DNA from: an uncultured Clostridium sp.
GTDB taxonomy: Bacteria; Bacillota; Clostridia; Lachnospirales; Lachnospiraceae
NCBI GenBank assembly: GCA_946553025.1
Contig: CAMNRM010000037.1
Span: 1-50,963 of the forward strand
Direction of reading: 5' to 3'
DNA: 50,963 nucleotides
Shown here: piece by piece, positions 1 to 50,963 of the stretch
How positions within the stretch are numbered: the stretch's first letter is position 1
How the letters are laid out: each line of letters starts with the position of its first letter
Position numbers and translations under genes: made by a program
Notes under the pieces: generated by a model
The model's database searches: none
Told to the model about the DNA's origin: nothing
What the model saw: the letters and a program-made list of their open reading frames with translations, nothing else

Positions 1-2899
1 CATTCGCATCATCCGCACTTACTACTGGATTAACTGCTGGTGCCCAACCCATAAATGTATAACCATCACGTTTTGGCTGTGTGACACCATTTATAACTTC
101 TCTCTTTCCTTCCACCCCCATATAAGAAGGAGTAGATTCACCAGCTTTCAAGCCTTCATATCCTTCATCAGGAAATACAATGACATTAGGTACGCCATCA
201 GTGTAGATGACAGTGTATGTTTGAACTTCAACGGGTTTATTATGGGTAATATCAACATAAACAGGTGCATCTTCTGTCAAACAATACCATCCCTCATCCA
301 AGTTTTGGTCTGCATAAGAACAATACCCTCCCCTAAAATAAAAAAATGGTGCATATACATCTTTACTGGAATCTTGCAAGTAATGTGTTCCACGTGAATT
401 CTGAAAATTTTTATGCCACAATTCCAAATAATACTCTTGATCTACATGAACTTTGCACATCCATAACCATTCATCTGTGGCCAAATCCTTATTACTGCCA
501 TCATAAACTTCAACCTCTCCAATAGTGTATGACCCCACAGCAAGACGGGATAAACTACCATTATGAAAAGAAGTATTTACACATCGTACAATAACTGCTC
601 TATTTGCGTCACTATAAAAATATTGTACATCTTCATCTGTAGGCTTAGATGGCTTACCGCTAGATGGCTTACCGCTACCCGTTCCGGTTCCTACCGTCAT
701 AGTACCCACTGTACAGTTTGCGCATGCCGCTCCGCCCCAGTTTCCAGCTCCCCATACAGAACCTTCACCTGTGCTGATCGTAGTAAGGTTAAACGCCATC
801 TTAATCTGAGCGGTACCATCTGCGATACCCTCATAAATGATTTTCAGCGACTTACCATTAGGCACAGCTTTAACTTTCAGGACATCTTCATTAGTACTCC
901 AGATATCAAAATCATCCCAACTAGACACATTATAGACACCATAACTCATATCCCAGAATCTGAACACACCTTCATCTATCACTGTTTCACCTACAGGAAC
1001 AGTAATATTCAGATTCAGCGTTCTACGATTCAGTTCATAAACTATGTTTTGTTCATAAATATGATAGTCCCGACCAAACAGGCTCTTATTTTTATCAATC
1101 TTAGTTTCAAACGTACCAGCCTCTTCCAGCTTCAACACTTTTTCTGCCGCCGCAAAAGCCACCTCATACTTAACACAGGCAGCTTTGACATCTTCGCGCT
1201 GTGTCCAGGGTTCATCGCTGTTTATTGTCAGCGCATACCCGTCGCTCAGGGTTTCACTGTAAAGCTTTTCTATAATTTCTTCCGCATTCTCTTTCGTCAC
1301 AGTTTCCGGTACGGGCAGTTCCTTCACTGCCTCCAAAAACTTCTTCACTTCCTCTGGAACATCTGCCGGAATTTCTTCCTCATCTTCTGCCGCAAATCCC
1401 GTAGCCGAGAGTTTCATCACGATTACTCTTGCCGTCGTGTTCTCTCCTAAAGCTACCAGCCCATACTTATCTCCTGCGCTTTCTGCTACGACGCGCACCT
1501 GATTTTCGGATTTGGACAGTTTCGCTGTTTCCTTATTCTCATCATTTCCATTGCTTCCCGATGTATCCGAAGAACTGTCTTTATCTGCACTCTTATCCGA
1601 TGCTTTTTCTGCATCCTTTGATTTCTCTTCTGTTTTTTCTTCCGTCTTTTCTTTCGTTTTTTCTTCCGCTCCGTCCGCCCTCTCCGGCTCTTTCACATCT
1701 TTGTTGCTGTGTTCGGGCGCAGCTTCTGCCTTCTCTGGCGATGCCTCAGATTTTTCTGCGGATGCTTCTGCCCCCGCTTCGCTGCCCGGCTTAACTTCGG
1801 TTTCTGCCTTAGCTTCCTCTCCTATTTCGGACGATATGTCGCTATTATCCTGCTCCGCCTTGTTAGATTCTTCTCCACTCACTTCGGTATTGTCCAGGGT
1901 TCCAGGATCTGTACTGTCTGCATCTTCCCCGCTTCCGGCTTCTGTTCCCGTTCCGATTTCTATTTCTGTTTTGCTGCCTGCTTCATCAGCACCAGTTTCA
2001 TCATAAACAGAACCATCTTCCCCGGCTGCGGTTTCTTCACCACCCATATTCTCTGCACCGACCGTCGTTTCCCCACCGTCTGTGTTTTCTTCACCGACCG
2101 TCGTTTCCTCACCGGCTGCATTTTCTTCGCCGACTGTCGTTTCTTCACCGGAAATCACTTCTTCGCCAGCCGTCGTTTCCTCACCGACTGCGTTTTCTTC
2201 GCCAGCCGACGTTTCTTCACTGCCTGCGCTGTCTGTGCTTCCTGCTGATTCTTTACCTGCACCGTTCTGGCTTCCCTGCGCTGGTGCGAACGTCTGGCCG
2301 GACAAGTTCTCCTCATCCTCCTTATGATTTTCGCCAAATGCCTCCTGCCAGGACTCTACGAGGATTTCTCCGGTATTAACCACGCTCTCCCCGCTTTCCT
2401 CCCCGACAATTTTTACGCTGGCTCTGAGGGCTTCTTCCCCGCTGTTCATATACATAAACACCAGTTTTTCCTCACCGGTAAGCTGGTAATTTTCCGGATC
2501 TCCATCTCCGGGAATACGGATGAATACCCGCAGTTCCGCTCCTTCGGTATCGGGGTAAGCCTCGTATTTAACGCCGTTTGTAATTTCAAAAAGCCGTCCT
2601 CCGGCAAATAATGCCCTGACGCCTTCTGCATCGCCCTGCGTAAAATTAAAATTCTCCGCAGAAATTCCGCCCCCGGCACGCACGGCTTCTTTTGCCGCCG
2701 CCCAGACGTCCTCCCGGCTCATCTGAAATTCCACACGACCGCCATTTCCTTCCGCTGCCATCGCCACAGCGGCGGAGTTGCCGATATTGGCAAAGATCAT
2801 CGCAAACGACAGGATAAATGCCGCCAGCCGCTTCGCCGGATACCAGTGCTGCAATGCCCGTTTCCTTTGTCTTAATCGGTTTTCTGTTCTCCTTTCCAT
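1..2899 (-). CDS. large secreted/surface protein with Glu-Gly repeat, 3' end outside window
   Basis: This is an open frame of at least 966 codons that runs off the left edge without a stop. The ATG at 2899 follows an AGGAGGAAAC ribosome binding site. Residues 1-50 hold a basic N-terminus and a hydrophobic stretch (AFILSFAMIFANIGNSA), which looks like a signal peptide. After a folded-looking 180-residue region comes a low-complexity linker of about 300 residues rich in Glu, Gly, Ser, Thr and Lys. It includes roughly a dozen six-residue units of the type GEETTV and then an EKTKEKTEEKTEEK stretch. Further on the sequence is globular, and the last visible residues (GYTFMGWAP, with YTVIYTDG before it) resemble an InlB-type B-repeat (Listeria-Bacteroides repeat). 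I infer an extracellular, probably wall-associated protein. Any C-terminal anchor lies outside the window, and ligand and function are unknown. Confidence 0.8.
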   Translation of the reverse strand, partial: MERRTENRLRQRKRALQHWYPAKRLAAFILSFAMIFANIGNSAAVAMAAEGNGGRVEFQMSREDVWAAAKEAVRAGGGISAENFNFTQGDAEGVRALFAGGRLFEITNGVKYEAYPDTEGAELRVFIRIPGDGDPENYQLTGEEKLVFMYMNSGEEALRASVKIVGEESGESVVNTGEILVESWQEAFGENHKEDEENLSGQTFAPAQGSQNGAGKESAGSTDSAGSEETSAGEENAVGEETTAGEEVISGEETTVGEENAAGEETTVGEENTDGGETTVGAENMGGEETAAGEDGSVYDETGADEAGSKTEIEIGTGTEAGSGEDADSTDPGTLDNTEVSGEESNKAEQDNSDISSEIGEEAKAETEVKPGSEAGAEASAEKSEASPEKAEAAPEHSNKDVKEPERADGAEEKTKEKTEEKTEEKSKDAEKASDKSADKDSSSDTSGSNGNDENKETAKLSKSENQVRVVAESAGDKYGLVALGENTTARVIVMKLSATGFAAEDEEEIPADVPEEVKKFLEAVKELPVPETVTKENAEEIIEKLYSETLSDGYALTINSDEPWTQREDVKAACVKYEVAFAAAEKVLKLEEAGTFETKIDKNKSLFGRDYHIYEQNIVYELNRRTLNLNITVPVGETVIDEGVFRFWDMSYGVYNVSSWDDFDIWSTNEDVLKVKAVPNGKSLKIIYEGIADGTAQIKMAFNLTTISTGEGSVWGAGNWGGAACANCTVGTMTVGTGTGSGKPSSGKPSKPTDEDVQYFYSDANRAVIVRCVNTSFHNGSLSRLAVGSYTIGEVEVYDGSNKDLATDEWLWMCKVHVDQEYYLELWHKNFQNSRGTHYLQDSSKDVYAPFFYFRGGYCSYADQNLDEGWYCLTEDAPVYVDITHNKPVEVQTYTVIYTDGVPNVIVFPDEGYEGLKAGESTPSYMGVEGKREVINGVTQPKRDGYTFMGWAPAVNPVVSADDAN
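2013..2223 (-). repeat. 18-bp coding tandem repeat (GEExxx units)
   Basis: Within the large surface protein gene about twelve imperfect 18-bp units follow one another and encode GEETSA, GEENAV, GEETTA, GEEVIS, GEETTV, GEENAA and similar. Phase is kept throughout, so the repeat can lengthen or shorten without frameshift. It also produces long antisense open frames on the plus strand, which are artefacts of composition. Confidence 0.8.
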
Positions 2900-3070
2900 A
2901 CAGTTTCCTCCTTTTTGACAACTAGTTTTTATCCTTCCCGGAAATATTTCATCCCTGATGCTGTCGTTTTCTTCCTGTTTTTACTTTTCTTTCCGGTTTA
3001 AAGAAATTTTAGCATTTGTTCCGTTACATCCGGCGTTACAACTGCCTGAAAATTGCGAAAAAATAACGCA

Positions 3071-3107
3071 AAAAACCGGCAGGCGAAGTTACTGCCTGCC
3101 GGTTTTT
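3071..3107. terminator. strong bidirectional terminator hairpin
   Basis: A perfect 14-bp stem (AAAAACCGGCAGGC paired with its complement) closes a 9-nt loop, with A residues on one side and T residues on the other. It lies just beyond the stop of the XRE regulator on the minus strand, so it should end that transcript before the surface protein gene. Confidence 0.85.
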
Positions 3108-3131
3108 CCGTTTACGGATAATAATGACTGG

Positions 3132-3446
3132 TTATGCATCGGATTCAGCCCGAAATAATGCCTTATAGCGAAGCGATTCCACAAGCGTAAGAATAGCTTT
3201 GGCATCCTGTTCTGACAATCCCTCCAGACTGCATGGTGTGTGGTATTGAAGGCCAAGCAAATAGTCGGTGGAAACTTTAAATGTAGCAGCCAGGCTGACC
3301 AAAACCTCCAGACTTGGCTTTCGGTCACCGAGTTCATAGGCGGAAATCAGAGCCGGAGAAACATTGATAAGTTGGGCGAGCTGGGACTGTTTCAGGTTTG
3401 CCTGCTGCCGCAAGTGCTTGATACGATTGCCAAGTTCCACGTCCAT
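3132..3446 (-). CDS. XRE-family helix-turn-helix regulator
   Basis: This 104-residue protein has an N-terminal Cro/C1-type helix-turn-helix at about residues 7-62 (LRQQANLKQSQLAQLINVSP, then ISAYELGDRKPS and the family's TDYLLGL ending). A short acidic helical tail follows. The start ATG has an AAGGAGGTGAAG ribosome binding site seven bases upstream. The family binds DNA as a dimer and usually represses its own or a neighbouring promoter. The gene is divergent from the SARP-type regulator, and the 210-bp gap between them is a natural place for an operator, although I found no clear palindrome. The target is unknown. Confidence 0.85.
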   Translation of the reverse strand: MDVELGNRIKHLRQQANLKQSQLAQLINVSPALISAYELGDRKPSLEVLVSLAATFKVSTDYLLGLQYHTPCSLEGLSEQDAKAILTLVESLRYKALFRAESDA

Positions 3447-3656
3447 ACTTCACCTCCTTCTTTTACACAGAAATGGATCACCGAAAATATCTGTACAAAA
3501 AATAATTTTAGAAAAAAACCGTGATTTATTCATTGTTTTGAAATATTGTATTGAAATATTAAACACTAATGGTTGAATTTTAACAACTTAGAGTGTATAA
3601 TGTTCAAAAGACTGGTAATGTTCAACGATATGGAATACCGTCGGAGAGGAGAGTCC

Positions 3657-4898
3657 ATGGCAAGACATTTATTCGTCCATATGCTGGGCAATTTTTCTAT
3701 GGAATTGGAAAATCAAAAACTGGAACTTCCCGGAAGTGCGTTCAATAAGACAAAAAATTTATTTCTTCTCATTTTATTTTACGGAAAAACGGGAATCGAA
3801 AGACACAAGGCGATGGAACTTCTCTATCAAAACGAGGACGGCGACGAGAACAGCCGGTATGGGCGCTTTCGCGTGTTAGTTTACCGGCTGAAAAAATATC
3901 TGATAGAATTAGGGCTGATGCAGGAGAACGATAATCTGCAGAAGAAAGGTATTTTTTGCTGGCAGCCCCCGGATCTGGAAATCTGCGTAGACGCCAGAAT
4001 ATTTGAAGCGGCGGCAAAGGATGCGCTTGGAAGCCGGACACAGGAAGCTTTGGAGCAAGCCTGTGCATTTTATCAGGGAGAATTTCTGCCCGAACTTACT
4101 TCGGAACCCTGGGTTGCACAGAAGCAGGTCTATTTTCAAAACCTCTACACCCAGTGTATGCGCCAATACCTGCTGCTTTTAAAGACGGGGAAAAATTATG
4201 AACCCATGCTCGAAGCCGCCAAGAGGGCGGCGCATCTTTATCCCTATGAAGAATGGTATATCGGCTGGATGGAGGCCCTGATGGGAATGGAGCGCTGGAA
4301 AGAAGCCTATCAGGTTTCGGAGGAACTGGAAAAAAACATGATGGACCAGATGGGATTGAGGCCCTCTGCCAAAGTGCAGGAACAGGTGCAGAAAATTAAT
4401 ATGCAGATTCGCGGTTCTTCCAAACAGCTATGGGAAATCCGTCAGGAGCTGGAAGAAAAGGGAAATTCTCAGGGTGGATTTTACTGTAATTACTCCACCT
4501 TTGCCTGGGCCTACCGCTATGAGATACGCAGAACGGCGAGAGATGGACTCTCCCATTATCTGCTTTTGTGTTCCCTTACAGAAATCCAAGAGGGGAACAG
4601 TTGGTTTCAGGAAGGGAACGGCTTAGATACCACCATGGAATACCTTCGGGAAGCCATCGCAGTTTCCCTGCGGCGAACCGATATTTACACCCGTTACAGT
4701 AAAAACCAGTACCTGCTGCTGATGCTTCAGATGAAGCAGGAAGACTGCTCCTCCATCAGCCAGAGAATCGAACAGAAGTTTAGAAGATATCCTGGGGTTA
4801 GGAAATTCAGGCTTCATTATTACTATACCCCGGCAGTCCATGAACTGGATTCCTCCTGGAAATCCCCAAAATCATTTCATTCTCCGCAGAAAGGATGA
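3657..4898 (+). CDS. SARP/BTAD-type transcriptional regulator
   Basis: The frame is open from 3573, but the ATG at 3657 has a GGAGAGG ribosome binding site and starts exactly at the conserved domain (HLFVHMLGNFSMELENQKLE), so I choose it, giving 413 residues. Residues 1-105 look like the winged-helix domain of SARP regulators. Residues about 110-265 match a bacterial transcriptional activation domain, with DARIFEAA, the YQGEFLPE motif and TPR-like helices. The remaining 150 residues are unassigned. SARP-type proteins activate adjacent genes, often for secondary metabolism or surface structures. Here the candidate neighbours are the divergent XRE gene and the methyltransferase. Target and effector are unknown. 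Confidence 0.75.
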   Translation: MARHLFVHMLGNFSMELENQKLELPGSAFNKTKNLFLLILFYGKTGIERHKAMELLYQNEDGDENSRYGRFRVLVYRLKKYLIELGLMQENDNLQKKGIFCWQPPDLEICVDARIFEAAAKDALGSRTQEALEQACAFYQGEFLPELTSEPWVAQKQVYFQNLYTQCMRQYLLLLKTGKNYEPMLEAAKRAAHLYPYEEWYIGWMEALMGMERWKEAYQVSEELEKNMMDQMGLRPSAKVQEQVQKINMQIRGSSKQLWEIRQELEEKGNSQGGFYCNYSTFAWAYRYEIRRTARDGLSHYLLLCSLTEIQEGNSWFQEGNGLDTTMEYLREAIAVSLRRTDIYTRYSKNQYLLLMLQMKQEDCSSISQRIEQKFRRYPGVRKFRLHYYYTPAVHELDSSWKSPKSFHSPQKG

Positions 4899-4985
4899 GG
4901 GGGGATTTTGGATACTTGGGACTTGCTTTATTTTGCTTAAACGAATATAATTATACCAGTTTTTAAAATCAAAATATTCCTGAGA

Positions 4986-6146
4986 ATGCCAAAAAGCCTG
5001 CCAATAGCAAGCGAACTTCAAATAAGACAGGGGGAAAAAAGATTGTTACAAAGCACTCTGCATAAAAAACAAAAGATTGATTTGTCCTCCGCGCCTTGGA
5101 CGATGCATGAGTTTTTTGCAGGAAGCGGGTTAGTTGCATACGGTTTAAAAGGTATGTTTGCACCAATTTGGGCTAACGATATCAGCGAACAGAAAGCGGC
5201 TGTATATGAAGCCAATTTTGGATGCAGACATTTTGAACTTGGCGACATAAAAAATATTAATGGCAGAGATTTGCCTTTTGCTCATTTATCCTGGGCTAGT
5301 TTTCCGTGTCAGGATTTATCTTTAGCAGGTTCTTTGGGCGGCATTCATGCGTCCAGAAGCGGGTTGGTATGGGAATGGCTGCGCGTTCTGGATGAAATGA
5401 AAGAAAAGCCCCGAATATTAACTTTAGAAAATGTAACTGGCTTACTTTCCACAAATGGCGGCAATAATTATCGGGTTCTCCATATGGCGCTTGTGGAACG
5501 TGGCTATGACTGCGGCGCTATCATTTTAAATGCCTCTCATTTTGTTCCGCAGTCAAGACCGAGAGTTTTTGTTATTGCCATAGGGCACGGTTATGAAATC
5601 CCTGCATACTTGACCGGAAGCACTCCTTGCTGGCTGCATAATAAAGCTGCCTCCGATTTAGGAAGGACTTTACCCGGATGGATCTGGTGGCAAGCAAAAA
5701 AACCTCCTTGCCGCCGCAGCGCACTGAAAGATATTATTGAGGAAGAATCAAAATTTGATAAAGATACTGTATTGCGGCTTATCCCAGAACGCCACCAGGC
5801 AAAACTAAATGAATATGATACGGTTTACGCTACTGGTTATCGTCGAACACGTCATGGAGAGCAACAATTAGAATTGCGTTTTGACGGCATAGCGGGATGT
5901 TTGCGAACTCCTGAGGGCGGAAGCAGCAGGCAATATTTAGTTGTAAAAAGAAACGATGAAATACATGCCCGTTTATTAACAGTGCGTGAAGCTGCCAGAC
6001 TCATGGGCGCACCGGATAGCTTCATTCTTCCCGGCAGCTATAACGACGGCTATAAAGCGATGGGAGATGCTGTCGCAATGCCGGTCGCTCAGTTCATCGG
6101 AGAAAAATTTCTTACAAAACTGGCGGAGGCCGTGTACAATGATTAG
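4986..6146 (+). CDS. C5-cytosine DNA methyltransferase, orphan
   Basis: All the hallmark motifs of the C5 methyltransferase fold are present: motif I FAGSGL (about residues 44-49, AdoMet binding), motif IV FPCQD with the catalytic Cys at about 108, motif VI ENV at 148-150, motif VIII QSRPRVF at 189-195, motif IX VREAARLMG and motif X GDAVAMPV near the C-terminus. The enzyme should methylate cytosine C5 in a short recognition sequence. At 386 residues it is of normal length, with a target-recognition region between motifs VIII and IX. The ATG at 4986 has no good ribosome binding site. A TTG at 5043 preceded by GGGGG is an in-frame alternative that loses no motif. No restriction endonuclease is recognisable next to it, so it may be an orphan or the remains of a restriction-modification pair. 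Confidence 0.88.
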   Translation: MPKSLPIASELQIRQGEKRLLQSTLHKKQKIDLSSAPWTMHEFFAGSGLVAYGLKGMFAPIWANDISEQKAAVYEANFGCRHFELGDIKNINGRDLPFAHLSWASFPCQDLSLAGSLGGIHASRSGLVWEWLRVLDEMKEKPRILTLENVTGLLSTNGGNNYRVLHMALVERGYDCGAIILNASHFVPQSRPRVFVIAIGHGYEIPAYLTGSTPCWLHNKAASDLGRTLPGWIWWQAKKPPCRRSALKDIIEEESKFDKDTVLRLIPERHQAKLNEYDTVYATGYRRTRHGEQQLELRFDGIAGCLRTPEGGSSRQYLVVKRNDEIHARLLTVREAARLMGAPDSFILPGSYNDGYKAMGDAVAMPVAQFIGEKFLTKLAEAVYND

Positions 6147-6237
6147 TGCAGAAGAAAGTATGTGCCGCTTTTTATATCAAACAACAACGGAACTTGACTT
6201 TAATGTCTACAAAAGCCTAAATGAAAGCGGGGTTTAA
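6139..6237 (+). CDS. short ORF overlapping the methyltransferase stop
   Basis: A 32-residue frame begins with an ATG that overlaps the last eight bases of the methyltransferase gene, the arrangement typical of translationally coupled partners. It then stops after a short, partly polar sequence (ISAEESMCRFLYQTTTELDF). The 'SAEESMCRFLY' start reads like the first helix of a larger protein, so it could be the surviving 5' end of a deleted partner such as a restriction or accessory gene. It has no recognisable domain and may not be functional. Confidence 0.35.
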   Translation: MISAEESMCRFLYQTTTELDFNVYKSLNESGV

Positions 6238-6286
6238 CTTATACGTAGATGATGCACACAAACAACTAATAAAGGAGAATAGACAA

Positions 6287-6451
6287 ATGAATTTTATCGC
6301 TGTTGTAACCACTTTTTTTGCAGGTTTTTTTGTATGTCAGCACTTTATAGGCACAGATTTCGCCAGTGTTATTTCGATTACTGTCATGGGCTATTTTATT
6401 TTAAGGAAAATAGATAAACTCAATGAGGAGAACAACAAAAAGAAGGATTAA
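6287..6451 (+). CDS. small membrane protein
   Basis: I place the start at 6287 because the sequence AAAGGAGAATAGACAA gives it a proper ribosome binding site. The frame is open further upstream but without such a site. The 54-residue product holds two hydrophobic segments (about 3-17 and 22-40) and a charged C-terminus (KIDKLNEENNKKKD). No family is recognised. It lies between the methyltransferase and the HAD phosphatase, all on the same strand, so co-transcription is possible. Confidence 0.55.
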   Translation: MNFIAVVTTFFAGFFVCQHFIGTDFASVISITVMGYFILRKIDKLNEENNKKKD

Positions 6452-6481
6452 AACATTTTCACTTATCTAAGAAAGGACTTC

Positions 6482-6982
6482 ATGATGAGAGTTGCATTTT
6501 TAGATCGCGATAGCACAATCGTTAAAGATTATGCAGATGAACATTGGACAAATATTTATAAACTTGAGTTTCTACCCAATTCCCTTCAAGGACTGAAAAG
6601 TATAATAAACAAGGGATACGAAATTATCATCATTACCAATCAATATATTATTCATGAAGGATATATAAGCTATTCAAGGTATAAAATGTTGAATGATGCC
6701 ATGTGTGTTAAATTAAAAGATATGGGAATAGATTTGTTAGATATATTTATGTGTCCTCATGCCCGAAGTCAACCATGCCATTGCAGGAAACCCGAAACAG
6801 GAATGATTGAAATGGCAATGCAGAAATATCCAAGCATTGATAAAACAACATCTTTTATTGCAGGTGACTCTGACTACGATGAAGAACTTGCAAAACGGTG
6901 CAGGATGCAGTTTTACCGAATTAATGAAGCTTTTGATTTATTTTCGGTATCAGAAAAATTGGAATACTCTGAAACCTTTTAA
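6482..6982 (+). CDS. HAD-IIIA phosphatase, GmhB/HisB-N-like
   Basis: This 166-residue protein carries the HAD motifs in order: FLDRDST at 6-12 (nucleophile Asp8 and acid/base Asp10), TNQ at 52-54, a Lys in CRKPETGM and GDSDYD at 128-133. The insert with C91, H93, C99 and C101 matches the zinc loop of heptose bisphosphate phosphatases and histidinol-phosphatases. The usual DRDGT is DRDST here. Such enzymes remove phosphate from small sugar or amino-alcohol phosphates. The substrate cannot be told, because no LPS or histidine genes lie nearby. An AAAGGAC ribosome binding site precedes a pair of ATG codons at 6482 and 6485. It is the last gene before a strong terminator. Confidence 0.8.
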   Translation: MMRVAFLDRDSTIVKDYADEHWTNIYKLEFLPNSLQGLKSIINKGYEIIIITNQYIIHEGYISYSRYKMLNDAMCVKLKDMGIDLLDIFMCPHARSQPCHCRKPETGMIEMAMQKYPSIDKTTSFIAGDSDYDEELAKRCRMQFYRINEAFDLFSVSEKLEYSETF

Positions 6983-7022
6983 AACAGGCAGTTATCCCTG
7001 GTAAGGAACTGCCTGTTTTATT
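6981..7022 (+). terminator. rho-independent terminator after HAD phosphatase
   Basis: A 13-bp stem (AAAACAGGCAGTT with its exact complement) around a 13-nt loop ends in TTTTATTTT, directly after the HAD gene stop. It also faces the 3' end of the blaR1-like gene on the other strand and may serve both. Confidence 0.85.
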
Positions 7023-7045
7023 TTGATGTTATGTGATTTTAGGGA

Positions 7046-8353
7046 TTAGTGAGGGCAGGTTGAATGAGTTTCTACATCTATAAGGCGACCATAAACAACA
7101 TGACCACATACGGAACATCTTTTCCCATCATAATATCTCACTTCACAACTTCCATCACTGTTTTTTATATGTTTTGTCACTTTCCCACTAACATAATTAT
7201 GATTAGTACATGCTTCCCGTGTATGAATATCTTCTACGTTATATACATTTCCATCTTCATCGATAAATTGAACAGGATATTCTATTTTTGCAAACCTTTT
7301 TTGTTGACCCGGCAGCAAAAACTCAACACTGTCATCTTCTCCTTCTACCAAAAAGAATTCATATTGTTCTTCACTACAGGAAAATATTTGTACCCCTTCA
7401 GACGCAAATATCGGAAAACTGCTGACCAAAATCAATCCCAGTGAAAGAAAAAAAGCATATTTTGAAGTTTTCTTCGTGTTTCTCACAATCAATTCCCCTC
7501 TCTCTTTTAACTTTTCTTTATCATTACTTAACGAAACAGTCAATATTGCCGGATAATCTAAATTATACTCTGCCATATCGCAAATTAAAAAGGCATATTT
7601 TTTTCGTTTTTCTTTATCCATGTTTTTTATCACCAGTTCATCGCACGAACATTCCATGGCCAAATCCAGCCGCGCATACAGCTTATGGCTCAACGGGTTA
7701 AACCAATAAATCGTTTTGGAAACCATAGCTATCAGCTTCATTAATCCGTCCCATCGTTTGATGTGATACAGTTCATGAGTAAGAAGCAATTTCTGTTTTT
7801 CCAAATCTTTTATTGCTGGAATAATCACAATAGGTTTAAATATTCCCAGAGTAAAGGGAGATAATTCTGCCTTTGCCACTCGAAACTCAACTTTTCTCCT
7901 TAAATTAAGTTCCTTACGTTGTTCTTCTGCAATTTTCAACAGTTCTTCCGGCACGTTTTCACTGGTTGAATTAACTATGGTTCTTTTAAGTTTTATCAAT
8001 ATAATTACATAGCGAACAAAAACAAACAGCGCAACACACAACCACAGAATAAAAACAGCATAGGTAAGTTTAAATGCCATGTTTGTATGTAACGCTTCCG
8101 GTGTTTTAGCAATTAGCGGTGATTTTCCTTCGACTTTAAAAAACATAGGATCTCTTACAGGCCAAAATTCATCCATTATGGCTTGTATCGCAAACTTTAT
8201 AAAAACCATGGGAAAAACAGAGAAAAATACCGCTAATTTTAATAATACACATTGAAGGCGCTGGCTGAACAAATCCTTTTTGAAATACTCAATGGTAATA
8301 AACAATAAAAATAGACTATTGCTCGATATAAACATTGTCCATAAAATATCCAT
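7046..8353 (-). CDS. BlaR1/MecR1-type M56 membrane metalloprotease sensor
   Basis: The 435-residue protein has three N-terminal membrane segments (about 5-25, 33-57 and 92-120). A cytoplasmic M56 peptidase domain follows, with the zinc motif HELYH at 193-197 and ECSCDEL near 234, where Glu is the likely third ligand. A fourth membrane segment lies at about 297-316. In classical BlaR1 a penicillin-binding-like sensor follows. Here the outer domain is only about 120 residues and ends in a Cys/His-rich stretch (C382, H385, C403, C413, C416, H418, C433, H435) that looks like a metal-binding fold. I infer a signal-activated protease that inactivates the BlaI-type repressor encoded upstream, but sensing something other than a beta-lactam. 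The ATG follows AAGAGGTC. Confidence 0.88.
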   Translation of the reverse strand: MDILWTMFISSNSLFLLFITIEYFKKDLFSQRLQCVLLKLAVFFSVFPMVFIKFAIQAIMDEFWPVRDPMFFKVEGKSPLIAKTPEALHTNMAFKLTYAVFILWLCVALFVFVRYVIILIKLKRTIVNSTSENVPEELLKIAEEQRKELNLRRKVEFRVAKAELSPFTLGIFKPIVIIPAIKDLEKQKLLLTHELYHIKRWDGLMKLIAMVSKTIYWFNPLSHKLYARLDLAMECSCDELVIKNMDKEKRKKYAFLICDMAEYNLDYPAILTVSLSNDKEKLKERGELIVRNTKKTSKYAFFLSLGLILVSSFPIFASEGVQIFSCSEEQYEFFLVEGEDDSVEFLLPGQQKRFAKIEYPVQFIDEDGNVYNVEDIHTREACTNHNYVSGKVTKHIKNSDGSCEVRYYDGKRCSVCGHVVYGRLIDVETHSTCPH

Positions 8354-8451
8354 TATTTAGACCTCTTGTTCATTTTCTCTGCAACGTAAATCCCCAATTT
8401 ATCCCCATTTCCTCTTCTGTCATTTTTTTAATTACTTCCAATTTCTTCCAT

Positions 8452-8826
8452 TCACTGCCTACTTTCATCATCCAGGCTGTCTAAATATGCCTTTAATTCT
8501 TCCTTCTCCTCTTTCGTTATCCTTGCTCCACCTGTTAATGCAGCAAAAAAATTCTTCAATGTTCCCTGGTAGACATTATCCAAAACTTCTCTTGCACGTT
8601 CGGCTTCAAATTGCTTTTCTGTATAGGTATACATGTATTTCGTCCCATTTTTTGTCAAAATACCCTTTTCAGCCATACGGGTTAAATAAGTATTCACCGT
8701 CTGGCGCTTGCAATTCTTTCCGGAACGATTAAGATACTCCCACAATTCTGCCCCAGAAGCCCAGCGCTTGTTTTCCCAGAAAAACATCATAATTGCGTGT
8801 TCCATTGATGTTAGACTGAATTTCAC
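8452..8826 (-). CDS. BlaI/MecI-family transcriptional repressor
   Basis: The 124-residue protein matches the BlaI/MecI/CopY winged-helix family. Its N-terminal DNA-binding domain runs to about residue 75 (EHAIMMFFW, RQTVNTYLTRMAEKG, KYMYTYTE), and a C-terminal dimerisation helix region follows (AREVLDNVYQGTLKNFFAAL). The start codon is GTG, with GGGAGGG upstream. It lies 98 bp upstream of the blaR1-like gene, the standard repressor-protease pairing. Its own promoter contains a perfect 18-bp palindrome, which I take as its operator, so it should autoregulate. Related palindromes occur at two other promoters in this block. Confidence 0.92.
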   Translation of the reverse strand: MKFSLTSMEHAIMMFFWENKRWASGAELWEYLNRSGKNCKRQTVNTYLTRMAEKGILTKNGTKYMYTYTEKQFEAERAREVLDNVYQGTLKNFFAALTGGARITKEEKEELKAYLDSLDDESRQ

Positions 8827-8880
8827 GATTTCCCTCCCTTCTTTAGTTATATACTAACAATATTATATTTATCGCCTTCA

Positions 8881-8909
8881 AGCATACTACATTATAGTAG
8901 TAATGTCAA
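8881..8909 (-). promoter_or_regulatory. blaI promoter
   Basis: On the minus strand a consensus -35 TTGACA (8904-8909) and a -10 TATGCT (8881-8886) are separated by exactly 17 bases. The spacer is almost filled by the repressor palindrome, so bound repressor would block RNA polymerase. Confidence 0.75.
8885..8902. promoter_or_regulatory. BlaI-type operator palindrome
   Basis: TACTACATTATAGTAGTA consists of two perfect 6-bp half-sites, TACTAC and GTAGTA, around ATTATA. It resembles the TACTAC/GTAGTA-type operators of BlaI/MecI repressors and sits between the -35 and -10 boxes of the blaI-like gene. Confidence 0.75.
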
Positions 8910-8924
8910 TAGTCTTTTCCCAGC

Positions 8925-9491
8925 TTATTTATCTATTCCCCATGATTCAAATATTTTTTCCTTATCTATAACCCTGTATTCCCCTTCACACAAGCCAAGC
9001 AAATAGGAAGCAAAAGATTCATCTATCTGATAAATATACATGAGTTCGGACGTTGAAGTTGTTATCTGTTCATCATAAAGGTAATATTCATCATTGGCTT
9101 TGCATAGAACTTCTTTGTTGTGCGTAATTGGCTCATAGCCCTTATTTACAAAGTATTCATCCGTTTTAGCATATTCATCAAGTACAAGCAATATTTCTAT
9201 ATCCTCTGGAAGGGAATCAATCAGTTTTTTTGATGTATCTATCCCTCTATTCGTATATTCCATAATCACTTCCGGCTCTGTAATCTGGCGAATAGGTTTT
9301 GCATCCACAGGATTAAACACTTCAATCAACTGTTCATAATTAAAATCTTCGGGAATCTCCTGGATTTCTTCGGACGGCATTAATCCATAGGCTCTAAGCC
9401 ACTGGTCGTATCGAAATCTATAACGAAAACAGCCCGTGCACAATATACATGCACCTAAAATACAGCAAATTTGTTTCCATCGAATACGCAT
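8925..9491 (-). CDS. putative lipoprotein of unknown function
   Basis: The start at 9491 is chosen for its AAGGAGG ribosome binding site and because it places a lipoprotein signal (CCILGACILCTGC, Cys at about 21) at the N-terminus. The frame is open 22 codons further upstream. The 188-residue product would be lipid-anchored on the outer face of the membrane. The mature part is acidic and rich in Tyr and Glu, with no domain I recognise. It lies directly upstream of the blaI-like gene on the same strand and has its own consensus promoter, so it may be read through into blaI-blaR1. Confidence 0.7.
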   Translation of the reverse strand: MRIRWKQICCILGACILCTGCFRYRFRYDQWLRAYGLMPSEEIQEIPEDFNYEQLIEVFNPVDAKPIRQITEPEVIMEYTNRGIDTSKKLIDSLPEDIEILLVLDEYAKTDEYFVNKGYEPITHNKEVLCKANDEYYLYDEQITTSTSELMYIYQIDESFASYLLGLCEGEYRVIDKEKIFESWGIDK

Positions 9492-9585
9492 AAAAGCCTC
9501 CTTATATTTTATATATTTATACATACATCCTAAAAGTAACGAGCAAACAAAAACCATTTAATTAATACAATTATGTAGCAGCTAA

Positions 9586-9614
9586 AATATATCAAAAATA
9601 ACCTTATATGTCAA
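9586..9614 (-). promoter_or_regulatory. promoter of the lipoprotein gene
   Basis: Minus-strand -35 TTGACA (9609-9614) and -10 TATATT (9586-9591) are 17 bases apart. The -35 lies inside a 60-bp stretch that is repeated at 12431-12490. Confidence 0.65.
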
Positions 9615-9667
9615 TCCTTAGAAAATCAAGATTTTATTTCTATATGCTTGCAAAATTATCAAGACAA
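9608..9667. repeat. 60-bp duplicated intergenic segment, copy A
   Basis: This segment matches 12431-12490 at 47 of 60 positions without gaps, beginning ATGTCAATC and ending AAGACAA in both. In both places it lies upstream of a small minus-strand membrane or lipoprotein gene and contains that gene's -35 box, while a plus-strand gene starts on the other side. The rest of the 600-bp gene-free stretch 9492-10091 is AT-rich and holds the plus-strand promoter and operator listed below. Confidence 0.65.
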
Positions 9668-9843
9668 CAATTTAGTGATTTTATATAACTATTTCTTTAA
9701 TTATTCGTTTAAAAATTTTTCGACAAATAAAATTACAGAAATTTTTGAGAATTATTGGTCTAACAATTGAAAAAAAGTTAAGATCGAAGGTTTTCCTCCA
9801 AAATTTCCCAAGTAAAACTACACTATATTTTCCAAATTATGTA

Positions 9844-9872
9844 TTGACATCGTCGCCTACTTGTGTTAATAT
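9844..9872 (+). promoter_or_regulatory. promoter of the PPC-domain protein gene
   Basis: TTGACA (9844-9849) and TAATAT (9867-9872) are spaced by 17 bases, and the stretch TTGTGTTAATATAAT around the -10 is also found in the ABC operon promoter. The implied 5' leader is about 210 bases, long for this window. It contains a seven-codon mini-ORF at 10014 (MVKTMKT) preceded by GGAAAGGA. Confidence 0.6.
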
Positions 9873-9875
9873 AAT

Positions 9876-9893
9876 TACTACAATATAGTCTTA
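9876..9893. promoter_or_regulatory. degenerate BlaI-type operator at the PPC gene promoter
   Basis: TACTACAATATAGTCTTA agrees with the perfect palindrome upstream of blaI at 15 of 18 positions. It lies just downstream of the -10 box, over the expected transcription start, a normal repressor position. Confidence 0.5.
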
Positions 9894-10091
9894 ATATTTT
9901 TGCAGACATATTATTTTCAAATCATATTAAGATTTATTATCGTTTCATGGAAAAGAAAAACAAGTGAAGGAATTTAATTAAACTTTCACAATTTGTATGT
10001 GCCTTGGAAAGGAATGGTGAAAACAATGAAAACTTAATCTGACAAAGTATTATGAATATCAATCTATAAACATTCAGAAAGGGGAATATTG

Positions 10092-10988
10092 ATGAAATTC
10101 ACAAATGTCTACGAAAAAATCACTACACAAAAGAAAAGAAATCTAAAATTGATCACAAAATTTAGTATTGCCTTTTTAATAGCACTTAGTTTCAACTTAA
10201 CTTCATATGCTGCTTTTCAAGGACCAAATAATATAGGTGAAATTGAGCCTAATGATACACGAGAAACCGCCCAAACAACATATCTTACAAATGAAATCGC
10301 TGAGAGATTTTCAGCAGATGATTTTTCAGGTAGATATTCTATACGAGGACGGGCTACTTCATCAGATGACGACTGGTATAAGATTGATCTTCCAGGCGGT
10401 ATCCAATATTTATCTGTTGTACATGCTTATGGCGATAATGCTACCTATGTCGAATTACTTGACGCAGATAATAATGAAATAATCCCGAAAAAATACGGCA
10501 CTAGATATAATATAACCAAATTCAATTCAGATAAAGGCACTTATTATATTCATATCACTGGTGCTACAGAAAAAGAAAATATATATTCTTTATTTGTAGG
10601 AACACCAATGTTAAGCAGTGATGAAGTTAAAATCCGCTTTGATGCAGTACGCACAAATCGCACAATAAAGAAGACATTTTCACTTGCTGATGAAGATATC
10701 CTACCAGATGATGCTATTGTTACAAAAATTACACTAGATAGTTTATCTCTTGGATACAGTGGTGCTCGTATAGCAAATTCTAATTCAACTAAGAATGTTA
10801 CTTTTCCTTATCACGGCGATGAATTTGCAACTAATCTAGGGGCATTGAATATGAAACTAAAAAGTACCTGGAATGTAGAATTCTATCCCAATTCAACGGT
10901 TAAACTGGTACCTGATATTAGATTCTTTTACTTTTATCCGGTGTATGATAATACCAAATATCCACCTTATTCCACAATATTAAAATAG
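10092..10988 (+). CDS. secreted protein with PPC-type beta-sandwich domain
   Basis: The ATG at 10092 follows AGAAAGGGG. The 298-residue product starts with a basic region and a hydrophobic core (FSIAFLIALSFNLTSYAA), a signal peptide likely cleaved after about residue 41. Residues about 48-165 match the bacterial pre-peptidase C-terminal (PPC) fold, with EIEPNDTRETAQ at the beginning and DDDWYKIDLPGG in the middle. No protease domain is attached, and the C-terminal 130 residues are unassigned beta-rich sequence. PPC domains usually aid secretion or binding of extracellular enzymes, so a role as a secreted binding or effector protein is inference. Its promoter carries a BlaI-like site. Confidence 0.75.
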   Translation: MKFTNVYEKITTQKKRNLKLITKFSIAFLIALSFNLTSYAAFQGPNNIGEIEPNDTRETAQTTYLTNEIAERFSADDFSGRYSIRGRATSSDDDWYKIDLPGGIQYLSVVHAYGDNATYVELLDADNNEIIPKKYGTRYNITKFNSDKGTYYIHITGATEKENIYSLFVGTPMLSSDEVKIRFDAVRTNRTIKKTFSLADEDILPDDAIVTKITLDSLSLGYSGARIANSNSTKNVTFPYHGDEFATNLGALNMKLKSTWNVEFYPNSTVKLVPDIRFFYFYPVYDNTKYPPYSTILK

Positions 10989-10997
10989 GTGATTTTC

Positions 10998-11807
10998 ATG
11001 GAAATTAACTTTATAAAATATTATTCCACATGTAATAGCAAAAATCTCACAACTACCGCAAACAAAAAAGCATTACTCAATAAACTTAACAGCAGCGGAA
11101 GTTATACACAAATAGGAAATTTATTTACACTGAATGATGGAACTTCATTTAAAGCAAGTGATATTCCCAAACTTAATATTGACTCTTTATATGAAGCATA
11201 TGCAAAAAGAAATGTGATGGATTTTGGAAGTGCAAAATATTTTAAATATACTAATTCTTCAGGCAAAAGCCTGGCAATATTTTCAACGCCAAAAGGCAGT
11301 TTGTGCACGCCAATTTCAGAAAACATTCTTGGATATTCTGATTATGATATAGAAACAGAAAGGTATTTGCATTTCTGGAATAAATTAAAATCAGGTCATG
11401 CATTAATGCTTCCTCCCGGGAATTCTAACCTTCCATCATTTGGTTATTCAGATGATGATATACGAAATTACCTAAATAATGCAGGTATTTCCAAAGGCTT
11501 TTTTTCAGTAAAAGTCGGTTTAAAGCAGTCAGATTTTTTTTATTCTGATTCAAAACAAAATCCACTATATACAAAAGAAGAGTATGATTTGCGATATTAC
11601 ACTATGACATCCTCTGACTTTTCCTACGATAAAAGCGTATTCAACTGTATTGATCCGGGAACAGAAATCACAATTTCTGGTGAAAAATATATATTGAAAG
11701 ACGACTTTACTTTAGATATTCCCTATGGAACAGATATCTACGATATACAAATTCCGAAACATACATTTACAAGTAAAGTTCCCTCCAATATCAACTATAC
11801 GGCTTAG
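10998..11807 (+). CDS. hypothetical protein downstream of PPC protein
   Basis: This 269-residue protein begins at an ATG with AGGTG upstream, 9 bp after the PPC gene, so the two are very probably co-transcribed. It has no signal peptide or membrane segment. It contains ALLNKLNSSG near the start, an SLAIFSTPKGSLCTPIS stretch at about 90-107, and many Tyr, Asp and Ser residues. I do not recognise the family. Lacking an export signal while following a secreted protein, it could be a cytoplasmic partner or be exported by a different route. Confidence 0.65.
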   Translation: MEINFIKYYSTCNSKNLTTTANKKALLNKLNSSGSYTQIGNLFTLNDGTSFKASDIPKLNIDSLYEAYAKRNVMDFGSAKYFKYTNSSGKSLAIFSTPKGSLCTPISENILGYSDYDIETERYLHFWNKLKSGHALMLPPGNSNLPSFGYSDDDIRNYLNNAGISKGFFSVKVGLKQSDFFYSDSKQNPLYTKEEYDLRYYTMTSSDFSYDKSVFNCIDPGTEITISGEKYILKDDFTLDIPYGTDIYDIQIPKHTFTSKVPSNINYTA

Positions 11808-11827
11808 ATGTATAATGAATACAATTC

Positions 11828-11862
11828 ATCCCCTTCCTGAATTACCTATTAGGGAGGGGATA
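11828..11862 (+). terminator. probable terminator, convergent genes
   Basis: ATCCCCTTCC pairs with GGGAGGGGAT (one G-T pair) around a 14-base loop between the stops of two convergent genes. The T-run is weak, so confidence is moderate. Confidence 0.5.
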
Positions 11863-11873
11863 TCTAAAATTTA

Positions 11874-12356
11874 TTATGTTCCTTGCTTGTAATAGCATAC
11901 CATATTAAAGATATTTACAAATAATGTCAATGGCACTATAATCACGAAAATAGATAAACGAAATTTTTCTGAACTGTATAAAGAAATACCATCACTATAA
12001 ACCATAATATCATAATAGAAATCTTGCGGATCACACCTTTCTTCTTTTTCCAACGGAATAATTTCAGACAACTCATACCTTGGAAAAACCGGAAAACATG
12101 TAGCTGTCATAACAAAGATCTGTTCTTTCTCATCCTTGAGCAGATAAGAAATAGATGTTGTATTTTTAGTCTTTTTTACATCAATAATACTTAACTCTTT
12201 TCCAGATACTGAAATTTTCCCTTGTCTTTCAAGTTCAGATAAATCTTTAATTGTCTTAGGATATTTAAAAATAATTATCAATCCTAAAAGAAGAAAATAT
12301 GTAATTAACAAAAAAATCGTGCTCTTTAAATTTTTAGACATATTAATACCACGCAT
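11874..12356 (-). CDS. small two-helix membrane protein
   Basis: The 160-residue protein has hydrophobic segments at about residues 12-31 and 135-155, with a polar region between them that should face outside. It may start at 12356 or, five codons later, at the ATG at 12341 (MSKNLKSTIF). Neither has a strong ribosome binding site. No domain is recognised. Its promoter region is a duplicate of the one upstream of the lipoprotein gene at 8925-9491, and it is divergent from the ABC transporter operon. This suggests paralogous modules, although the two proteins themselves are not obviously alike. Confidence 0.6.
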   Translation of the reverse strand: MRGINMSKNLKSTIFLLITYFLLLGLIIIFKYPKTIKDLSELERQGKISVSGKELSIIDVKKTKNTTSISYLLKDEKEQIFVMTATCFPVFPRYELSEIIPLEKEERCDPQDFYYDIMVYSDGISLYSSEKFRLSIFVIIVPLTLFVNIFNMVCYYKQGT

Positions 12357-12409
12357 ATATTTTTCAGGAAACTATGATTAAATACATAATTGTAAACAGT
12401 GATGATTTT

Positions 12410-12437
12410 ATTTTAACAAAACAATTTCCCATGTCAA
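12410..12437 (-). promoter_or_regulatory. promoter of the small membrane protein gene
   Basis: Minus-strand TTGACA (12432-12437) and TAAAAT (12410-12415) are 16 bases apart. The -35 falls in the duplicated 60-bp segment. Confidence 0.55.
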
Positions 12438-12490
12438 TCATCGGAAAATTAAAATTTTATTTACATAGCCTTACAATTTTATTAAGACAA
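12431..12490. repeat. 60-bp duplicated intergenic segment, copy B
   Basis: This is the second copy of the segment at 9608-9667, with 47 of 60 positions identical. It is 45 bases from the ABC operon promoter, whereas copy A is 177 bases from the PPC gene promoter. Confidence 0.65.
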
Positions 12491-12534
12491 ATATGTAGCA
12501 ATATCAATATAAAAATTTCCAATTAGAATATCAA

Positions 12535-12563
12535 TTGACTTTACTACTTTATTGTGTTAATAT
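12535..12563 (+). promoter_or_regulatory. ABC operon promoter with embedded BlaI-like site
   Basis: TTGACT (12535-12540) and TAATAT (12558-12563) are 17 bases apart. The spacer contains TACTACTTTATTGTGTTA (12542-12559), which agrees with the blaI operator at 14 of 18 positions. The whole -35/operator arrangement aligns with the blaI promoter at 20 of 25 positions. Confidence 0.55.
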
Positions 12564-12636
12564 AATACCTGCAATTACAAAACAACATTATTTTCAACTT
12601 ATAAAGGACTAAGAAAGACTAAGGAAATCAACATCC

Positions 12637-13602
12637 ATGAACAAATTCCCCCTTCACCTCAAGCACTACTTACACTTACTTAAAAACTATATCCGCTACG
12701 ATTCATCCATACTGGCTTACATTGCCATAATACTAACCGCCCTTTTTTACACAATCATGACTATCATCCATACAGAAATTAATGACAATCTTATGAATTA
12801 CGGCGGGCTTCACGAAGCAAATACTTCCTATACGGTTAACTTGGGGCTTGGAACAGCACAAAAAGAATTTATCTATCTGTTAGAATTATTAGAAAAATAC
12901 AACCTGCAAAAAATAAAAGAAATTCGGATTTCCGTACCCCCGCTCCTAGGGGTTGGTATCGCATCACCGGATAATCCCGTTGATGATTTTGAACTGGATG
13001 GAAGGAGTTTTACTGAGCAGGAATTAATCAATGGAGAAAATAAAATTATTTTATCAAACAAAGATTACCGGACTTACTATAAAAATCATGAGATTGGGGA
13101 TACGCTTTCGATTGGCAACACGGATTTTCAGCTTATTGGTATTTCCTATACTGCCGAACAATCGATGATTCCTCTTAATTGTTTTCTTCATGCACAGACA
13201 CCATTTTTCACAAGTCACATTATACTAAAAACAGAACACCGCATAAATCTATGGGAGAGAATACAGCTTCGCAGAAAATACAATCAAATTTTATCCGATA
13301 AGCAAAAAGGTACTTTTTCTTTTGAATCCAATTTTTGGCATGTTGTCGTTAATCTATGGAATTCATTAAGTGACTACTTCCTTTCCATTGCCTTTGTTTT
13401 TGCTTTATGTACACTGCTTCTGTTTCAAACCGGCAGTATTCTCTATTACAAAAATCAATCGCATACATCCGTTTACCTGCTGTCTGGAGGTTCCGAAACT
13501 TTTTTAAAGCAGATTATCCTGGGTGAACTTATAACAGCCGCAGTTCTGTCACTGTTTCTGGCTTATCTGCTTTTGCTGGGGAGGATATTATGGATAGGTT
13601 AA
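12637..13602 (+). CDS. ABC transporter permease, FtsX-like, first subunit
   Basis: The 321-residue protein has a membrane segment at about 25-47, a large extracellular domain to about 245, and two further segments at about 247-268 and 292-318. This is the layout of FtsX/MacB-type permeases, which move lipids or peptides or act as mechanical transmitters rather than importing nutrients. The outer domain holds DFELDGRSFTEQELINGENK, a motif-like stretch common in MacB-type permeases. It ends within the start of the next gene (13-base overlap). The promoter has a BlaI-like site. Confidence 0.7.
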   Translation: MNKFPLHLKHYLHLLKNYIRYDSSILAYIAIILTALFYTIMTIIHTEINDNLMNYGGLHEANTSYTVNLGLGTAQKEFIYLLELLEKYNLQKIKEIRISVPPLLGVGIASPDNPVDDFELDGRSFTEQELINGENKIILSNKDYRTYYKNHEIGDTLSIGNTDFQLIGISYTAEQSMIPLNCFLHAQTPFFTSHIILKTEHRINLWERIQLRRKYNQILSDKQKGTFSFESNFWHVVVNLWNSLSDYFLSIAFVFALCTLLLFQTGSILYYKNQSHTSVYLLSGGSETFLKQIILGELITAAVLSLFLAYLLLLGRILWIG

Positions 13603-14702
13603 AACATTTTCTGTATCTGAATTATCTGAACTTTAAATTCCCCTTTTACTACTGCGGGATTGTTTCTGTTCTTCTTGTATTGTTTATGAATTTTTGCTTT
13701 ACAAAGCACAGTGAATTAAATAAAAAACGCGAAACATTAGAAGAATTAGATTATACAAATATTTATGCGGTGAGTTTTTCCATCCCGGAAGGAAATCAAT
13801 GTGAACAATTAGAAAAGGAATTAACCGACGCATTAAAAGGCAGTGCCCTCATTCTAAACTATCACAGAAATCCTTTATATACGACAATCAAAAATAACCG
13901 CATAGTATGTATCAATGTAATTACCGCAGAAGAAGCCGAATATTTTCATCTTTTTCCTCAAGGAAATCCCCGTGAAGACACTTATTCGGTTATTGTTCCA
14001 GATAAGCTGCAAAAAGTATTTAAACCCGGCTCTGAATATACATTGCCCATAGGTATGTATGTTCATGAGGAAACATGGAAAATTAATATCCATGTCATCG
14101 ATAACGCTGACCATCTTTTACTTTTATCTCCTAACTATGACCATATCCAATCACTACAGGATACACTGCTCATTTTTGATCCGCAGGATATGCTTCCGCT
14201 CCATTTAAGTACCTTCCAAAAGCCGGTTTTCTATCTTTATATGTATATTCAGGATTATGAAAAAACCATAGAAGTTTTAAAAAATTATCCTTTTATCCAA
14301 ATTCAAAAAAGGCAGGATAAGATTGAACATTCTTATAGTCTTACCTTACATCTGCTTCCCTCCTACTTTAAATTTCTGGTGTTAGGTGTTTTTATTTATA
14401 TTGTGCTGCCTGTGAATTTTTATCTGTTATTTTACTACAAACAGAAGAAATACATTATTATTTTCAATTACTGTAACCTTAACCGCAAATTCTATCTGCA
14501 ATGCATCGGAATACTAACTATGCTTCAGCTATGTTTTGGTTTTCTTTTTGGTCAACTGCTGTGGTTTTGTTATTGTAAATTCAGTGGAACGATGTACTGG
14601 CACAATGAATGGATATTCCTGCCTTTCCTTGTGCTGATTCATTTATGTATCTTTATACTTTTAAACAGGGGGTATAACTATCTTGTGCGAACCTATCATT
14701 GA
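13590..14702 (+). CDS. ABC transporter permease, FtsX-like, second subunit
   Basis: The ATG at 13590 follows GGGGAGGA inside the end of the previous gene, so translation is probably coupled. The 370-residue protein has one membrane segment at about 18-38, an extracellular domain to about 250 and three segments at about 260-285, 305-330 and 335-360, again an FtsX/MacB-like topology. With the first permease it probably forms a heterodimer. The two have diverged strongly in sequence. It overlaps the ATPase gene by 20 bases. Confidence 0.7.
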   Translation: MDRLKHFLYLNYLNFKFPFYYCGIVSVLLVLFMNFCFTKHSELNKKRETLEELDYTNIYAVSFSIPEGNQCEQLEKELTDALKGSALILNYHRNPLYTTIKNNRIVCINVITAEEAEYFHLFPQGNPREDTYSVIVPDKLQKVFKPGSEYTLPIGMYVHEETWKINIHVIDNADHLLLLSPNYDHIQSLQDTLLIFDPQDMLPLHLSTFQKPVFYLYMYIQDYEKTIEVLKNYPFIQIQKRQDKIEHSYSLTLHLLPSYFKFLVLGVFIYIVLPVNFYLLFYYKQKKYIIIFNYCNLNRKFYLQCIGILTMLQLCFGFLFGQLLWFCYCKFSGTMYWHNEWIFLPFLVLIHLCIFILLNRGYNYLVRTYH

Positions 14703-15417
14703 AGTAAAAAACCTGACTAAAACCTATGAAAATTATAATATCCTTAATCGCCTTTCCTTCTCGATTCATCAGGGGGATTTTGTTGCCGTGGTCGGAGAAT
14801 CCGGTTCAGGAAAAACGACCTTGTTAAATATCTTATTCGGTTTTACGGATTATAATGAGGGAAGCTATACACTTTTCGATGAACGGATCTTTATGCTGCC
14901 CAAATCAGCAACACACAGCCATGTTCAGAACAATTCCTCCCACCGCATTTCGTTAAAAAATTTAAGTTTAAAAGAAAAGCAAAATTTCCGCCAGGCATTT
15001 ATGGGCTATGTTCCGCAGGATTATGGATTAATTGACGAGTGGAACGTCTATGATAATATTACCCTGCCTTTGCTTTTTTCTAAAAATAACGCAATAAAAA
15101 AGGCCCCGGCACATTTGAGGACCTTATTTAAGTATATGCATCTCGACTACCTCGACTATATCCATCGAAAAGCAGCTTCATTATCCGGCGGCGAGAAGCA
15201 GCGAATCGCCATTATACGTGCACTGATAACCCACCCGCGGATATTAATTGCCGATGAACTTACCAGCGCCCTGGATGTTCAAATGAAGATATCCATCTTA
15301 TCTCTTTTACAGAATTTACGAGAATCCGGGCTTACCATTATCTTTTCTACCCATGATCCATCGATGATTGAACACTGTGATCAGGTGATTGATTTGCGGA
15401 AAGGAAAAAAGAGTTAA
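14683..15417 (+). CDS. ABC transporter ATP-binding protein
   Basis: All ABC ATPase motifs are visible in 244 residues: Walker A GESGSGKTT (38-46), Q-loop Gln112, signature LSGGE (167-171), Walker B ILIADE (187-192), D-loop SALD and the switch His224 in STHD. The start is a TTG with GGGGG ten bases upstream, inside the end of the second permease gene. It resembles the LolD/MacB-type ATPases that partner FtsX-like permeases. A segment at about 72-95 (PKSATHSHVQNNSSHR) is an insert relative to typical family members. The three genes form one operon, probably for export, immunity or lipid handling. The substrate is unknown. Confidence 0.92.
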   Translation: MCEPIIEVKNLTKTYENYNILNRLSFSIHQGDFVAVVGESGSGKTTLLNILFGFTDYNEGSYTLFDERIFMLPKSATHSHVQNNSSHRISLKNLSLKEKQNFRQAFMGYVPQDYGLIDEWNVYDNITLPLLFSKNNAIKKAPAHLRTLFKYMHLDYLDYIHRKAASLSGGEKQRIAIIRALITHPRILIADELTSALDVQMKISILSLLQNLRESGLTIIFSTHDPSMIEHCDQVIDLRKGKKS

Positions 15418-15585
15418 AAGGAAATTCGGAATCCGCTTCGCTACTTCCTCATATCCCCTATGCTGCTATCGCAGCTTGTCAGATGGGGCTTGCACCCCAC
15501 CTGACACAAGTAAGTCCCCCTACCCACTACTTTCGTCTTTACGACTTAGAAGCGGGGGACTTCCTTGATAGGTTAAAATTCCTTT
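15416..15585. repeat. ~170-bp structured dispersed element, copy 1
   Basis: This element recurs at 37142-37310 with roughly 90 percent identity. It folds into three strong hairpins: GCTGC/GCAGC; TGTCAG-a-TGGGG with CCCCA-c-CTGACA; and AAGTCCCCC with GGGGGACTT around a smaller inner stem. Its ends are near-complementary (AAAAGGAA and TTCCTTTT). It fills the whole gap between two convergent genes, and the last codons and stop of the AAA/PD-(D/E)XK gene lie inside its right end. It could be a MITE or a standalone guide-type RNA of the IS200/605 group (omega/HEARO-like). No transposase is present. Confidence 0.7.
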
Positions 15586-17297
15586 CCCTCTTCTTTTTCT
15601 ACCCTCACCATGCATTCTTTCTTCCGACAGGCAATTCCGTATTTAATAATCGTTGACATCCCATCATCTTTAAGCCTTTCCTTATACCCCATTTCCTCTA
15701 TCTGCTTCAGCGCTTCCCTGCATCCTGCTTCCAGATCCCCTCCTTCGGGATATTTGATCTCGATGACAATCCCTGTACTCTCCGATTCAATCTCCACCTG
15801 AATATCACTGTAGCCATCTCCGGATTCAATATTAGAATCAACATCCCAATCCCCCCGATGACTAAGCAAGCCTAATAAAATACCATGATAAAAATTCTCT
15901 TTTCGGGCTTTCCTTACACTGGTATCCCGAATACTGATGGTTTTCTTTAAGTATGCGGTAAACAGCCTCTCCACCGTTTTGCCGTCGCCCCGGGCAAATG
16001 CCGCACAAAATGCATCAAGCACAGGAGCATCCTTCCTGGCTTCCTCCTGAAACCATTCCATCACCTGCTCCATAATAATCTTTCGGATTTCCAGGTTGGG
16101 AATCACCAGGTCATAAAACTCCTCTTCTGCAGTTTCCCTGCTGGTCAAATATCCCGTAAGAAATAATACACTCCAAAGATTTTCTATGCCCTGATACAGT
16201 TCGCGGTATGTCAGTTCCTGATTCACTTTCTTCCTCACTGTTCCCCCCGCAAGCAGAGTTTCCATCTCCCTGCGGATTCTCGGTGTAGACATCCGTAAAA
16301 ACTGCCGGATAATATAATTCCCGCTGGTATTCATCCAGAATGCACGGGGAGATGCATCCGGCTCTGAACAGAGAAGATTCACATAACTTATCACATCCCA
16401 CGGGCAATACAAATCGGTCTTTCCGAAATGATACCCGTCATACCATTCTTTCATCACTCCATACTTATCCGCCAGGCCATAATCGTCCAGTAAATTCTTC
16501 ACTTCTTTATCCGAAAAGCCAAAATGCTCTGCAAAGCGAATATCCGTAATAGAAAAGATATTAAAATTGTTCAGTCCTGTAAATATACTTTCCCTGGCGA
16601 TTTTCAGACATCCGGTCAGCACCGCAAAATACAGATGATTATTCCCCTTTAATGCCTGTCCGAATATCCCCCTTATCAGCCCAACCATTTCTTCATCATA
16701 GCCAAACTGATGCGCTTTATCCAGAGGTACATCATACTCATCAATCAGCAAAATTACTCTCTGCTTATAATGCTTCCTGAGGAGCTGGGTTAAGGTCATC
16801 AGGCTGTCCTTCAGCACATCCTCTGCCATGATAAATCCTGTTTTTCCTTCTTCATCAATATGGATCAATTGGCGATACCGTTTCTTTTCTTCTTCGGAAA
16901 GCCGGTCACTCTCCAAAAGAAACAAATGCTGTAAAGCCTCCCGACCAATCGTCGAAGCCAGCATTATCCGTGCTCCCTCATAGTCCCTGGCATCCACCCC
17001 TTTCAGAGTAATCGAAACCACAGGGAATTTCCCCATATATTTATCGCATAATTCCTGCTCCCCTGAAATCTCCAGCCCTTCAAAAAGCTGCCGACTGCAG
17101 CCATATTCAAAAAACGATTTGATCATACTCATGTTCAGGGATTTTCCAAACCGCCTGGGACGGGTAAAAAGATTCACTTCTCCCCAGTTATGCAATAGTT
17201 CCGTAATCAAGCCTGTTTTATCTACATAATAAAACCCTTCTGTGCGAAGCTTCTCAAAGTCCTCGATCCCTATCGGTAACTTTGCCTTCCTATCCAT
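15573..17297 (-). CDS. AAA-ATPase-like / PD-(D/E)XK nuclease-family protein
   Basis: The 574-residue protein has the two-part layout of a very common gut-bacterial family (AAA-ATPase-like plus a C-terminal PD-(D/E)XK region). Near the N-terminus are the conserved FYYVDKTGLI and a P-loop-like RPRRFGKSLN at 46-55. A Walker B-like VILLIDEYD follows in the middle, and near residues 500-525 comes the nuclease-like core GYSDIQVEIES...IVIEIKYPEGG. The function of the family is not established, and nuclease-like or defence roles have been suggested. The ATG follows AAAGGGGAC. It is the last gene on this strand after the ExbB/ExbD-like operon, with a 93-bp gap, and its stop lies in the dispersed element. 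Confidence 0.85.
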   Translation of the reverse strand: MDRKAKLPIGIEDFEKLRTEGFYYVDKTGLITELLHNWGEVNLFTRPRRFGKSLNMSMIKSFFEYGCSRQLFEGLEISGEQELCDKYMGKFPVVSITLKGVDARDYEGARIMLASTIGREALQHLFLLESDRLSEEEKKRYRQLIHIDEEGKTGFIMAEDVLKDSLMTLTQLLRKHYKQRVILLIDEYDVPLDKAHQFGYDEEMVGLIRGIFGQALKGNNHLYFAVLTGCLKIARESIFTGLNNFNIFSITDIRFAEHFGFSDKEVKNLLDDYGLADKYGVMKEWYDGYHFGKTDLYCPWDVISYVNLLCSEPDASPRAFWMNTSGNYIIRQFLRMSTPRIRREMETLLAGGTVRKKVNQELTYRELYQGIENLWSVLFLTGYLTSRETAEEEFYDLVIPNLEIRKIIMEQVMEWFQEEARKDAPVLDAFCAAFARGDGKTVERLFTAYLKKTISIRDTSVRKARKENFYHGILLGLLSHRGDWDVDSNIESGDGYSDIQVEIESESTGIVIEIKYPEGGDLEAGCREALKQIEEMGYKERLKDDGMSTIIKYGIACRKKECMVRVEKEEGKEF

Positions 17298-17390
17298 ATC
17301 CCAGTCCCCTTTCCATTTTTTAAATTCCTCTACCCTTCTATTTTCTAACAGGGTTACTTCATGACATAAATTCAGGAATTACACAATTAT

Positions 17391-18383
17391 TCAGGATATT
17401 TCCAGCAACCGCATCAAAAACATAATATCATCCACATGGTTTGCATCCGAATATACATAGAGATAGACAATAATTCCCTCCGTATCCATCGGCTGAAAAA
17501 CAAATTCCACATGATGCCCCTCTCCAAGGATATCCTGATAGGCGTCCTGATAATACTGATACCTGGCACCATAATAAGTATTTACTTTTTTTGCCGGAAA
17601 TTTATCCAGACGGTCAGGATTTTTCTTTAATATATTGGCAATAATTGCCCGTTCAATCAGTTCAGTTTTACTTTTATCACTGGATTTTTTTAACAGCTTA
17701 TTATCAAAATAGCAGACAAAAAAGCTTTCCGGCTGCACCGCCGCAGAGGAGGGAATTTCATTTAACCGGTATTGATATCCCTCTATACTTCCCAGCTCAT
17801 TATCCGCAATAGGATATTCTGCCCCTGACCATGCTTCTGGAATATAATACGTAATCTTATCCCCTGCAAGCGTGCGGACAAGCATCGTTTCCTTGTCCAT
17901 TGTTTTTCCATTCAGCAGAGAAAAACAAGAGCCGGAAACGGCATCATCGTCTGTCTTTTCTATTTTAGAAACCTCCATCGTTAAATGGCTGCCGATTAAA
18001 CTTATCGAAAACTCCCCATAAACCTTAACCACATCGCCGGCCGAAAGTGTTTCAATACAAGCAATCACATCGGCATCGGAAGAAGAACATTTAACCGTCC
18101 CCGTCTGCGTCCCGCTCACCGATACCAGGGTCACAGCATTATGCTTTTTTGCTATCTCCGACAGCTTGCCGAGAAGAACCACTTGGGTTTTATTGTACTT
18201 ATCTTTAGAAAAATCGCGATTGGATGAAAAATCCTCAAGAATCTTATCCACCGTATCCTTTTGATACACAACGTTTTTTTCTGTATCCAATGTCATTTCC
18301 GATGAATGAAAGATAAATCCGCAAAGCAATGTGCTAAACAGCAGCACCATCATCAACATTAATTTTCTTCTGTGAACATACAT
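17391..18383 (-). CDS. membrane-anchored protein with tRNA_anti-like OB domain
   Basis: I choose the ATG at 18383, preceded by GGCGGGAG, over an in-frame TTG six codons upstream. The 330-residue product starts with a basic stretch and one hydrophobic segment (about 8-26), which is a signal anchor or peptide. Residues about 60-145 look like the small tRNA_anti-like OB fold (KTQVVLLGKLSEI, VKVYGEFS, LTMEVSKIEK). The rest is unassigned mixed alpha/beta sequence. It lies downstream of the ExbD-like genes in the same orientation, so I infer that its extracellular part works with that complex. Binding partner unknown. Confidence 0.7.
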   Translation of the reverse strand: MYVHRRKLMLMMVLLFSTLLCGFIFHSSEMTLDTEKNVVYQKDTVDKILEDFSSNRDFSKDKYNKTQVVLLGKLSEIAKKHNAVTLVSVSGTQTGTVKCSSSDADVIACIETLSAGDVVKVYGEFSISLIGSHLTMEVSKIEKTDDDAVSGSCFSLLNGKTMDKETMLVRTLAGDKITYYIPEAWSGAEYPIADNELGSIEGYQYRLNEIPSSAAVQPESFFVCYFDNKLLKKSSDKSKTELIERAIIANILKKNPDRLDKFPAKKVNTYYGARYQYYQDAYQDILGEGHHVEFVFQPMDTEGIIVYLYVYSDANHVDDIMFLMRLLEIS

Positions 18384-18474
18384 TTTTAATACTCCCGCCA
18401 AAATCTTTATGCGCCCACCCGCAGACGCACCGCCGTAAATAAATCCTGATAATTAGTCAATGATTAGTCAATAA

Positions 18475-18954
18475 TTAATCAAAACTAATCTCAATCCCCG
18501 CCGTCTTATTTAATTCTCTTAATATTGCAAGCACTTCGCGATAAACATGGGCTTCGGCATAATCATCCACCAGCTGCACATGGTAAATTCCATTTTTATT
18601 CTCCGCTTTTATTTTATTTTCTAAATCACATTCTTCGACAGAGGAATATACGCGGTCATTATACGTAATCTTTGTATCTCGAATCGTTATCGTTATCTTT
18701 TTCTCTTCCTGTAAAGCCTCCGACTCTTGAAGCGGATGGCTTTCTGACGAATGAGCGGATGTTTCTTCACTCGGTAATTCTCCTGACATCAGGGTATTTC
18801 CCTGATTTCCTATCGGAGCATCTTTAATGGCTTTATCCAAATCAATTAATAATGTATTATTCAGCAATTCAACCGATTTCTCCCCCCAGCCGGATAATAC
18901 TAATACACTTAAAATCACCAGCAAAATGAGAATTATTTTTTTCATCTTCTGCAT
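18475..18954 (-). CDS. ExbD/TolR-like extracytoplasmic protein
   Basis: The 159-residue protein has one N-terminal hydrophobic segment (about 5-22), a Ser/Glu-rich linker and a C-terminal domain of about 75 residues. The pattern of that domain (ITIRDTKITYNDRVY, then YHVQLVDDYAEAHVYREVLA) resembles the outer domain of ExbD/TolR. Its ATG overlaps the upstream stop in the sequence TAATG, so translation is coupled. It lacks the charged membrane residue expected for a motor subunit (the segment reads ILILLVILSVLVLSGWG), so it may be an accessory rather than a proton channel part. Confidence 0.6.
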   Translation of the reverse strand: MQKMKKIILILLVILSVLVLSGWGEKSVELLNNTLLIDLDKAIKDAPIGNQGNTLMSGELPSEETSAHSSESHPLQESEALQEEKKITITIRDTKITYNDRVYSSVEECDLENKIKAENKNGIYHVQLVDDYAEAHVYREVLAILRELNKTAGIEISFD

Positions 18955-19535
18955 TATTCATCACTTTCCGTTTCATAGTTCATCCCATAAGTATCAAGCA
19001 GTTCTTCGACTTTATGATAGGTGGAAGAAACTGCAAAATCATCCTTGAGAAAAATCCCCTGCCTTCTGTCTAATTGTTTAATACAGGCTTCAAATCCTTC
19101 GATGCTGTCCATTTTCTGTCCGTTGCAGTAAATCGTTTTTTCACTGATTAAGATTTCATACGAATATTCATCCTTCCCCGCTGCACCGCTTTCCTGCTTC
19201 TGCTGGCTGTCTATCCTGTCATCCCCGGTTGCTGCCCCGTCAACATATTCCGAAAAAAGTGAATCCTCACCCCTTGGAGCATTTTTCAACAATACACCGG
19301 TAATCAGGCAAATAAATCCCATAAACAGAAAAAATACAAATGACCTTCTGAGAACTTTATACTCCTTTTCCAGAACAGTTCTTCCATGATCCGTATAATA
19401 CATTAAATCATCAGTGCTGTGAAAGAACACAACACGTATTGCCTTAAAAAACGGCTGAATCGACAGAGCAATCAGTCCAACAAACCCACAAACGGCAAAT
19501 AAAATGCCAACCACAATAAGTATCTTTGGTAACAT
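18954..19535 (-). CDS. two-TM protein with ExbD-like outer domain
   Basis: The ATG at 19535, preceded by AGAGGTG, is chosen over a start 13 codons upstream without a good site. The 193-residue protein has membrane segments at about 4-27 and 64-84 and a C-terminal outer region. That region's last 70 residues (YEILISEKTIYCNGQKMDS, then a helix and FAVSSTYHKVEELLDTYGM) follow the same pattern as the ExbD-like domain of the next gene. It appears to be a paralogue-like accessory of the motor operon. No named family is recognised. Confidence 0.6.
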   Translation of the reverse strand: MLPKILIVVGILFAVCGFVGLIALSIQPFFKAIRVVFFHSTDDLMYYTDHGRTVLEKEYKVLRRSFVFFLFMGFICLITGVLLKNAPRGEDSLFSEYVDGAATGDDRIDSQQKQESGAAGKDEYSYEILISEKTIYCNGQKMDSIEGFEACIKQLDRRQGIFLKDDFAVSSTYHKVEELLDTYGMNYETESDE

Positions 19536-19567
19536 TACAACACCTCTATATTGATTTTCTCCCTGTA

Positions 19568-19679
19568 TCCTCAAAATCCCTTTTTCATCTATACGTCCTC
19601 AGCATCCCTTTTTAACCTGTACATCCTCAAAGACCCTATTTAATATACACATTCTCAAAATCCCTTTTTAAATCATTAA
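19568..19679. repeat. 28-bp degenerate tandem repeat covering the exbD-like 3' end
   Basis: Four consecutive 28-bp units (19568, 19596, 19624 and 19652) share the core CTCAAAATCCCTTTTT. The unit at 19652 encodes the natural C-terminal KRDFENVY of the ExbD-like protein, the stop lies in the unit at 19624, and the other two lie in the intergenic gap. The simplest reading is stepwise duplication of the gene's tail. Confidence 0.65.
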
Positions 19680-20145
19680 AAATCGTCTGGATTGCTTTTT
19701 CATCTCTGTATAGAATCTTTTCATCATTTTCATTCAGAGAAAGAATCACGGGATTTCCCGGATGCGATTGAATGTATTCTTCTAAACTGGATTTAATTTG
19801 TTGTAAAGATTCTGCCGTCTGCTTTCCAATAAAATCAATCTCTTCCAGTTCTTCTCCCTTTTTTTGGATATAGACATGCCTGACCGTTACATTTTCCGAT
19901 TCATACCTTGCATTTACGGATACCAGGCAAAGATTATCCATCATGTTCATCTGATCCTGATAAAGCTGTAACTGAACATCCGCCTGTTCACTCAGCTCTG
20001 CGGCCTCTGCCTGCTGCGTCTGAACCTCACTGGTTATCTTCTGCTGGTTACAAATCACCACCAGCAGAATAATAAAAACAACATCCAGCAATGAGGTTAA
20101 GTCAATAAGAATATCTCCTTGATTATGACGCCTCTTTCTCATCAT
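19636..20145 (-). CDS. ExbD/TolR-like motor subunit
   Basis: The 169-residue protein has the ExbD layout: a short basic cytoplasmic tail (MMRKRRHNQGD), one membrane helix with an acidic residue near its start (LIDLTSLLDVVFIILLVV, Asp21), a coiled linker rich in Gln and Glu, and an outer alpha/beta domain with VILSLNENDEKILYRDEKAIQ. In ExbD/TolR/MotB the membrane Asp carries protons. It is encoded 43 bp after the ExbB-like gene, with AAGGAG before its start. The repeated 28-bp tail suggests recent instability at the C-terminus. Confidence 0.8.
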   Translation of the reverse strand: MMRKRRHNQGDILIDLTSLLDVVFIILLVVICNQQKITSEVQTQQAEAAELSEQADVQLQLYQDQMNMMDNLCLVSVNARYESENVTVRHVYIQKKGEELEEIDFIGKQTAESLQQIKSSLEEYIQSHPGNPVILSLNENDEKILYRDEKAIQTIFNDLKRDFENVYIK

Positions 20146-20187
20146 CGATTTATCTCCTTAACGATAAGGTTATTTCCAAAAACATTT

Positions 20188-20736
20188 CTATTCTTCTACA
20201 ATATTCTTTTGCGCAAGTGCATCATTAAATTTATTATAATAATCATCAAGCATAATTTCCACATCATCGACGATTTTCCCGGGAAATAATGCAACGACAA
20301 ACTTTAATGTAATCGCGAAGATCAATCCCCACCAGGTAGAACCAAGTGCTATATTTAATGATGCATACAATGCGTCAATATTCTCCGCCACCACCTGGCT
20401 CATCAGCCCGGAAACCGTTCCCAAAATACCAAGTAAGGGGAATATCGGAATTAACTGTGTATACATAAAATAAAGGCTTCGCGTATGATTAAATTCTTTT
20501 TCATACTCACGAATCATTTCCGGCGTAACGCTTTCATCTTCCTCACTTTCATTCATTTCCCAGGTTTTTCTTCCAATAGTTCTTTTTTTACGTTTTCTTT
20601 TCATTACGTCATCAATTCTGCTTCTGTGATAGCTTAATTTAAACGCATTGACAATAATTAATGTAAAAATCACGATTCCCAGGATAACAATCACGGTGTT
20701 GATATTCCTGGAAATAACATCGATAAAACCTTCCAT
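20188..20736 (-). CDS. MotA/TolQ/ExbB-like motor subunit
   Basis: The 182-residue protein has membrane helices at about 13-33, 95-115 and 132-152, and a charged cytoplasmic loop between the first two. The second and third helices carry the family signature (FPLLGILGTVSGLM and SLNIALGSTWWGLIFAI). Such proteins form a pentameric ring around ExbD-type dimers and use the ion gradient to do mechanical work. The ATG at 20736 follows GGAGGG; a GTG five codons upstream overlaps that site and is rejected. It is the first gene of the operon. No flagellar or iron-uptake genes lie near it, so the driven partner is unknown. Confidence 0.85.
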   Translation of the reverse strand: MEGFIDVISRNINTVIVILGIVIFTLIIVNAFKLSYHRSRIDDVMKRKRKKRTIGRKTWEMNESEEDESVTPEMIREYEKEFNHTRSLYFMYTQLIPIFPLLGILGTVSGLMSQVVAENIDALYASLNIALGSTWWGLIFAITLKFVVALFPGKIVDDVEIMLDDYYNKFNDALAQKNIVEE

Positions 20737-20784
20737 AACGAAACCCTCCACGATCTAAGTACACTTTACCTTGGTTTTTTATTT

Positions 20785-20813
20785 AGTATACATGAAACAG
20801 GGATGATGATCAA
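20785..20813 (-). promoter_or_regulatory. promoter of the ExbB/ExbD-like operon
   Basis: On the minus strand TTGATC (20808-20813) and TATACT (20785-20790) are 17 bases apart, about 50 bases upstream of the ExbB-like start. The rest of the stretch between the two divergent genes holds the PIN promoter and a GTTACTGTTCACAC word at 20853 that recurs in the 33-bp repeat family. Confidence 0.55.
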
Positions 20814-20971
20814 CTTGAAAATTTCCCATGCAATACTTTGCATCCCTCCAGAGTTACTGTTCACACGCTCACAGAAATGGGCAAAAATCCATGAAAATCG
20901 CCTTTGTCGATGGGATTTTTTCTTATAGTAGCCATATTGTCAAGTGATGAGTTCAAAATTTCACTTCTCCA

Positions 20972-21000
20972 TTGTTTTTTTATTTGTTTTTTTGTATAAT
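20972..21000 (+). promoter_or_regulatory. promoter of the PIN-domain gene
   Basis: TTGTTT (20972-20977) and a consensus TATAAT (20995-21000) are 17 bases apart. The position of the -10 puts transcription start near 21007, which rules out the ATG at 21005 and supports the start at 21035. Confidence 0.6.
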
Positions 21001-21034
21001 CTAAATGGAAAGATACCGGTTGGAGGTGATAGAT

Positions 21035-21511
21035 ATGGAAAAATTAAGAGTATACTTAGATACCTCGGTTGTTAGCCACTTACTCCAGGAGGATGTGCCT
21101 GAAAAAATGGCTGATACCAGACAGCTATGGGAAATGTTTCGCTCTGGAAAGTATAAAGTTTATCTTTCCACGGTAACGCTTGAAGAACTCAAAGGGTGTT
21201 CAGAACCAAAACAGAGTCAGCTTTTCGATTATTTGGGACTTATTGATTATACCTTGATTCAAATTGATGATAATATTGCGGATATCGCACAGCAAATCAT
21301 TGAAATGGGTATACTTACAAAAAAAAGCTATGATGACTGCCAGCATATTGGAGCCGCTATTGCTAGTGAATGTGACTGTATCATATCATGGAATTTCAAA
21401 CACATCGTAAATATTAAGACAATAAGGGGGATACGGGCAATTACTAATCTAAAAGGCCATAAACCAATTGAAATTCTAAATCCATCTGTATTATTAGAAA
21501 GCGAGGAGTAA
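21035..21511 (+). CDS. PIN-domain protein, putative toxin
   Basis: The ATG at 21035 has GGAGGTGATAGAT upstream; a more upstream ATG lies at the transcription start and is rejected. The 158-residue product has the PIN fold signature: YLDTSVVSHLL with Asp8, a central Glu in TVTLEELKG, and the SYDDCQHIGAAIASECDCIISWNFKH block with acidic residues and the Asn/Lys/His ending. PIN domains are Mg-dependent ribonucleases, often toxins. A 57-residue protein is encoded two bases after its stop, so a toxin-antitoxin pair in reversed order is likely but unproven. Confidence 0.75.
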   Translation: MEKLRVYLDTSVVSHLLQEDVPEKMADTRQLWEMFRSGKYKVYLSTVTLEELKGCSEPKQSQLFDYLGLIDYTLIQIDDNIADIAQQIIEMGILTKKSYDDCQHIGAAIASECDCIISWNFKHIVNIKTIRGIRAITNLKGHKPIEILNPSVLLESEE

Positions 21512-21513
21512 TA

Positions 21514-21687
21514 ATGAATAAGCCTGTTCTAAGTCCTGATTTTACCATCGAAGATATTCATAAATTAAGAGAATACAACTACTATCAAACAAAAGATATG
21601 AGTCGGCAGGAGCGTATAGACTATTATAATAGCCGTGGAATGGAGGTTCACAGAATAATTCAGCAGCGTAAATTGCTAAAAACTTAA
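21514..21687 (+). CDS. small partner of the PIN protein, putative antitoxin
   Basis: This 57-residue frame begins two bases after the PIN gene stop, with GAGGAG overlapping that gene's end as ribosome binding site. The sequence is charged and helical (SPDFTIEDIHKLREYNYY, then KDMSRQERIDYYNSRG) and has no membrane segment. Small proteins of this type, with a DFT.EDI..LRE start, are familiar to me next to PIN-domain genes. Direct binding to the PIN protein is inference. Confidence 0.65.
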   Translation: MNKPVLSPDFTIEDIHKLREYNYYQTKDMSRQERIDYYNSRGMEVHRIIQQRKLLKT

Positions 21688-21689
21688 AC

Positions 21690-21760
21690 AAAGACCATCT
21701 CTCCTGCCCCGTTTGCCCCGATTAAATCGGTTGACTAGGCGGGAAGATGGTCTTTCTTAT
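21690..21760 (+). terminator. terminator after the PIN pair
   Basis: AAAGACCATCT (21690-21700) pairs perfectly with AGATGGTCTTT (21745-21755), with a GC-rich inner region that can extend the stem (CCTGCC with GGCGGG). T-rich sequence follows. Confidence 0.75.
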
Positions 21761-21871
21761 TTTCTGCCATACGCTTTCCGCATTTCTCTGTTGTTCATTA
21801 GTTCTATCGCCGCTGTCAAGGCAATACCCTAATCACATTCCCTGTCCCCAAGGCCGTAACAAACAAAATCA

Positions 21872-23983
21872 TCATTTTCCCCACTTCTCTTCCATCAGCG
21901 CAAACAGTTCTTCATCCCTTAAATGGTTTTCCATCGTCATCACCAGCATTACCCTGCGGTCTTCTTCGGCATAGAGAAAATCTCTCTGCCACTGGTAATA
22001 ATGCGGCCCGTCGCCAAGATTTCGCAGGTAACTCATCAGACCTTCAATTACCCAGGCGGTCTGCTTGATATCGGTAAGGCATTCATTTTCATAAAACCCG
22101 TTCCACTTTCCATGCTCCCGGCTGCGCATGGCCTGATTGGCGGCAAGATAGGCTTTTCTTCCCTTTCCTGCCAGGTAAAATGCCTTCTGATAGTCCTCTT
22201 CAAGCGCCGCAAGCAGCCCTTCCGTCACCAGACATGCCCCGGTATAGCAGTAATCATAAATCTTTGCCTGCAAAAGAACAGAATCCTCAAATAATTCCTT
22301 CTCTGCCCCGGAAAGAACGACCTTTGTCTGCTCGCATTTTCTTAACAGACCTTGGCTCCCTGCTTTTCCGCACCGGCATTTCTCCTGATACCACGCAATC
22401 TGTCCGCGCAGTGTATCGGCCTTCGTCGCCCATAATAGGTTTTCTGCCGCCCTGTCCTTATCCCGCATATACTGAGAAATCAGCATCCTGCACACATGGT
22501 TGGCAAACTGCTCTCCGGCGCGATCATCCTCATTCGGCCCGTAAAAAAGCGCTGCGGCAAAATATTCCCGAAAGCACCCTTTAATTTCTTCCTTGTGTGC
22601 CTTCCCATAATAAGCCGCGATATAATCGTCCATATGCCTGTCGATATCCGCATCCCCTTCCCGCCACAGCACAGAAAGAAAGTCCAGATAATACACATGG
22701 GGCTTGATATTCGAGCAGTTAATCAGCCAGTAATCCCCCATTCCTCTTTTTTGCACCTCATCCAGTTCCCGCTTAATCAGGGTCGGAGGATTGGGAAGCA
22801 TGGTGATGTGGTTTGCCGCCTGGAGATCATAAAACGATACATGATAATAAATTCCATGCCTTCCCCCTGCGCCTTCTTCGGGCATTGCCGGTATTCTTGG
22901 GTTATGGTTTTCCTGCCTTCGCGTCACCATTTTCCCAAAACCATTATCTGCCCAGATATAAATCAAATCTTCGGGAAGGTTCAGCCATCCGTCCTGATAC
23001 AGTTCCATGATCTCCCCGTATAAATTCGTACAGCAGAGCGCGTCAGGGTCAGCTTCCTTCACCATCGCATACTGCAGGCGGATCAGCTGGCTAATCAGTT
23101 CTCCCCGGGCCTTTGGCGTATCATAGGCAGGGTCATTTTCCCAGAATGGCACATCCCCCTGTCCCCGAAAGCCGATATTCCAGACGACCTTCTGCCCTTT
23201 TTGTTCCTCAATCGCCTCCCGCCAAAGCTTCTGGTATTTTTCGCTGTTCTGATCATAAGAAGGGACAATCCCCGGATAAGCCCTGGCAAACATCTCCGCC
23301 CCCAGAGGCTCTGCGTGGTGATGGGTCAGGTAAAGTCCCCGTTTAAACACCAGTTCGCGGTTTATCCGGGAATTTTTATCCGTGCCCGGAATCACCATAT
23401 TCCCACCGCAGCGCAGAAGCGCCTCCAAAGCCATCTCCCACGGACCCTCTTTTCTGCGCTCCACCTTCCAAGTATGCAGAAGAACTTCATCGTTAATAAA
23501 CCACCCGCGAAGCCGGACGGCAAATGGTTTTGACTGCACCGTATACGCCCGGTCCACCTCCTTAAAATCCTCCGCCACAATCGCCTGATCATTCCAAAAC
23601 CAGAAATTATGGATTCCCAAAATCTCCCGGCTGATCGCATACAGTCCATAGATAAATCCAAAATCCTCCGAAGCCTCGACAATCAGTTCATCGCCCTCCA
23701 CAAAAATCCGGTAGCACTCTTTCTCCTGCTCCCCTTTTTGCAGACGGATCGCCCAGCAGATCTCCGCTTCCTGCCCTTCCTGCCGCTGATTTCTTTCCTT
23801 TTCCAGAAGTTTTTGCCTTTCTTCCTGCTGATCTCTTTTCTCCTCCATCTGCCCGCTTTTTTCCTCTGCCGAAAGCCTGCACGTCTTTTTTAAATCTCTT
23901 GCCAAATCAGCCGCTGCCAGTAAAACCGGCTGCGGCTGATCTGCGGCAAGGATTTTTGTATCTGAAAATAATCGAATTTTCAT
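21872..23983 (-). CDS. glycoside hydrolase family 115-like protein
   Basis: The ATG at 23983 with AGGAGA upstream gives 703 residues; the frame is open 14 codons further. The region around residues 105-135 (FIYGLYAISREILGIHNFWF) and later blocks (RGWFINDEVLLHTW, GGNMVIPGTDKNSRINR, YIWADNGFG, YYHVSFYDL) match GH115, known for xylan alpha-1,2-glucuronidases. There is no signal peptide, so it should act in the cytoplasm on imported oligosaccharides. Oddly, residues about 37-75 are an extremely Glu/Gln/Lys/Arg-rich segment inserted in the N-terminal domain. It is the last gene after the sugar ABC importer. Confidence 0.75.
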   Translation of the reverse strand: MKIRLFSDTKILAADQPQPVLLAAADLARDLKKTCRLSAEEKSGQMEEKRDQQEERQKLLEKERNQRQEGQEAEICWAIRLQKGEQEKECYRIFVEGDELIVEASEDFGFIYGLYAISREILGIHNFWFWNDQAIVAEDFKEVDRAYTVQSKPFAVRLRGWFINDEVLLHTWKVERRKEGPWEMALEALLRCGGNMVIPGTDKNSRINRELVFKRGLYLTHHHAEPLGAEMFARAYPGIVPSYDQNSEKYQKLWREAIEEQKGQKVVWNIGFRGQGDVPFWENDPAYDTPKARGELISQLIRLQYAMVKEADPDALCCTNLYGEIMELYQDGWLNLPEDLIYIWADNGFGKMVTRRQENHNPRIPAMPEEGAGGRHGIYYHVSFYDLQAANHITMLPNPPTLIKRELDEVQKRGMGDYWLINCSNIKPHVYYLDFLSVLWREGDADIDRHMDDYIAAYYGKAHKEEIKGCFREYFAAALFYGPNEDDRAGEQFANHVCRMLISQYMRDKDRAAENLLWATKADTLRGQIAWYQEKCRCGKAGSQGLLRKCEQTKVVLSGAEKELFEDSVLLQAKIYDYCYTGACLVTEGLLAALEEDYQKAFYLAGKGRKAYLAANQAMRSREHGKWNGFYENECLTDIKQTAWVIEGLMSYLRNLGDGPHYYQWQRDFLYAEEDRRVMLVMTMENHLRDEELFALMEEKWGK

Positions 23984-24090
23984 CTCATCTTTTCTCCTGC
24001 TATTTTTTTTCATTTTCTTATTCATTTACTTCTTATGTTTCTCTGCTTTATCTTTATCCTTTATTTCTACCCCTATCTCTATCTTCATCC

Positions 24091-24936
24091 CTATCCCTTA
24101 ATTCCATCCATGGCAATCCCGTTGACCAGGTATTTCTGGAAGAAGATAAAGAATACAATTACCGGCAGCAGCGAGATAACGGACATAGCGAACAATCCGC
24201 CGTAGTTATTATAGGAGTTCGGGTCCAGGTACATATTTAGTGCCAGGGAAATCGTAAACTTCTTTGTCGTGCTCATGAAAATCAGCGGCTGGAAGAAGTC
24301 CTGCCAAATCCAGTAAAAGGCAAAGATGGAGGCCGTAACCAGCGCCGGCTTAACCACCGGAACCAGCACCTTAAATAAAATCCCGGCCTTCCCGCATCCG
24401 TCGATCATCGCTGCCTCGTCCAGTTCCTTGGGTATGCCCCTAAAAAACTGCACCATCAAAAAGATGAAAAAGGCACCGCCGAAGAACCACGGGATAATCA
24501 GGGCAACCCGCGTATCAATCAGCCCCAGTTTTTTCAGGATAATATACTGCGGAACGACCATAACCTGTGGGGGAATCATCATGGTCATCATAACACAGCC
24601 GAACAAGAAGTTGGAACCCCAGAATTTAATCCTGGTAAAGGCATAGGCTGCCAACAGGGAGATAAAGACACAGCCCACCGTGCCGATCACCGTAACAAAA
24701 ACCGTGTTGGTAAAGAATGTGCTAAAAGAAACACCGCCCACGCCTTCCAGACCGCTTTTATAATTCGTCCCTGCATCCCATACCTTGGGAATCAGGGAAT
24801 AGGCGTTTTGGAACATGGTATCATTGCTCTTGAAGGAACTGGCTACCAGCCACAGCATCGGATAAATCATAATAAATCCCAGAGCGCAGGCCCCGATATG
24901 AAATATAGCCGCATTGATCTTTCTTTTTTCTTTCAT
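24091..24936 (-). CDS. sugar ABC transporter permease, MalG-type
   Basis: The 281-residue protein has six hydrophobic segments and the EAA loop for ATPase contact (ELDEAAMIDGCGKAGILFKV). It belongs to the CUT1 family of oligosaccharide importers. It starts ten bases after the first permease gene ends, so the two are co-transcribed. The C-terminus FFQKYLVNGIAMDGIKG is typical of the MalG-like subunit. No ATPase gene is present. Clostridial CUT1 systems often share one MsmX-type ATPase encoded elsewhere. Confidence 0.9.
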   Translation of the reverse strand: MKEKRKINAAIFHIGACALGFIMIYPMLWLVASSFKSNDTMFQNAYSLIPKVWDAGTNYKSGLEGVGGVSFSTFFTNTVFVTVIGTVGCVFISLLAAYAFTRIKFWGSNFLFGCVMMTMMIPPQVMVVPQYIILKKLGLIDTRVALIIPWFFGGAFFIFLMVQFFRGIPKELDEAAMIDGCGKAGILFKVLVPVVKPALVTASIFAFYWIWQDFFQPLIFMSTTKKFTISLALNMYLDPNSYNNYGGLFAMSVISLLPVIVFFIFFQKYLVNGIAMDGIKG

Positions 24937-24946
24937 CGTCCCACCT

Positions 24947-25849
24947 CTAGTTTTCGTAGTGAACCCAGTTGTTTTGTGTCTTAAATAAAATCACGGTAAA
25001 TACAGCGATAATTGCCACCAGAACCCAGGCCAGAGCACAGCTGTAGCCCATATCAAAGTAGGTAAACGCCCTACGGTACAGGTAAAGCACGTAAGATAAT
25101 GTACTGTCTAACGGGCCGCCGTCGGTGATAACATAACTTTCGGTAAATACGCGGAAGCCATTGATAATCTGCAAAATCAGGTTAAAGAAAATCGTGGGGG
25201 TCAGCATGGGAAGGGTGATTTTGGTAAACACCTGCCAGGGTTTTCCGCCGTCAACCATTGCCGATTCGTAGAGGGAAAACGGGATTTGCTTTAACGCCGA
25301 TAAAAAGATCAGCATGGAAGATCCAAACTGCCATACACCCATGATAACGATAACGCCCAGGGCCGTTTTCGGATTTCCCAGAAATGACATCTTCTGTTCA
25401 ATGCCAAACAAAGCAAGCAGCGACATCACCACGCCCTTATTGCCGAAGAACTGCTTCCAAACGATGGAAACGGCAATACTTCCGCCGATAATGGACGGCA
25501 CATAATACAGTGTCCGGTACAGGCCCAGGCCCTTGTGGTTCTGGTTTAAGAGCATTGCCACAAACAGGGCAAACGCCAGACGCAGCGGAACCAGCAAAAG
25601 CACATAGGTAAAGGTCACTTTCAGCGCCTGAATAAAGGTATCATCCTGCGTAAAAATACGAATATAATTGCTCAGTCCAATCATTGAGGGTGTATTTAAC
25701 AGGTTAAAATCTGTAAACGAATAATAAATCGAGATAAATGCCGGTATCAGCCACATCAAAAGAAATCCAAAAATCCATGGTGCAAGAAAAAGATAGCCCG
25801 CGATATTGTCCTCCCGTTTGTAATGGTGCTTTTTCGATGGTTTTGCCAT
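24947..25849 (-). CDS. sugar ABC transporter permease, MalF-type
   Basis: The 300-residue protein has six membrane segments, with the first at about 17-40 (YLFLAPWIFGFLLMWLIPAF), and the EAA-like loop SLYESAMVDGGKPWQVFTKI. It is the MalF-like CUT1 partner of the following permease. The ATG follows an AAGGAAGGGGG stretch. It is separated from the binding-protein gene by 136 bases that hold a possible remnant of the dispersed structured element. Confidence 0.9.
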   Translation of the reverse strand: MAKPSKKHHYKREDNIAGYLFLAPWIFGFLLMWLIPAFISIYYSFTDFNLLNTPSMIGLSNYIRIFTQDDTFIQALKVTFTYVLLLVPLRLAFALFVAMLLNQNHKGLGLYRTLYYVPSIIGGSIAVSIVWKQFFGNKGVVMSLLALFGIEQKMSFLGNPKTALGVIVIMGVWQFGSSMLIFLSALKQIPFSLYESAMVDGGKPWQVFTKITLPMLTPTIFFNLILQIINGFRVFTESYVITDGGPLDSTLSYVLYLYRRAFTYFDMGYSCALAWVLVAIIAVFTVILFKTQNNWVHYEN

Positions 25850-25897
25850 AGTGGATATTTCCCCCTTCCTTAACGTGGCTCTCTGGTGTTACAAGGT

Positions 25898-25936
25898 CAA
25901 AAAGAATTCCGAATCCGCTCTGCTGTTTCTTCATAA
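25898..25936. repeat. possible degenerate fragment of the structured element
   Basis: The stretch reading GAATTCCGAATCCGCTCTGC and the bases after it (GTTTCTTCAT) resembles the first ~35 bases of the elements at 15416 and 37142 (GAAATTCGGAATCCGCTTCG, then CTACTTCCTCAT). The hairpin part is absent, so this is at most a remnant. The match could be chance. Confidence 0.35.
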
Positions 25937-25985
25937 ACCTGTATTAACCCCAAAGAGCCATTATACATTCTCTGCTGCAAATTCT

Positions 25986-27377
25986 TTACTGATTATTTCT
26001 TGCCAGAATCTCATCGGCCTTCTTGCGGAAGGAAGCGGCTGCATCTTCGGGACTCATCTGCTCATAGAAGGCAGCATTGCAGGCGTCGGCAAAAGCTTTA
26101 TTGACTTCGGACATTCCGGTTGGGTCGGGTGCTGGTGTTTCTCCTGCCATTGCCGAAGCTGTGTCAACATAGGCGAACATATCCTCCTGCTGCGGGGCCA
26201 TCTTCCCGGAACCGGTCAGGTAATCTCTGGCGGCGGAAGAAGAAGGTGTTCCGCGCTCTGCCATCATAATATCATTCGATGCTTCGGAATTTAAAAACCA
26301 GTTGATAAACTCTGCTGCTTCTTTTTTATGCGGTGAGGTTTCGGCAATGGATAAGAACATACCCGGCTTCATCCACAGTCCCTTCTTATCCTCTGCGCCG
26401 ATTGTCGGCGGCGTAACCATCTTAATCTTGTCATTGGTGCCGGAAACCAGCGTCGAGTAGTTGTTCCAGTTCTGGGTAAATGCGCCCTCGCCCGTAACTA
26501 CAGGTCCTGCTTCCAGACCAAGGGTTTCTATCTGCTCCATCTCATCCGGTGTGGGAACCAGATCCTGATCCATGGCATCCTTAAACAGTTTAATATAATC
26601 CGCCATCAGCTGATCGTCGGCATAACCTATCGATTTCTGATCATCGCTGAATAACTGCTCGCCGTGCTGACGCACCCAGTAATTGTAAAGATTGGTATCC
26701 AGGCTGGGGTTAATCACCGCCGCATCCGTTACTCCGCCTTCTTTCAGCTTTTGGTTCATGGCAATAAAGTCATCCCAGGTCCATCCGGCCTCCGGCGCTT
26801 CCACGCCTGCCGCCTGCAGCACTTCCGGGTTATAGGGGAAGGTCACAAGGGAGGTGGAAAGCACCAGCCCGGACATCTTTCCGTTAATCTTTGCACTGTT
26901 TAACAATGCTTCATCAATCCCCGATACGTCGATGGTGCCGTCGTCAATATAGGGCTGTAAATCCGCAATGGAATTATTCTTTGCATAGGTCGATATGTAG
27001 AGGTAGTCCATCTGCACGATATCCGGCATGGAACCGGAAGCCGCTTCGGTGGAGAGTTTGTCAAAATATCCGTCCCACCCTGCCGGTACAGCTTCAAAAG
27101 TAACGTTTGGATGCTCCGCCGTGTAGGCGTCAAGAATCTTCTGCGTATAATCATGCCTGGACTGCGAACCCCACCAGGTAAATTTCAGTGTAATCGCATC
27201 GCCATTGCTTCCTGCATCCTGTGCATTTCCCGCTGCCGTAGTTCCCGACGGAGCTGCCGTACTTCCGTCTGCTGCTGCGCTGCTTCCTGCATCGCCGCTC
27301 CCGCCGCTGCATCCGGTCAGCGAGGACATCGCCATACCCATCGAGAGCAAAAGTGCCATTGTTCTTTTTTTCATCAT
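25986..27377 (-). CDS. sugar ABC transporter substrate-binding lipoprotein
   Basis: The 463-residue protein begins with a lipoprotein signal (MALLLSMGMAMSSLTGCSGG, Cys at about 23). A Ser/Ala/Gly linker follows, then the solute-binding fold of CUT1 systems (ITLKFTWWGSQSRHDYTQKI, GWDGYFDKLS, PDIVQMDYLYIS, KKEAAEFINWFLNS). It should bind an oligosaccharide outside the membrane and deliver it to the two permeases. Two adjacent ATG codons follow AAAGGGG. Its promoter region contains a palindrome at 27424 that may bind the nearby AraC-type regulator. Given the GH115-like and CE6-like neighbours, a decorated xylo-oligosaccharide is the best guess for substrate. Confidence 0.92.
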   Translation of the reverse strand: MMKKRTMALLLSMGMAMSSLTGCSGGSGDAGSSAAADGSTAAPSGTTAAGNAQDAGSNGDAITLKFTWWGSQSRHDYTQKILDAYTAEHPNVTFEAVPAGWDGYFDKLSTEAASGSMPDIVQMDYLYISTYAKNNSIADLQPYIDDGTIDVSGIDEALLNSAKINGKMSGLVLSTSLVTFPYNPEVLQAAGVEAPEAGWTWDDFIAMNQKLKEGGVTDAAVINPSLDTNLYNYWVRQHGEQLFSDDQKSIGYADDQLMADYIKLFKDAMDQDLVPTPDEMEQIETLGLEAGPVVTGEGAFTQNWNNYSTLVSGTNDKIKMVTPPTIGAEDKKGLWMKPGMFLSIAETSPHKKEAAEFINWFLNSEASNDIMMAERGTPSSSAARDYLTGSGKMAPQQEDMFAYVDTASAMAGETPAPDPTGMSEVNKAFADACNAAFYEQMSPEDAAASFRKKADEILARNNQ

Positions 27378-27423
27378 AAATTCCCCTTTCTTTACTGTTC
27401 CTTTTGATTCTGGTATACTGACC

Positions 27424-27444
27424 GGTTATCTTTCGCGGATAACC
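27424..27444. promoter_or_regulatory. inverted repeat upstream of the importer operon
   Basis: GGTTATC and GATAACC form a perfect 7-bp inverted repeat around a 7-base spacer, about 50 bases upstream of the binding-protein start. A TATACC -10-like box lies just downstream (27412-27417 on the minus strand) without a good -35, as expected for an activator-dependent promoter. The binding factor is unproven. Beyond this site I see nothing notable in the gene-free stretch 27378-27685. Confidence 0.4.
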
Positions 27445-27685
27445 TGCCAGCACACTGATTTGTATGTGATATGTGTTGTGTGTGTGGTGTGTTTTGCTTT
27501 CTGTACCTAGCTTACCAGAATCTTTTCTTCCTGAATATGGAATTAACCGGAAGAGCATTTGAAAAAAACCGACTTTTTTATCTGTCACGGAAACCATCCA
27601 CTCCCTAAACATTATCTTCTGATCAGCAAAACCGTTCAAACGAAAAATACAGCCAACCCTCTCCGATTGACTGCATTCTTTTCCT

Positions 27686-29254
27686 TTACTGCAATTTCCC
27701 CCGATACTCCGCCGGCGTCATCCCTGTTGCCTTGTGAAAAACCTTGGAAAAATACTGCCCGTCCGGCGCATAGCCCACAAGTTCCGCCAGGGTTGTTATC
27801 TTCATCTCCGGTTCAAACCGCAGAAGGCGCTTTGCCATATCCACCCGCTGTTCAATCAGCCAGGACGAATACTTGCTCTGCATCACCCGCTGGAAAACCC
27901 GACTGAGATACTCTTCATTCCGGTACAATACCTGTCCGGCTAAAAAGCGAAGATTTAAAGGCTGGTAATCCAGATAGCGGAAGGTTGAAAATACCATCTC
28001 CCGCACACGCTGCCAGTCCTTATTTTCACTTTGCGCAAGCCCCTTACATTCCGCCAGAAAGCGTGCCGTCCGCATACAGAGCATTCTCTCCTGCACCATA
28101 GATTGCGTCCATTCCCCATAGACGCCCTGTAACTGCTCTCCTGTCTGTCCATCCCCGGATGCTTCCCCATTTTCCGCACCTGCCCCTGCCAGGCTTTTTC
28201 CGTACAGCACCTTCGCTATCCAGTTCGCGGTTTCTGCGGTCTGTTCCGGGGTATAATTTTTCCGTTTCATCTTCAGGAAGGTAAAATACACCTCCTGGAG
28301 CAGTCCCACTTCATCCGACACGGCTTTCAGACGCCCAAAATCAACAACGGCTCCCGTCAGTCCCCTGGCCTGCGCGAAAAACGCATGGGAAAGAAGTTCC
28401 GTGATATTTTCCGCCTGCCCCATACGAAATAATTCCTCAACCTGAAGATACAGCGCACCGGCATCGCCAATCTTTCCCTCTTCGCTGACCGCCGTAAATA
28501 TCGGCACAGGGCTTCGCTTCCTTAATTCGCCCCTTACCATGCGGACGCTTTCTTCCACATTATCCGCCCGTGCATCCAGCATAAAAATCATCTGGTTTCC
28601 GACATAGGCATATAAGAGCACATAGGGACTGCCAATCTGTTCGTTAATCATATTCTGCAAAATAAACTGTTCCAGATAGTCAAAACCAATTTCCCGGGAA
28701 AATGCCAGAAGTTCCACCCGAATATGCCCTACATCGTGCTCGGCAGCAAAAAGTTCAAAATCCTTTTCCCGGAACTTTTCTCCGAAGATCATATCCCGAA
28801 ATAACTGTTCCCTGGCTTTGGGAAGCAGACGGGCTACGGTATTTCGATAGCTTTCCACCTGCATCTTCCGGGAATGCTTCTCCTGAATCTGCTCCTTGAC
28901 CTTTTCCAGCACGTCCTGAATCTGGCGTTCATCGCAGGGCTTCATCAGATAATGCCGTATGCCCTGCTCCATCGCTTTGCTGGTGTACTCATACTCCCCG
29001 TAGCCGGACAATACCACAAACTCCACCCATGGCATCTCCTCCCTGGTTTTCTGGATAAGTTCGATTCCGTCCATTCCCGGCATCTTAATATCCGTCAGAA
29101 CAATGTCCGGGGAAAGCGTCCTGATTTTTTCCAGCCCCTCAACCCCGTTCCACGCCGTCCCCACCAGGCTGACACCGTACTCTTCCCAGGCAATTAAATT
29201 CGCCATACCCTCGCGTTCAATCTCTTCATCATCGACAATCAGTAGTTTATACAT
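27686..29254 (-). CDS. response regulator with AraC-type DNA-binding domain, YesN-like
   Basis: The start at 29254 follows GGGAGAAGGACG and begins exactly at the receiver domain (MYKLLIVDDEE), giving 522 residues. The receiver has Asp9/Asp10, phosphorylation site Asp55 (LTDIKMPGMDG) and a Lys in HYLMKP. A long linker domain follows. The last 100 residues form two AraC-type helix-turn-helix motifs ending in YFSKVFHKATGMTPAEYRGK. It is partnered with the sensor kinase gene 69 bp upstream and probably controls the adjacent importer operon. Confidence 0.92.
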   Translation of the reverse strand: MYKLLIVDDEEIEREGMANLIAWEEYGVSLVGTAWNGVEGLEKIRTLSPDIVLTDIKMPGMDGIELIQKTREEMPWVEFVVLSGYGEYEYTSKAMEQGIRHYLMKPCDERQIQDVLEKVKEQIQEKHSRKMQVESYRNTVARLLPKAREQLFRDMIFGEKFREKDFELFAAEHDVGHIRVELLAFSREIGFDYLEQFILQNMINEQIGSPYVLLYAYVGNQMIFMLDARADNVEESVRMVRGELRKRSPVPIFTAVSEEGKIGDAGALYLQVEELFRMGQAENITELLSHAFFAQARGLTGAVVDFGRLKAVSDEVGLLQEVYFTFLKMKRKNYTPEQTAETANWIAKVLYGKSLAGAGAENGEASGDGQTGEQLQGVYGEWTQSMVQERMLCMRTARFLAECKGLAQSENKDWQRVREMVFSTFRYLDYQPLNLRFLAGQVLYRNEEYLSRVFQRVMQSKYSSWLIEQRVDMAKRLLRFEPEMKITTLAELVGYAPDGQYFSKVFHKATGMTPAEYRGKLQ

Positions 29255-29323
29255 CGTCCTTCTCCCTTCGATCGATAAAACGACCATACCAGTCACTGCT
29301 TATCTCTGCCGTGTTCTGCTTGA

Positions 29324-31108
29324 TTACACATCCATCCCTGCCAAATCTTCTGTTTCCTTATTCAGCCGTGGAATCTGTATCTCAACCGTAGTTCCCTCCC
29401 CCGGCACACTGTCCACGGTAAGAAGCGCATCTTTTGAAATCAGCGCCAATCGCTCCCGGATGTTCTGCAGACCTATACCGTGGCCTTTTGGCACACAGGT
29501 TCCGTTTCTCACGCGCTCTAACTCCTGCGGCAGCATCCCCGGGCCCTGATCATGAACCGTAAACAAAAGAACATCCCCCTTTTCCTCTGCCCTGACAAAG
29601 ACCTCGCAGAGGTTCAGCGAGCGGTCAACACCGTAGCTGATGGCATTTTCCACCAATGGCTGGAGAATCATCTTGGGAACAAAATAAGCTTCCATCTTCC
29701 CGTCTTTTTCTATGGTAAATTTCGCTCTGTTTTTATAGCGGTACTGCTGGATGGCAATATAGCTTTCCAGCATATCCAGTTCTTCCTCTGCGGTCACATA
29801 CACCTTTTTGGAAAGCACTCCGCGAAGAAGACTTCCCAGTTCCACAATCATCCGTGAAGCATCCGCAGCATTCCCTGCTTTCACCATCCAGTTTAAGGAA
29901 TTTAAGGTATTATATAAAAAATGCGGGTTGATCTGCGACTGCAGCATCTTATATTTTGTATCTTTAAGCAATAGCTGCTTCTCATAATTTTCATGGATCA
30001 GGCAGTCAATCTGCGTCAGCATAGTATCAAATTCACGGGCCAGCCTTCCGGTTTCATCCATGGACGGATTCGGCGGAAGAAGTTTTTTCGCCCCTTTAAA
30101 ATCCCCCTGCTCCACCACCTTCATCGACTCGGTAAGCTGCTCTAATGGCCTGGTAATCGCCCCGGAAATCCGACGAAGAGCAAAAACAGCCCCCGCAAAA
30201 ACCGTGGCAAGAATCACTAAAATCATATAGCGCAGCCGCAAAACCTGACCATAAATCTCCGAATAAGGGAAAAAATTCACATACATCCAGCCGGTTTCCT
30301 TTGACTTTTCATAGCACAGAAAGGTTCGCTCTCCCTGATAATTGATAATCTTCCATCCCTTTTCCTGATCCATATCCGGCAGATCCAGCCCCGAGATTTC
30401 CGCCTCCTGATAGATCATTCCCTGCTCGGAATAAACCAGAAGAGTCGAGTGCTCCGCCTCCAGATCCTTCGTCTGACGCTCAATTAATTTCGCAATATCG
30501 CTGCTGAAAATCAAACTTCCCAGATAATCCAGCGTGGCATTTTTTACTTCCAGAACATCCCTTCCAGAGATTAAATAGGGGTAATCTTCCGTCGGCGAAA
30601 ACCATACATAGCCGCCTCTTTTTTCGTGAAACTGCTGCAAAAGCACATCCATCACCGGCGGTTCAATCTCTCCCGTGTAAACCCCCGCGGTAAATGTTAC
30701 CTGCTTCTGGTCGGTATAAATCACATTTCGGATAACCTCCTGGGAGAAAATCCGATTCTGCAGAATCGTCATCAACTGCTGTTTGGCATAATTGTATTCC
30801 CGCGACAGATAGTCCATATCCTGCATCCAGGAAAGCTGGTTCTGCACCTCGTTTCCTGTGGCAATGGAAACCGTCAGTTCCTCAATCTGCGCCAGCCGTT
30901 CATTCACCTGCTGGGCAAAAAAATCCAGCTCCGCCAGCGATTTTTCGTAAAGCTGCCGGTCATAAATGCGGAAAGCAAACTGTAAAGTCACTGCCATCAC
31001 GGCATAAATCAGCAGAGCAGTGAGCAAAAAGGTAATCGTTATTTTCTGAAAAAGCCGTAAATTATTCAACCATATTTTCCATTGTTTCATCCGTTTTTTC
31101 CAGTTCAT
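29324..31108 (-). CDS. sensor histidine kinase, YesM-like
   Basis: The start at 31108 has GGGAGA upstream, giving 594 residues. Membrane segments at about 25-45 and 275-298 flank an extracellular sensor domain, followed by a HAMP region. The His-kinase block SQINPHFLYNTLNSLNWM and the ATPase motifs (ENAISYGVDRS, DQGPGM, GHGIGLQNIRERL) come next. It has the five-part LytS/YesM layout common for sugar sensing in Firmicutes. Its start lies inside the end of the acetylesterase gene (47-base overlap), so the esterase, kinase and regulator genes are one transcription unit. Confidence 0.92.
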   Translation of the reverse strand: MNWKKRMKQWKIWLNNLRLFQKITITFLLTALLIYAVMAVTLQFAFRIYDRQLYEKSLAELDFFAQQVNERLAQIEELTVSIATGNEVQNQLSWMQDMDYLSREYNYAKQQLMTILQNRIFSQEVIRNVIYTDQKQVTFTAGVYTGEIEPPVMDVLLQQFHEKRGGYVWFSPTEDYPYLISGRDVLEVKNATLDYLGSLIFSSDIAKLIERQTKDLEAEHSTLLVYSEQGMIYQEAEISGLDLPDMDQEKGWKIINYQGERTFLCYEKSKETGWMYVNFFPYSEIYGQVLRLRYMILVILATVFAGAVFALRRISGAITRPLEQLTESMKVVEQGDFKGAKKLLPPNPSMDETGRLAREFDTMLTQIDCLIHENYEKQLLLKDTKYKMLQSQINPHFLYNTLNSLNWMVKAGNAADASRMIVELGSLLRGVLSKKVYVTAEEELDMLESYIAIQQYRYKNRAKFTIEKDGKMEAYFVPKMILQPLVENAISYGVDRSLNLCEVFVRAEEKGDVLLFTVHDQGPGMLPQELERVRNGTCVPKGHGIGLQNIRERLALISKDALLTVDSVPGEGTTVEIQIPRLNKETEDLAGMDV

Positions 31109-31868
31109 GAACAAAATCTCCCGCCGCATTTCCGGCAGCCGTACCCACCTCATTATAAGCTTTTTGATAATAATGGAAATCATCTTTCATCAAACCGCGG
31201 CTGCGCATGGTATGAAAATCATCGCTGACTAAATAAACATCTTCAACTTCTTCTGCTATCTGTAATTGTGTCCGGCGAATAACCGAATAGTCAAAGCCCT
31301 TATCACCATTATACTCCCCAATAACAATCAAAAAACAGGTTTCTATTCCCTTTTCTTTAAACTGCAAAAGCATGTGCTTAAACCTGGTTTTATAGTCGTC
31401 AGGAGATGTCCCTAAATCTCCGTCCGTTTCTCCCTGGCACCAGAGTAAAAAGCAGTGCCGGATATGCATTTTTTGTTTTTCTGCAAACTCTTTTGCACGC
31501 TCAAAACGCATTAATGCATCCGATAAATAATCGTGTTTTCCCTGCCATTCACCAATCGCCGAACCCCCCTTACTTGCCGATACTCCGATAACCGGTGTTT
31601 TTGTTTTTGCATAATAAGCGTTAATAAATGCCGTAACCATGGAACCGGTTTTCATGCCCGGCTCGTCAATTCCATCCGGGTTATTTTCATTTACGCCGAA
31701 AGGTTCCACCACGGTATGCAGACAGTTCGGTTCGGAAACAGCGCGGTATTCAAACCCTGCCCCAAGCATAAGTTCCGGCGCTTCCTCCGTCCACTGCCGC
31801 GAAGTAATACCGCGCCCAGCCATATTGGACTGACCGCAGAACATAAACAAATCATATTCCTTTTCCAT
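31062..31868 (-). CDS. SASA-domain carbohydrate acetylesterase, CE6-like
   Basis: The 268-residue protein has the SGNH/SASA blocks: FMFCGQSNMAGRG at 7-19 with the nucleophile Ser14, the oxyanion Gly block SASKGGSAIGEW, WCQGETDGD and a C-terminal DDFHY with the catalytic Asp and His. Family CE6 members remove acetyl groups from xylan, and related proteins act on sialic acid. There is no signal peptide, so it should work inside the cell. Together with the GH115-like enzyme this points to acetylated glucuronoxylan fragments. The ATG follows AGGCGGGAAAAG. Confidence 0.82.
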   Translation of the reverse strand: MEKEYDLFMFCGQSNMAGRGITSRQWTEEAPELMLGAGFEYRAVSEPNCLHTVVEPFGVNENNPDGIDEPGMKTGSMVTAFINAYYAKTKTPVIGVSASKGGSAIGEWQGKHDYLSDALMRFERAKEFAEKQKMHIRHCFLLWCQGETDGDLGTSPDDYKTRFKHMLLQFKEKGIETCFLIVIGEYNGDKGFDYSVIRRTQLQIAEEVEDVYLVSDDFHTMRSRGLMKDDFHYYQKAYNEVGTAAGNAAGDFVHELEKTDETMENMVE

Positions 31869-31927
31869 TTCTTTTCCCGCCTTTCATCCTGTCTTTTTTC
31901 TTCCTGCAGGCACATTGTTCAGGAAAT

Positions 31928-31957
31928 ATATTAAACATAAAAAGAAGACGCTGTCAA
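31928..31957 (-). promoter_or_regulatory. promoter of the acetylesterase-kinase-regulator operon
   Basis: On the minus strand TTGACA (31952-31957) and TAATAT (31928-31933) are 18 bases apart, about 60 bases upstream of the acetylesterase start. Confidence 0.55.
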
Positions 31958-31980
31958 GGAAATATTGGGGGAAATTCCGG

Positions 31981-32100
31981 AAAAAATACGACCTCATTAA
32001 CAAGTCGGTTTTTTTCAGATAAAAGGCAGGAAATATTCATTTTCATCTGTAGGAAAAAAGGATATAATAAAATATTAAATGCAAAAGCAAAATAGGTCAA
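31981..32100 (-). ncRNA. possible short minus-strand transcript
   Basis: Within the 400-bp gene-free stretch 31869-32274, a minus-strand promoter (TTGACC 32095-32100, 17 bases, TAATAT 32072-32077) is followed 60-80 bases later by a small hairpin (CGACTT/GAGGTCG) and TATTTTTT. If real, this gives an RNA of about 80 bases with no ORF. There is no family match that I can name, and the case rests only on promoter-terminator geometry. Confidence 0.25.
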
Positions 32101-32230
32101 GAACCTGTTTTTATATTCTCAACCTACATATTTTGCTTGTATCTGGTATTCATATAGTATATACTCTGAAATCATGGATAAAGTAAACAAAACTATCTAT
32201 TACGCCAGAAAAAACACCTTAAATATATAT

Positions 32231-32270
32231 AAAAGACAATCTCACCTGATAAAATAAGATTGTCTTTTAC
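32231..32270. terminator. terminator after hemZ
   Basis: AAAAGACAATCT pairs perfectly with AGATTGTCTTTT around a 14-base loop, five bases beyond the hemZ stop on the minus strand. A-rich and T-rich flanks allow action in both directions. Confidence 0.8.
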
Positions 32271-32274
32271 AACA

Positions 32275-33960
32275 CTATATTCCATTTTCCGCATCCATGA
32301 AAAGCTTTTTCTTCCTCTGAATCATCTCCCCGATTCTCTCGATGTACTGCGAAACTTCCTTCACATTCTCGCACCGCTCAACCCGGTTCTCTTCGGGGAA
32401 CAATCGCTTTGTCGTGGTTCCGGCTCCGCAGGCGGCAATCGTTTGCCGCTCTTCCATCATATACACGTTATATAGGCAAGCCTTCCCCTCGCGGGCGTAA
32501 CCGACGTTTTCCAGATTCCCTGCCATGTTCTTCTGCCGGTACAGGTAATAGGGCTTCATCCCCATCGCCCCCGCCTGCTCCGCCGCTAAATCCACCAGCC
32601 CGTCCAGCATTTTGCCGGAAGCCATCGGGTAACCGGCGTACTGCTGCTTCTCCGTATTCAGCCGCGCCGCCCTCTTCAGCGCCAGGCAGTGTACGGTAAG
32701 GCTGTCCGGCCCCAGTGCACGAACCTCGTCTAACGTATGCCGGATTTCCTCTTCTCCCTCTCCCGGAAGGCCGAGGATAATGTCCATGTTAATATTGTCA
32801 AACCCTTCTTCCCGGGCAATAGAAAAGATTTCCTTCACCTGCTCTACGCTGTGCCGCCGCCCGATAAGATCCAGGGTTTTCTGGTTCATCGACTGCGGGT
32901 TAATGGATATTCGACTGCTTCCATAAGCTTTCAAGATCCGAAGCTTTTCCCGGTTTAAGCTGTCCGGCCTTCCCGCCTCCACGGTAAACTCCTCTAAGGC
33001 ATCCGCCGGAAACGTCCGATGCACCATCTCCATTAACGTCTTTAATTCCTCTTCCGGCAATGAGGTCGGTGTGCCGCCGCCGATATAAATCGTCTGCAGC
33101 TTCCTCTCTTCCCCTGCCCATTCCCGCACCATCTGAAGTTCCTTTTGCAGGCAGTTAAGATATTCGCCAAGACGCCCCTTCCATTTTTCAATCGGGTAGG
33201 AGGTAAATGAACAGTACAGACAGGTCGTAGGACAAAAAGGAATCCCCACATACAGGCTGTAGCCATTCTTAGCATCCACTCCGCCAAGAAGCGCCCTCTC
33301 TTCTTTGGCAATTTCTAAGCACAGCTTCCTCTTTTTCTCCCCGACCAGATAATCTTCTTCCAGAAACCCCAAGATCCTCTCGTCACTCCAGCCCAGGGAA
33401 AGCTTTTCTTCGGGGATTTTCACCGGTCGGATTCCCGTCAATGCCCCCCAGGGCAGTTCTTGTTTCGTTTCCAGCATTAAAAGAAAATACAGACGCCGCT
33501 TAATCCGGTTTTTCATCTCCTTCCGGTCAGCGCGGTTCACGGCAAACGGCAGGTTTTCCTCCGCCTCTTTTAAGCCTCTTTCCAGAACCGGAGAAACCTG
33601 CGAAAACACCTCTCGCCAGTCCGCCCTTTCCATTCTGTCCAATTCAGCTTCACCAGCAAACCGTTCTCCGGCTTCACGGTCATCTTTCCTGCTCAAGTCG
33701 GCTTCGCACGCATCTTTCCCGCTTAAATCCGCTTCGCTTTCATCGTTCTGACCCAAGTCCGCCGCTTTTTGAACATCCAGGGCGTACTTTCCTTCTTCTG
33801 TCCCACTGTTGTTCAAAAACCGCCCAGTAACCAGGATATCTGCTTCTGAAAGCTTCTCTGCATAGACAAATCCTGCCCCCGGATAAAATGCCATTAAAAG
33901 TTCCCGGACATCCTGCTCAAACGCCCCATCTTCCAAATCTATCCCTATTGTCACAGCCAT
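32275..33960 (-). CDS. hemZ: HemZ-type radical SAM protein (coproporphyrinogen dehydrogenase-like)
   Basis: The 561-residue protein has a ~230-residue N-terminal extension and a HemN-like radical SAM core beginning LYVGIPFCPTTCLYCSF, with the iron-sulfur cluster Cys243, Cys247 and Cys250. IYIGGGTPTSL, the EFTVEAGRPDS block and SINPQSMNQKTL follow. This extended form is what is annotated HemZ in clostridia, an oxygen-independent coproporphyrinogen dehydrogenase homologue whose substrate in heme-poor anaerobes is uncertain. It sits in the relA-MBL-hemZ neighbourhood common in this group. An Asp/Glu/Ser-rich segment at about 68-100 is made of a 30-bp DNA repeat and looks like a strain-specific insert. 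Confidence 0.88.
   Translation of the reverse strand: MAVTIGIDLEDGAFEQDVRELLMAFYPGAGFVYAEKLSEADILVTGRFLNNSGTEEGKYALDVQKAADLGQNDESEADLSGKDACEADLSRKDDREAGERFAGEAELDRMERADWREVFSQVSPVLERGLKEAEENLPFAVNRADRKEMKNRIKRRLYFLLMLETKQELPWGALTGIRPVKIPEEKLSLGWSDERILGFLEEDYLVGEKKRKLCLEIAKEERALLGGVDAKNGYSLYVGIPFCPTTCLYCSFTSYPIEKWKGRLGEYLNCLQKELQMVREWAGEERKLQTIYIGGGTPTSLPEEELKTLMEMVHRTFPADALEEFTVEAGRPDSLNREKLRILKAYGSSRISINPQSMNQKTLDLIGRRHSVEQVKEIFSIAREEGFDNINMDIILGLPGEGEEEIRHTLDEVRALGPDSLTVHCLALKRAARLNTEKQQYAGYPMASGKMLDGLVDLAAEQAGAMGMKPYYLYRQKNMAGNLENVGYAREGKACLYNVYMMEERQTIAACGAGTTTKRLFPEENRVERCENVKEVSQYIERIGEMIQRKKKLFMDAENGI
33670..33759 (-). repeat. 30-bp in-frame tandem repeat within hemZ
   Basis: Three imperfect 30-bp units (33670, 33700 and 33730) encode EADLSGKDAC-like decapeptides. 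The period is a multiple of three, so the reading frame is kept. Confidence 0.65.
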
Positions 33961-34028
33961 ATCTCTACGCCAACCTCAATCTCTGCCATTATCTCTCTAT
34001 TTCTTTCTCTGCCCGCAGTCCTGTCCCC

Positions 34029-34670
34029 TTACCTCTGATAAGAACTTAGCGGATTATACTTCTTCTCATGCCCAATCGTGGTCTGTGATTCATGCCCCGG
34101 GTAGACATTCACCTCTTCGGGAAGGACAAAAAGCTTATCGACCACGGAGGAAACCAAATCCCGTCCGCTTCCTGTCGGGAAATCCGTCCGCCCGTAGGAT
34201 TCACAGAACAAAGTATCCCCGCTGAACAGCACCTTATCCTCTTCCAGATAATAACACACACTTCCCGCAGTATGTCCCGGTGTGGCAATAACCTTCCACG
34301 TCCTGCCTAACAGAGAAATCTCGTCCCCGTCACCCAAGAATTCCACTTTCTTTAAGGACACACCGTCGCCGTAGGTCACGGAAAGATTCATCGAAGGATC
34401 GCTTAACAGCTTTTCCTCCCCCTTCCCCGCATAGACCGGAAGCTGAAATGCACGAACCAAATCCGGCACGGCGCAGATATGGTCAAAATGCCCGTGCGTT
34501 AAAAGAACAGCCTTGGGCGTTACTCCCAGTTCCCTGCACTGATTTAAGATCACCGGCCCGTTATCCGCCGGATCGATAATTACCCCTTCCATCATTTCGT
34601 CGTCAAAGGCCAGATAACAATTCGTCCCGACAATCCCCAGCACCTGACTTCTGATTTTTAAATTCCCCAT
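34029..34670 (-). CDS. MBL-fold hydrolase, glyoxalase II-like
   Basis: The start at 34670 follows GGGAGGGAG; the frame is open six codons earlier. The 213-residue protein carries the metallo-beta-lactamase zinc motifs: THGHFDH at about 63-69, PGHTAGS, SGDTLF with the bridging Asp, and the final PGHE. Short glyoxalase II-like members hydrolyse thioesters such as S-acyl-thiols, but the substrate here is unknown. It lies between relA and hemZ on the same strand, a conserved clostridial arrangement. Confidence 0.88.
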   Translation of the reverse strand: MGNLKIRSQVLGIVGTNCYLAFDDEMMEGVIIDPADNGPVILNQCRELGVTPKAVLLTHGHFDHICAVPDLVRAFQLPVYAGKGEEKLLSDPSMNLSVTYGDGVSLKKVEFLGDGDEISLLGRTWKVIATPGHTAGSVCYYLEEDKVLFSGDTLFCESYGRTDFPTGSGRDLVSSVVDKLFVLPEEVNVYPGHESQTTIGHEKKYNPLSSYQR

Positions 34671-34766
34671 AAGCACACTCCCTCCCATTCTCCCATTTTT
34701 TTCTTTTTTTGTCTTTTCGCTCGTTTGCTCTTTTGCTCGTTTATATCTCCCTGACCGATGAACCCT

Positions 34767-37049
34767 TTACCCCGCCGACCGTTCGATATCCAGAACGCTC
34801 TCTATCTGGCGGATCTTGTCAATCAGCCGGTTTAATTCCTCCACCCCATGGATATCAAAACTCATGGAAATGGTTGCCTTTCCCTGCTTGCTGGTGCGGA
34901 CATTCATGGAGGTAATATCAATCTGCTTTTCCGTAAACACCTTGGAAATATCCACAAACAACCCTATTCGATTATTGGCATAGACCTTAATTTCCGTCGA
35001 ATACGTCGTACTTCCGCTGTCTGCCTCGGGCTTCTGCCACTCGGCGTCAATCAGTCTTGCCTTCTCGTCTTCCGGCAGATAAATCATGTTGATGCAGTCC
35101 GTCCGGTGGATGGAAATTCCTCTTCCCCGGGTGACAAAGCCCACGATCTCATCGCCGGGTACAGGGTTGCAGCACTTGGAAAACCGCACAGCCAAATCAT
35201 GAATTCCCTTAACGACAATGCCGCTCTTGGACTTGCGGGCGGGTTCCTGCCCGTTATTGGTCATCTCGGTCAGTTCTTTCAGAATAGAAGTATCCGTCAC
35301 ATCCTTCTTGTTCTTCTTCTCCCGCTCTTCAAGCATCTTATTGATGACCTGACCTTCTTTTAATCCGCCGTGTCCAATCGAGGCCAGCACCGAATCCCAG
35401 TCCCTGAAGGCATAGCGGCGCATAACCTTTTCCATATATTCCGGTTTGCCAATCTCCGAATAATTAATCCCCTTGGCCTTGCAGTAGCGGTCAATCATAT
35501 CCTTTCCGCGGAGAATATTATCCTCTTTCAGTTCTGCCTTAAACCACTGGTTAATCTTATTCTTTGCCTGGGTGCTCTTGACCAAAGCCAGCCAGTCCCG
35601 GCTGGGTCCCTTGGAATTCTGCGAAGTAAGGATCTCAATCCTGTCCCCGTTTTGAATCACGTAGTCAATGGGCACCAAACGGCTGTTCACCTTCGCCCCG
35701 ACCATCTTATTCCCCACGGCGCTGTGAATGGCGTAGGCAAAATCAATGGGCGTGGAGCCGCTGGGAAGGTTTTTCACATCCCCCGAAGGCGTAAAGCAGT
35801 ACACCGTATCGGAAAACAGGTTTAAATCGCTCTTAATCAGGCTTAAAAATTCCTTGGAATCATCGGTATCCCTCTGCCACTCCAAAATCTGGCGCAGCCA
35901 GCTTAACTTGGCTTCCTCACTGCCCGCAGCCACCTGCCCGCTTCCGCTCTCCTTGTACTTCCAGTGCGCAGCGATTCCGTATTCCGCCGTCCGGTGCATC
36001 TCAAAGGTGCGAATCTGAATCTCAAACGGCTGTCCGCTGCTGCTGATCAGCGTCGTGTGCAGCGACTGGTACATGTTCGGCTTCGGCATGGCGATAAAGT
36101 CCTTAAACCGCCCCGGAATCGGCTTATACATCTCATGGATCACGCCCAGGGCCGCATAGCAGTCCTTCACGGAATCCACAATAATCCGCACGGCAAACAC
36201 ATCGTAAATCTGATCCAGGGTCTTATTCTGGTTGACCATCTTCCGGTAAATGCTGAAGAAATGCTTTACCCGGCCATCCACCTTCGCCTCAATCTCCGCC
36301 TCCTGGATGTGCTCTCTGACCTCATCGACAATCTCTTCCACGAAAGCTTCTCTTGCCCCCTGGCCGAGGGAAATCTTATTCGCCAGTTCCTGAAAAACCT
36401 CCGGCTCCAGATATTTTAACGATAAATCGTCCAATTCCACCTTAATCTTGGAAATCCCCAAACGGTCGGCAATGGGGGAATAAATATCCAGCGTTTCCCT
36501 GGCCTTCTCCTTCTGCTTTGCCGGGGACTGAAACTGCAGCGTCCGCAGATTGTGCAGCCGGTCAGCCAGCTTAATTAAAATCACGCGGATATCCTTTGCC
36601 ATGGCTAAAAACATCTTCCGAAGATTTTCTGCCTGAAGTTCCACCTTATCCGCCGACCAGGACAACTGGGTAAGCTTCGTCACCCCGTCCACCAAAAGGG
36701 CAACCTCCTCGCCGAACTCCTGCTTTAATTCATCCAGGGTCATAACGGTATCTTCAACTACATCATGAAGAAGCGCCGCCTCCAGTGTTTCCTTATCCAT
36801 CTCCAAATCCGCCAGAATAATCGCCACGCACAGAGGATGGATAATATAGGGTTCACCCGACTTGCGCTTCTGTGCCTTATGTGCCTCCTTAGCAATCTGG
36901 TAGGCTTTTTCAATCATACTGATATCGTCCGACGGATGATAACGGCGGATACTCTTAATCAAGTCCGCATACAGCCTCCCCGGACTGGTAAATGACGCCG
37001 GGGCCTCCAATTCAATATCTAATTTTTCCTTCATTTCATCATTCACCAT
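34767..37049 (-). CDS. relA: bifunctional (p)ppGpp synthetase/hydrolase RelA/SpoT
   Basis: The 760-residue protein is of full length for the Rel family. Domains in order: HD hydrolase (about 50-200, with HPLCVAIILADL and ALLHDVVEDT), RelA synthetase (DVFAVRIIVDSVKDCYAALG, AMPKPNMYQSLHTT), TGS (DTVYCFTPSGDVKNLPSGST), a helical/zinc-finger-like region (FSKCCNPVPGDEIVGFVTRG) and a C-terminal ACT domain (IKVYANNRIGLFVDISKVF). It makes and degrades the alarmone (p)ppGpp on ribosomes during amino acid starvation. The ATG follows AGGTGATC. Upstream it is separated from the MBL/apt genes by a copy of the structured element. Confidence 0.95.
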   Translation of the reverse strand: MVNDEMKEKLDIELEAPASFTSPGRLYADLIKSIRRYHPSDDISMIEKAYQIAKEAHKAQKRKSGEPYIIHPLCVAIILADLEMDKETLEAALLHDVVEDTVMTLDELKQEFGEEVALLVDGVTKLTQLSWSADKVELQAENLRKMFLAMAKDIRVILIKLADRLHNLRTLQFQSPAKQKEKARETLDIYSPIADRLGISKIKVELDDLSLKYLEPEVFQELANKISLGQGAREAFVEEIVDEVREHIQEAEIEAKVDGRVKHFFSIYRKMVNQNKTLDQIYDVFAVRIIVDSVKDCYAALGVIHEMYKPIPGRFKDFIAMPKPNMYQSLHTTLISSSGQPFEIQIRTFEMHRTAEYGIAAHWKYKESGSGQVAAGSEEAKLSWLRQILEWQRDTDDSKEFLSLIKSDLNLFSDTVYCFTPSGDVKNLPSGSTPIDFAYAIHSAVGNKMVGAKVNSRLVPIDYVIQNGDRIEILTSQNSKGPSRDWLALVKSTQAKNKINQWFKAELKEDNILRGKDMIDRYCKAKGINYSEIGKPEYMEKVMRRYAFRDWDSVLASIGHGGLKEGQVINKMLEEREKKNKKDVTDTSILKELTEMTNNGQEPARKSKSGIVVKGIHDLAVRFSKCCNPVPGDEIVGFVTRGRGISIHRTDCINMIYLPEDEKARLIDAEWQKPEADSGSTTYSTEIKVYANNRIGLFVDISKVFTEKQIDITSMNVRTSKQGKATISMSFDIHGVEELNRLIDKIRQIESVLDIERSAG

Positions 37050-37141
37050 CTGATCACCTGCCTGTTTACTCTATTCTCTGGAACTAATGTTACGGTTCGC
37101 CCGTTCACAGCAACGAATTTACACCCTGTAGTACGTAAGTC

Positions 37142-37310
37142 AAAGGAAACTCGGAATCCACTTCGTTACTTCCTCGTAATCCTATGCTGCTATCGCAGCT
37201 TGTCAGATGGGGCTTGCACCCCACCTGACACAAGTAAGTCCCCCAACCCACCGCTTTCGTCTTTGCGACTTAGAAGCGGGGGACTTACTTGATAGGTTAA
37301 AATTCTTTTT
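37142..37310. repeat. ~170-bp structured dispersed element, copy 2
   Basis: This copy is in the same orientation as the one at 15416 and is nearly identical, including the three hairpins (GCTGC/GCAGC, TGTCAG-TGGGG/CCCCA-CTGACA, AAGTCCCCC/GGGGGACTT). Substitutions lie mainly in loops and flanks. It sits between relA and the MBL hydrolase gene. The remaining parts of the gene-free stretch 37050-37416 show only GTTCACAG-like words related to the 33-bp repeat family. Confidence 0.7.
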
Positions 37311-37416
37311 AGTCACATTATAGTAATTTTTGTCTGAAAATGCAAGTAAAACCGCACAGCGCCGCAAACTGCCATAACAAATGATGCTGTCCGCACGTTC
37401 ACAGCCGCTAAAAAAT

Positions 37417-38256
37417 CTACAAATAAAGGCAGCTTCCCGCCCCAAAATACCCGCCGCGAATTCCCTTTTCCGCAAGAATCGGCGCAAATACCGTTCCTGT
37501 ACAGTGGTTAAATGCCGCCAGCTCCACACCAAGGTGCTTTAAGGCGTCCCCGGTCCACAACAGCCTTTCTTTGGATGCCCCGGTAAGATGGGTTCCTCCG
37601 ATAACGGCAAAAACCGGGCGGTTCAGTTTCTTTGTCACGGTTTCAACCATGTTGATAATACCCGGATGACTGCACCCCGCGATAACGACAAGACCTTTTT
37701 CGGTTTCCGCCGCCAGACAAATCTCCTCGTCAAAGGGATCGGAAACCATAACCCCTCGTTCTACCTCTTTGATAAACCGCGCAGGTGGAATTTCCTCTGG
37801 ATGAGTTCTATCAAATCCACCCACGGCCCACAACCCTTTTCCCAGCGCCCGTACATCTTCACAGATCCATTGTTGCCCGGTTCTCTGCCTTAAATACGCT
37901 TTGGTAAAGCCGCAGCCCAGATAAACCGGAAAATCCTGCTCTTTTGCGTATTTTTCCTGGAAAAACGCCTTTTCGCTGCCAAGCACAGCCGTGGCCTTTG
38001 CCTCACTCACCCCATAGTCATCCGCCCACAAAAATCCTGCACAGTGATCGTAATGGCTGTGGCTGAATACAAGATAATCCAGTTCATGAAAAGGAACCCC
38101 AAGCCGTCTTCCGTTCTCCCAGGTTTCCCTTCCCTGGCCAAAGTCAAAAAGCAGCTTCCTTTCTCCTGCCTCCAGATAAAGTGATAAGCCGTGTTTAGCC
38201 GTAAGCCCCTTATTCCCCGAAACCACGTTATCCATCACACATAAAATCCTTACCAT
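37417..38256 (-). CDS. MBL-fold metallohydrolase
   Basis: The start at 38256 is preceded by GGGAGGCGG; another ATG four codons upstream overlaps that site. The 279-residue protein has the motif SHSHYDHCAGF for zinc binding, an internal GCSHPGIINMVE and a C-terminal block IGGTHLTGA. This pattern is typical of the MBL subgroup related to the archaeal dihydropterin-ribofuranosylaminobenzene phosphate synthase. Members in bacteria have no settled function. It follows apt on the same strand, 75 bases beyond the apt terminator region. Confidence 0.85.
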   Translation of the reverse strand: MVRILCVMDNVVSGNKGLTAKHGLSLYLEAGERKLLFDFGQGRETWENGRRLGVPFHELDYLVFSHSHYDHCAGFLWADDYGVSEAKATAVLGSEKAFFQEKYAKEQDFPVYLGCGFTKAYLRQRTGQQWICEDVRALGKGLWAVGGFDRTHPEEIPPARFIKEVERGVMVSDPFDEEICLAAETEKGLVVIAGCSHPGIINMVETVTKKLNRPVFAVIGGTHLTGASKERLLWTGDALKHLGVELAAFNHCTGTVFAPILAEKGIRGGYFGAGSCLYL

Positions 38257-38284
38257 ACCGCCTCCCATGCAACCTCATGCATAC

Positions 38285-38319
38285 AAAAAAACTGGCCTGC
38301 ATATTTATGCATAAGCCAG
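38285..38319 (-). terminator. terminator after apt
   Basis: On the minus strand CTGGCTTATGCAT and ATGCAGGCCAG form a long stem around AAAT, followed by seven T residues, 13 bases after the apt stop. Confidence 0.8.
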
Positions 38320-38331
38320 CCTTCACGCCTC

Positions 38332-38856
38332 TTAATTTCCTTCATAGGCAATCAAAGTTTCCACATCGTACTTTTTCAGCCTTTCTCTTCCCTTCAAGCC
38401 TTTTAATTCCATAACAAAGCAAATTTTCACCACTTCTCCGCCAAGCTGCTCCACCAGGCCGGTAATGGCTTCAATCGTTCCCCCGGTAGCAATCAAGTCA
38501 TCCACAATCACAACCTTCTGCCCTGGCTTTATGGAATCTTTATGCATCTCAATCACTGCACTGCCATACTCCAAATCATACTCTGCACTGATGGTTTCGC
38601 AGGGAAGCTTTCCTTTCTTTCTTACCGGGACAAAGCCCTTGTGCAGCATATAAGCCACCGGAACACCAAAGATAAATCCCCGTGACTCCGGCCCTACAAT
38701 AACATCAAAATCAACGCCGTCTAACATGGCTATCAGCTGGTCAATGGCAAGATGCAGTCCTTCGCTATCCTGCAGAATCGTCGTAATATCCCGGAAAATA
38801 ATTCCCGGCTCCGGAAAATCCGGTATGCTTCTTACAAAGTCTTCAACCTTTTTCAT
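38332..38856 (-). CDS. apt: adenine phosphoribosyltransferase
   Basis: The start at 38856 follows TTGGAGGCGGCAG and gives 174 residues, the standard length. The PRPP-binding motif VVIVDDLIATGGT is at about 117-129, and the family blocks SIPDFPEPGIIFRDIT, GPESRGFIFG and RKKGKLPCETIS are all present. It converts adenine and PRPP to AMP in purine salvage. It has its own consensus promoter and terminator, so it is probably a single-gene transcript. Confidence 0.95.
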   Translation of the reverse strand: MKKVEDFVRSIPDFPEPGIIFRDITTILQDSEGLHLAIDQLIAMLDGVDFDVIVGPESRGFIFGVPVAYMLHKGFVPVRKKGKLPCETISAEYDLEYGSAVIEMHKDSIKPGQKVVIVDDLIATGGTIEAITGLVEQLGGEVVKICFVMELKGLKGRERLKKYDVETLIAYEGN

Positions 38857-38921
38857 CTGCCGCCTCCAAAATAAAATAAATACCTGGTTACTGTAAACAT
38901 GCAAACAGCAACAATACCTGT

Positions 38922-38950
38922 ATTATACCTGTTTTTTGCTCTTCTGTAAA
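38922..38950 (-). promoter_or_regulatory. apt promoter
   Basis: TTTACA (38945-38950) and a consensus TATAAT (38922-38927) on the minus strand are 17 bases apart, about 65 bases upstream of the apt start. Confidence 0.65.
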
Positions 38951-38969
38951 CCTTTAGTTACGATTCGCA

Positions 38970-39092
38970 GGTCTGCGCACCTGTTGCGTTACTGTTCACA
39001 TGGGTCTGCGCACCTGTTGCGTTACTGTTCACATGGGTCTGCGCACTTGCTGCGTTACTGTTCACATGGGTCTGCGCACTTGCTGCGCTGAC
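38970..39092. repeat. 33-bp direct tandem repeat
   Basis: Three full units (38970, 39003 and 39036) and a partial fourth (39069) abut without spacers. Each begins GGTCTGCGCACYTG and ends GTTACTGTTCACATG. Two positions vary between the first and last copies (ACCTGTTG versus ACTTGCTG). It lies between xerD and the apt promoter. A solitary related unit is found upstream of spo0A. Confidence 0.8.
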
Positions 39093-39114
39093 CGTATATT
39101 AAACCGGGCAACCC

Positions 39115-39975
39115 TTACTTTTGCCCTGCCCTGGCTGAACAATAAGCGGTGTAAATCTGCGTTGTCGCCATATCCGAATGCCCTAACATGTTCTGGACGG
39201 CACGGACATCGGCACCGTTTTTCAGCAGATGAGCGGCAAAGGAATGGCGAAGGCTGTGGGGCGTAATATCGCTTTGAATTCCTGCCATCTCCCCATAATA
39301 TTTAATAATCTTCCAGAAGCCCTGACGGCTCATGGCCTTTCCGCTGCAGTTGACAAACAGCCAGTTCGATTCCTTTCCCTTTAGAAGGGTTTCACGGCCG
39401 TTTTCCAGATAATCCACTAATGCCTTCTTGGTCGTGCGTCCAAAGGGGATGTTGCGCTCCTTCTGGTCATCCTTACAGGTAATAAACCCTACCGGTAAAT
39501 TGACATCCGTCAGTTCAAGATGCACGAGTTCTGAAACCCGGATTCCTGTGGCATAGAGAAGTTCGAGCATGGCCTTATCCCGGATTTCCTTAGGTTTTTT
39601 TCCCTTGGGCTGGGCCATCAATGTTTCAACCTCTTCAACAGAAAGAATGGTCGGTGCCTTTTTTTCAATCTTTGGTGCCTTCAGCAGTTCTGCGGGATCT
39701 TTTGGAATCCTTCCCAGACTGAATTCATAATGAAAAAAAGCTTTCATCGATGCCAGCATCCGGGAAATCGTCGTCGTCGCCTTCCCCTCACGCTCCAAAT
39801 ATAAAATATAGGAATTCAAACTGGTTTTCGTCACCTTGCCGACCTCGGTAATTCCCTGTTCCTCCAGATAGGCCGACAACTGCATTAAATCCCTCCGATA
39901 AGAGAGTTCTGTATTTTTGGATGTTTTCTTCACTTCCCGCAGATACTCTGCAAAATTCGTTATATCACTTAACAT
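39115..39975 (-). CDS. xerD: site-specific tyrosine recombinase XerD
   Basis: The start at 39975 follows GGAGGAAAAG, giving 286 residues. The N-terminal SAM-like domain (residues 1-90) is followed by the catalytic domain with Arg in ATGIRVSEL, the HSLRHSFAAHLL box, the LGHSDMATTQIYT box and its Tyr nucleophile. With XerC it resolves chromosome dimers at dif. Its location among housekeeping genes argues for the chromosomal XerD rather than a mobile-element integrase. No attachment-site duplication is seen. Confidence 0.88.
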   Translation of the reverse strand: MLSDITNFAEYLREVKKTSKNTELSYRRDLMQLSAYLEEQGITEVGKVTKTSLNSYILYLEREGKATTTISRMLASMKAFFHYEFSLGRIPKDPAELLKAPKIEKKAPTILSVEEVETLMAQPKGKKPKEIRDKAMLELLYATGIRVSELVHLELTDVNLPVGFITCKDDQKERNIPFGRTTKKALVDYLENGRETLLKGKESNWLFVNCSGKAMSRQGFWKIIKYYGEMAGIQSDITPHSLRHSFAAHLLKNGADVRAVQNMLGHSDMATTQIYTAYCSARAGQK

Positions 39976-40032
39976 CTTTTCCTCCACATCGTGCAGGTTT
40001 CACGTTATCGTTCATGTGTTTTCGGTTATATG

Positions 40033-40052
40033 ACAGAAGCGTCAAAAGGTCT
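40033..40052. repeat. short repeat/hairpin word, copy 1
   Basis: CAAAAGGTCTTTTGCCGCTT contains the small palindrome CAAAAGgtCTTTTG and recurs at 40753. Both copies follow the stop of a minus-strand gene, so they may be weak 3'-end structures. Confidence 0.4.
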
Positions 40053-40103
40053 TTTGCCGCTTCTTATGATACAGATGCTTTGCACTTCGTGCTCCTGGTA
40101 TCA

Positions 40104-40679
40104 TTATATAAACCACGGATTGACAAAAGCCTCCAGTCCTGCCCCGCCGCATAAAAGAAGAGCCGCAGTCACTGCCAGAAGCGGACGAACTTTCGCCTTT
40201 CCTTCCAGTCCCTGCCAAAGCAAAAGCCCCCAGGCCGGCAGATACAAAAGCATCTGGGGAAAACAGGAAAGGAAAAACGACGGCAGGCCCATCATTCCCC
40301 ACTCAACCGTATAAACCGTAATAATCCAGCCGAGAATAAAGCCCATATAACCCGCCAAAAGACAAAAACAAAACGCGGCACAGACCGTAAGACCAAACAG
40401 CCAGCCAAGCCCGCCTTCCTTCAGACGCCTTCCGCAGAGATAGGCAAATTTTTCTTTATCCCCCGGCTGTTTCCTCCAGGGCATACTTTTAAATACCATC
40501 CGTTCTAAGTCTGCCCATTCCCCGCGGTTTTTTTCAGCTTCTGCATAAGCAATCCCTTCCGGCCCTGCCCGTTTTACATTCTCCCGGTTTCCCACAAGCG
40601 TCCCGGCCAAAATCCCGGCCCAGAAGCAAAGCCAGCATACCAGCCAAACATTGATCCGCACATGCCCAAAATATCCCAT
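40104..40679 (-). CDS. SpoIIM-like membrane protein
   Basis: The 191-residue protein has four or five hydrophobic segments: about 12-30, 90-110 (FGLTVCAAFCFCLLAGYMGF), 111-131, 133-155 and 165-185. The middle part (GYMGFILGWIITVYTVEWG, then GLPSFFLSCFPQMLLYLPAW) resembles the stage II sporulation protein M family. SpoIIM works in the engulfment complex of the mother cell. The assignment is by pattern only, since the protein lacks some of the expected N-terminal similarity. It lies between xerD and a NUDIX gene. Confidence 0.6.
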   Translation of the reverse strand: MGYFGHVRINVWLVCWLCFWAGILAGTLVGNRENVKRAGPEGIAYAEAEKNRGEWADLERMVFKSMPWRKQPGDKEKFAYLCGRRLKEGGLGWLFGLTVCAAFCFCLLAGYMGFILGWIITVYTVEWGMMGLPSFFLSCFPQMLLYLPAWGLLLWQGLEGKAKVRPLLAVTAALLLCGGAGLEAFVNPWFI

Positions 40680-40752
40680 AAAAGATTCCCTGTCCGTCCT
40701 CCGTTAAAGCTAATCTATGCAGGAAACCCTTTTTATAGTATGGCACAGGCAT

Positions 40753-40774
40753 AAAAAGGTCTTTTGCCGCTTTT
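40753..40774. repeat. short repeat/hairpin word, copy 2
   Basis: This is the second copy of the AAAAGGTCTTTTGCCGC word found at 40033, here 27 bases beyond the NUDIX gene stop and followed on the minus strand by a run of T residues after the palindrome. Confidence 0.4.
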
Positions 40775-40800
40775 TTTGCTACGGATTTCTCCTTATCCTC

Positions 40801-41361
40801 TTACCGATACTTGCGGGCATAGGCCAAAATTGCGGCAATCGTTTTAGAATCCGTAATTTTCCCGGAATAAATCAGTTCTTCCAAATCCTCTAATTTCCAG
40901 CGCTCCACCAAAATCACCTCATCCTCGTCCAGATGCTGGTGAGAAGGCACCAAATCACGGGCAAGGTAAATATCAATATGCTCGTCACAGAAAGCCACGG
41001 TGGTATTGACACTGATTAAAAACTCTACATTCTTTGCCTTAAACCCGGTTTCTTCTTCCAGTTCTCTTACCGCACAGTCTAAGGTAGGCTCTTTAGGATC
41101 ATCGAGCTTCCCCGCCGGAATCTCTAAGGTGTAGCGATCCAGCGCGTTCCTGTACTGGCGCACCATCAAAATTTCTCCGTCTTCGGTCACCGGAATAATC
41201 GCCGCCGCCCCGTCATGATGAATAAAATCCCACCGGCACTCATGCCCGTTGGCAATGACCTGATCCTCATAAATCTTTAAGATCGTCCCCTGATACTTTA
41301 ACTCTCTTCCAAGACGCACTACGGGCGGGTTGTTTTCCTGTAATGACTGTTTTTCACTCAT
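40801..41361 (-). CDS. NUDIX hydrolase, ADP-ribose pyrophosphatase-like
   Basis: The start at 41361 follows GGAGGTAAGGAAG and gives 186 residues. The NUDIX box lies at about 95-115 (GKLDDPKEP then AVRELEEETGF), preceded by the MVRQYRNALDRYTLEIPAG pattern typical of ADP-ribose pyrophosphatases. It should cleave ADP-ribose into AMP and ribose 5-phosphate. It is followed by the SpoIIM-like gene and preceded by proC, in the same direction. Confidence 0.88.
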   Translation of the reverse strand: MSEKQSLQENNPPVVRLGRELKYQGTILKIYEDQVIANGHECRWDFIHHDGAAAIIPVTEDGEILMVRQYRNALDRYTLEIPAGKLDDPKEPTLDCAVRELEEETGFKAKNVEFLISVNTTVAFCDEHIDIYLARDLVPSHQHLDEDEVILVERWKLEDLEELIYSGKITDSKTIAAILAYARKYR

Positions 41362-41450
41362 CTTCCTTACCTCCTGTCTTCGTTCCTGTACCGCTGTTTC
41401 TTTTTGCTGCTTATGCATTCGCATTTCATAAATCTTTCCTGCTGCTTATC

Positions 41451-42248
41451 CTACACCGACTGGCAGCGCCCATAGCAGGCGTCCGTCGCCTTCATCAGCG
41501 CATTGCGCAGGCCGTACTCTTCAAGCGCCTCCACCGCGGCGATCGTCGTTCCTCCCGGAGAACAAACCATATCCTTTAACTCTCCCGGATGCTTTCCGGT
41601 TTCCAGTACCATCTTTGCACTTCCCAGAACGGTCTGGGCAACCATGGTATAGGCTTTGTCCCTGGGCAGCCCGCACTTTACGGCACTGTCGGCTAACGCC
41701 TCGATAAACATATAGACATAGGCCGGGGAACTGCCGCTGGCACATACCACGGCATCCATCAGCCTCTCCTCCACCCGTTCCATCTTTCCAAAAGAGGTAA
41801 AGAAGCGGCAGATCATCTCTTTTTCTTCCTGGGAAAATACCTGCTCGTCAAAGCAGACACCCGTCATCCCTTCCCCTAACAGTGCCGGTGTATTGGGCAT
41901 CGCACGGACGACGCGAACCTGCCCGCCAAGCTTTTGCGCCACCATCTCCACGCTCTTTCCCGGGGCTATGGAAATCACAATCTGTTCTTTTCTTATCTCC
42001 GGCCGAATTTCCTCAAGCACGGACGCATAGTACTGCGGCTTAACCGCCAGCACCAGGTACTTCACCTTCCCGGCACACTCCCGGTTTGACCCGGCAAAAG
42101 GAACCTTTAATTCGCGTTCCATCCGCTTCCCTTTTTCTTTATCCGCATCGGTAAACAGCAAATCCTCTGCCGAAAACCCATGGGAGAGTAAACCGCGGAT
42201 CATTGCCGTTCCCATATTCCCCATTCCGATAAATCCAATCTCTGCCAT
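41451..42248 (-). CDS. proC: pyrroline-5-carboxylate reductase
   Basis: The start at 42248 follows AAGGAGGCAGAG and begins at the Rossmann fold (MAEIGFIGMGNMGTAMIRG), giving 265 residues, normal for ProC. Further family blocks are LAVKPQ, the VRAMPNTPALLGEGMT motif and the C-terminal MVCSPGGTTIAAVEALEE proline-binding signature. It catalyses the NAD(P)H-dependent last step of proline synthesis. No other proline gene lies nearby. The 140-bp gap to rny contains the rny terminator. Confidence 0.95.
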   Translation of the reverse strand: MAEIGFIGMGNMGTAMIRGLLSHGFSAEDLLFTDADKEKGKRMERELKVPFAGSNRECAGKVKYLVLAVKPQYYASVLEEIRPEIRKEQIVISIAPGKSVEMVAQKLGGQVRVVRAMPNTPALLGEGMTGVCFDEQVFSQEEKEMICRFFTSFGKMERVEERLMDAVVCASGSSPAYVYMFIEALADSAVKCGLPRDKAYTMVAQTVLGSAKMVLETGKHPGELKDMVCSPGGTTIAAVEALEEYGLRNALMKATDACYGRCQSV

Positions 42249-42339
42249 CTCTGCCTCCTTCTTGTCTTCACCGCAGCGGGTCTGCCTGCTGCATAATACC
42301 TGCTCTTCGTCGTCTGCTGCTGCACGACACCTGCATTTC

Positions 42340-42379
42340 ATAAAAAGAAGCCCTATGAATCCACGTCCATAAAGCTTCT
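42340..42379 (-). terminator. terminator after rny
   Basis: On the minus strand AGAAGCTTTATG and CATAGGGCTTCT form a 12-bp stem (two G-T pairs) followed by TTTTTA, ten bases past the rny stop. Confidence 0.75.
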
Positions 42380-42388
42380 CTTGTTTTC

Positions 42389-43936
42389 CTATTTAGCGTA
42401 ATCGGTAACTCTCGATTCCCGGATTACATTCACTTTAATCTGCCCTGGATATTCCAGTTCATTCTCAATCCGCTTGGAAATGTCCCTCGCCAGCAATACC
42501 ATATCATCATCATTAATCTGCTCAGGAATTACCATAATGCGGACTTCCCGTCCCGCCTGAATAGCAAAAGACTTGTCCACGCCCTTAAAAGATACGGCAA
42601 TATCTTCTAACTGCTTCAATCTGTTGGTATATGTTTCCAGAGTTTCTCTTCTCGCTCCCGGCCTTGCTGCTGAAATCGTATCAGCGGCCTGTACGATACA
42701 GGCAATTAAACTCTGTGGCTCAACATCGCCATGATGGGATTCCACAGCATTCACCAGTGTCCCTGATTCCTTATACTTGCGGCACAGTTCCACACCCAGC
42801 TGTACATGGGTCCCCTCCTGCTCATGGTCAACGGATTTCCCAATATCATGTAATAGTCCGGCCCGTTTTGCCAGACGCACGTCCAATCCCATCTCCGCGG
42901 CCAGCAGCCCGGAAAGCTGCGCAACCTCAATGGAATGTTTTAACGCATTCTGACCATAACTGGTCCTGAATTTCATCTTCCCTAAAAGCTTCACCAGTTC
43001 CGGGTGAATTCCGTGAACGCCCACCTCAAGGGTAGCCGCCTCTCCTTCTTCCCGCATTAACAGTTCCACTTCTTTTTGCGCCTTCTCAACCATCTCTTCG
43101 ATTCTAGCCGGATGAATTCTCCCGTCTACAATCAATCGTTCCAATGCAATTCTTGCTACTTCTCTGCGAATCGGATCAAATCCGGATAATACGACCGCTT
43201 CCGGTGTATCATCAATAATCAGTTCCACCCCCGTCATCGTTTCCAGGGTACGGATATTTCTTCCTTCTCGTCCGATAATGCGGCCCTTCATCTCATCATT
43301 CGGAAGCTGCACAACAGAAACGGTCGTTTCTGCCACATGATCTGCTGCACACCGCTGGATCGCCGTTACAATATAATCCTTTGCCTTGCGATCCGCTTCT
43401 TCCTTTGCCTTGTTTTCCAGTTCCTTGACTAACTTTGCAGTATCGTGTTTTACATCGTCTTCAACAGATTTTAAAAGGTATTCTTTTGCCTGGTCGGAGG
43501 TCAGTCCTGAAATTTTCTCCAGTTCCTGTATCCCCCTATCGTAAAGTGTATCTACTTCTGCACTTCGCTTGGTCAGGGCATCCTCTCTTTGCTGTAAACC
43601 TGCTTCCCTCTTTTCAAGGGCATCTGCTTTCTTTTCTACATTTTCCTCTTTACTTAATACTCGTCTTTCATAACGCTGAAGTTCTGCTCTTCTTTCCTTG
43701 GTTTCTTTTTCCAGCTCATTCTTAGTCTTTAACGACTCTTCTTTCGCTTCCAGGAGAGCTTCTCGCTTCTTTGTCTCTGCTACTTTTAACGCTTCATCGA
43801 TTATTTCCCGGGACTTCTCTTCGGCCGAGCCAACCTTGCTTTCATAAGTCTTCTTCTGATAAGCAATGGCCATAACCCAGGTAATAGGAGCAACGATAAC
43901 TAAAGTAACCAATGCAGCCATTATTATCGGTGACAC
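42389..43936 (-). CDS. rny: ribonuclease Y
   Basis: The 515-residue protein has the RNase Y layout: one N-terminal membrane helix (about 5-24), a long charged coiled coil to about 190, a KH domain ([20 protein letters not shown]), and an HD domain with [12 protein letters not shown] and the AVESHHGD block. It is the membrane-bound endoribonuclease that starts mRNA decay in Firmicutes. The start is a GTG seven bases after GGAGGTGCTC. A consensus promoter lies upstream, so it is transcribed independently of recA-recX. Confidence 0.95.
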
Positions 43937-43983
43937 AGGAGCACCTCCTTATTTAATTTTCATTGTACGAATACAATAGATTA

Positions 43984-44012
43984 ATTTTAAACTCTTTTCG
44001 GTATTATGTCAA
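43984..44012 (-). promoter_or_regulatory. rny promoter
   Basis: Minus-strand TTGACA (44007-44012) and TAAAAT (43984-43989) are 17 bases apart, about 50 bases upstream of the rny GTG start. Confidence 0.7.
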
Positions 44013-44092
44013 GTATATAAGTAAGAATTCGATTCTATTCGGACAATTTAGACAATTTTACCGATGGTTTTAAGGAAGTCCTGCAATATTCG

Positions 44093-44701
44093 TCAAAATA
44101 ATGACGGTCCCCGCAGCACACGGCTGATGGCTTCAAAGGAATACCCTTTTCTTGCCAGTTTTGCTGCCAGTTTTCTGTACTCTTCCCGGCTGAGATTTTC
44201 CCCTGTGTCAATCCCTTTCTGTGCCAGGTATTTCTCAATCTGCTCCTCTTCGTTCACCGGGTGTTCTTCCAGAAGTTCATCAATCAGTTCCCGGGAAAAT
44301 CCTTTTTTCTGCATGGCATAGATTAACTGGCTGCGGCTTTTTTTCTTTCCCTGCGCCTGGACGTAGCGGCTGCCGTAAGCTTCATCATCGATGTAATGAT
44401 GCTTTTTCACCATACTCACGGCGTCTTCTATCACTTCCTGAGGATAGCCCTCCCGGTGCAGAAGATCGATAAGCTCTCTCTCCGTCTTATCGGAGATCAT
44501 CAGTGTCTTTAAGAGCCTTTCCCTGGCCCTGGGCTTAAGCACCTGGCCAAGCAGACGCTCGTAAGCCTCCTCGCTTAATTCACTGCCCTCCGCAAGGGAA
44601 AACTGCCGCAGATCCTGGGGATAGAGCACAAGGGCAAGGTCCTGGTCGAACAAAACCCTGCTCCTTTTCTTATCCAGCCTTTCGACGGCGGTTACCATCA
44701 T
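44093..44701 (-). CDS. recX: regulatory protein RecX
   Basis: The 202-residue protein shows the three-helix repeats of RecX, including [55 protein letters not shown] and the C-terminal [16 protein letters not shown]. RecX binds RecA filaments and modulates their activity. Its ATG overlaps the recA stop by four bases (ATGA), so the two are translationally coupled in one SOS-controlled transcript. Confidence 0.92.
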
Positions 44702-45855
44702 AAGGCAGATTCTCCTTCTTCACTGCCGGGAGCCTCTTCGGTTTCTGCCGGCTTTTCCGAGGACAGCGGGTTAAGCTTTGCCTCTGCCTTAGCAGCTCGT
44801 CCGGAACGGGGAGCCTTCTCTGCGGGCTTTTCCTCTGCCTTGGCTTCTTCCTCTTCTCCTTCAGTCAGACCATAATGCGCTCTGACCTTCTTCTCCACCT
44901 CATCGCGGACTTCCTGGTGCTCATGAAGGTAATTCTTCGCATTCTCCCGGCCCTGGCCGATCTTTGCCCCGTTATAGGCGTACCATGCACCGCTCTTTTC
45001 GATAATATTCTCTTTCGCTGCCAGATCCAGGATATCGCCGTCGGTGGAAATCCCCTTGCCGAACATAATATCAAACTCAGCCTCCTTAAACGGCGGCGCA
45101 ATCTTATTCTTTACCACTTTCACCCGCACGCGGTTTCCGATAACTTCCCCGCCCTGCTTTAAGGACTCGATCCGGCGCACATCCAGACGCACGGAAGAAT
45201 AAAACTTCAGCGCCCGGCCTCCGGTCGTGGTTTCCGGATTGCCGAACATCACGCCCACCTTTTCACGAAGCTGGTTGATAAAGATAACGATACAATTCGA
45301 CTTGCTGATAACCGCCGTCAGCTTTCTAAGCGCCTGGGACATAAGACGCGCCTGCAGGCCCACATGGGAATCTCCCATATCTCCGTCAATCTCCGCCTTG
45401 GGCACAAGGGCCGCTACCGAGTCCACAATCACGATATCCACGGCTCCCGAACGAACCATCGTTTCTGTAATCTCAAGCGCCTGCTCCCCGCTGTCCGGCT
45501 GAGAAATATATAAGTTATCGATATCCACGCCGATATTCTTCGCATACACCGGATCAAGGGCATGTTCTGCGTCGATAAACCCGGCAATCCCGTTACGCTT
45601 CTGCACTTCTGCCACCATGTGCAGGGCAACCGTCGTCTTACCGCTGGACTCCGGCCCGTACACCTCGACAATCCTTCCCCGGGGCACTCCGCCAAGACCC
45701 AGAGCAATATCCAGACTCAGCGATCCCGTAGGAACCGTTTCAATATTCATGTTCGCGCTGGAATCTCCCAGTTTCATCACGGAACCTTTTCCGTAAGCCT
45801 TCTCTATCTGTGTGATCGCCGCGTCCAGTGCTTTTAACTTCTCATCTCTCTCCAT
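44698..45855 (-). CDS. recA: recombinase RecA
   Basis: The start at 45855 follows GGAGGACTGGG, giving 385 residues. Walker [10 protein letters not shown], the [19 protein letters not shown] block, [19 protein letters not shown] and the [16 protein letters not shown] region are standard RecA. The C-terminal ~45 residues are a Glu/Ala/Lys-rich tail, longer than in many homologues. RecA drives homologous recombination and LexA cleavage. The promoter is consensus and carries a LexA box between the -10 and the start codon. Confidence 0.97.
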
Positions 45856-45871
45856 ATCCCAGTCCTCCATC

Positions 45872-45885
45872 CAAACAAGTGTTCG
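45872..45885. promoter_or_regulatory. LexA/SOS box upstream of recA
   Basis: On the minus strand CGAACACTTGTTTG matches the Firmicutes SOS box CGAAC-N4-GTTCG with one mismatch. It lies about 8 bases downstream of the -10 box, a position where LexA would block transcription. Confidence 0.75.
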
Positions 45886-45892
45886 TGTTATG

Positions 45893-45921
45893 ATTATAGT
45901 ATAAAACAAAGCAAATGTCAA
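45893..45921 (-). promoter_or_regulatory. recA promoter
   Basis: A perfect consensus pair on the minus strand, TTGACA (45916-45921) and TATAAT (45893-45898), with a 17-base spacer. Confidence 0.85.
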
Positions 45922-46004
45922 ATACTTCTTTCACTATTTTTACAATACCATAACCGCCAAAAAAAGGCAATAATATTTTCCATATTTTTCCATTTATAAG
46001 CGCT

Positions 46005-46041
46005 AAAAAACGCCCGTCCCCCAAAAAACTCTTTTCGGGCT
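46005..46041 (-). terminator. terminator after the yuiD-like gene
   Basis: On the minus strand GCCCG and CGGGC close a loop of about 20 bases and are followed by GTTTTTT, roughly 65 bases beyond the gene's stop. An outer AACGC/GCGTT pairing may add stability. Confidence 0.5.
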
Positions 46042-46104
46042 TCGCAGCGTTTTTATTATCCGACCATAACTTCCCGGTTATCCATTCCGTTTTGGAAAAT
46101 TCAT

Positions 46105-46566
46105 TCAGTAAAACCAGTAATCCAGCAGAAACGTCAGACCTATGCCCAGAATTGCCCCGGCCACAACCTGCAGCGGCGTATGGCCCACATATTCCTTAAG
46201 CTTTTCCTGAAGAATCTCGCCGTTAAGCTTCAGCGGATTTTCCAGCATAATAAAATTCAAAAGCTTGGCCTGCTTGCCGGTTTCCCGGCGGACACCCATC
46301 GCATCGTACATCACCACCATCGCCAGCACAAAGCTTATGGCAAAGGCAGAAGATCCCACACCGTAGCAGATTCCCGCAGCCGTGGTTAAGCTGCACACCG
46401 TAGCCGAATGGGAACTGGGCATACCCCCGGAACCCACGAGCCGCTCCGCATTAAAACTCTTATTCAGGCAAAAATCCAATAAGGTTTTCAATACCTGCGC
46501 CAGCGTCCAGCCTGCCACAGCACTCATCAGCACCTGATTGTTAAGAATCTCCTGCCACATATCCAT
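46105..46566 (-). CDS. divergent PAP2-family membrane protein, YuiD-like
   Basis: The start at 46566 is chosen because it begins at the conserved N-terminus (WQEILNNQVLMSAVAGW). The 153-residue protein has membrane segments and the family signature LVGSGGMPSSHSATVCSLTT, the SSHS motif of PAP2-like phosphatases, followed by MVVMYDAMGVRRETGKQA and YVGHTPLQV. Members may act on lipid phosphates, but no activity is established. The ribosome binding site is weak, and the upstream HD-domain gene ends 46 bases before it, so co-transcription is likely. Confidence 0.82.
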   Translation of the reverse strand: MDMWQEILNNQVLMSAVAGWTLAQVLKTLLDFCLNKSFNAERLVGSGGMPSSHSATVCSLTTAAGICYGVGSSAFAISFVLAMVVMYDAMGVRRETGKQAKLLNFIMLENPLKLNGEILQEKLKEYVGHTPLQVVAGAILGIGLTFLLDYWFY

Positions 46567-46612
46567 CGAACCTGCTTCCTGTATTTTCGCTGCCTGAAAC
46601 AAAACCAGCCAA

Positions 46613-47179
46613 TCAGGCACCCCGCAGCAAAAACCTCCCTGCAAACCACCCGCGAATTAAAAGCGCTGTTTCTGTCACGCTGCACAGCTTATCTGCGTAC
46701 ACTACGGACATCCCTGCCATGGATTTTGGCGGAACCGGCGTCAGCGGCCACATATGGCAGAGGATAATATCTTCTTCCCCTGAAGTCAGGGAAAAATACT
46801 TTCTTGCATTATTTAAGGCTGCCCTTGGATGGGTGAAGCCGTGAAAATGATTTCCTGTTTCCCGGGCATGGGTGTGCCAGTCGTAGAGAAACAGGTCATG
46901 AAGAAGGCCGGCCCTGGCCGCTTTGCGGTAATCCCAGCCAAACCGCCGGCAAATATGATAACTCAGATACGAAACCTGAAGACAGTGGGCCTTGCAGCTG
47001 GTCGTCCCGTGCTGGATAAAGTTTTCCATCGACTGGAAAACGGGGTGCTCCAAGATATCCCGGACACACTCCATATAGCCCTTATCTTCCAGGTACTTTT
47101 CCTGTTCGCTCCAGGAGGTATCGGCAGCCCAGCGGGCCGCCGCTCTCCTCTCTGCAGCGCTTAAATGAAATCCTCTCAT
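46613..47179 (-). CDS. HD-domain phosphohydrolase
   Basis: The 188-residue protein contains an HD metal-dependent hydrolase domain. HGTTSCKAHCLQVSYLSYHI provides the first His, LLHDLFLYDWH the HD pair, and GFTHPRAALNNA and ILCHMWPLTPVPP later ligands. The last part (GMSVVYADKLCSVTE) carries the conserved Asp. Such small HD proteins cleave phosphate esters or nucleotides. The substrate here is unknown. It lies between glgA and the yuiD-like gene, all on the minus strand. Confidence 0.8.
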   Translation of the reverse strand: MRGFHLSAAERRAAARWAADTSWSEQEKYLEDKGYMECVRDILEHPVFQSMENFIQHGTTSCKAHCLQVSYLSYHICRRFGWDYRKAARAGLLHDLFLYDWHTHARETGNHFHGFTHPRAALNNARKYFSLTSGEEDIILCHMWPLTPVPPKSMAGMSVVYADKLCSVTETALLIRGWFAGRFLLRGA

Positions 47180-47197
47180 CTGCTTTATCCCTGCGCC

Positions 47198-48643
47198 TTA
47201 ATAGCCAATCAGCCAGTCATATAACTCCTGATACTTCATGGCCGAAGTATGCCAGGAGAAATCCTGTGCCATGGCGCGGTCGATAATCTTGTTCCACTCA
47301 CGCTTCTTCTCGTAATAAACATACTTAGCGTAGCGGATGCTTCCAAGCATCTCATGGGCATTATAATTGGCAAAGGAGAATCCCGTTCCTCTTCCCTCGT
47401 ATTCATTATACGGCTCTACGGTATCCTTTAAGCCGCCGGTTTCACGCACGATCGGCACGGTTCCGTAGCGCAGGGCCATCAGCTGGCTCAAGCCGCACGG
47501 CTCGAACAAAGACGGCATCAAAAAGGCGTCACAGGCCGCATAAATCTTGTGGGACAGCGGCTCGGAATAATAAATCTGCGCGGATACCCGGTCGTTATAC
47601 TTCCAGTCATAATGGCGGAACATATTCTCATAGCGCTCGTCGCCGGTACCTAATACCACAAGCTGCACATCGTCCGAACAAATCTCGTCCATCACGCACT
47701 GGATTAAATCCAGGCCCTTCTGATCCGTAAGGCGGGATACGATACCAATCATAAACTTCTTGTCATCCTGTGCCAGACCCAGTTCCTGCTGAAGCGCACG
47801 CTTATTCTTAACCTTTTCCTTGCGGAAGTTCTTTGCATTATAAGGCTGAACAATGTGGGGGTCGGTTTCCGGGTTAAAATCATCGTAGTCGATTCCGTTG
47901 ACTATGCCGCGCAGGCTGTTGGATCGCGCACGCATCAGGCCGTCCAGACCCTCGCCGTAAAACGGCATCTTGATCTCTTCGGCATAAGTATTGCTCACCG
48001 TAGTGATGGCATCGGCAAAGACAATGCCGCCCTTTAACATATTTCCGTCCTTGTAGGCTTCGAGTTTATCCGGGGTAAAGTAGTAATCCGGAAGGCCGGA
48101 AAGCCTCTGAATCGTCTTTACGTCCCACACGCCCTGGAACTTTAAGTTATGGATGGTAATCACCGACTTCATATCGCGGAAAAATTCCCCGTCGTGGAAT
48201 TTATCTTTTAAATGTACCGGAATCAGACCGGTCTGCCAGTCGTGACAGTGGACAACATCCGGCTGAAATCCGATAACCGGAAGGGCAGAAAGCGCAGCCC
48301 TGGAGAAAAAGGCAAACTTCTCCAGATCGTTATACCAGTCGCCATAAGGCTTCGGCCCGCAGAAATAGCTCTCATTATCAATAAAATAAAAGGTTATTCC
48401 CTCATAAACATATTCCAGGATACCCACATAACGGCTCTGTCCCAGATAATCCATGTAAAAATGATTTACATACTGCATCTGGTTGCGCCAGTCTTCCCGG
48501 ATACACAGATACTTGGGGATCATCACCCGAACGTCGAAATATTCCTTATCAAAACATTTAGGAAGAGAACCCACTACGTCTGCCAAACCGCCAGTTTTAA
48601 TAAATGGAACTGCTTCTGATGCCACGAATAATATTTTCTTCAT
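47198..48643 (-). CDS. glgA: glycogen synthase
   Basis: The start at 48643 follows GGGAGG and begins MKKILFVASEAVPFIKTGGL, where KTGGL is the ADP-glucose-binding motif. The 481-residue length is standard. The GT5 C-terminal half contains GIVSRLTDQKGLDLI, the MPSLFEPCGLSQLMAL block and the TVEPYNEYEGRGTGFSF region. It extends glycogen chains from ADP-glucose. No other glycogen genes are in the window. Confidence 0.95.
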   Translation of the reverse strand: MKKILFVASEAVPFIKTGGLADVVGSLPKCFDKEYFDVRVMIPKYLCIREDWRNQMQYVNHFYMDYLGQSRYVGILEYVYEGITFYFIDNESYFCGPKPYGDWYNDLEKFAFFSRAALSALPVIGFQPDVVHCHDWQTGLIPVHLKDKFHDGEFFRDMKSVITIHNLKFQGVWDVKTIQRLSGLPDYYFTPDKLEAYKDGNMLKGGIVFADAITTVSNTYAEEIKMPFYGEGLDGLMRARSNSLRGIVNGIDYDDFNPETDPHIVQPYNAKNFRKEKVKNKRALQQELGLAQDDKKFMIGIVSRLTDQKGLDLIQCVMDEICSDDVQLVVLGTGDERYENMFRHYDWKYNDRVSAQIYYSEPLSHKIYAACDAFLMPSLFEPCGLSQLMALRYGTVPIVRETGGLKDTVEPYNEYEGRGTGFSFANYNAHEMLGSIRYAKYVYYEKKREWNKIIDRAMAQDFSWHTSAMKYQELYDWLIGY

Positions 48644-48778
48644 GACTAAACCTCCCTTACTTCCCTCAATTCTTTTAGTTAAAAAAATACTATCCTTAGT
48701 ATACAATACTTTTCCCTTTTTAGGAAGCCCATTCTATGAATTTTCTGTAACGATTTGACGGTTTTTTCCATAATTTTT

Positions 48779-49585
48779 TCAAATCCGCTTATAATCCAGA
48801 CGGATTTTATCGGCAATCAGGGCAATAAACTCGGAATTCGTCGGTTTTCCCTTCCCCGTGCTCACCGTATAGCCAAATAAATCATTAATCGTTTCCAGGC
48901 GTCCCCGTCCCCAGGCGACCTCGATAGCGTGGCGGATGGCCCGCTCAACCCGGCTGGCGGTTGTCTGATGTTTTTTGGCAATGGCGGGATACAGGATTTT
49001 CGTTACCGAAGACAGCATCTCATGATCCTCCACCGACATAATGATCGCATCCCGCAGATACTGATAGCCTTTAATATGTGCAGGAATACCGATTTCATGC
49101 AGCATGTGGGTCACATCATTTTCCAGATTCTGTTCCATGTACTCCCCTTTGTTGACATAGGGCTTTACCGTGCGCGGATCGGTTCTCTCCCCAGCCCGCT
49201 CCCTGGCCTTTCTCCCTACCCGGCGCACCTTATCCACAATAATTTCCCGTGAAAATGGCTTCATCACATAGTAACTTGCGCCCATGCGGAAAGCGTCGGA
49301 GGTTACGTTTTCACTTCCCGCTGCCGTCACCATAATAAACGACGGGGCCTTTTTTATGCTGCTGTTCTTCTTTATCCGTTCCATCACGGAGATTCCGTCC
49401 ATCCTGGGCATAATCACATCCAAAAGCACGATATCCGGGTTGGTTTTGATGATCATATTGTACGCATCTTCCCCGTTATCTGCCTTTCCTACCACGGAAA
49501 ATCCCTCTTCGGATTCAAAAATCTCCTGTAGCTTTCCCAACATCTGTGGATTATCATCTGCAATTGCAATATTCAAGTCACTCAT
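48779..49585 (-). CDS. spo0A: sporulation master regulator Spo0A
   Basis: The start at 49585 follows AAGGAGGAGTAGC and gives 268 residues. The receiver domain ([18 protein letters not shown], phosphorylated Asp in [14 protein letters not shown], and YYVMKPF) is joined by a linker to the Spo0A-specific DNA-binding domain ([53 protein letters not shown]). Phosphorylated Spo0A controls entry into sporulation. A perfect 0A box and a sigma-A-type promoter lie upstream, suggesting autoregulation. The usual upstream neighbour spoIVB is not seen here. Confidence 0.97.
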
Positions 49586-49615
49586 GCTACTCCTCCTTCT
49601 CGCAGCAGACCACCT

Positions 49616-49645
49616 GCTACTGTTCACGTAGGTCTGCGCGCCTGC
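49616..49645. repeat. solitary unit related to the 33-bp repeat
   Basis: CTACTGTTCACGTAGGTCTG and the following CGCGCCTGC resemble the junction of two units of the tandem repeat at 38970 (TTACTGTTCACATGGGTCTG then CGCACCTG). It lies in the leader between the spo0A promoter and its ribosome binding site. Confidence 0.5.
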
Positions 49646-49670
49646 CACATTTCCATGCGTCCACTCTCTG

Positions 49671-49700
49671 ATTATAGCCGCTGCGAATTCCCGCACGCAA
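49671..49700 (-). promoter_or_regulatory. spo0A promoter
   Basis: On the minus strand a consensus TATAAT (49671-49676) is preceded at 18 bases by TTGCGT (49695-49700). The weak -35 fits a promoter helped by an activator bound just upstream. Confidence 0.5.
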
Positions 49701-49718
49701 TGGTATTTTATCGCAGGA

Positions 49719-49727
49719 TTCGACAAA
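49719..49727 (-). promoter_or_regulatory. 0A box upstream of spo0A
   Basis: Read on the minus strand, TTTGTCGAA is a full match to the core Spo0A-binding consensus. It lies 18 bases upstream of the -35 box of the spo0A promoter, consistent with autoregulation. Confidence 0.7.
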
Positions 49728-49763
49728 GGAATCCTTCTTTTCCCCGAAAAACCACCGTGCCGT

Positions 49764-50639
49764 TTAGCTTTCCATCTCCAAAAAATTCTTTCCCTCTCCC
49801 AAAAGCAGCGCAGCTCCGTTCCAAAATCCGATTTTTTCCTTCACCTCCCCCGGCAATCTTTGCTCCTTTAACCAACAAACCCCCTCCTTCTGCCCCGCCC
49901 AGGGGCTGTCTGTGGCGAAAAGGATATGATCCTCTCCCGCTTGCTGAACAATGCTGGTGAATTGTGACGGTGCAATATAGGGATGGCAAAACGCCGTATC
50001 CAGGTAAACCTGCCCCTTTTTAAAGATTCCCCGCGCAAAAAAATCCGCCGCTTCTTTCCAAGTCCCGTATCCCCCAAGATGGGCAAGGACAAGCTTTGCT
50101 GCCTCGGTTTCCTTAAGCACCTGGGCTGCCATCGAAAGCGTGCAGTGTACGGGTTCAGGCAGCCCGACGTCCATCCCCGCATGGGTAACGACAATCATGC
50201 CAAGTTCCTGGGCATAGCTGATTATCCGTTTATAGCGGATATCGTTAAAAAACACCCCCTGGTAGTCCGGATGAAGCTTAATTCCCGGAAATCCCGCATC
50301 GGCCAGGGCCTTTAATTCCCCCTTATAGTCCGCACTGTCCGGATGAATGCCTCCAAAAGAAATCAGCTTCGGCATCGTTTTCTTTTCCCAGGTTTTATCC
50401 AGAAACCCAAAGTCTTCATTGATCTTTAACGCAAAACGCATAATGCTGTCAAACTGCTTGGGTGCCGTCACCACGGGAAGAATCACCGAAGTATCCACCC
50501 CGGCCTCATCCATCGAAGACAAAAGCCCCGCTACGGTTCCGTCTGTTTCCGGCTCCACCTGTGAACGTTCTGCCAAAAGCCCCAGTGTCTTCTCCGCTAT
50601 CTTTTCCGGAAATACATGGGTGTGAAAATCAATAACCAT
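49764..50639 (-). CDS. amidohydrolase-family protein (TIM-barrel, PF04909-like)
   Basis: The start at 50639 follows AAGGAGGAAGAG and gives 291 residues. The N-terminal metal motif [12 protein letters not shown], the [11 protein letters not shown] block, [18 protein letters not shown] and ILFATDSPW are those of the amidohydrolase-2/decarboxylase-like family. These enzymes bind one metal ion and hydrolyse or decarboxylate small molecules. The substrate cannot be told from context, as the flanking genes are tRNA-Gln and spo0A. Confidence 0.88.
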
Positions 50640-50719
50640 TTTCTCTTCCTCCTTCGTGCTTCCTGCTCTCCCGCGTTTAACGCACACCGGATGCACAGGA
50701 CGAATTTTGCAGTAAAATG

Positions 50720-50756
50720 AAAAAACCCGGAAAACCATGTCCATGTTTCCGGGAAA
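50720..50756 (-). terminator. terminator after tRNA-Gln
   Basis: On the minus strand CCCGGAAA and TTTTCCGGG form a stem around CATGGACATGG and are followed by TTTTTTC, directly after the tRNA 3' end. Confidence 0.8.
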
Positions 50757-50757
50757 A

Positions 50758-50829
50758 CTGGGCTAGCTGGATTCGAACCAGCGACTGCAGGAGTCAAAGT
50801 CCTGTGCCTTACCGCTTGGCGATAGCCCA
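50758..50829 (-). tRNA. tRNA-Gln (anticodon TTG)
   Basis: A 72-base cloverleaf on the minus strand: acceptor TGGGCTA/TAGCCCA with discriminator G, anticodon arm AGGA CTTTGAC TCCT giving anticodon TTG, and T-arm GCTGG TTCGAAT CCAGC. CCA is not encoded. Confidence 0.95.
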
Positions 50830-50893
50830 TCACATATACACTTCTTGCAATAGCTTAAAAACCGCTAAGCCCTGGGCCTAACGGTTGCAAAAG

Positions 50894-50963
50894 GGTGGAT
50901 ACAGGGACTCGAACCCTGGGCCTCCAGAGCCACAATCTGGCGCGCTAACCAACTGCGCTATAC
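50894..50963 (-). tRNA. tRNA-His (anticodon GTG), 5' end outside window
   Basis: Minus strand: anticodon arm CCAGA TTGTGGC TCTGG gives anticodon GTG, T-arm CAGGG TTCGAGT CCCTG, acceptor 3' strand TATCCAC with discriminator C, which is characteristic of tRNA-His. About four bases of the 5' acceptor strand lie beyond the right edge. It is upstream of tRNA-Gln, likely in one transcript. Confidence 0.92.

Follow-up and report, generated by a model that had tools for sequence, protein, structure and literature searches.

Within the window, the whole stretch of 50,963 nucleotides of a gut bacterium analysed here, the nine genes at positions 7046 to 15417 probably form a compact, self-contained and inducible regulon in which one BlaI-family repressor controls five promoters and the sensor is not a penicillin sensor. 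The sequence-only reading had proposed that BlaI links a PPC-like gene and an ABC operon in a local regulon; the statistics of the sites and the conservation of the operator in the blaI promoters of relatives support that proposal, and the predicted regulon has two more members than were claimed.

On the minus strand, blaR (7046..8353) encodes a BlaR1-like M56 zinc protease of 435 aa with the motif HELYHIK (PF05569, 115 bits), blaI (8452..8826) a BlaI-family winged-helix repressor of 124 aa (PF03965, 63.2 bits against a cut-off of 22.6), and lip210 (8925..9491) a lipoprotein with the lipobox LCTGC and no family match, which has 188 aa counted from the ATG at 9491 and whose reading frame is open from 9557. 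The plus strand carries the PPC-like gene (10092..10988), for a secreted protein of 298 aa whose N-terminus resembles a signal peptide as judged by eye, and its partner gene (10989..11807), which starts at GTG 10989 or ATG 10998 and encodes 269-272 aa with no signal peptide seen by eye and no Pfam or NCBIfam family. The PPC assignment comes from homologues: two of the four family members match PF04151 (best E 3.8e-5), the protein of the window itself having no PPC match in Pfam at E<=1. For the small membrane protein of 160 aa encoded by mem160 (11874..12356, minus strand), neither Pfam, at its cut-off, nor NCBIfam gives a family.

The ABC operon, on the plus strand, comprises perm1 (12637..13602), for a MacB-like permease of 321 aa; perm2 (13590..14702), for a second membrane protein of 370 aa without a family match; and an ATPase gene (14683..15417), for a protein of 244 aa. 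The ATPase (PF00005, 95.5 bits) and the MacB periplasmic core in perm1 (PF12704, 28.8 bits against a cut-off of 27) mark a MacB-type transporter. The FtsX permease domain scores 10.4 bits in perm1 against a cut-off of 25.5, and the best NCBIfam model for the ATPase, TIGR03608 (Lcn972-type exporter ATPase), reaches 186.1 bits against a cut-off of 254.85. Other than BlaI, Pfam recognises no DNA-binding protein among the nine.

As had been reported, the blaI promoter contains TACTACATTATAGTAGTA at 8885-8902; on the minus strand, this 18-mer lies between the -35 (8909-8904) and the -10. It had been called a perfect palindrome, which is true of the 6-bp arms but not of the whole 18-mer, whose centre, ATTATA, is not palindromic. 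Of 16 relatives fetched, 11 have TACTAC-N6-GTAGTA, at no more than two arm mismatches, in their own blaI promoters; its presence there and in the blaI promoter of the window makes it credible as a BlaI operator. Three of these 11 (L192-L194) are near copies of one another, and L188, L198, L200, L201 and L202 lack it at this threshold. In 10 of the 11, a -35-like hexamer (TTGACA, TTGACT or TTGAAA) stands 1 nt before the operator. UC5.1-2E3, whose BlaI is 59% identical, has TACTACAGTATTGTAGTA in its blaI promoter. No operator at <=1 arm mismatch was found in 3 of 14 relatives' genomes with a related blaR, and in G093 and G102 a site with perfect arms lies elsewhere than at blaI. In one relative (L190), the gene next after blaR is preceded, at 153 bp, by a second operator, GACTACATAAGTGTAGTC; this site, which was not in the training set described below, is a precedent for an operator beyond the blaI promoter.

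Four operator-like sites accompany the neighbouring transcription units, one per promoter and each co-oriented with its genes. TGCTAC-ATAATT-GTATTA (9563..9580, minus strand) follows the -10 of the promoter predicted for lip210 (9614-9586) by 5 nt, and TACTAC-AATATA-GTCTTA (9876..9893, plus strand) that of the promoter predicted for PPC (9844-9872) by 3 nt. The weakest of the five, TGCTAC-ATATTT-GTCTTA (12483..12500, minus strand; 9 of 12 arm positions), precedes mem160 and follows the -10 of a promoter predicted there (12534-12506) by 5 nt, and TACTAC-TTTATT-GTGTTA (12542..12559, plus strand) occupies the spacer of the predicted ABC promoter (12535-12563), 1 nt after the -35, the same register as in blaI promoters. 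The sequence-only reading had counted three sites and had considered plus-strand promoters only; all three sites are present, but the minus-strand sites at 9580-9563 and 12500-12483 had been overlooked. Its figures agree with direct comparison: TACTACAATATAGTCTTA at 9876-9893 matches the blaI 18-mer at 15 of 18 positions, TACTACTTTATTGTGTTA at 12542-12559 at 14 of 18, and the blaI and ABC promoters are alike at 20 of 25 positions from the -35 on. The 9876 site does not lie over the start of the PPC gene, as had been stated; the start codon is at 10092, 216 bp downstream of it. In this AT-rich block, promoter-like matches are about as numerous as chance predicts, with 27 counted against 25.0 expected. 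A further promoter-like sequence (12437-12410, 11/12) lies downstream of the mem160 operator and might let this gene escape control.

Read along transcription, all four target sites share the form T[AG]CTAC-N6-GTNTTAAT, which, although written down after the sites had been seen, occurs with zero mismatches in the 4.87-Mb genome only at those four promoters and their C63 copies. Likewise, TTGACW-N-TACTAC-N6-GTNNTA, searched for genome-wide at zero mismatches, occurs at the promoters of blaI and the ABC operon and in the C63 copies of these two, and nowhere else. The two divergent intergenic regions contain three sites with <=2 arm mismatches against 0.021 expected, a count reached in none of 4000 shuffles; when the same count was taken across 90 arms of equal composition, TACTAC gave 3 and the next best arm 1. 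A weaker test, a weight matrix trained on 17 operators, found three sites scoring at least 6 in these regions against 0.25 expected (P=0.003).

These counts have nevertheless to be weighed against the possibility that BlaI controls its own operon only and that AT-rich promoter DNA has yielded the remaining four sites by chance. The target sites are degenerate, departing from the 17 training operators at one or two arm positions where those never vary, and stronger matches exist elsewhere. The matrix scores the blaI operator at 20.9, lip210 at 10.7, PPC at 7.6, ABC at 6.1 and mem160 at 4.0; against an AT-rich background three of the target sites take only ranks 5, 10 and 13 within the window and mem160 falls below rank 22, and 38 sites scoring at least 6 occur in 141 kb of other loci of the same genome, loci that had mostly been fetched for holding a match. 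Across the genome, the 18-mer at <=3 mismatches has 5 matches (two of them C63 copies and one unrelated) and its reversed control 12. Many equally good matches at unrelated loci, which the sequence-only reading had said would tell against it, do in part exist: of 55 sites with <=2 arm mismatches (reversed control, 287), 46 fall outside the window and its C63 copy, and of the 41 of these examined, ORFs of 80 aa or more contain 30, the other 11 lying outside such ORFs. Because the genome-wide counts are not enriched, the signal is local clustering and shared form rather than the rarity of any single site. The chance explanation also draws on C. thermocellum, in which BlaI control is reported to depend strictly on two inverted-repeat pairs (PMC8457756). 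Against it stand the shuffles, the confinement of the shared form to these promoters, the common orientation of the four sites with their genes and the register of the ABC site, and we consider it unlikely. Leave-one-out analysis bears on the same point: the PPC site or the mem160 site is recovered by the motif of the other three, with 0 of 3000 shuffles of its intergenic region matching; the lip210 and ABC sites are each missed on account of a difference at position 15.

The shared motif might instead belong to another regulator or a paralogous BlaI, or be a remnant of the copying of one divergent promoter region. The genome has further BlaI-family genes (8 matches, copies and fragments included), the vicinity includes an HTH_3 gene (3132-3446) and a BTAD regulator (3576-4898), and the two divergent intergenic regions have a similar AT-rich stretch of ~60 bp. 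However, the CTAC half-site, the N6 spacing and the -35 register of the ABC site are those of the adjacent blaI operator; the sites occupy different places relative to the ~60-bp stretch, and the flanks of the five sites mostly differ (12-32 of 60 upstream positions equal). We judge this explanation distinctly improbable, and infer that BlaI itself binds the four target sites.

The BlaR1-like protein ends in a short, Cys/His-rich outer domain with conserved residues 382-435. The HExxH residues H193, E194 and H197 are invariant in 12 aligned sequences, the window's included, and the outer domain is conserved as Cys/His-rich in the same 12. M56 is the only Pfam family above cut-off in these 435 aa, with no transpeptidase domain at E<=1, and the blaR1_generic model yields 88.2 of 400 bits. 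A beta-lactam sensor system of the classical kind, only with an output that is unusual, would account for the pairing of BlaI with an M56 protease and for BlaR1 (PDB 8EXP) being the only solved structure matched, in an alignment that ends at residue 358 of 602. Because a Cys/His-rich outer domain replaces the penicillin-binding one, however, sensing of beta-lactams is unlikely, and the cell-wall-antibiotic sensing implied earlier is not supported, as the BlaR1-like protein shows no penicillin-binding sensor domain; no beta-lactamase was recognised by Pfam among the nine proteins either. We give the classical system almost no credence.

In the five-promoter regulon that we favour, BlaI would repress its own operon through TACTAC-N6-GTAGTA between the -35 and the -10. 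Four neighbouring units, namely lip210, the PPC-like gene with its partner, mem160 and perm1-perm2-ATPase, would each be repressed through one site of a second class, oriented with transcription; in the ABC promoter this site is in the spacer between -35 and -10, and for PPC, lip210 and mem160 it follows the -10 at 3-5 nt. The M56 membrane protease would detect an outside signal through its Cys/His-rich domain and, by analogy with BlaR1, cleave BlaI, so that all five promoters would open together and the envelope would receive the lipoprotein, the beta-sandwich protein that is secreted, and the MacB-type pump. Tentatively, this could serve to protect the envelope, perhaps against a peptide or other envelope-active agent.

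PPC relatives occur in 4 of 396 other genomes, and the partner has relatives in 9 of the family's 298 other genomes; the two genes adjoin in 2 of the 4 other PPC-bearing genomes, with no blaI/blaR or perm1 recognised near these genes. perm1 has two short weak matches in the 298 genomes, and no second genome with the whole cluster was found. Among the listed neighbours of 16 BlaI loci of genome contigs (~3.5 kb on one side, 5.5 kb on the other) there is no PPC, partner or perm1 gene; because the simple ORF picker behind these neighbour tables and those for the PPC and partner genes missed the blaI of L082, which was found by eye, absence from them is not proof of absence. Genome contigs searched with a single partner sequence gave no match, plasmid sequences none for perm1 or for 4.2 kb of the DNA and only partial M56 matches to blaR (35 records), and viral contigs none for PPC, BlaI, partner or perm2.

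BlaI/BlaR pairs are usually annotated as regulators of beta-lactam resistance. With chances that we put slightly short of even, gut Clostridia may harbour a BlaI-BlaR subfamily in which the penicillin sensor has been swapped for a small Cys/His-rich domain that responds to another envelope signal, be it a metal, the redox state or an antimicrobial peptide. Each such module would then control a local regulon of its own, made up of surface proteins without annotation, in this case through five promoters in 8.4 kb and the distinct target class T[AG]CTAC-N6-GTNTTAAT. If so, some gut-Clostridia pairs serve another purpose with another sensor, the operator makes their targets searchable, and the PPC-like protein and its partner, two uncharacterised protein families, gain a first regulatory handle. 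Among the matches listed from the open-licence literature (titles and abstract openings), none describes this module or a Cys/His-type BlaR sensor.

The transporter resembles MacB/FtsX-type and lactococcin-972-type ABC exporters in having a permease with a MacB-like outer domain and one ATPase; it differs from them in its two unlike membrane proteins and in FtsX and TIGR03608 scores below cut-off. For mycobacterial BlaI, PMC12565901 reports an effect on genes other than beta-lactamase; its targets ftsQ and Rv1303, unlike those proposed here, do not form one local cluster with blaI. C. thermocellum BlaI (PMC8457756) likewise has small regulons, with hypothetical-protein targets, half-sites GTCTAT/GACTAT and inverted repeats separated by 5 nt; its targets have two inverted-repeat pairs each, whereas here each target promoter has one dyad with N6 spacing, in a separate degenerate class. 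With BlaI-BlaR1 and MecI-MecR1 of Staphylococcus aureus and Bacillus licheniformis (see PMC9834060), the module shares a BlaI-family repressor, a membrane M56 zinc protease and an autoregulatory promoter dyad; it departs from them in an outer sensor that is not transpeptidase-like and in its five promoters, whose predicted targets are envelope proteins and an ABC pump rather than a beta-lactamase or PBP2a.

The window is contig C37 of a genome of 4.87 Mb (126 contigs). It carries on its minus strand lip210 (a lipoprotein gene), blaI (the repressor) and blaR (an M56 protease), in that order, and also mem160; the plus strand carries a PPC-like gene with its partner and the ABC operon of perm1, perm2 and an ATPase gene. 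Measured in 1.5-kb blocks, GC content falls to 31-36% between about 6 and 15 kb and to 36% again at 19.5-21 kb, versus 40-52% in the rest of the window. Among 10 further genomes of the genus, the best blaR relative is 26% identical. The AT-rich cluster block was probably acquired. An inverted copy of positions 1-21687 lies on another contig of the same genome (C63), identical to 21605 and with 8 differences within 21606-21676. It may be a genuine duplication or may stem from the assembly, for instance from assembled variants, and we left its copies of sites out as independent evidence. Around the cluster, ORF 2-2899 holds internal near-repeats at 2016-2234 (matches at shifted positions), and an HTH_3 gene, a BTAD-domain regulator and a C5 cytosine methylase adjoin one another at 3132-6146. 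An AAA-ATPase_like and PDDEXK_9 protein (15573-17297, minus) directly follows the ABC operon, and an apparent operon at 17391-20751 (minus) encodes proteins like MotA/ExbB and ExbD together with two small ones and a tRNA_anti-like protein, which we take to be a possible TolQR- or Zorya-like motor.

Comparison with relatives makes the predicted blaI operator, TACTAC-N6-GTAGTA (8885-8902; its 6-bp halves are the arms), credible. The closest related blaI-blaR pair, from Clostridia bacterium UC5.1-2E3 (BBZO01000003.1; BlaI 59% identical), carries TACTACAGTATTGTAGTA in its blaI promoter, with arms as in the window and a different middle. At 11 of 16 fetched BlaI loci, the blaI promoter has a site that scores at least 11 by weight matrix and differs from the arms at no more than 2 positions. 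This count is descriptive and no test, since the matrix was trained on those sites or near copies of them; L192-L194, within the 16, are near copies of one another, and no such operator was found at L188, L198, L200, L201 and L202. TTGACA, TTGACT or TTGAAA stands 1 nt before the operator in 10 of the 11 operator-bearing relatives. Of 14 relatives with a related blaR, 11 proved on whole-genome scanning to have sites with no more than 1 arm mismatch: the sole perfect-arm site of genome G205 is its blaI promoter, G093 has a tandem blaI promoter pair (1 mismatch in each of two sites), and G093 and G102 each have one perfect-arm site that is not at the blaI locus. L190, a relative's locus, has a second BlaI-type operator, GACTACATAAGTGTAGTC (9805-9822), whose arms are fully complementary. 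It lies 153 bp ahead of the unannotated gene (406 aa) that comes next after blaI-blaR.

Read along transcription, the putative target sites are TGCTAC-ATAATT-GTATTA-AT before lip210 (9580-9563, minus), TACTAC-AATATA-GTCTTA-AT at the PPC-like gene (9876-9893, plus), TGCTAC-ATATTT-GTCTTA-AT before mem160 (12500-12483, minus) and TACTAC-TTTATT-GTGTTA-AT before the ABC operon (12542-12559, plus). Local tests pointed in the same direction with unequal strength. The two divergent intergenic regions, 9492-10091 and 12357-12636, hold 3 sites at up to 2 mismatches versus 0.021 expected (reached in 0 of 4000 shuffles; the real arm ranks 1st of 90 permuted arms) and 4 with at most 3 mismatches versus 0.33 expected (P 0.0015). 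A weight matrix built from 17 relatives' operators, window excluded, ranks blaI 1, lip210 2, PPC 3, ABC 6 and mem160 16 in the 51-kb window at window base composition, and blaI 1, lip210 5, PPC 10 and ABC 13, with mem160 outside the best 22, against an AT-rich background; at a score of at least 6 there are 3 sites versus 0.25 expected (P 0.003). Leave-one-out runs with the form shared by the four target sites recovered the PPC and mem160 sites and missed lip210 and ABC, both on account of a differing base at position 15.

Counted one by one across the genome, sites show no excess. The scan that the sequence-only reading had proposed as a check gave 5 matches to the 18-mer at up to 3 mismatches versus 12 for a reversed control. 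With at most 2 arm mismatches allowed there are 55 sites, of which the window has 5, the C63 copy 4 and the rest of the genome 46; a reversed pattern, which is no matched null, gives 287. Of the window's five, four (blaI, 9563, 9876, 12542) fall within 3.7 kb. The blaI promoter register, TTGACW-N-TACTAC-N6-GTNNTA, has 11 matches at up to 2 mismatches versus 6 for its reversed control: blaI, ABC and their copies alone have 0, none has 1, and 7 have 2, including one before mem160 and its copy. T[AG]CTAC-N6-GTNTTAAT, a pattern composed after the four sites were known, matches perfectly only those sites and their copies; of the 6 matches with 1 mismatch, two are the blaI site and its copy and four lie at unrelated places, and the reversed control has 29 at up to 1 mismatch.

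By promoter scan, the blaI and ABC sites lie within the -35/-10 spacer of predicted promoters, and those of lip210, PPC and mem160 follow a predicted -10 by 3-5 nt; these assignments are plausible, no more, because the scan as a whole found 27 promoters versus 25.0 by chance. Together, the local site tests and the relatives' blaI operators support the BlaI-controlled local regulon of the sequence-only reading, with its three predicted promoters extended to five.

Relatives of the PPC-like protein occur in 4 of 396 other family genomes (3 of 298 in another search) and of the partner in 9 of 298. The two genes adjoin in G203 and G144; no partner was recognised beside the PPC gene in G297 and G330. 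An ORF table of 11 stretches revealed no recognisable blaR or perm1 near PPC or partner genes, so the pair exists elsewhere as a unit without the BlaI-BlaR switch; in one stretch, L040, a distant BlaI-family gene lies some 3 kb away from the partner gene. At L041, L044 and L045, partner-family proteins adjoin other unannotated proteins, some with look-alike N-termini. The ABC operon is MacB-like, and the searches made found no close relative of it.

The implied sensing of cell-wall antibiotics is not supported, as BlaR matches S. aureus BlaR1 across the membrane and protease part only. In an alignment of 12 sequences, window included, the outer end of BlaR has H385, H395, C403, C413, C416 and C433 in every sequence and C382 and H435 in nearly every one. 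BlaR has matches at E<=1e-20 in 37 of 298 other family genomes, extending to the last residue in 11 of those 37. The activated M56 domain of BlaR1 is reported to cleave BlaI (PMC9834060). By analogy, the activated M56 domain of the window's BlaR would cleave BlaI, and the pair probably works like beta-lactam receptor systems. BlaR differs from the beta-lactam receptors in its sensor domain and so is no member of them; the module is a variant of the BlaI-BlaR kind.
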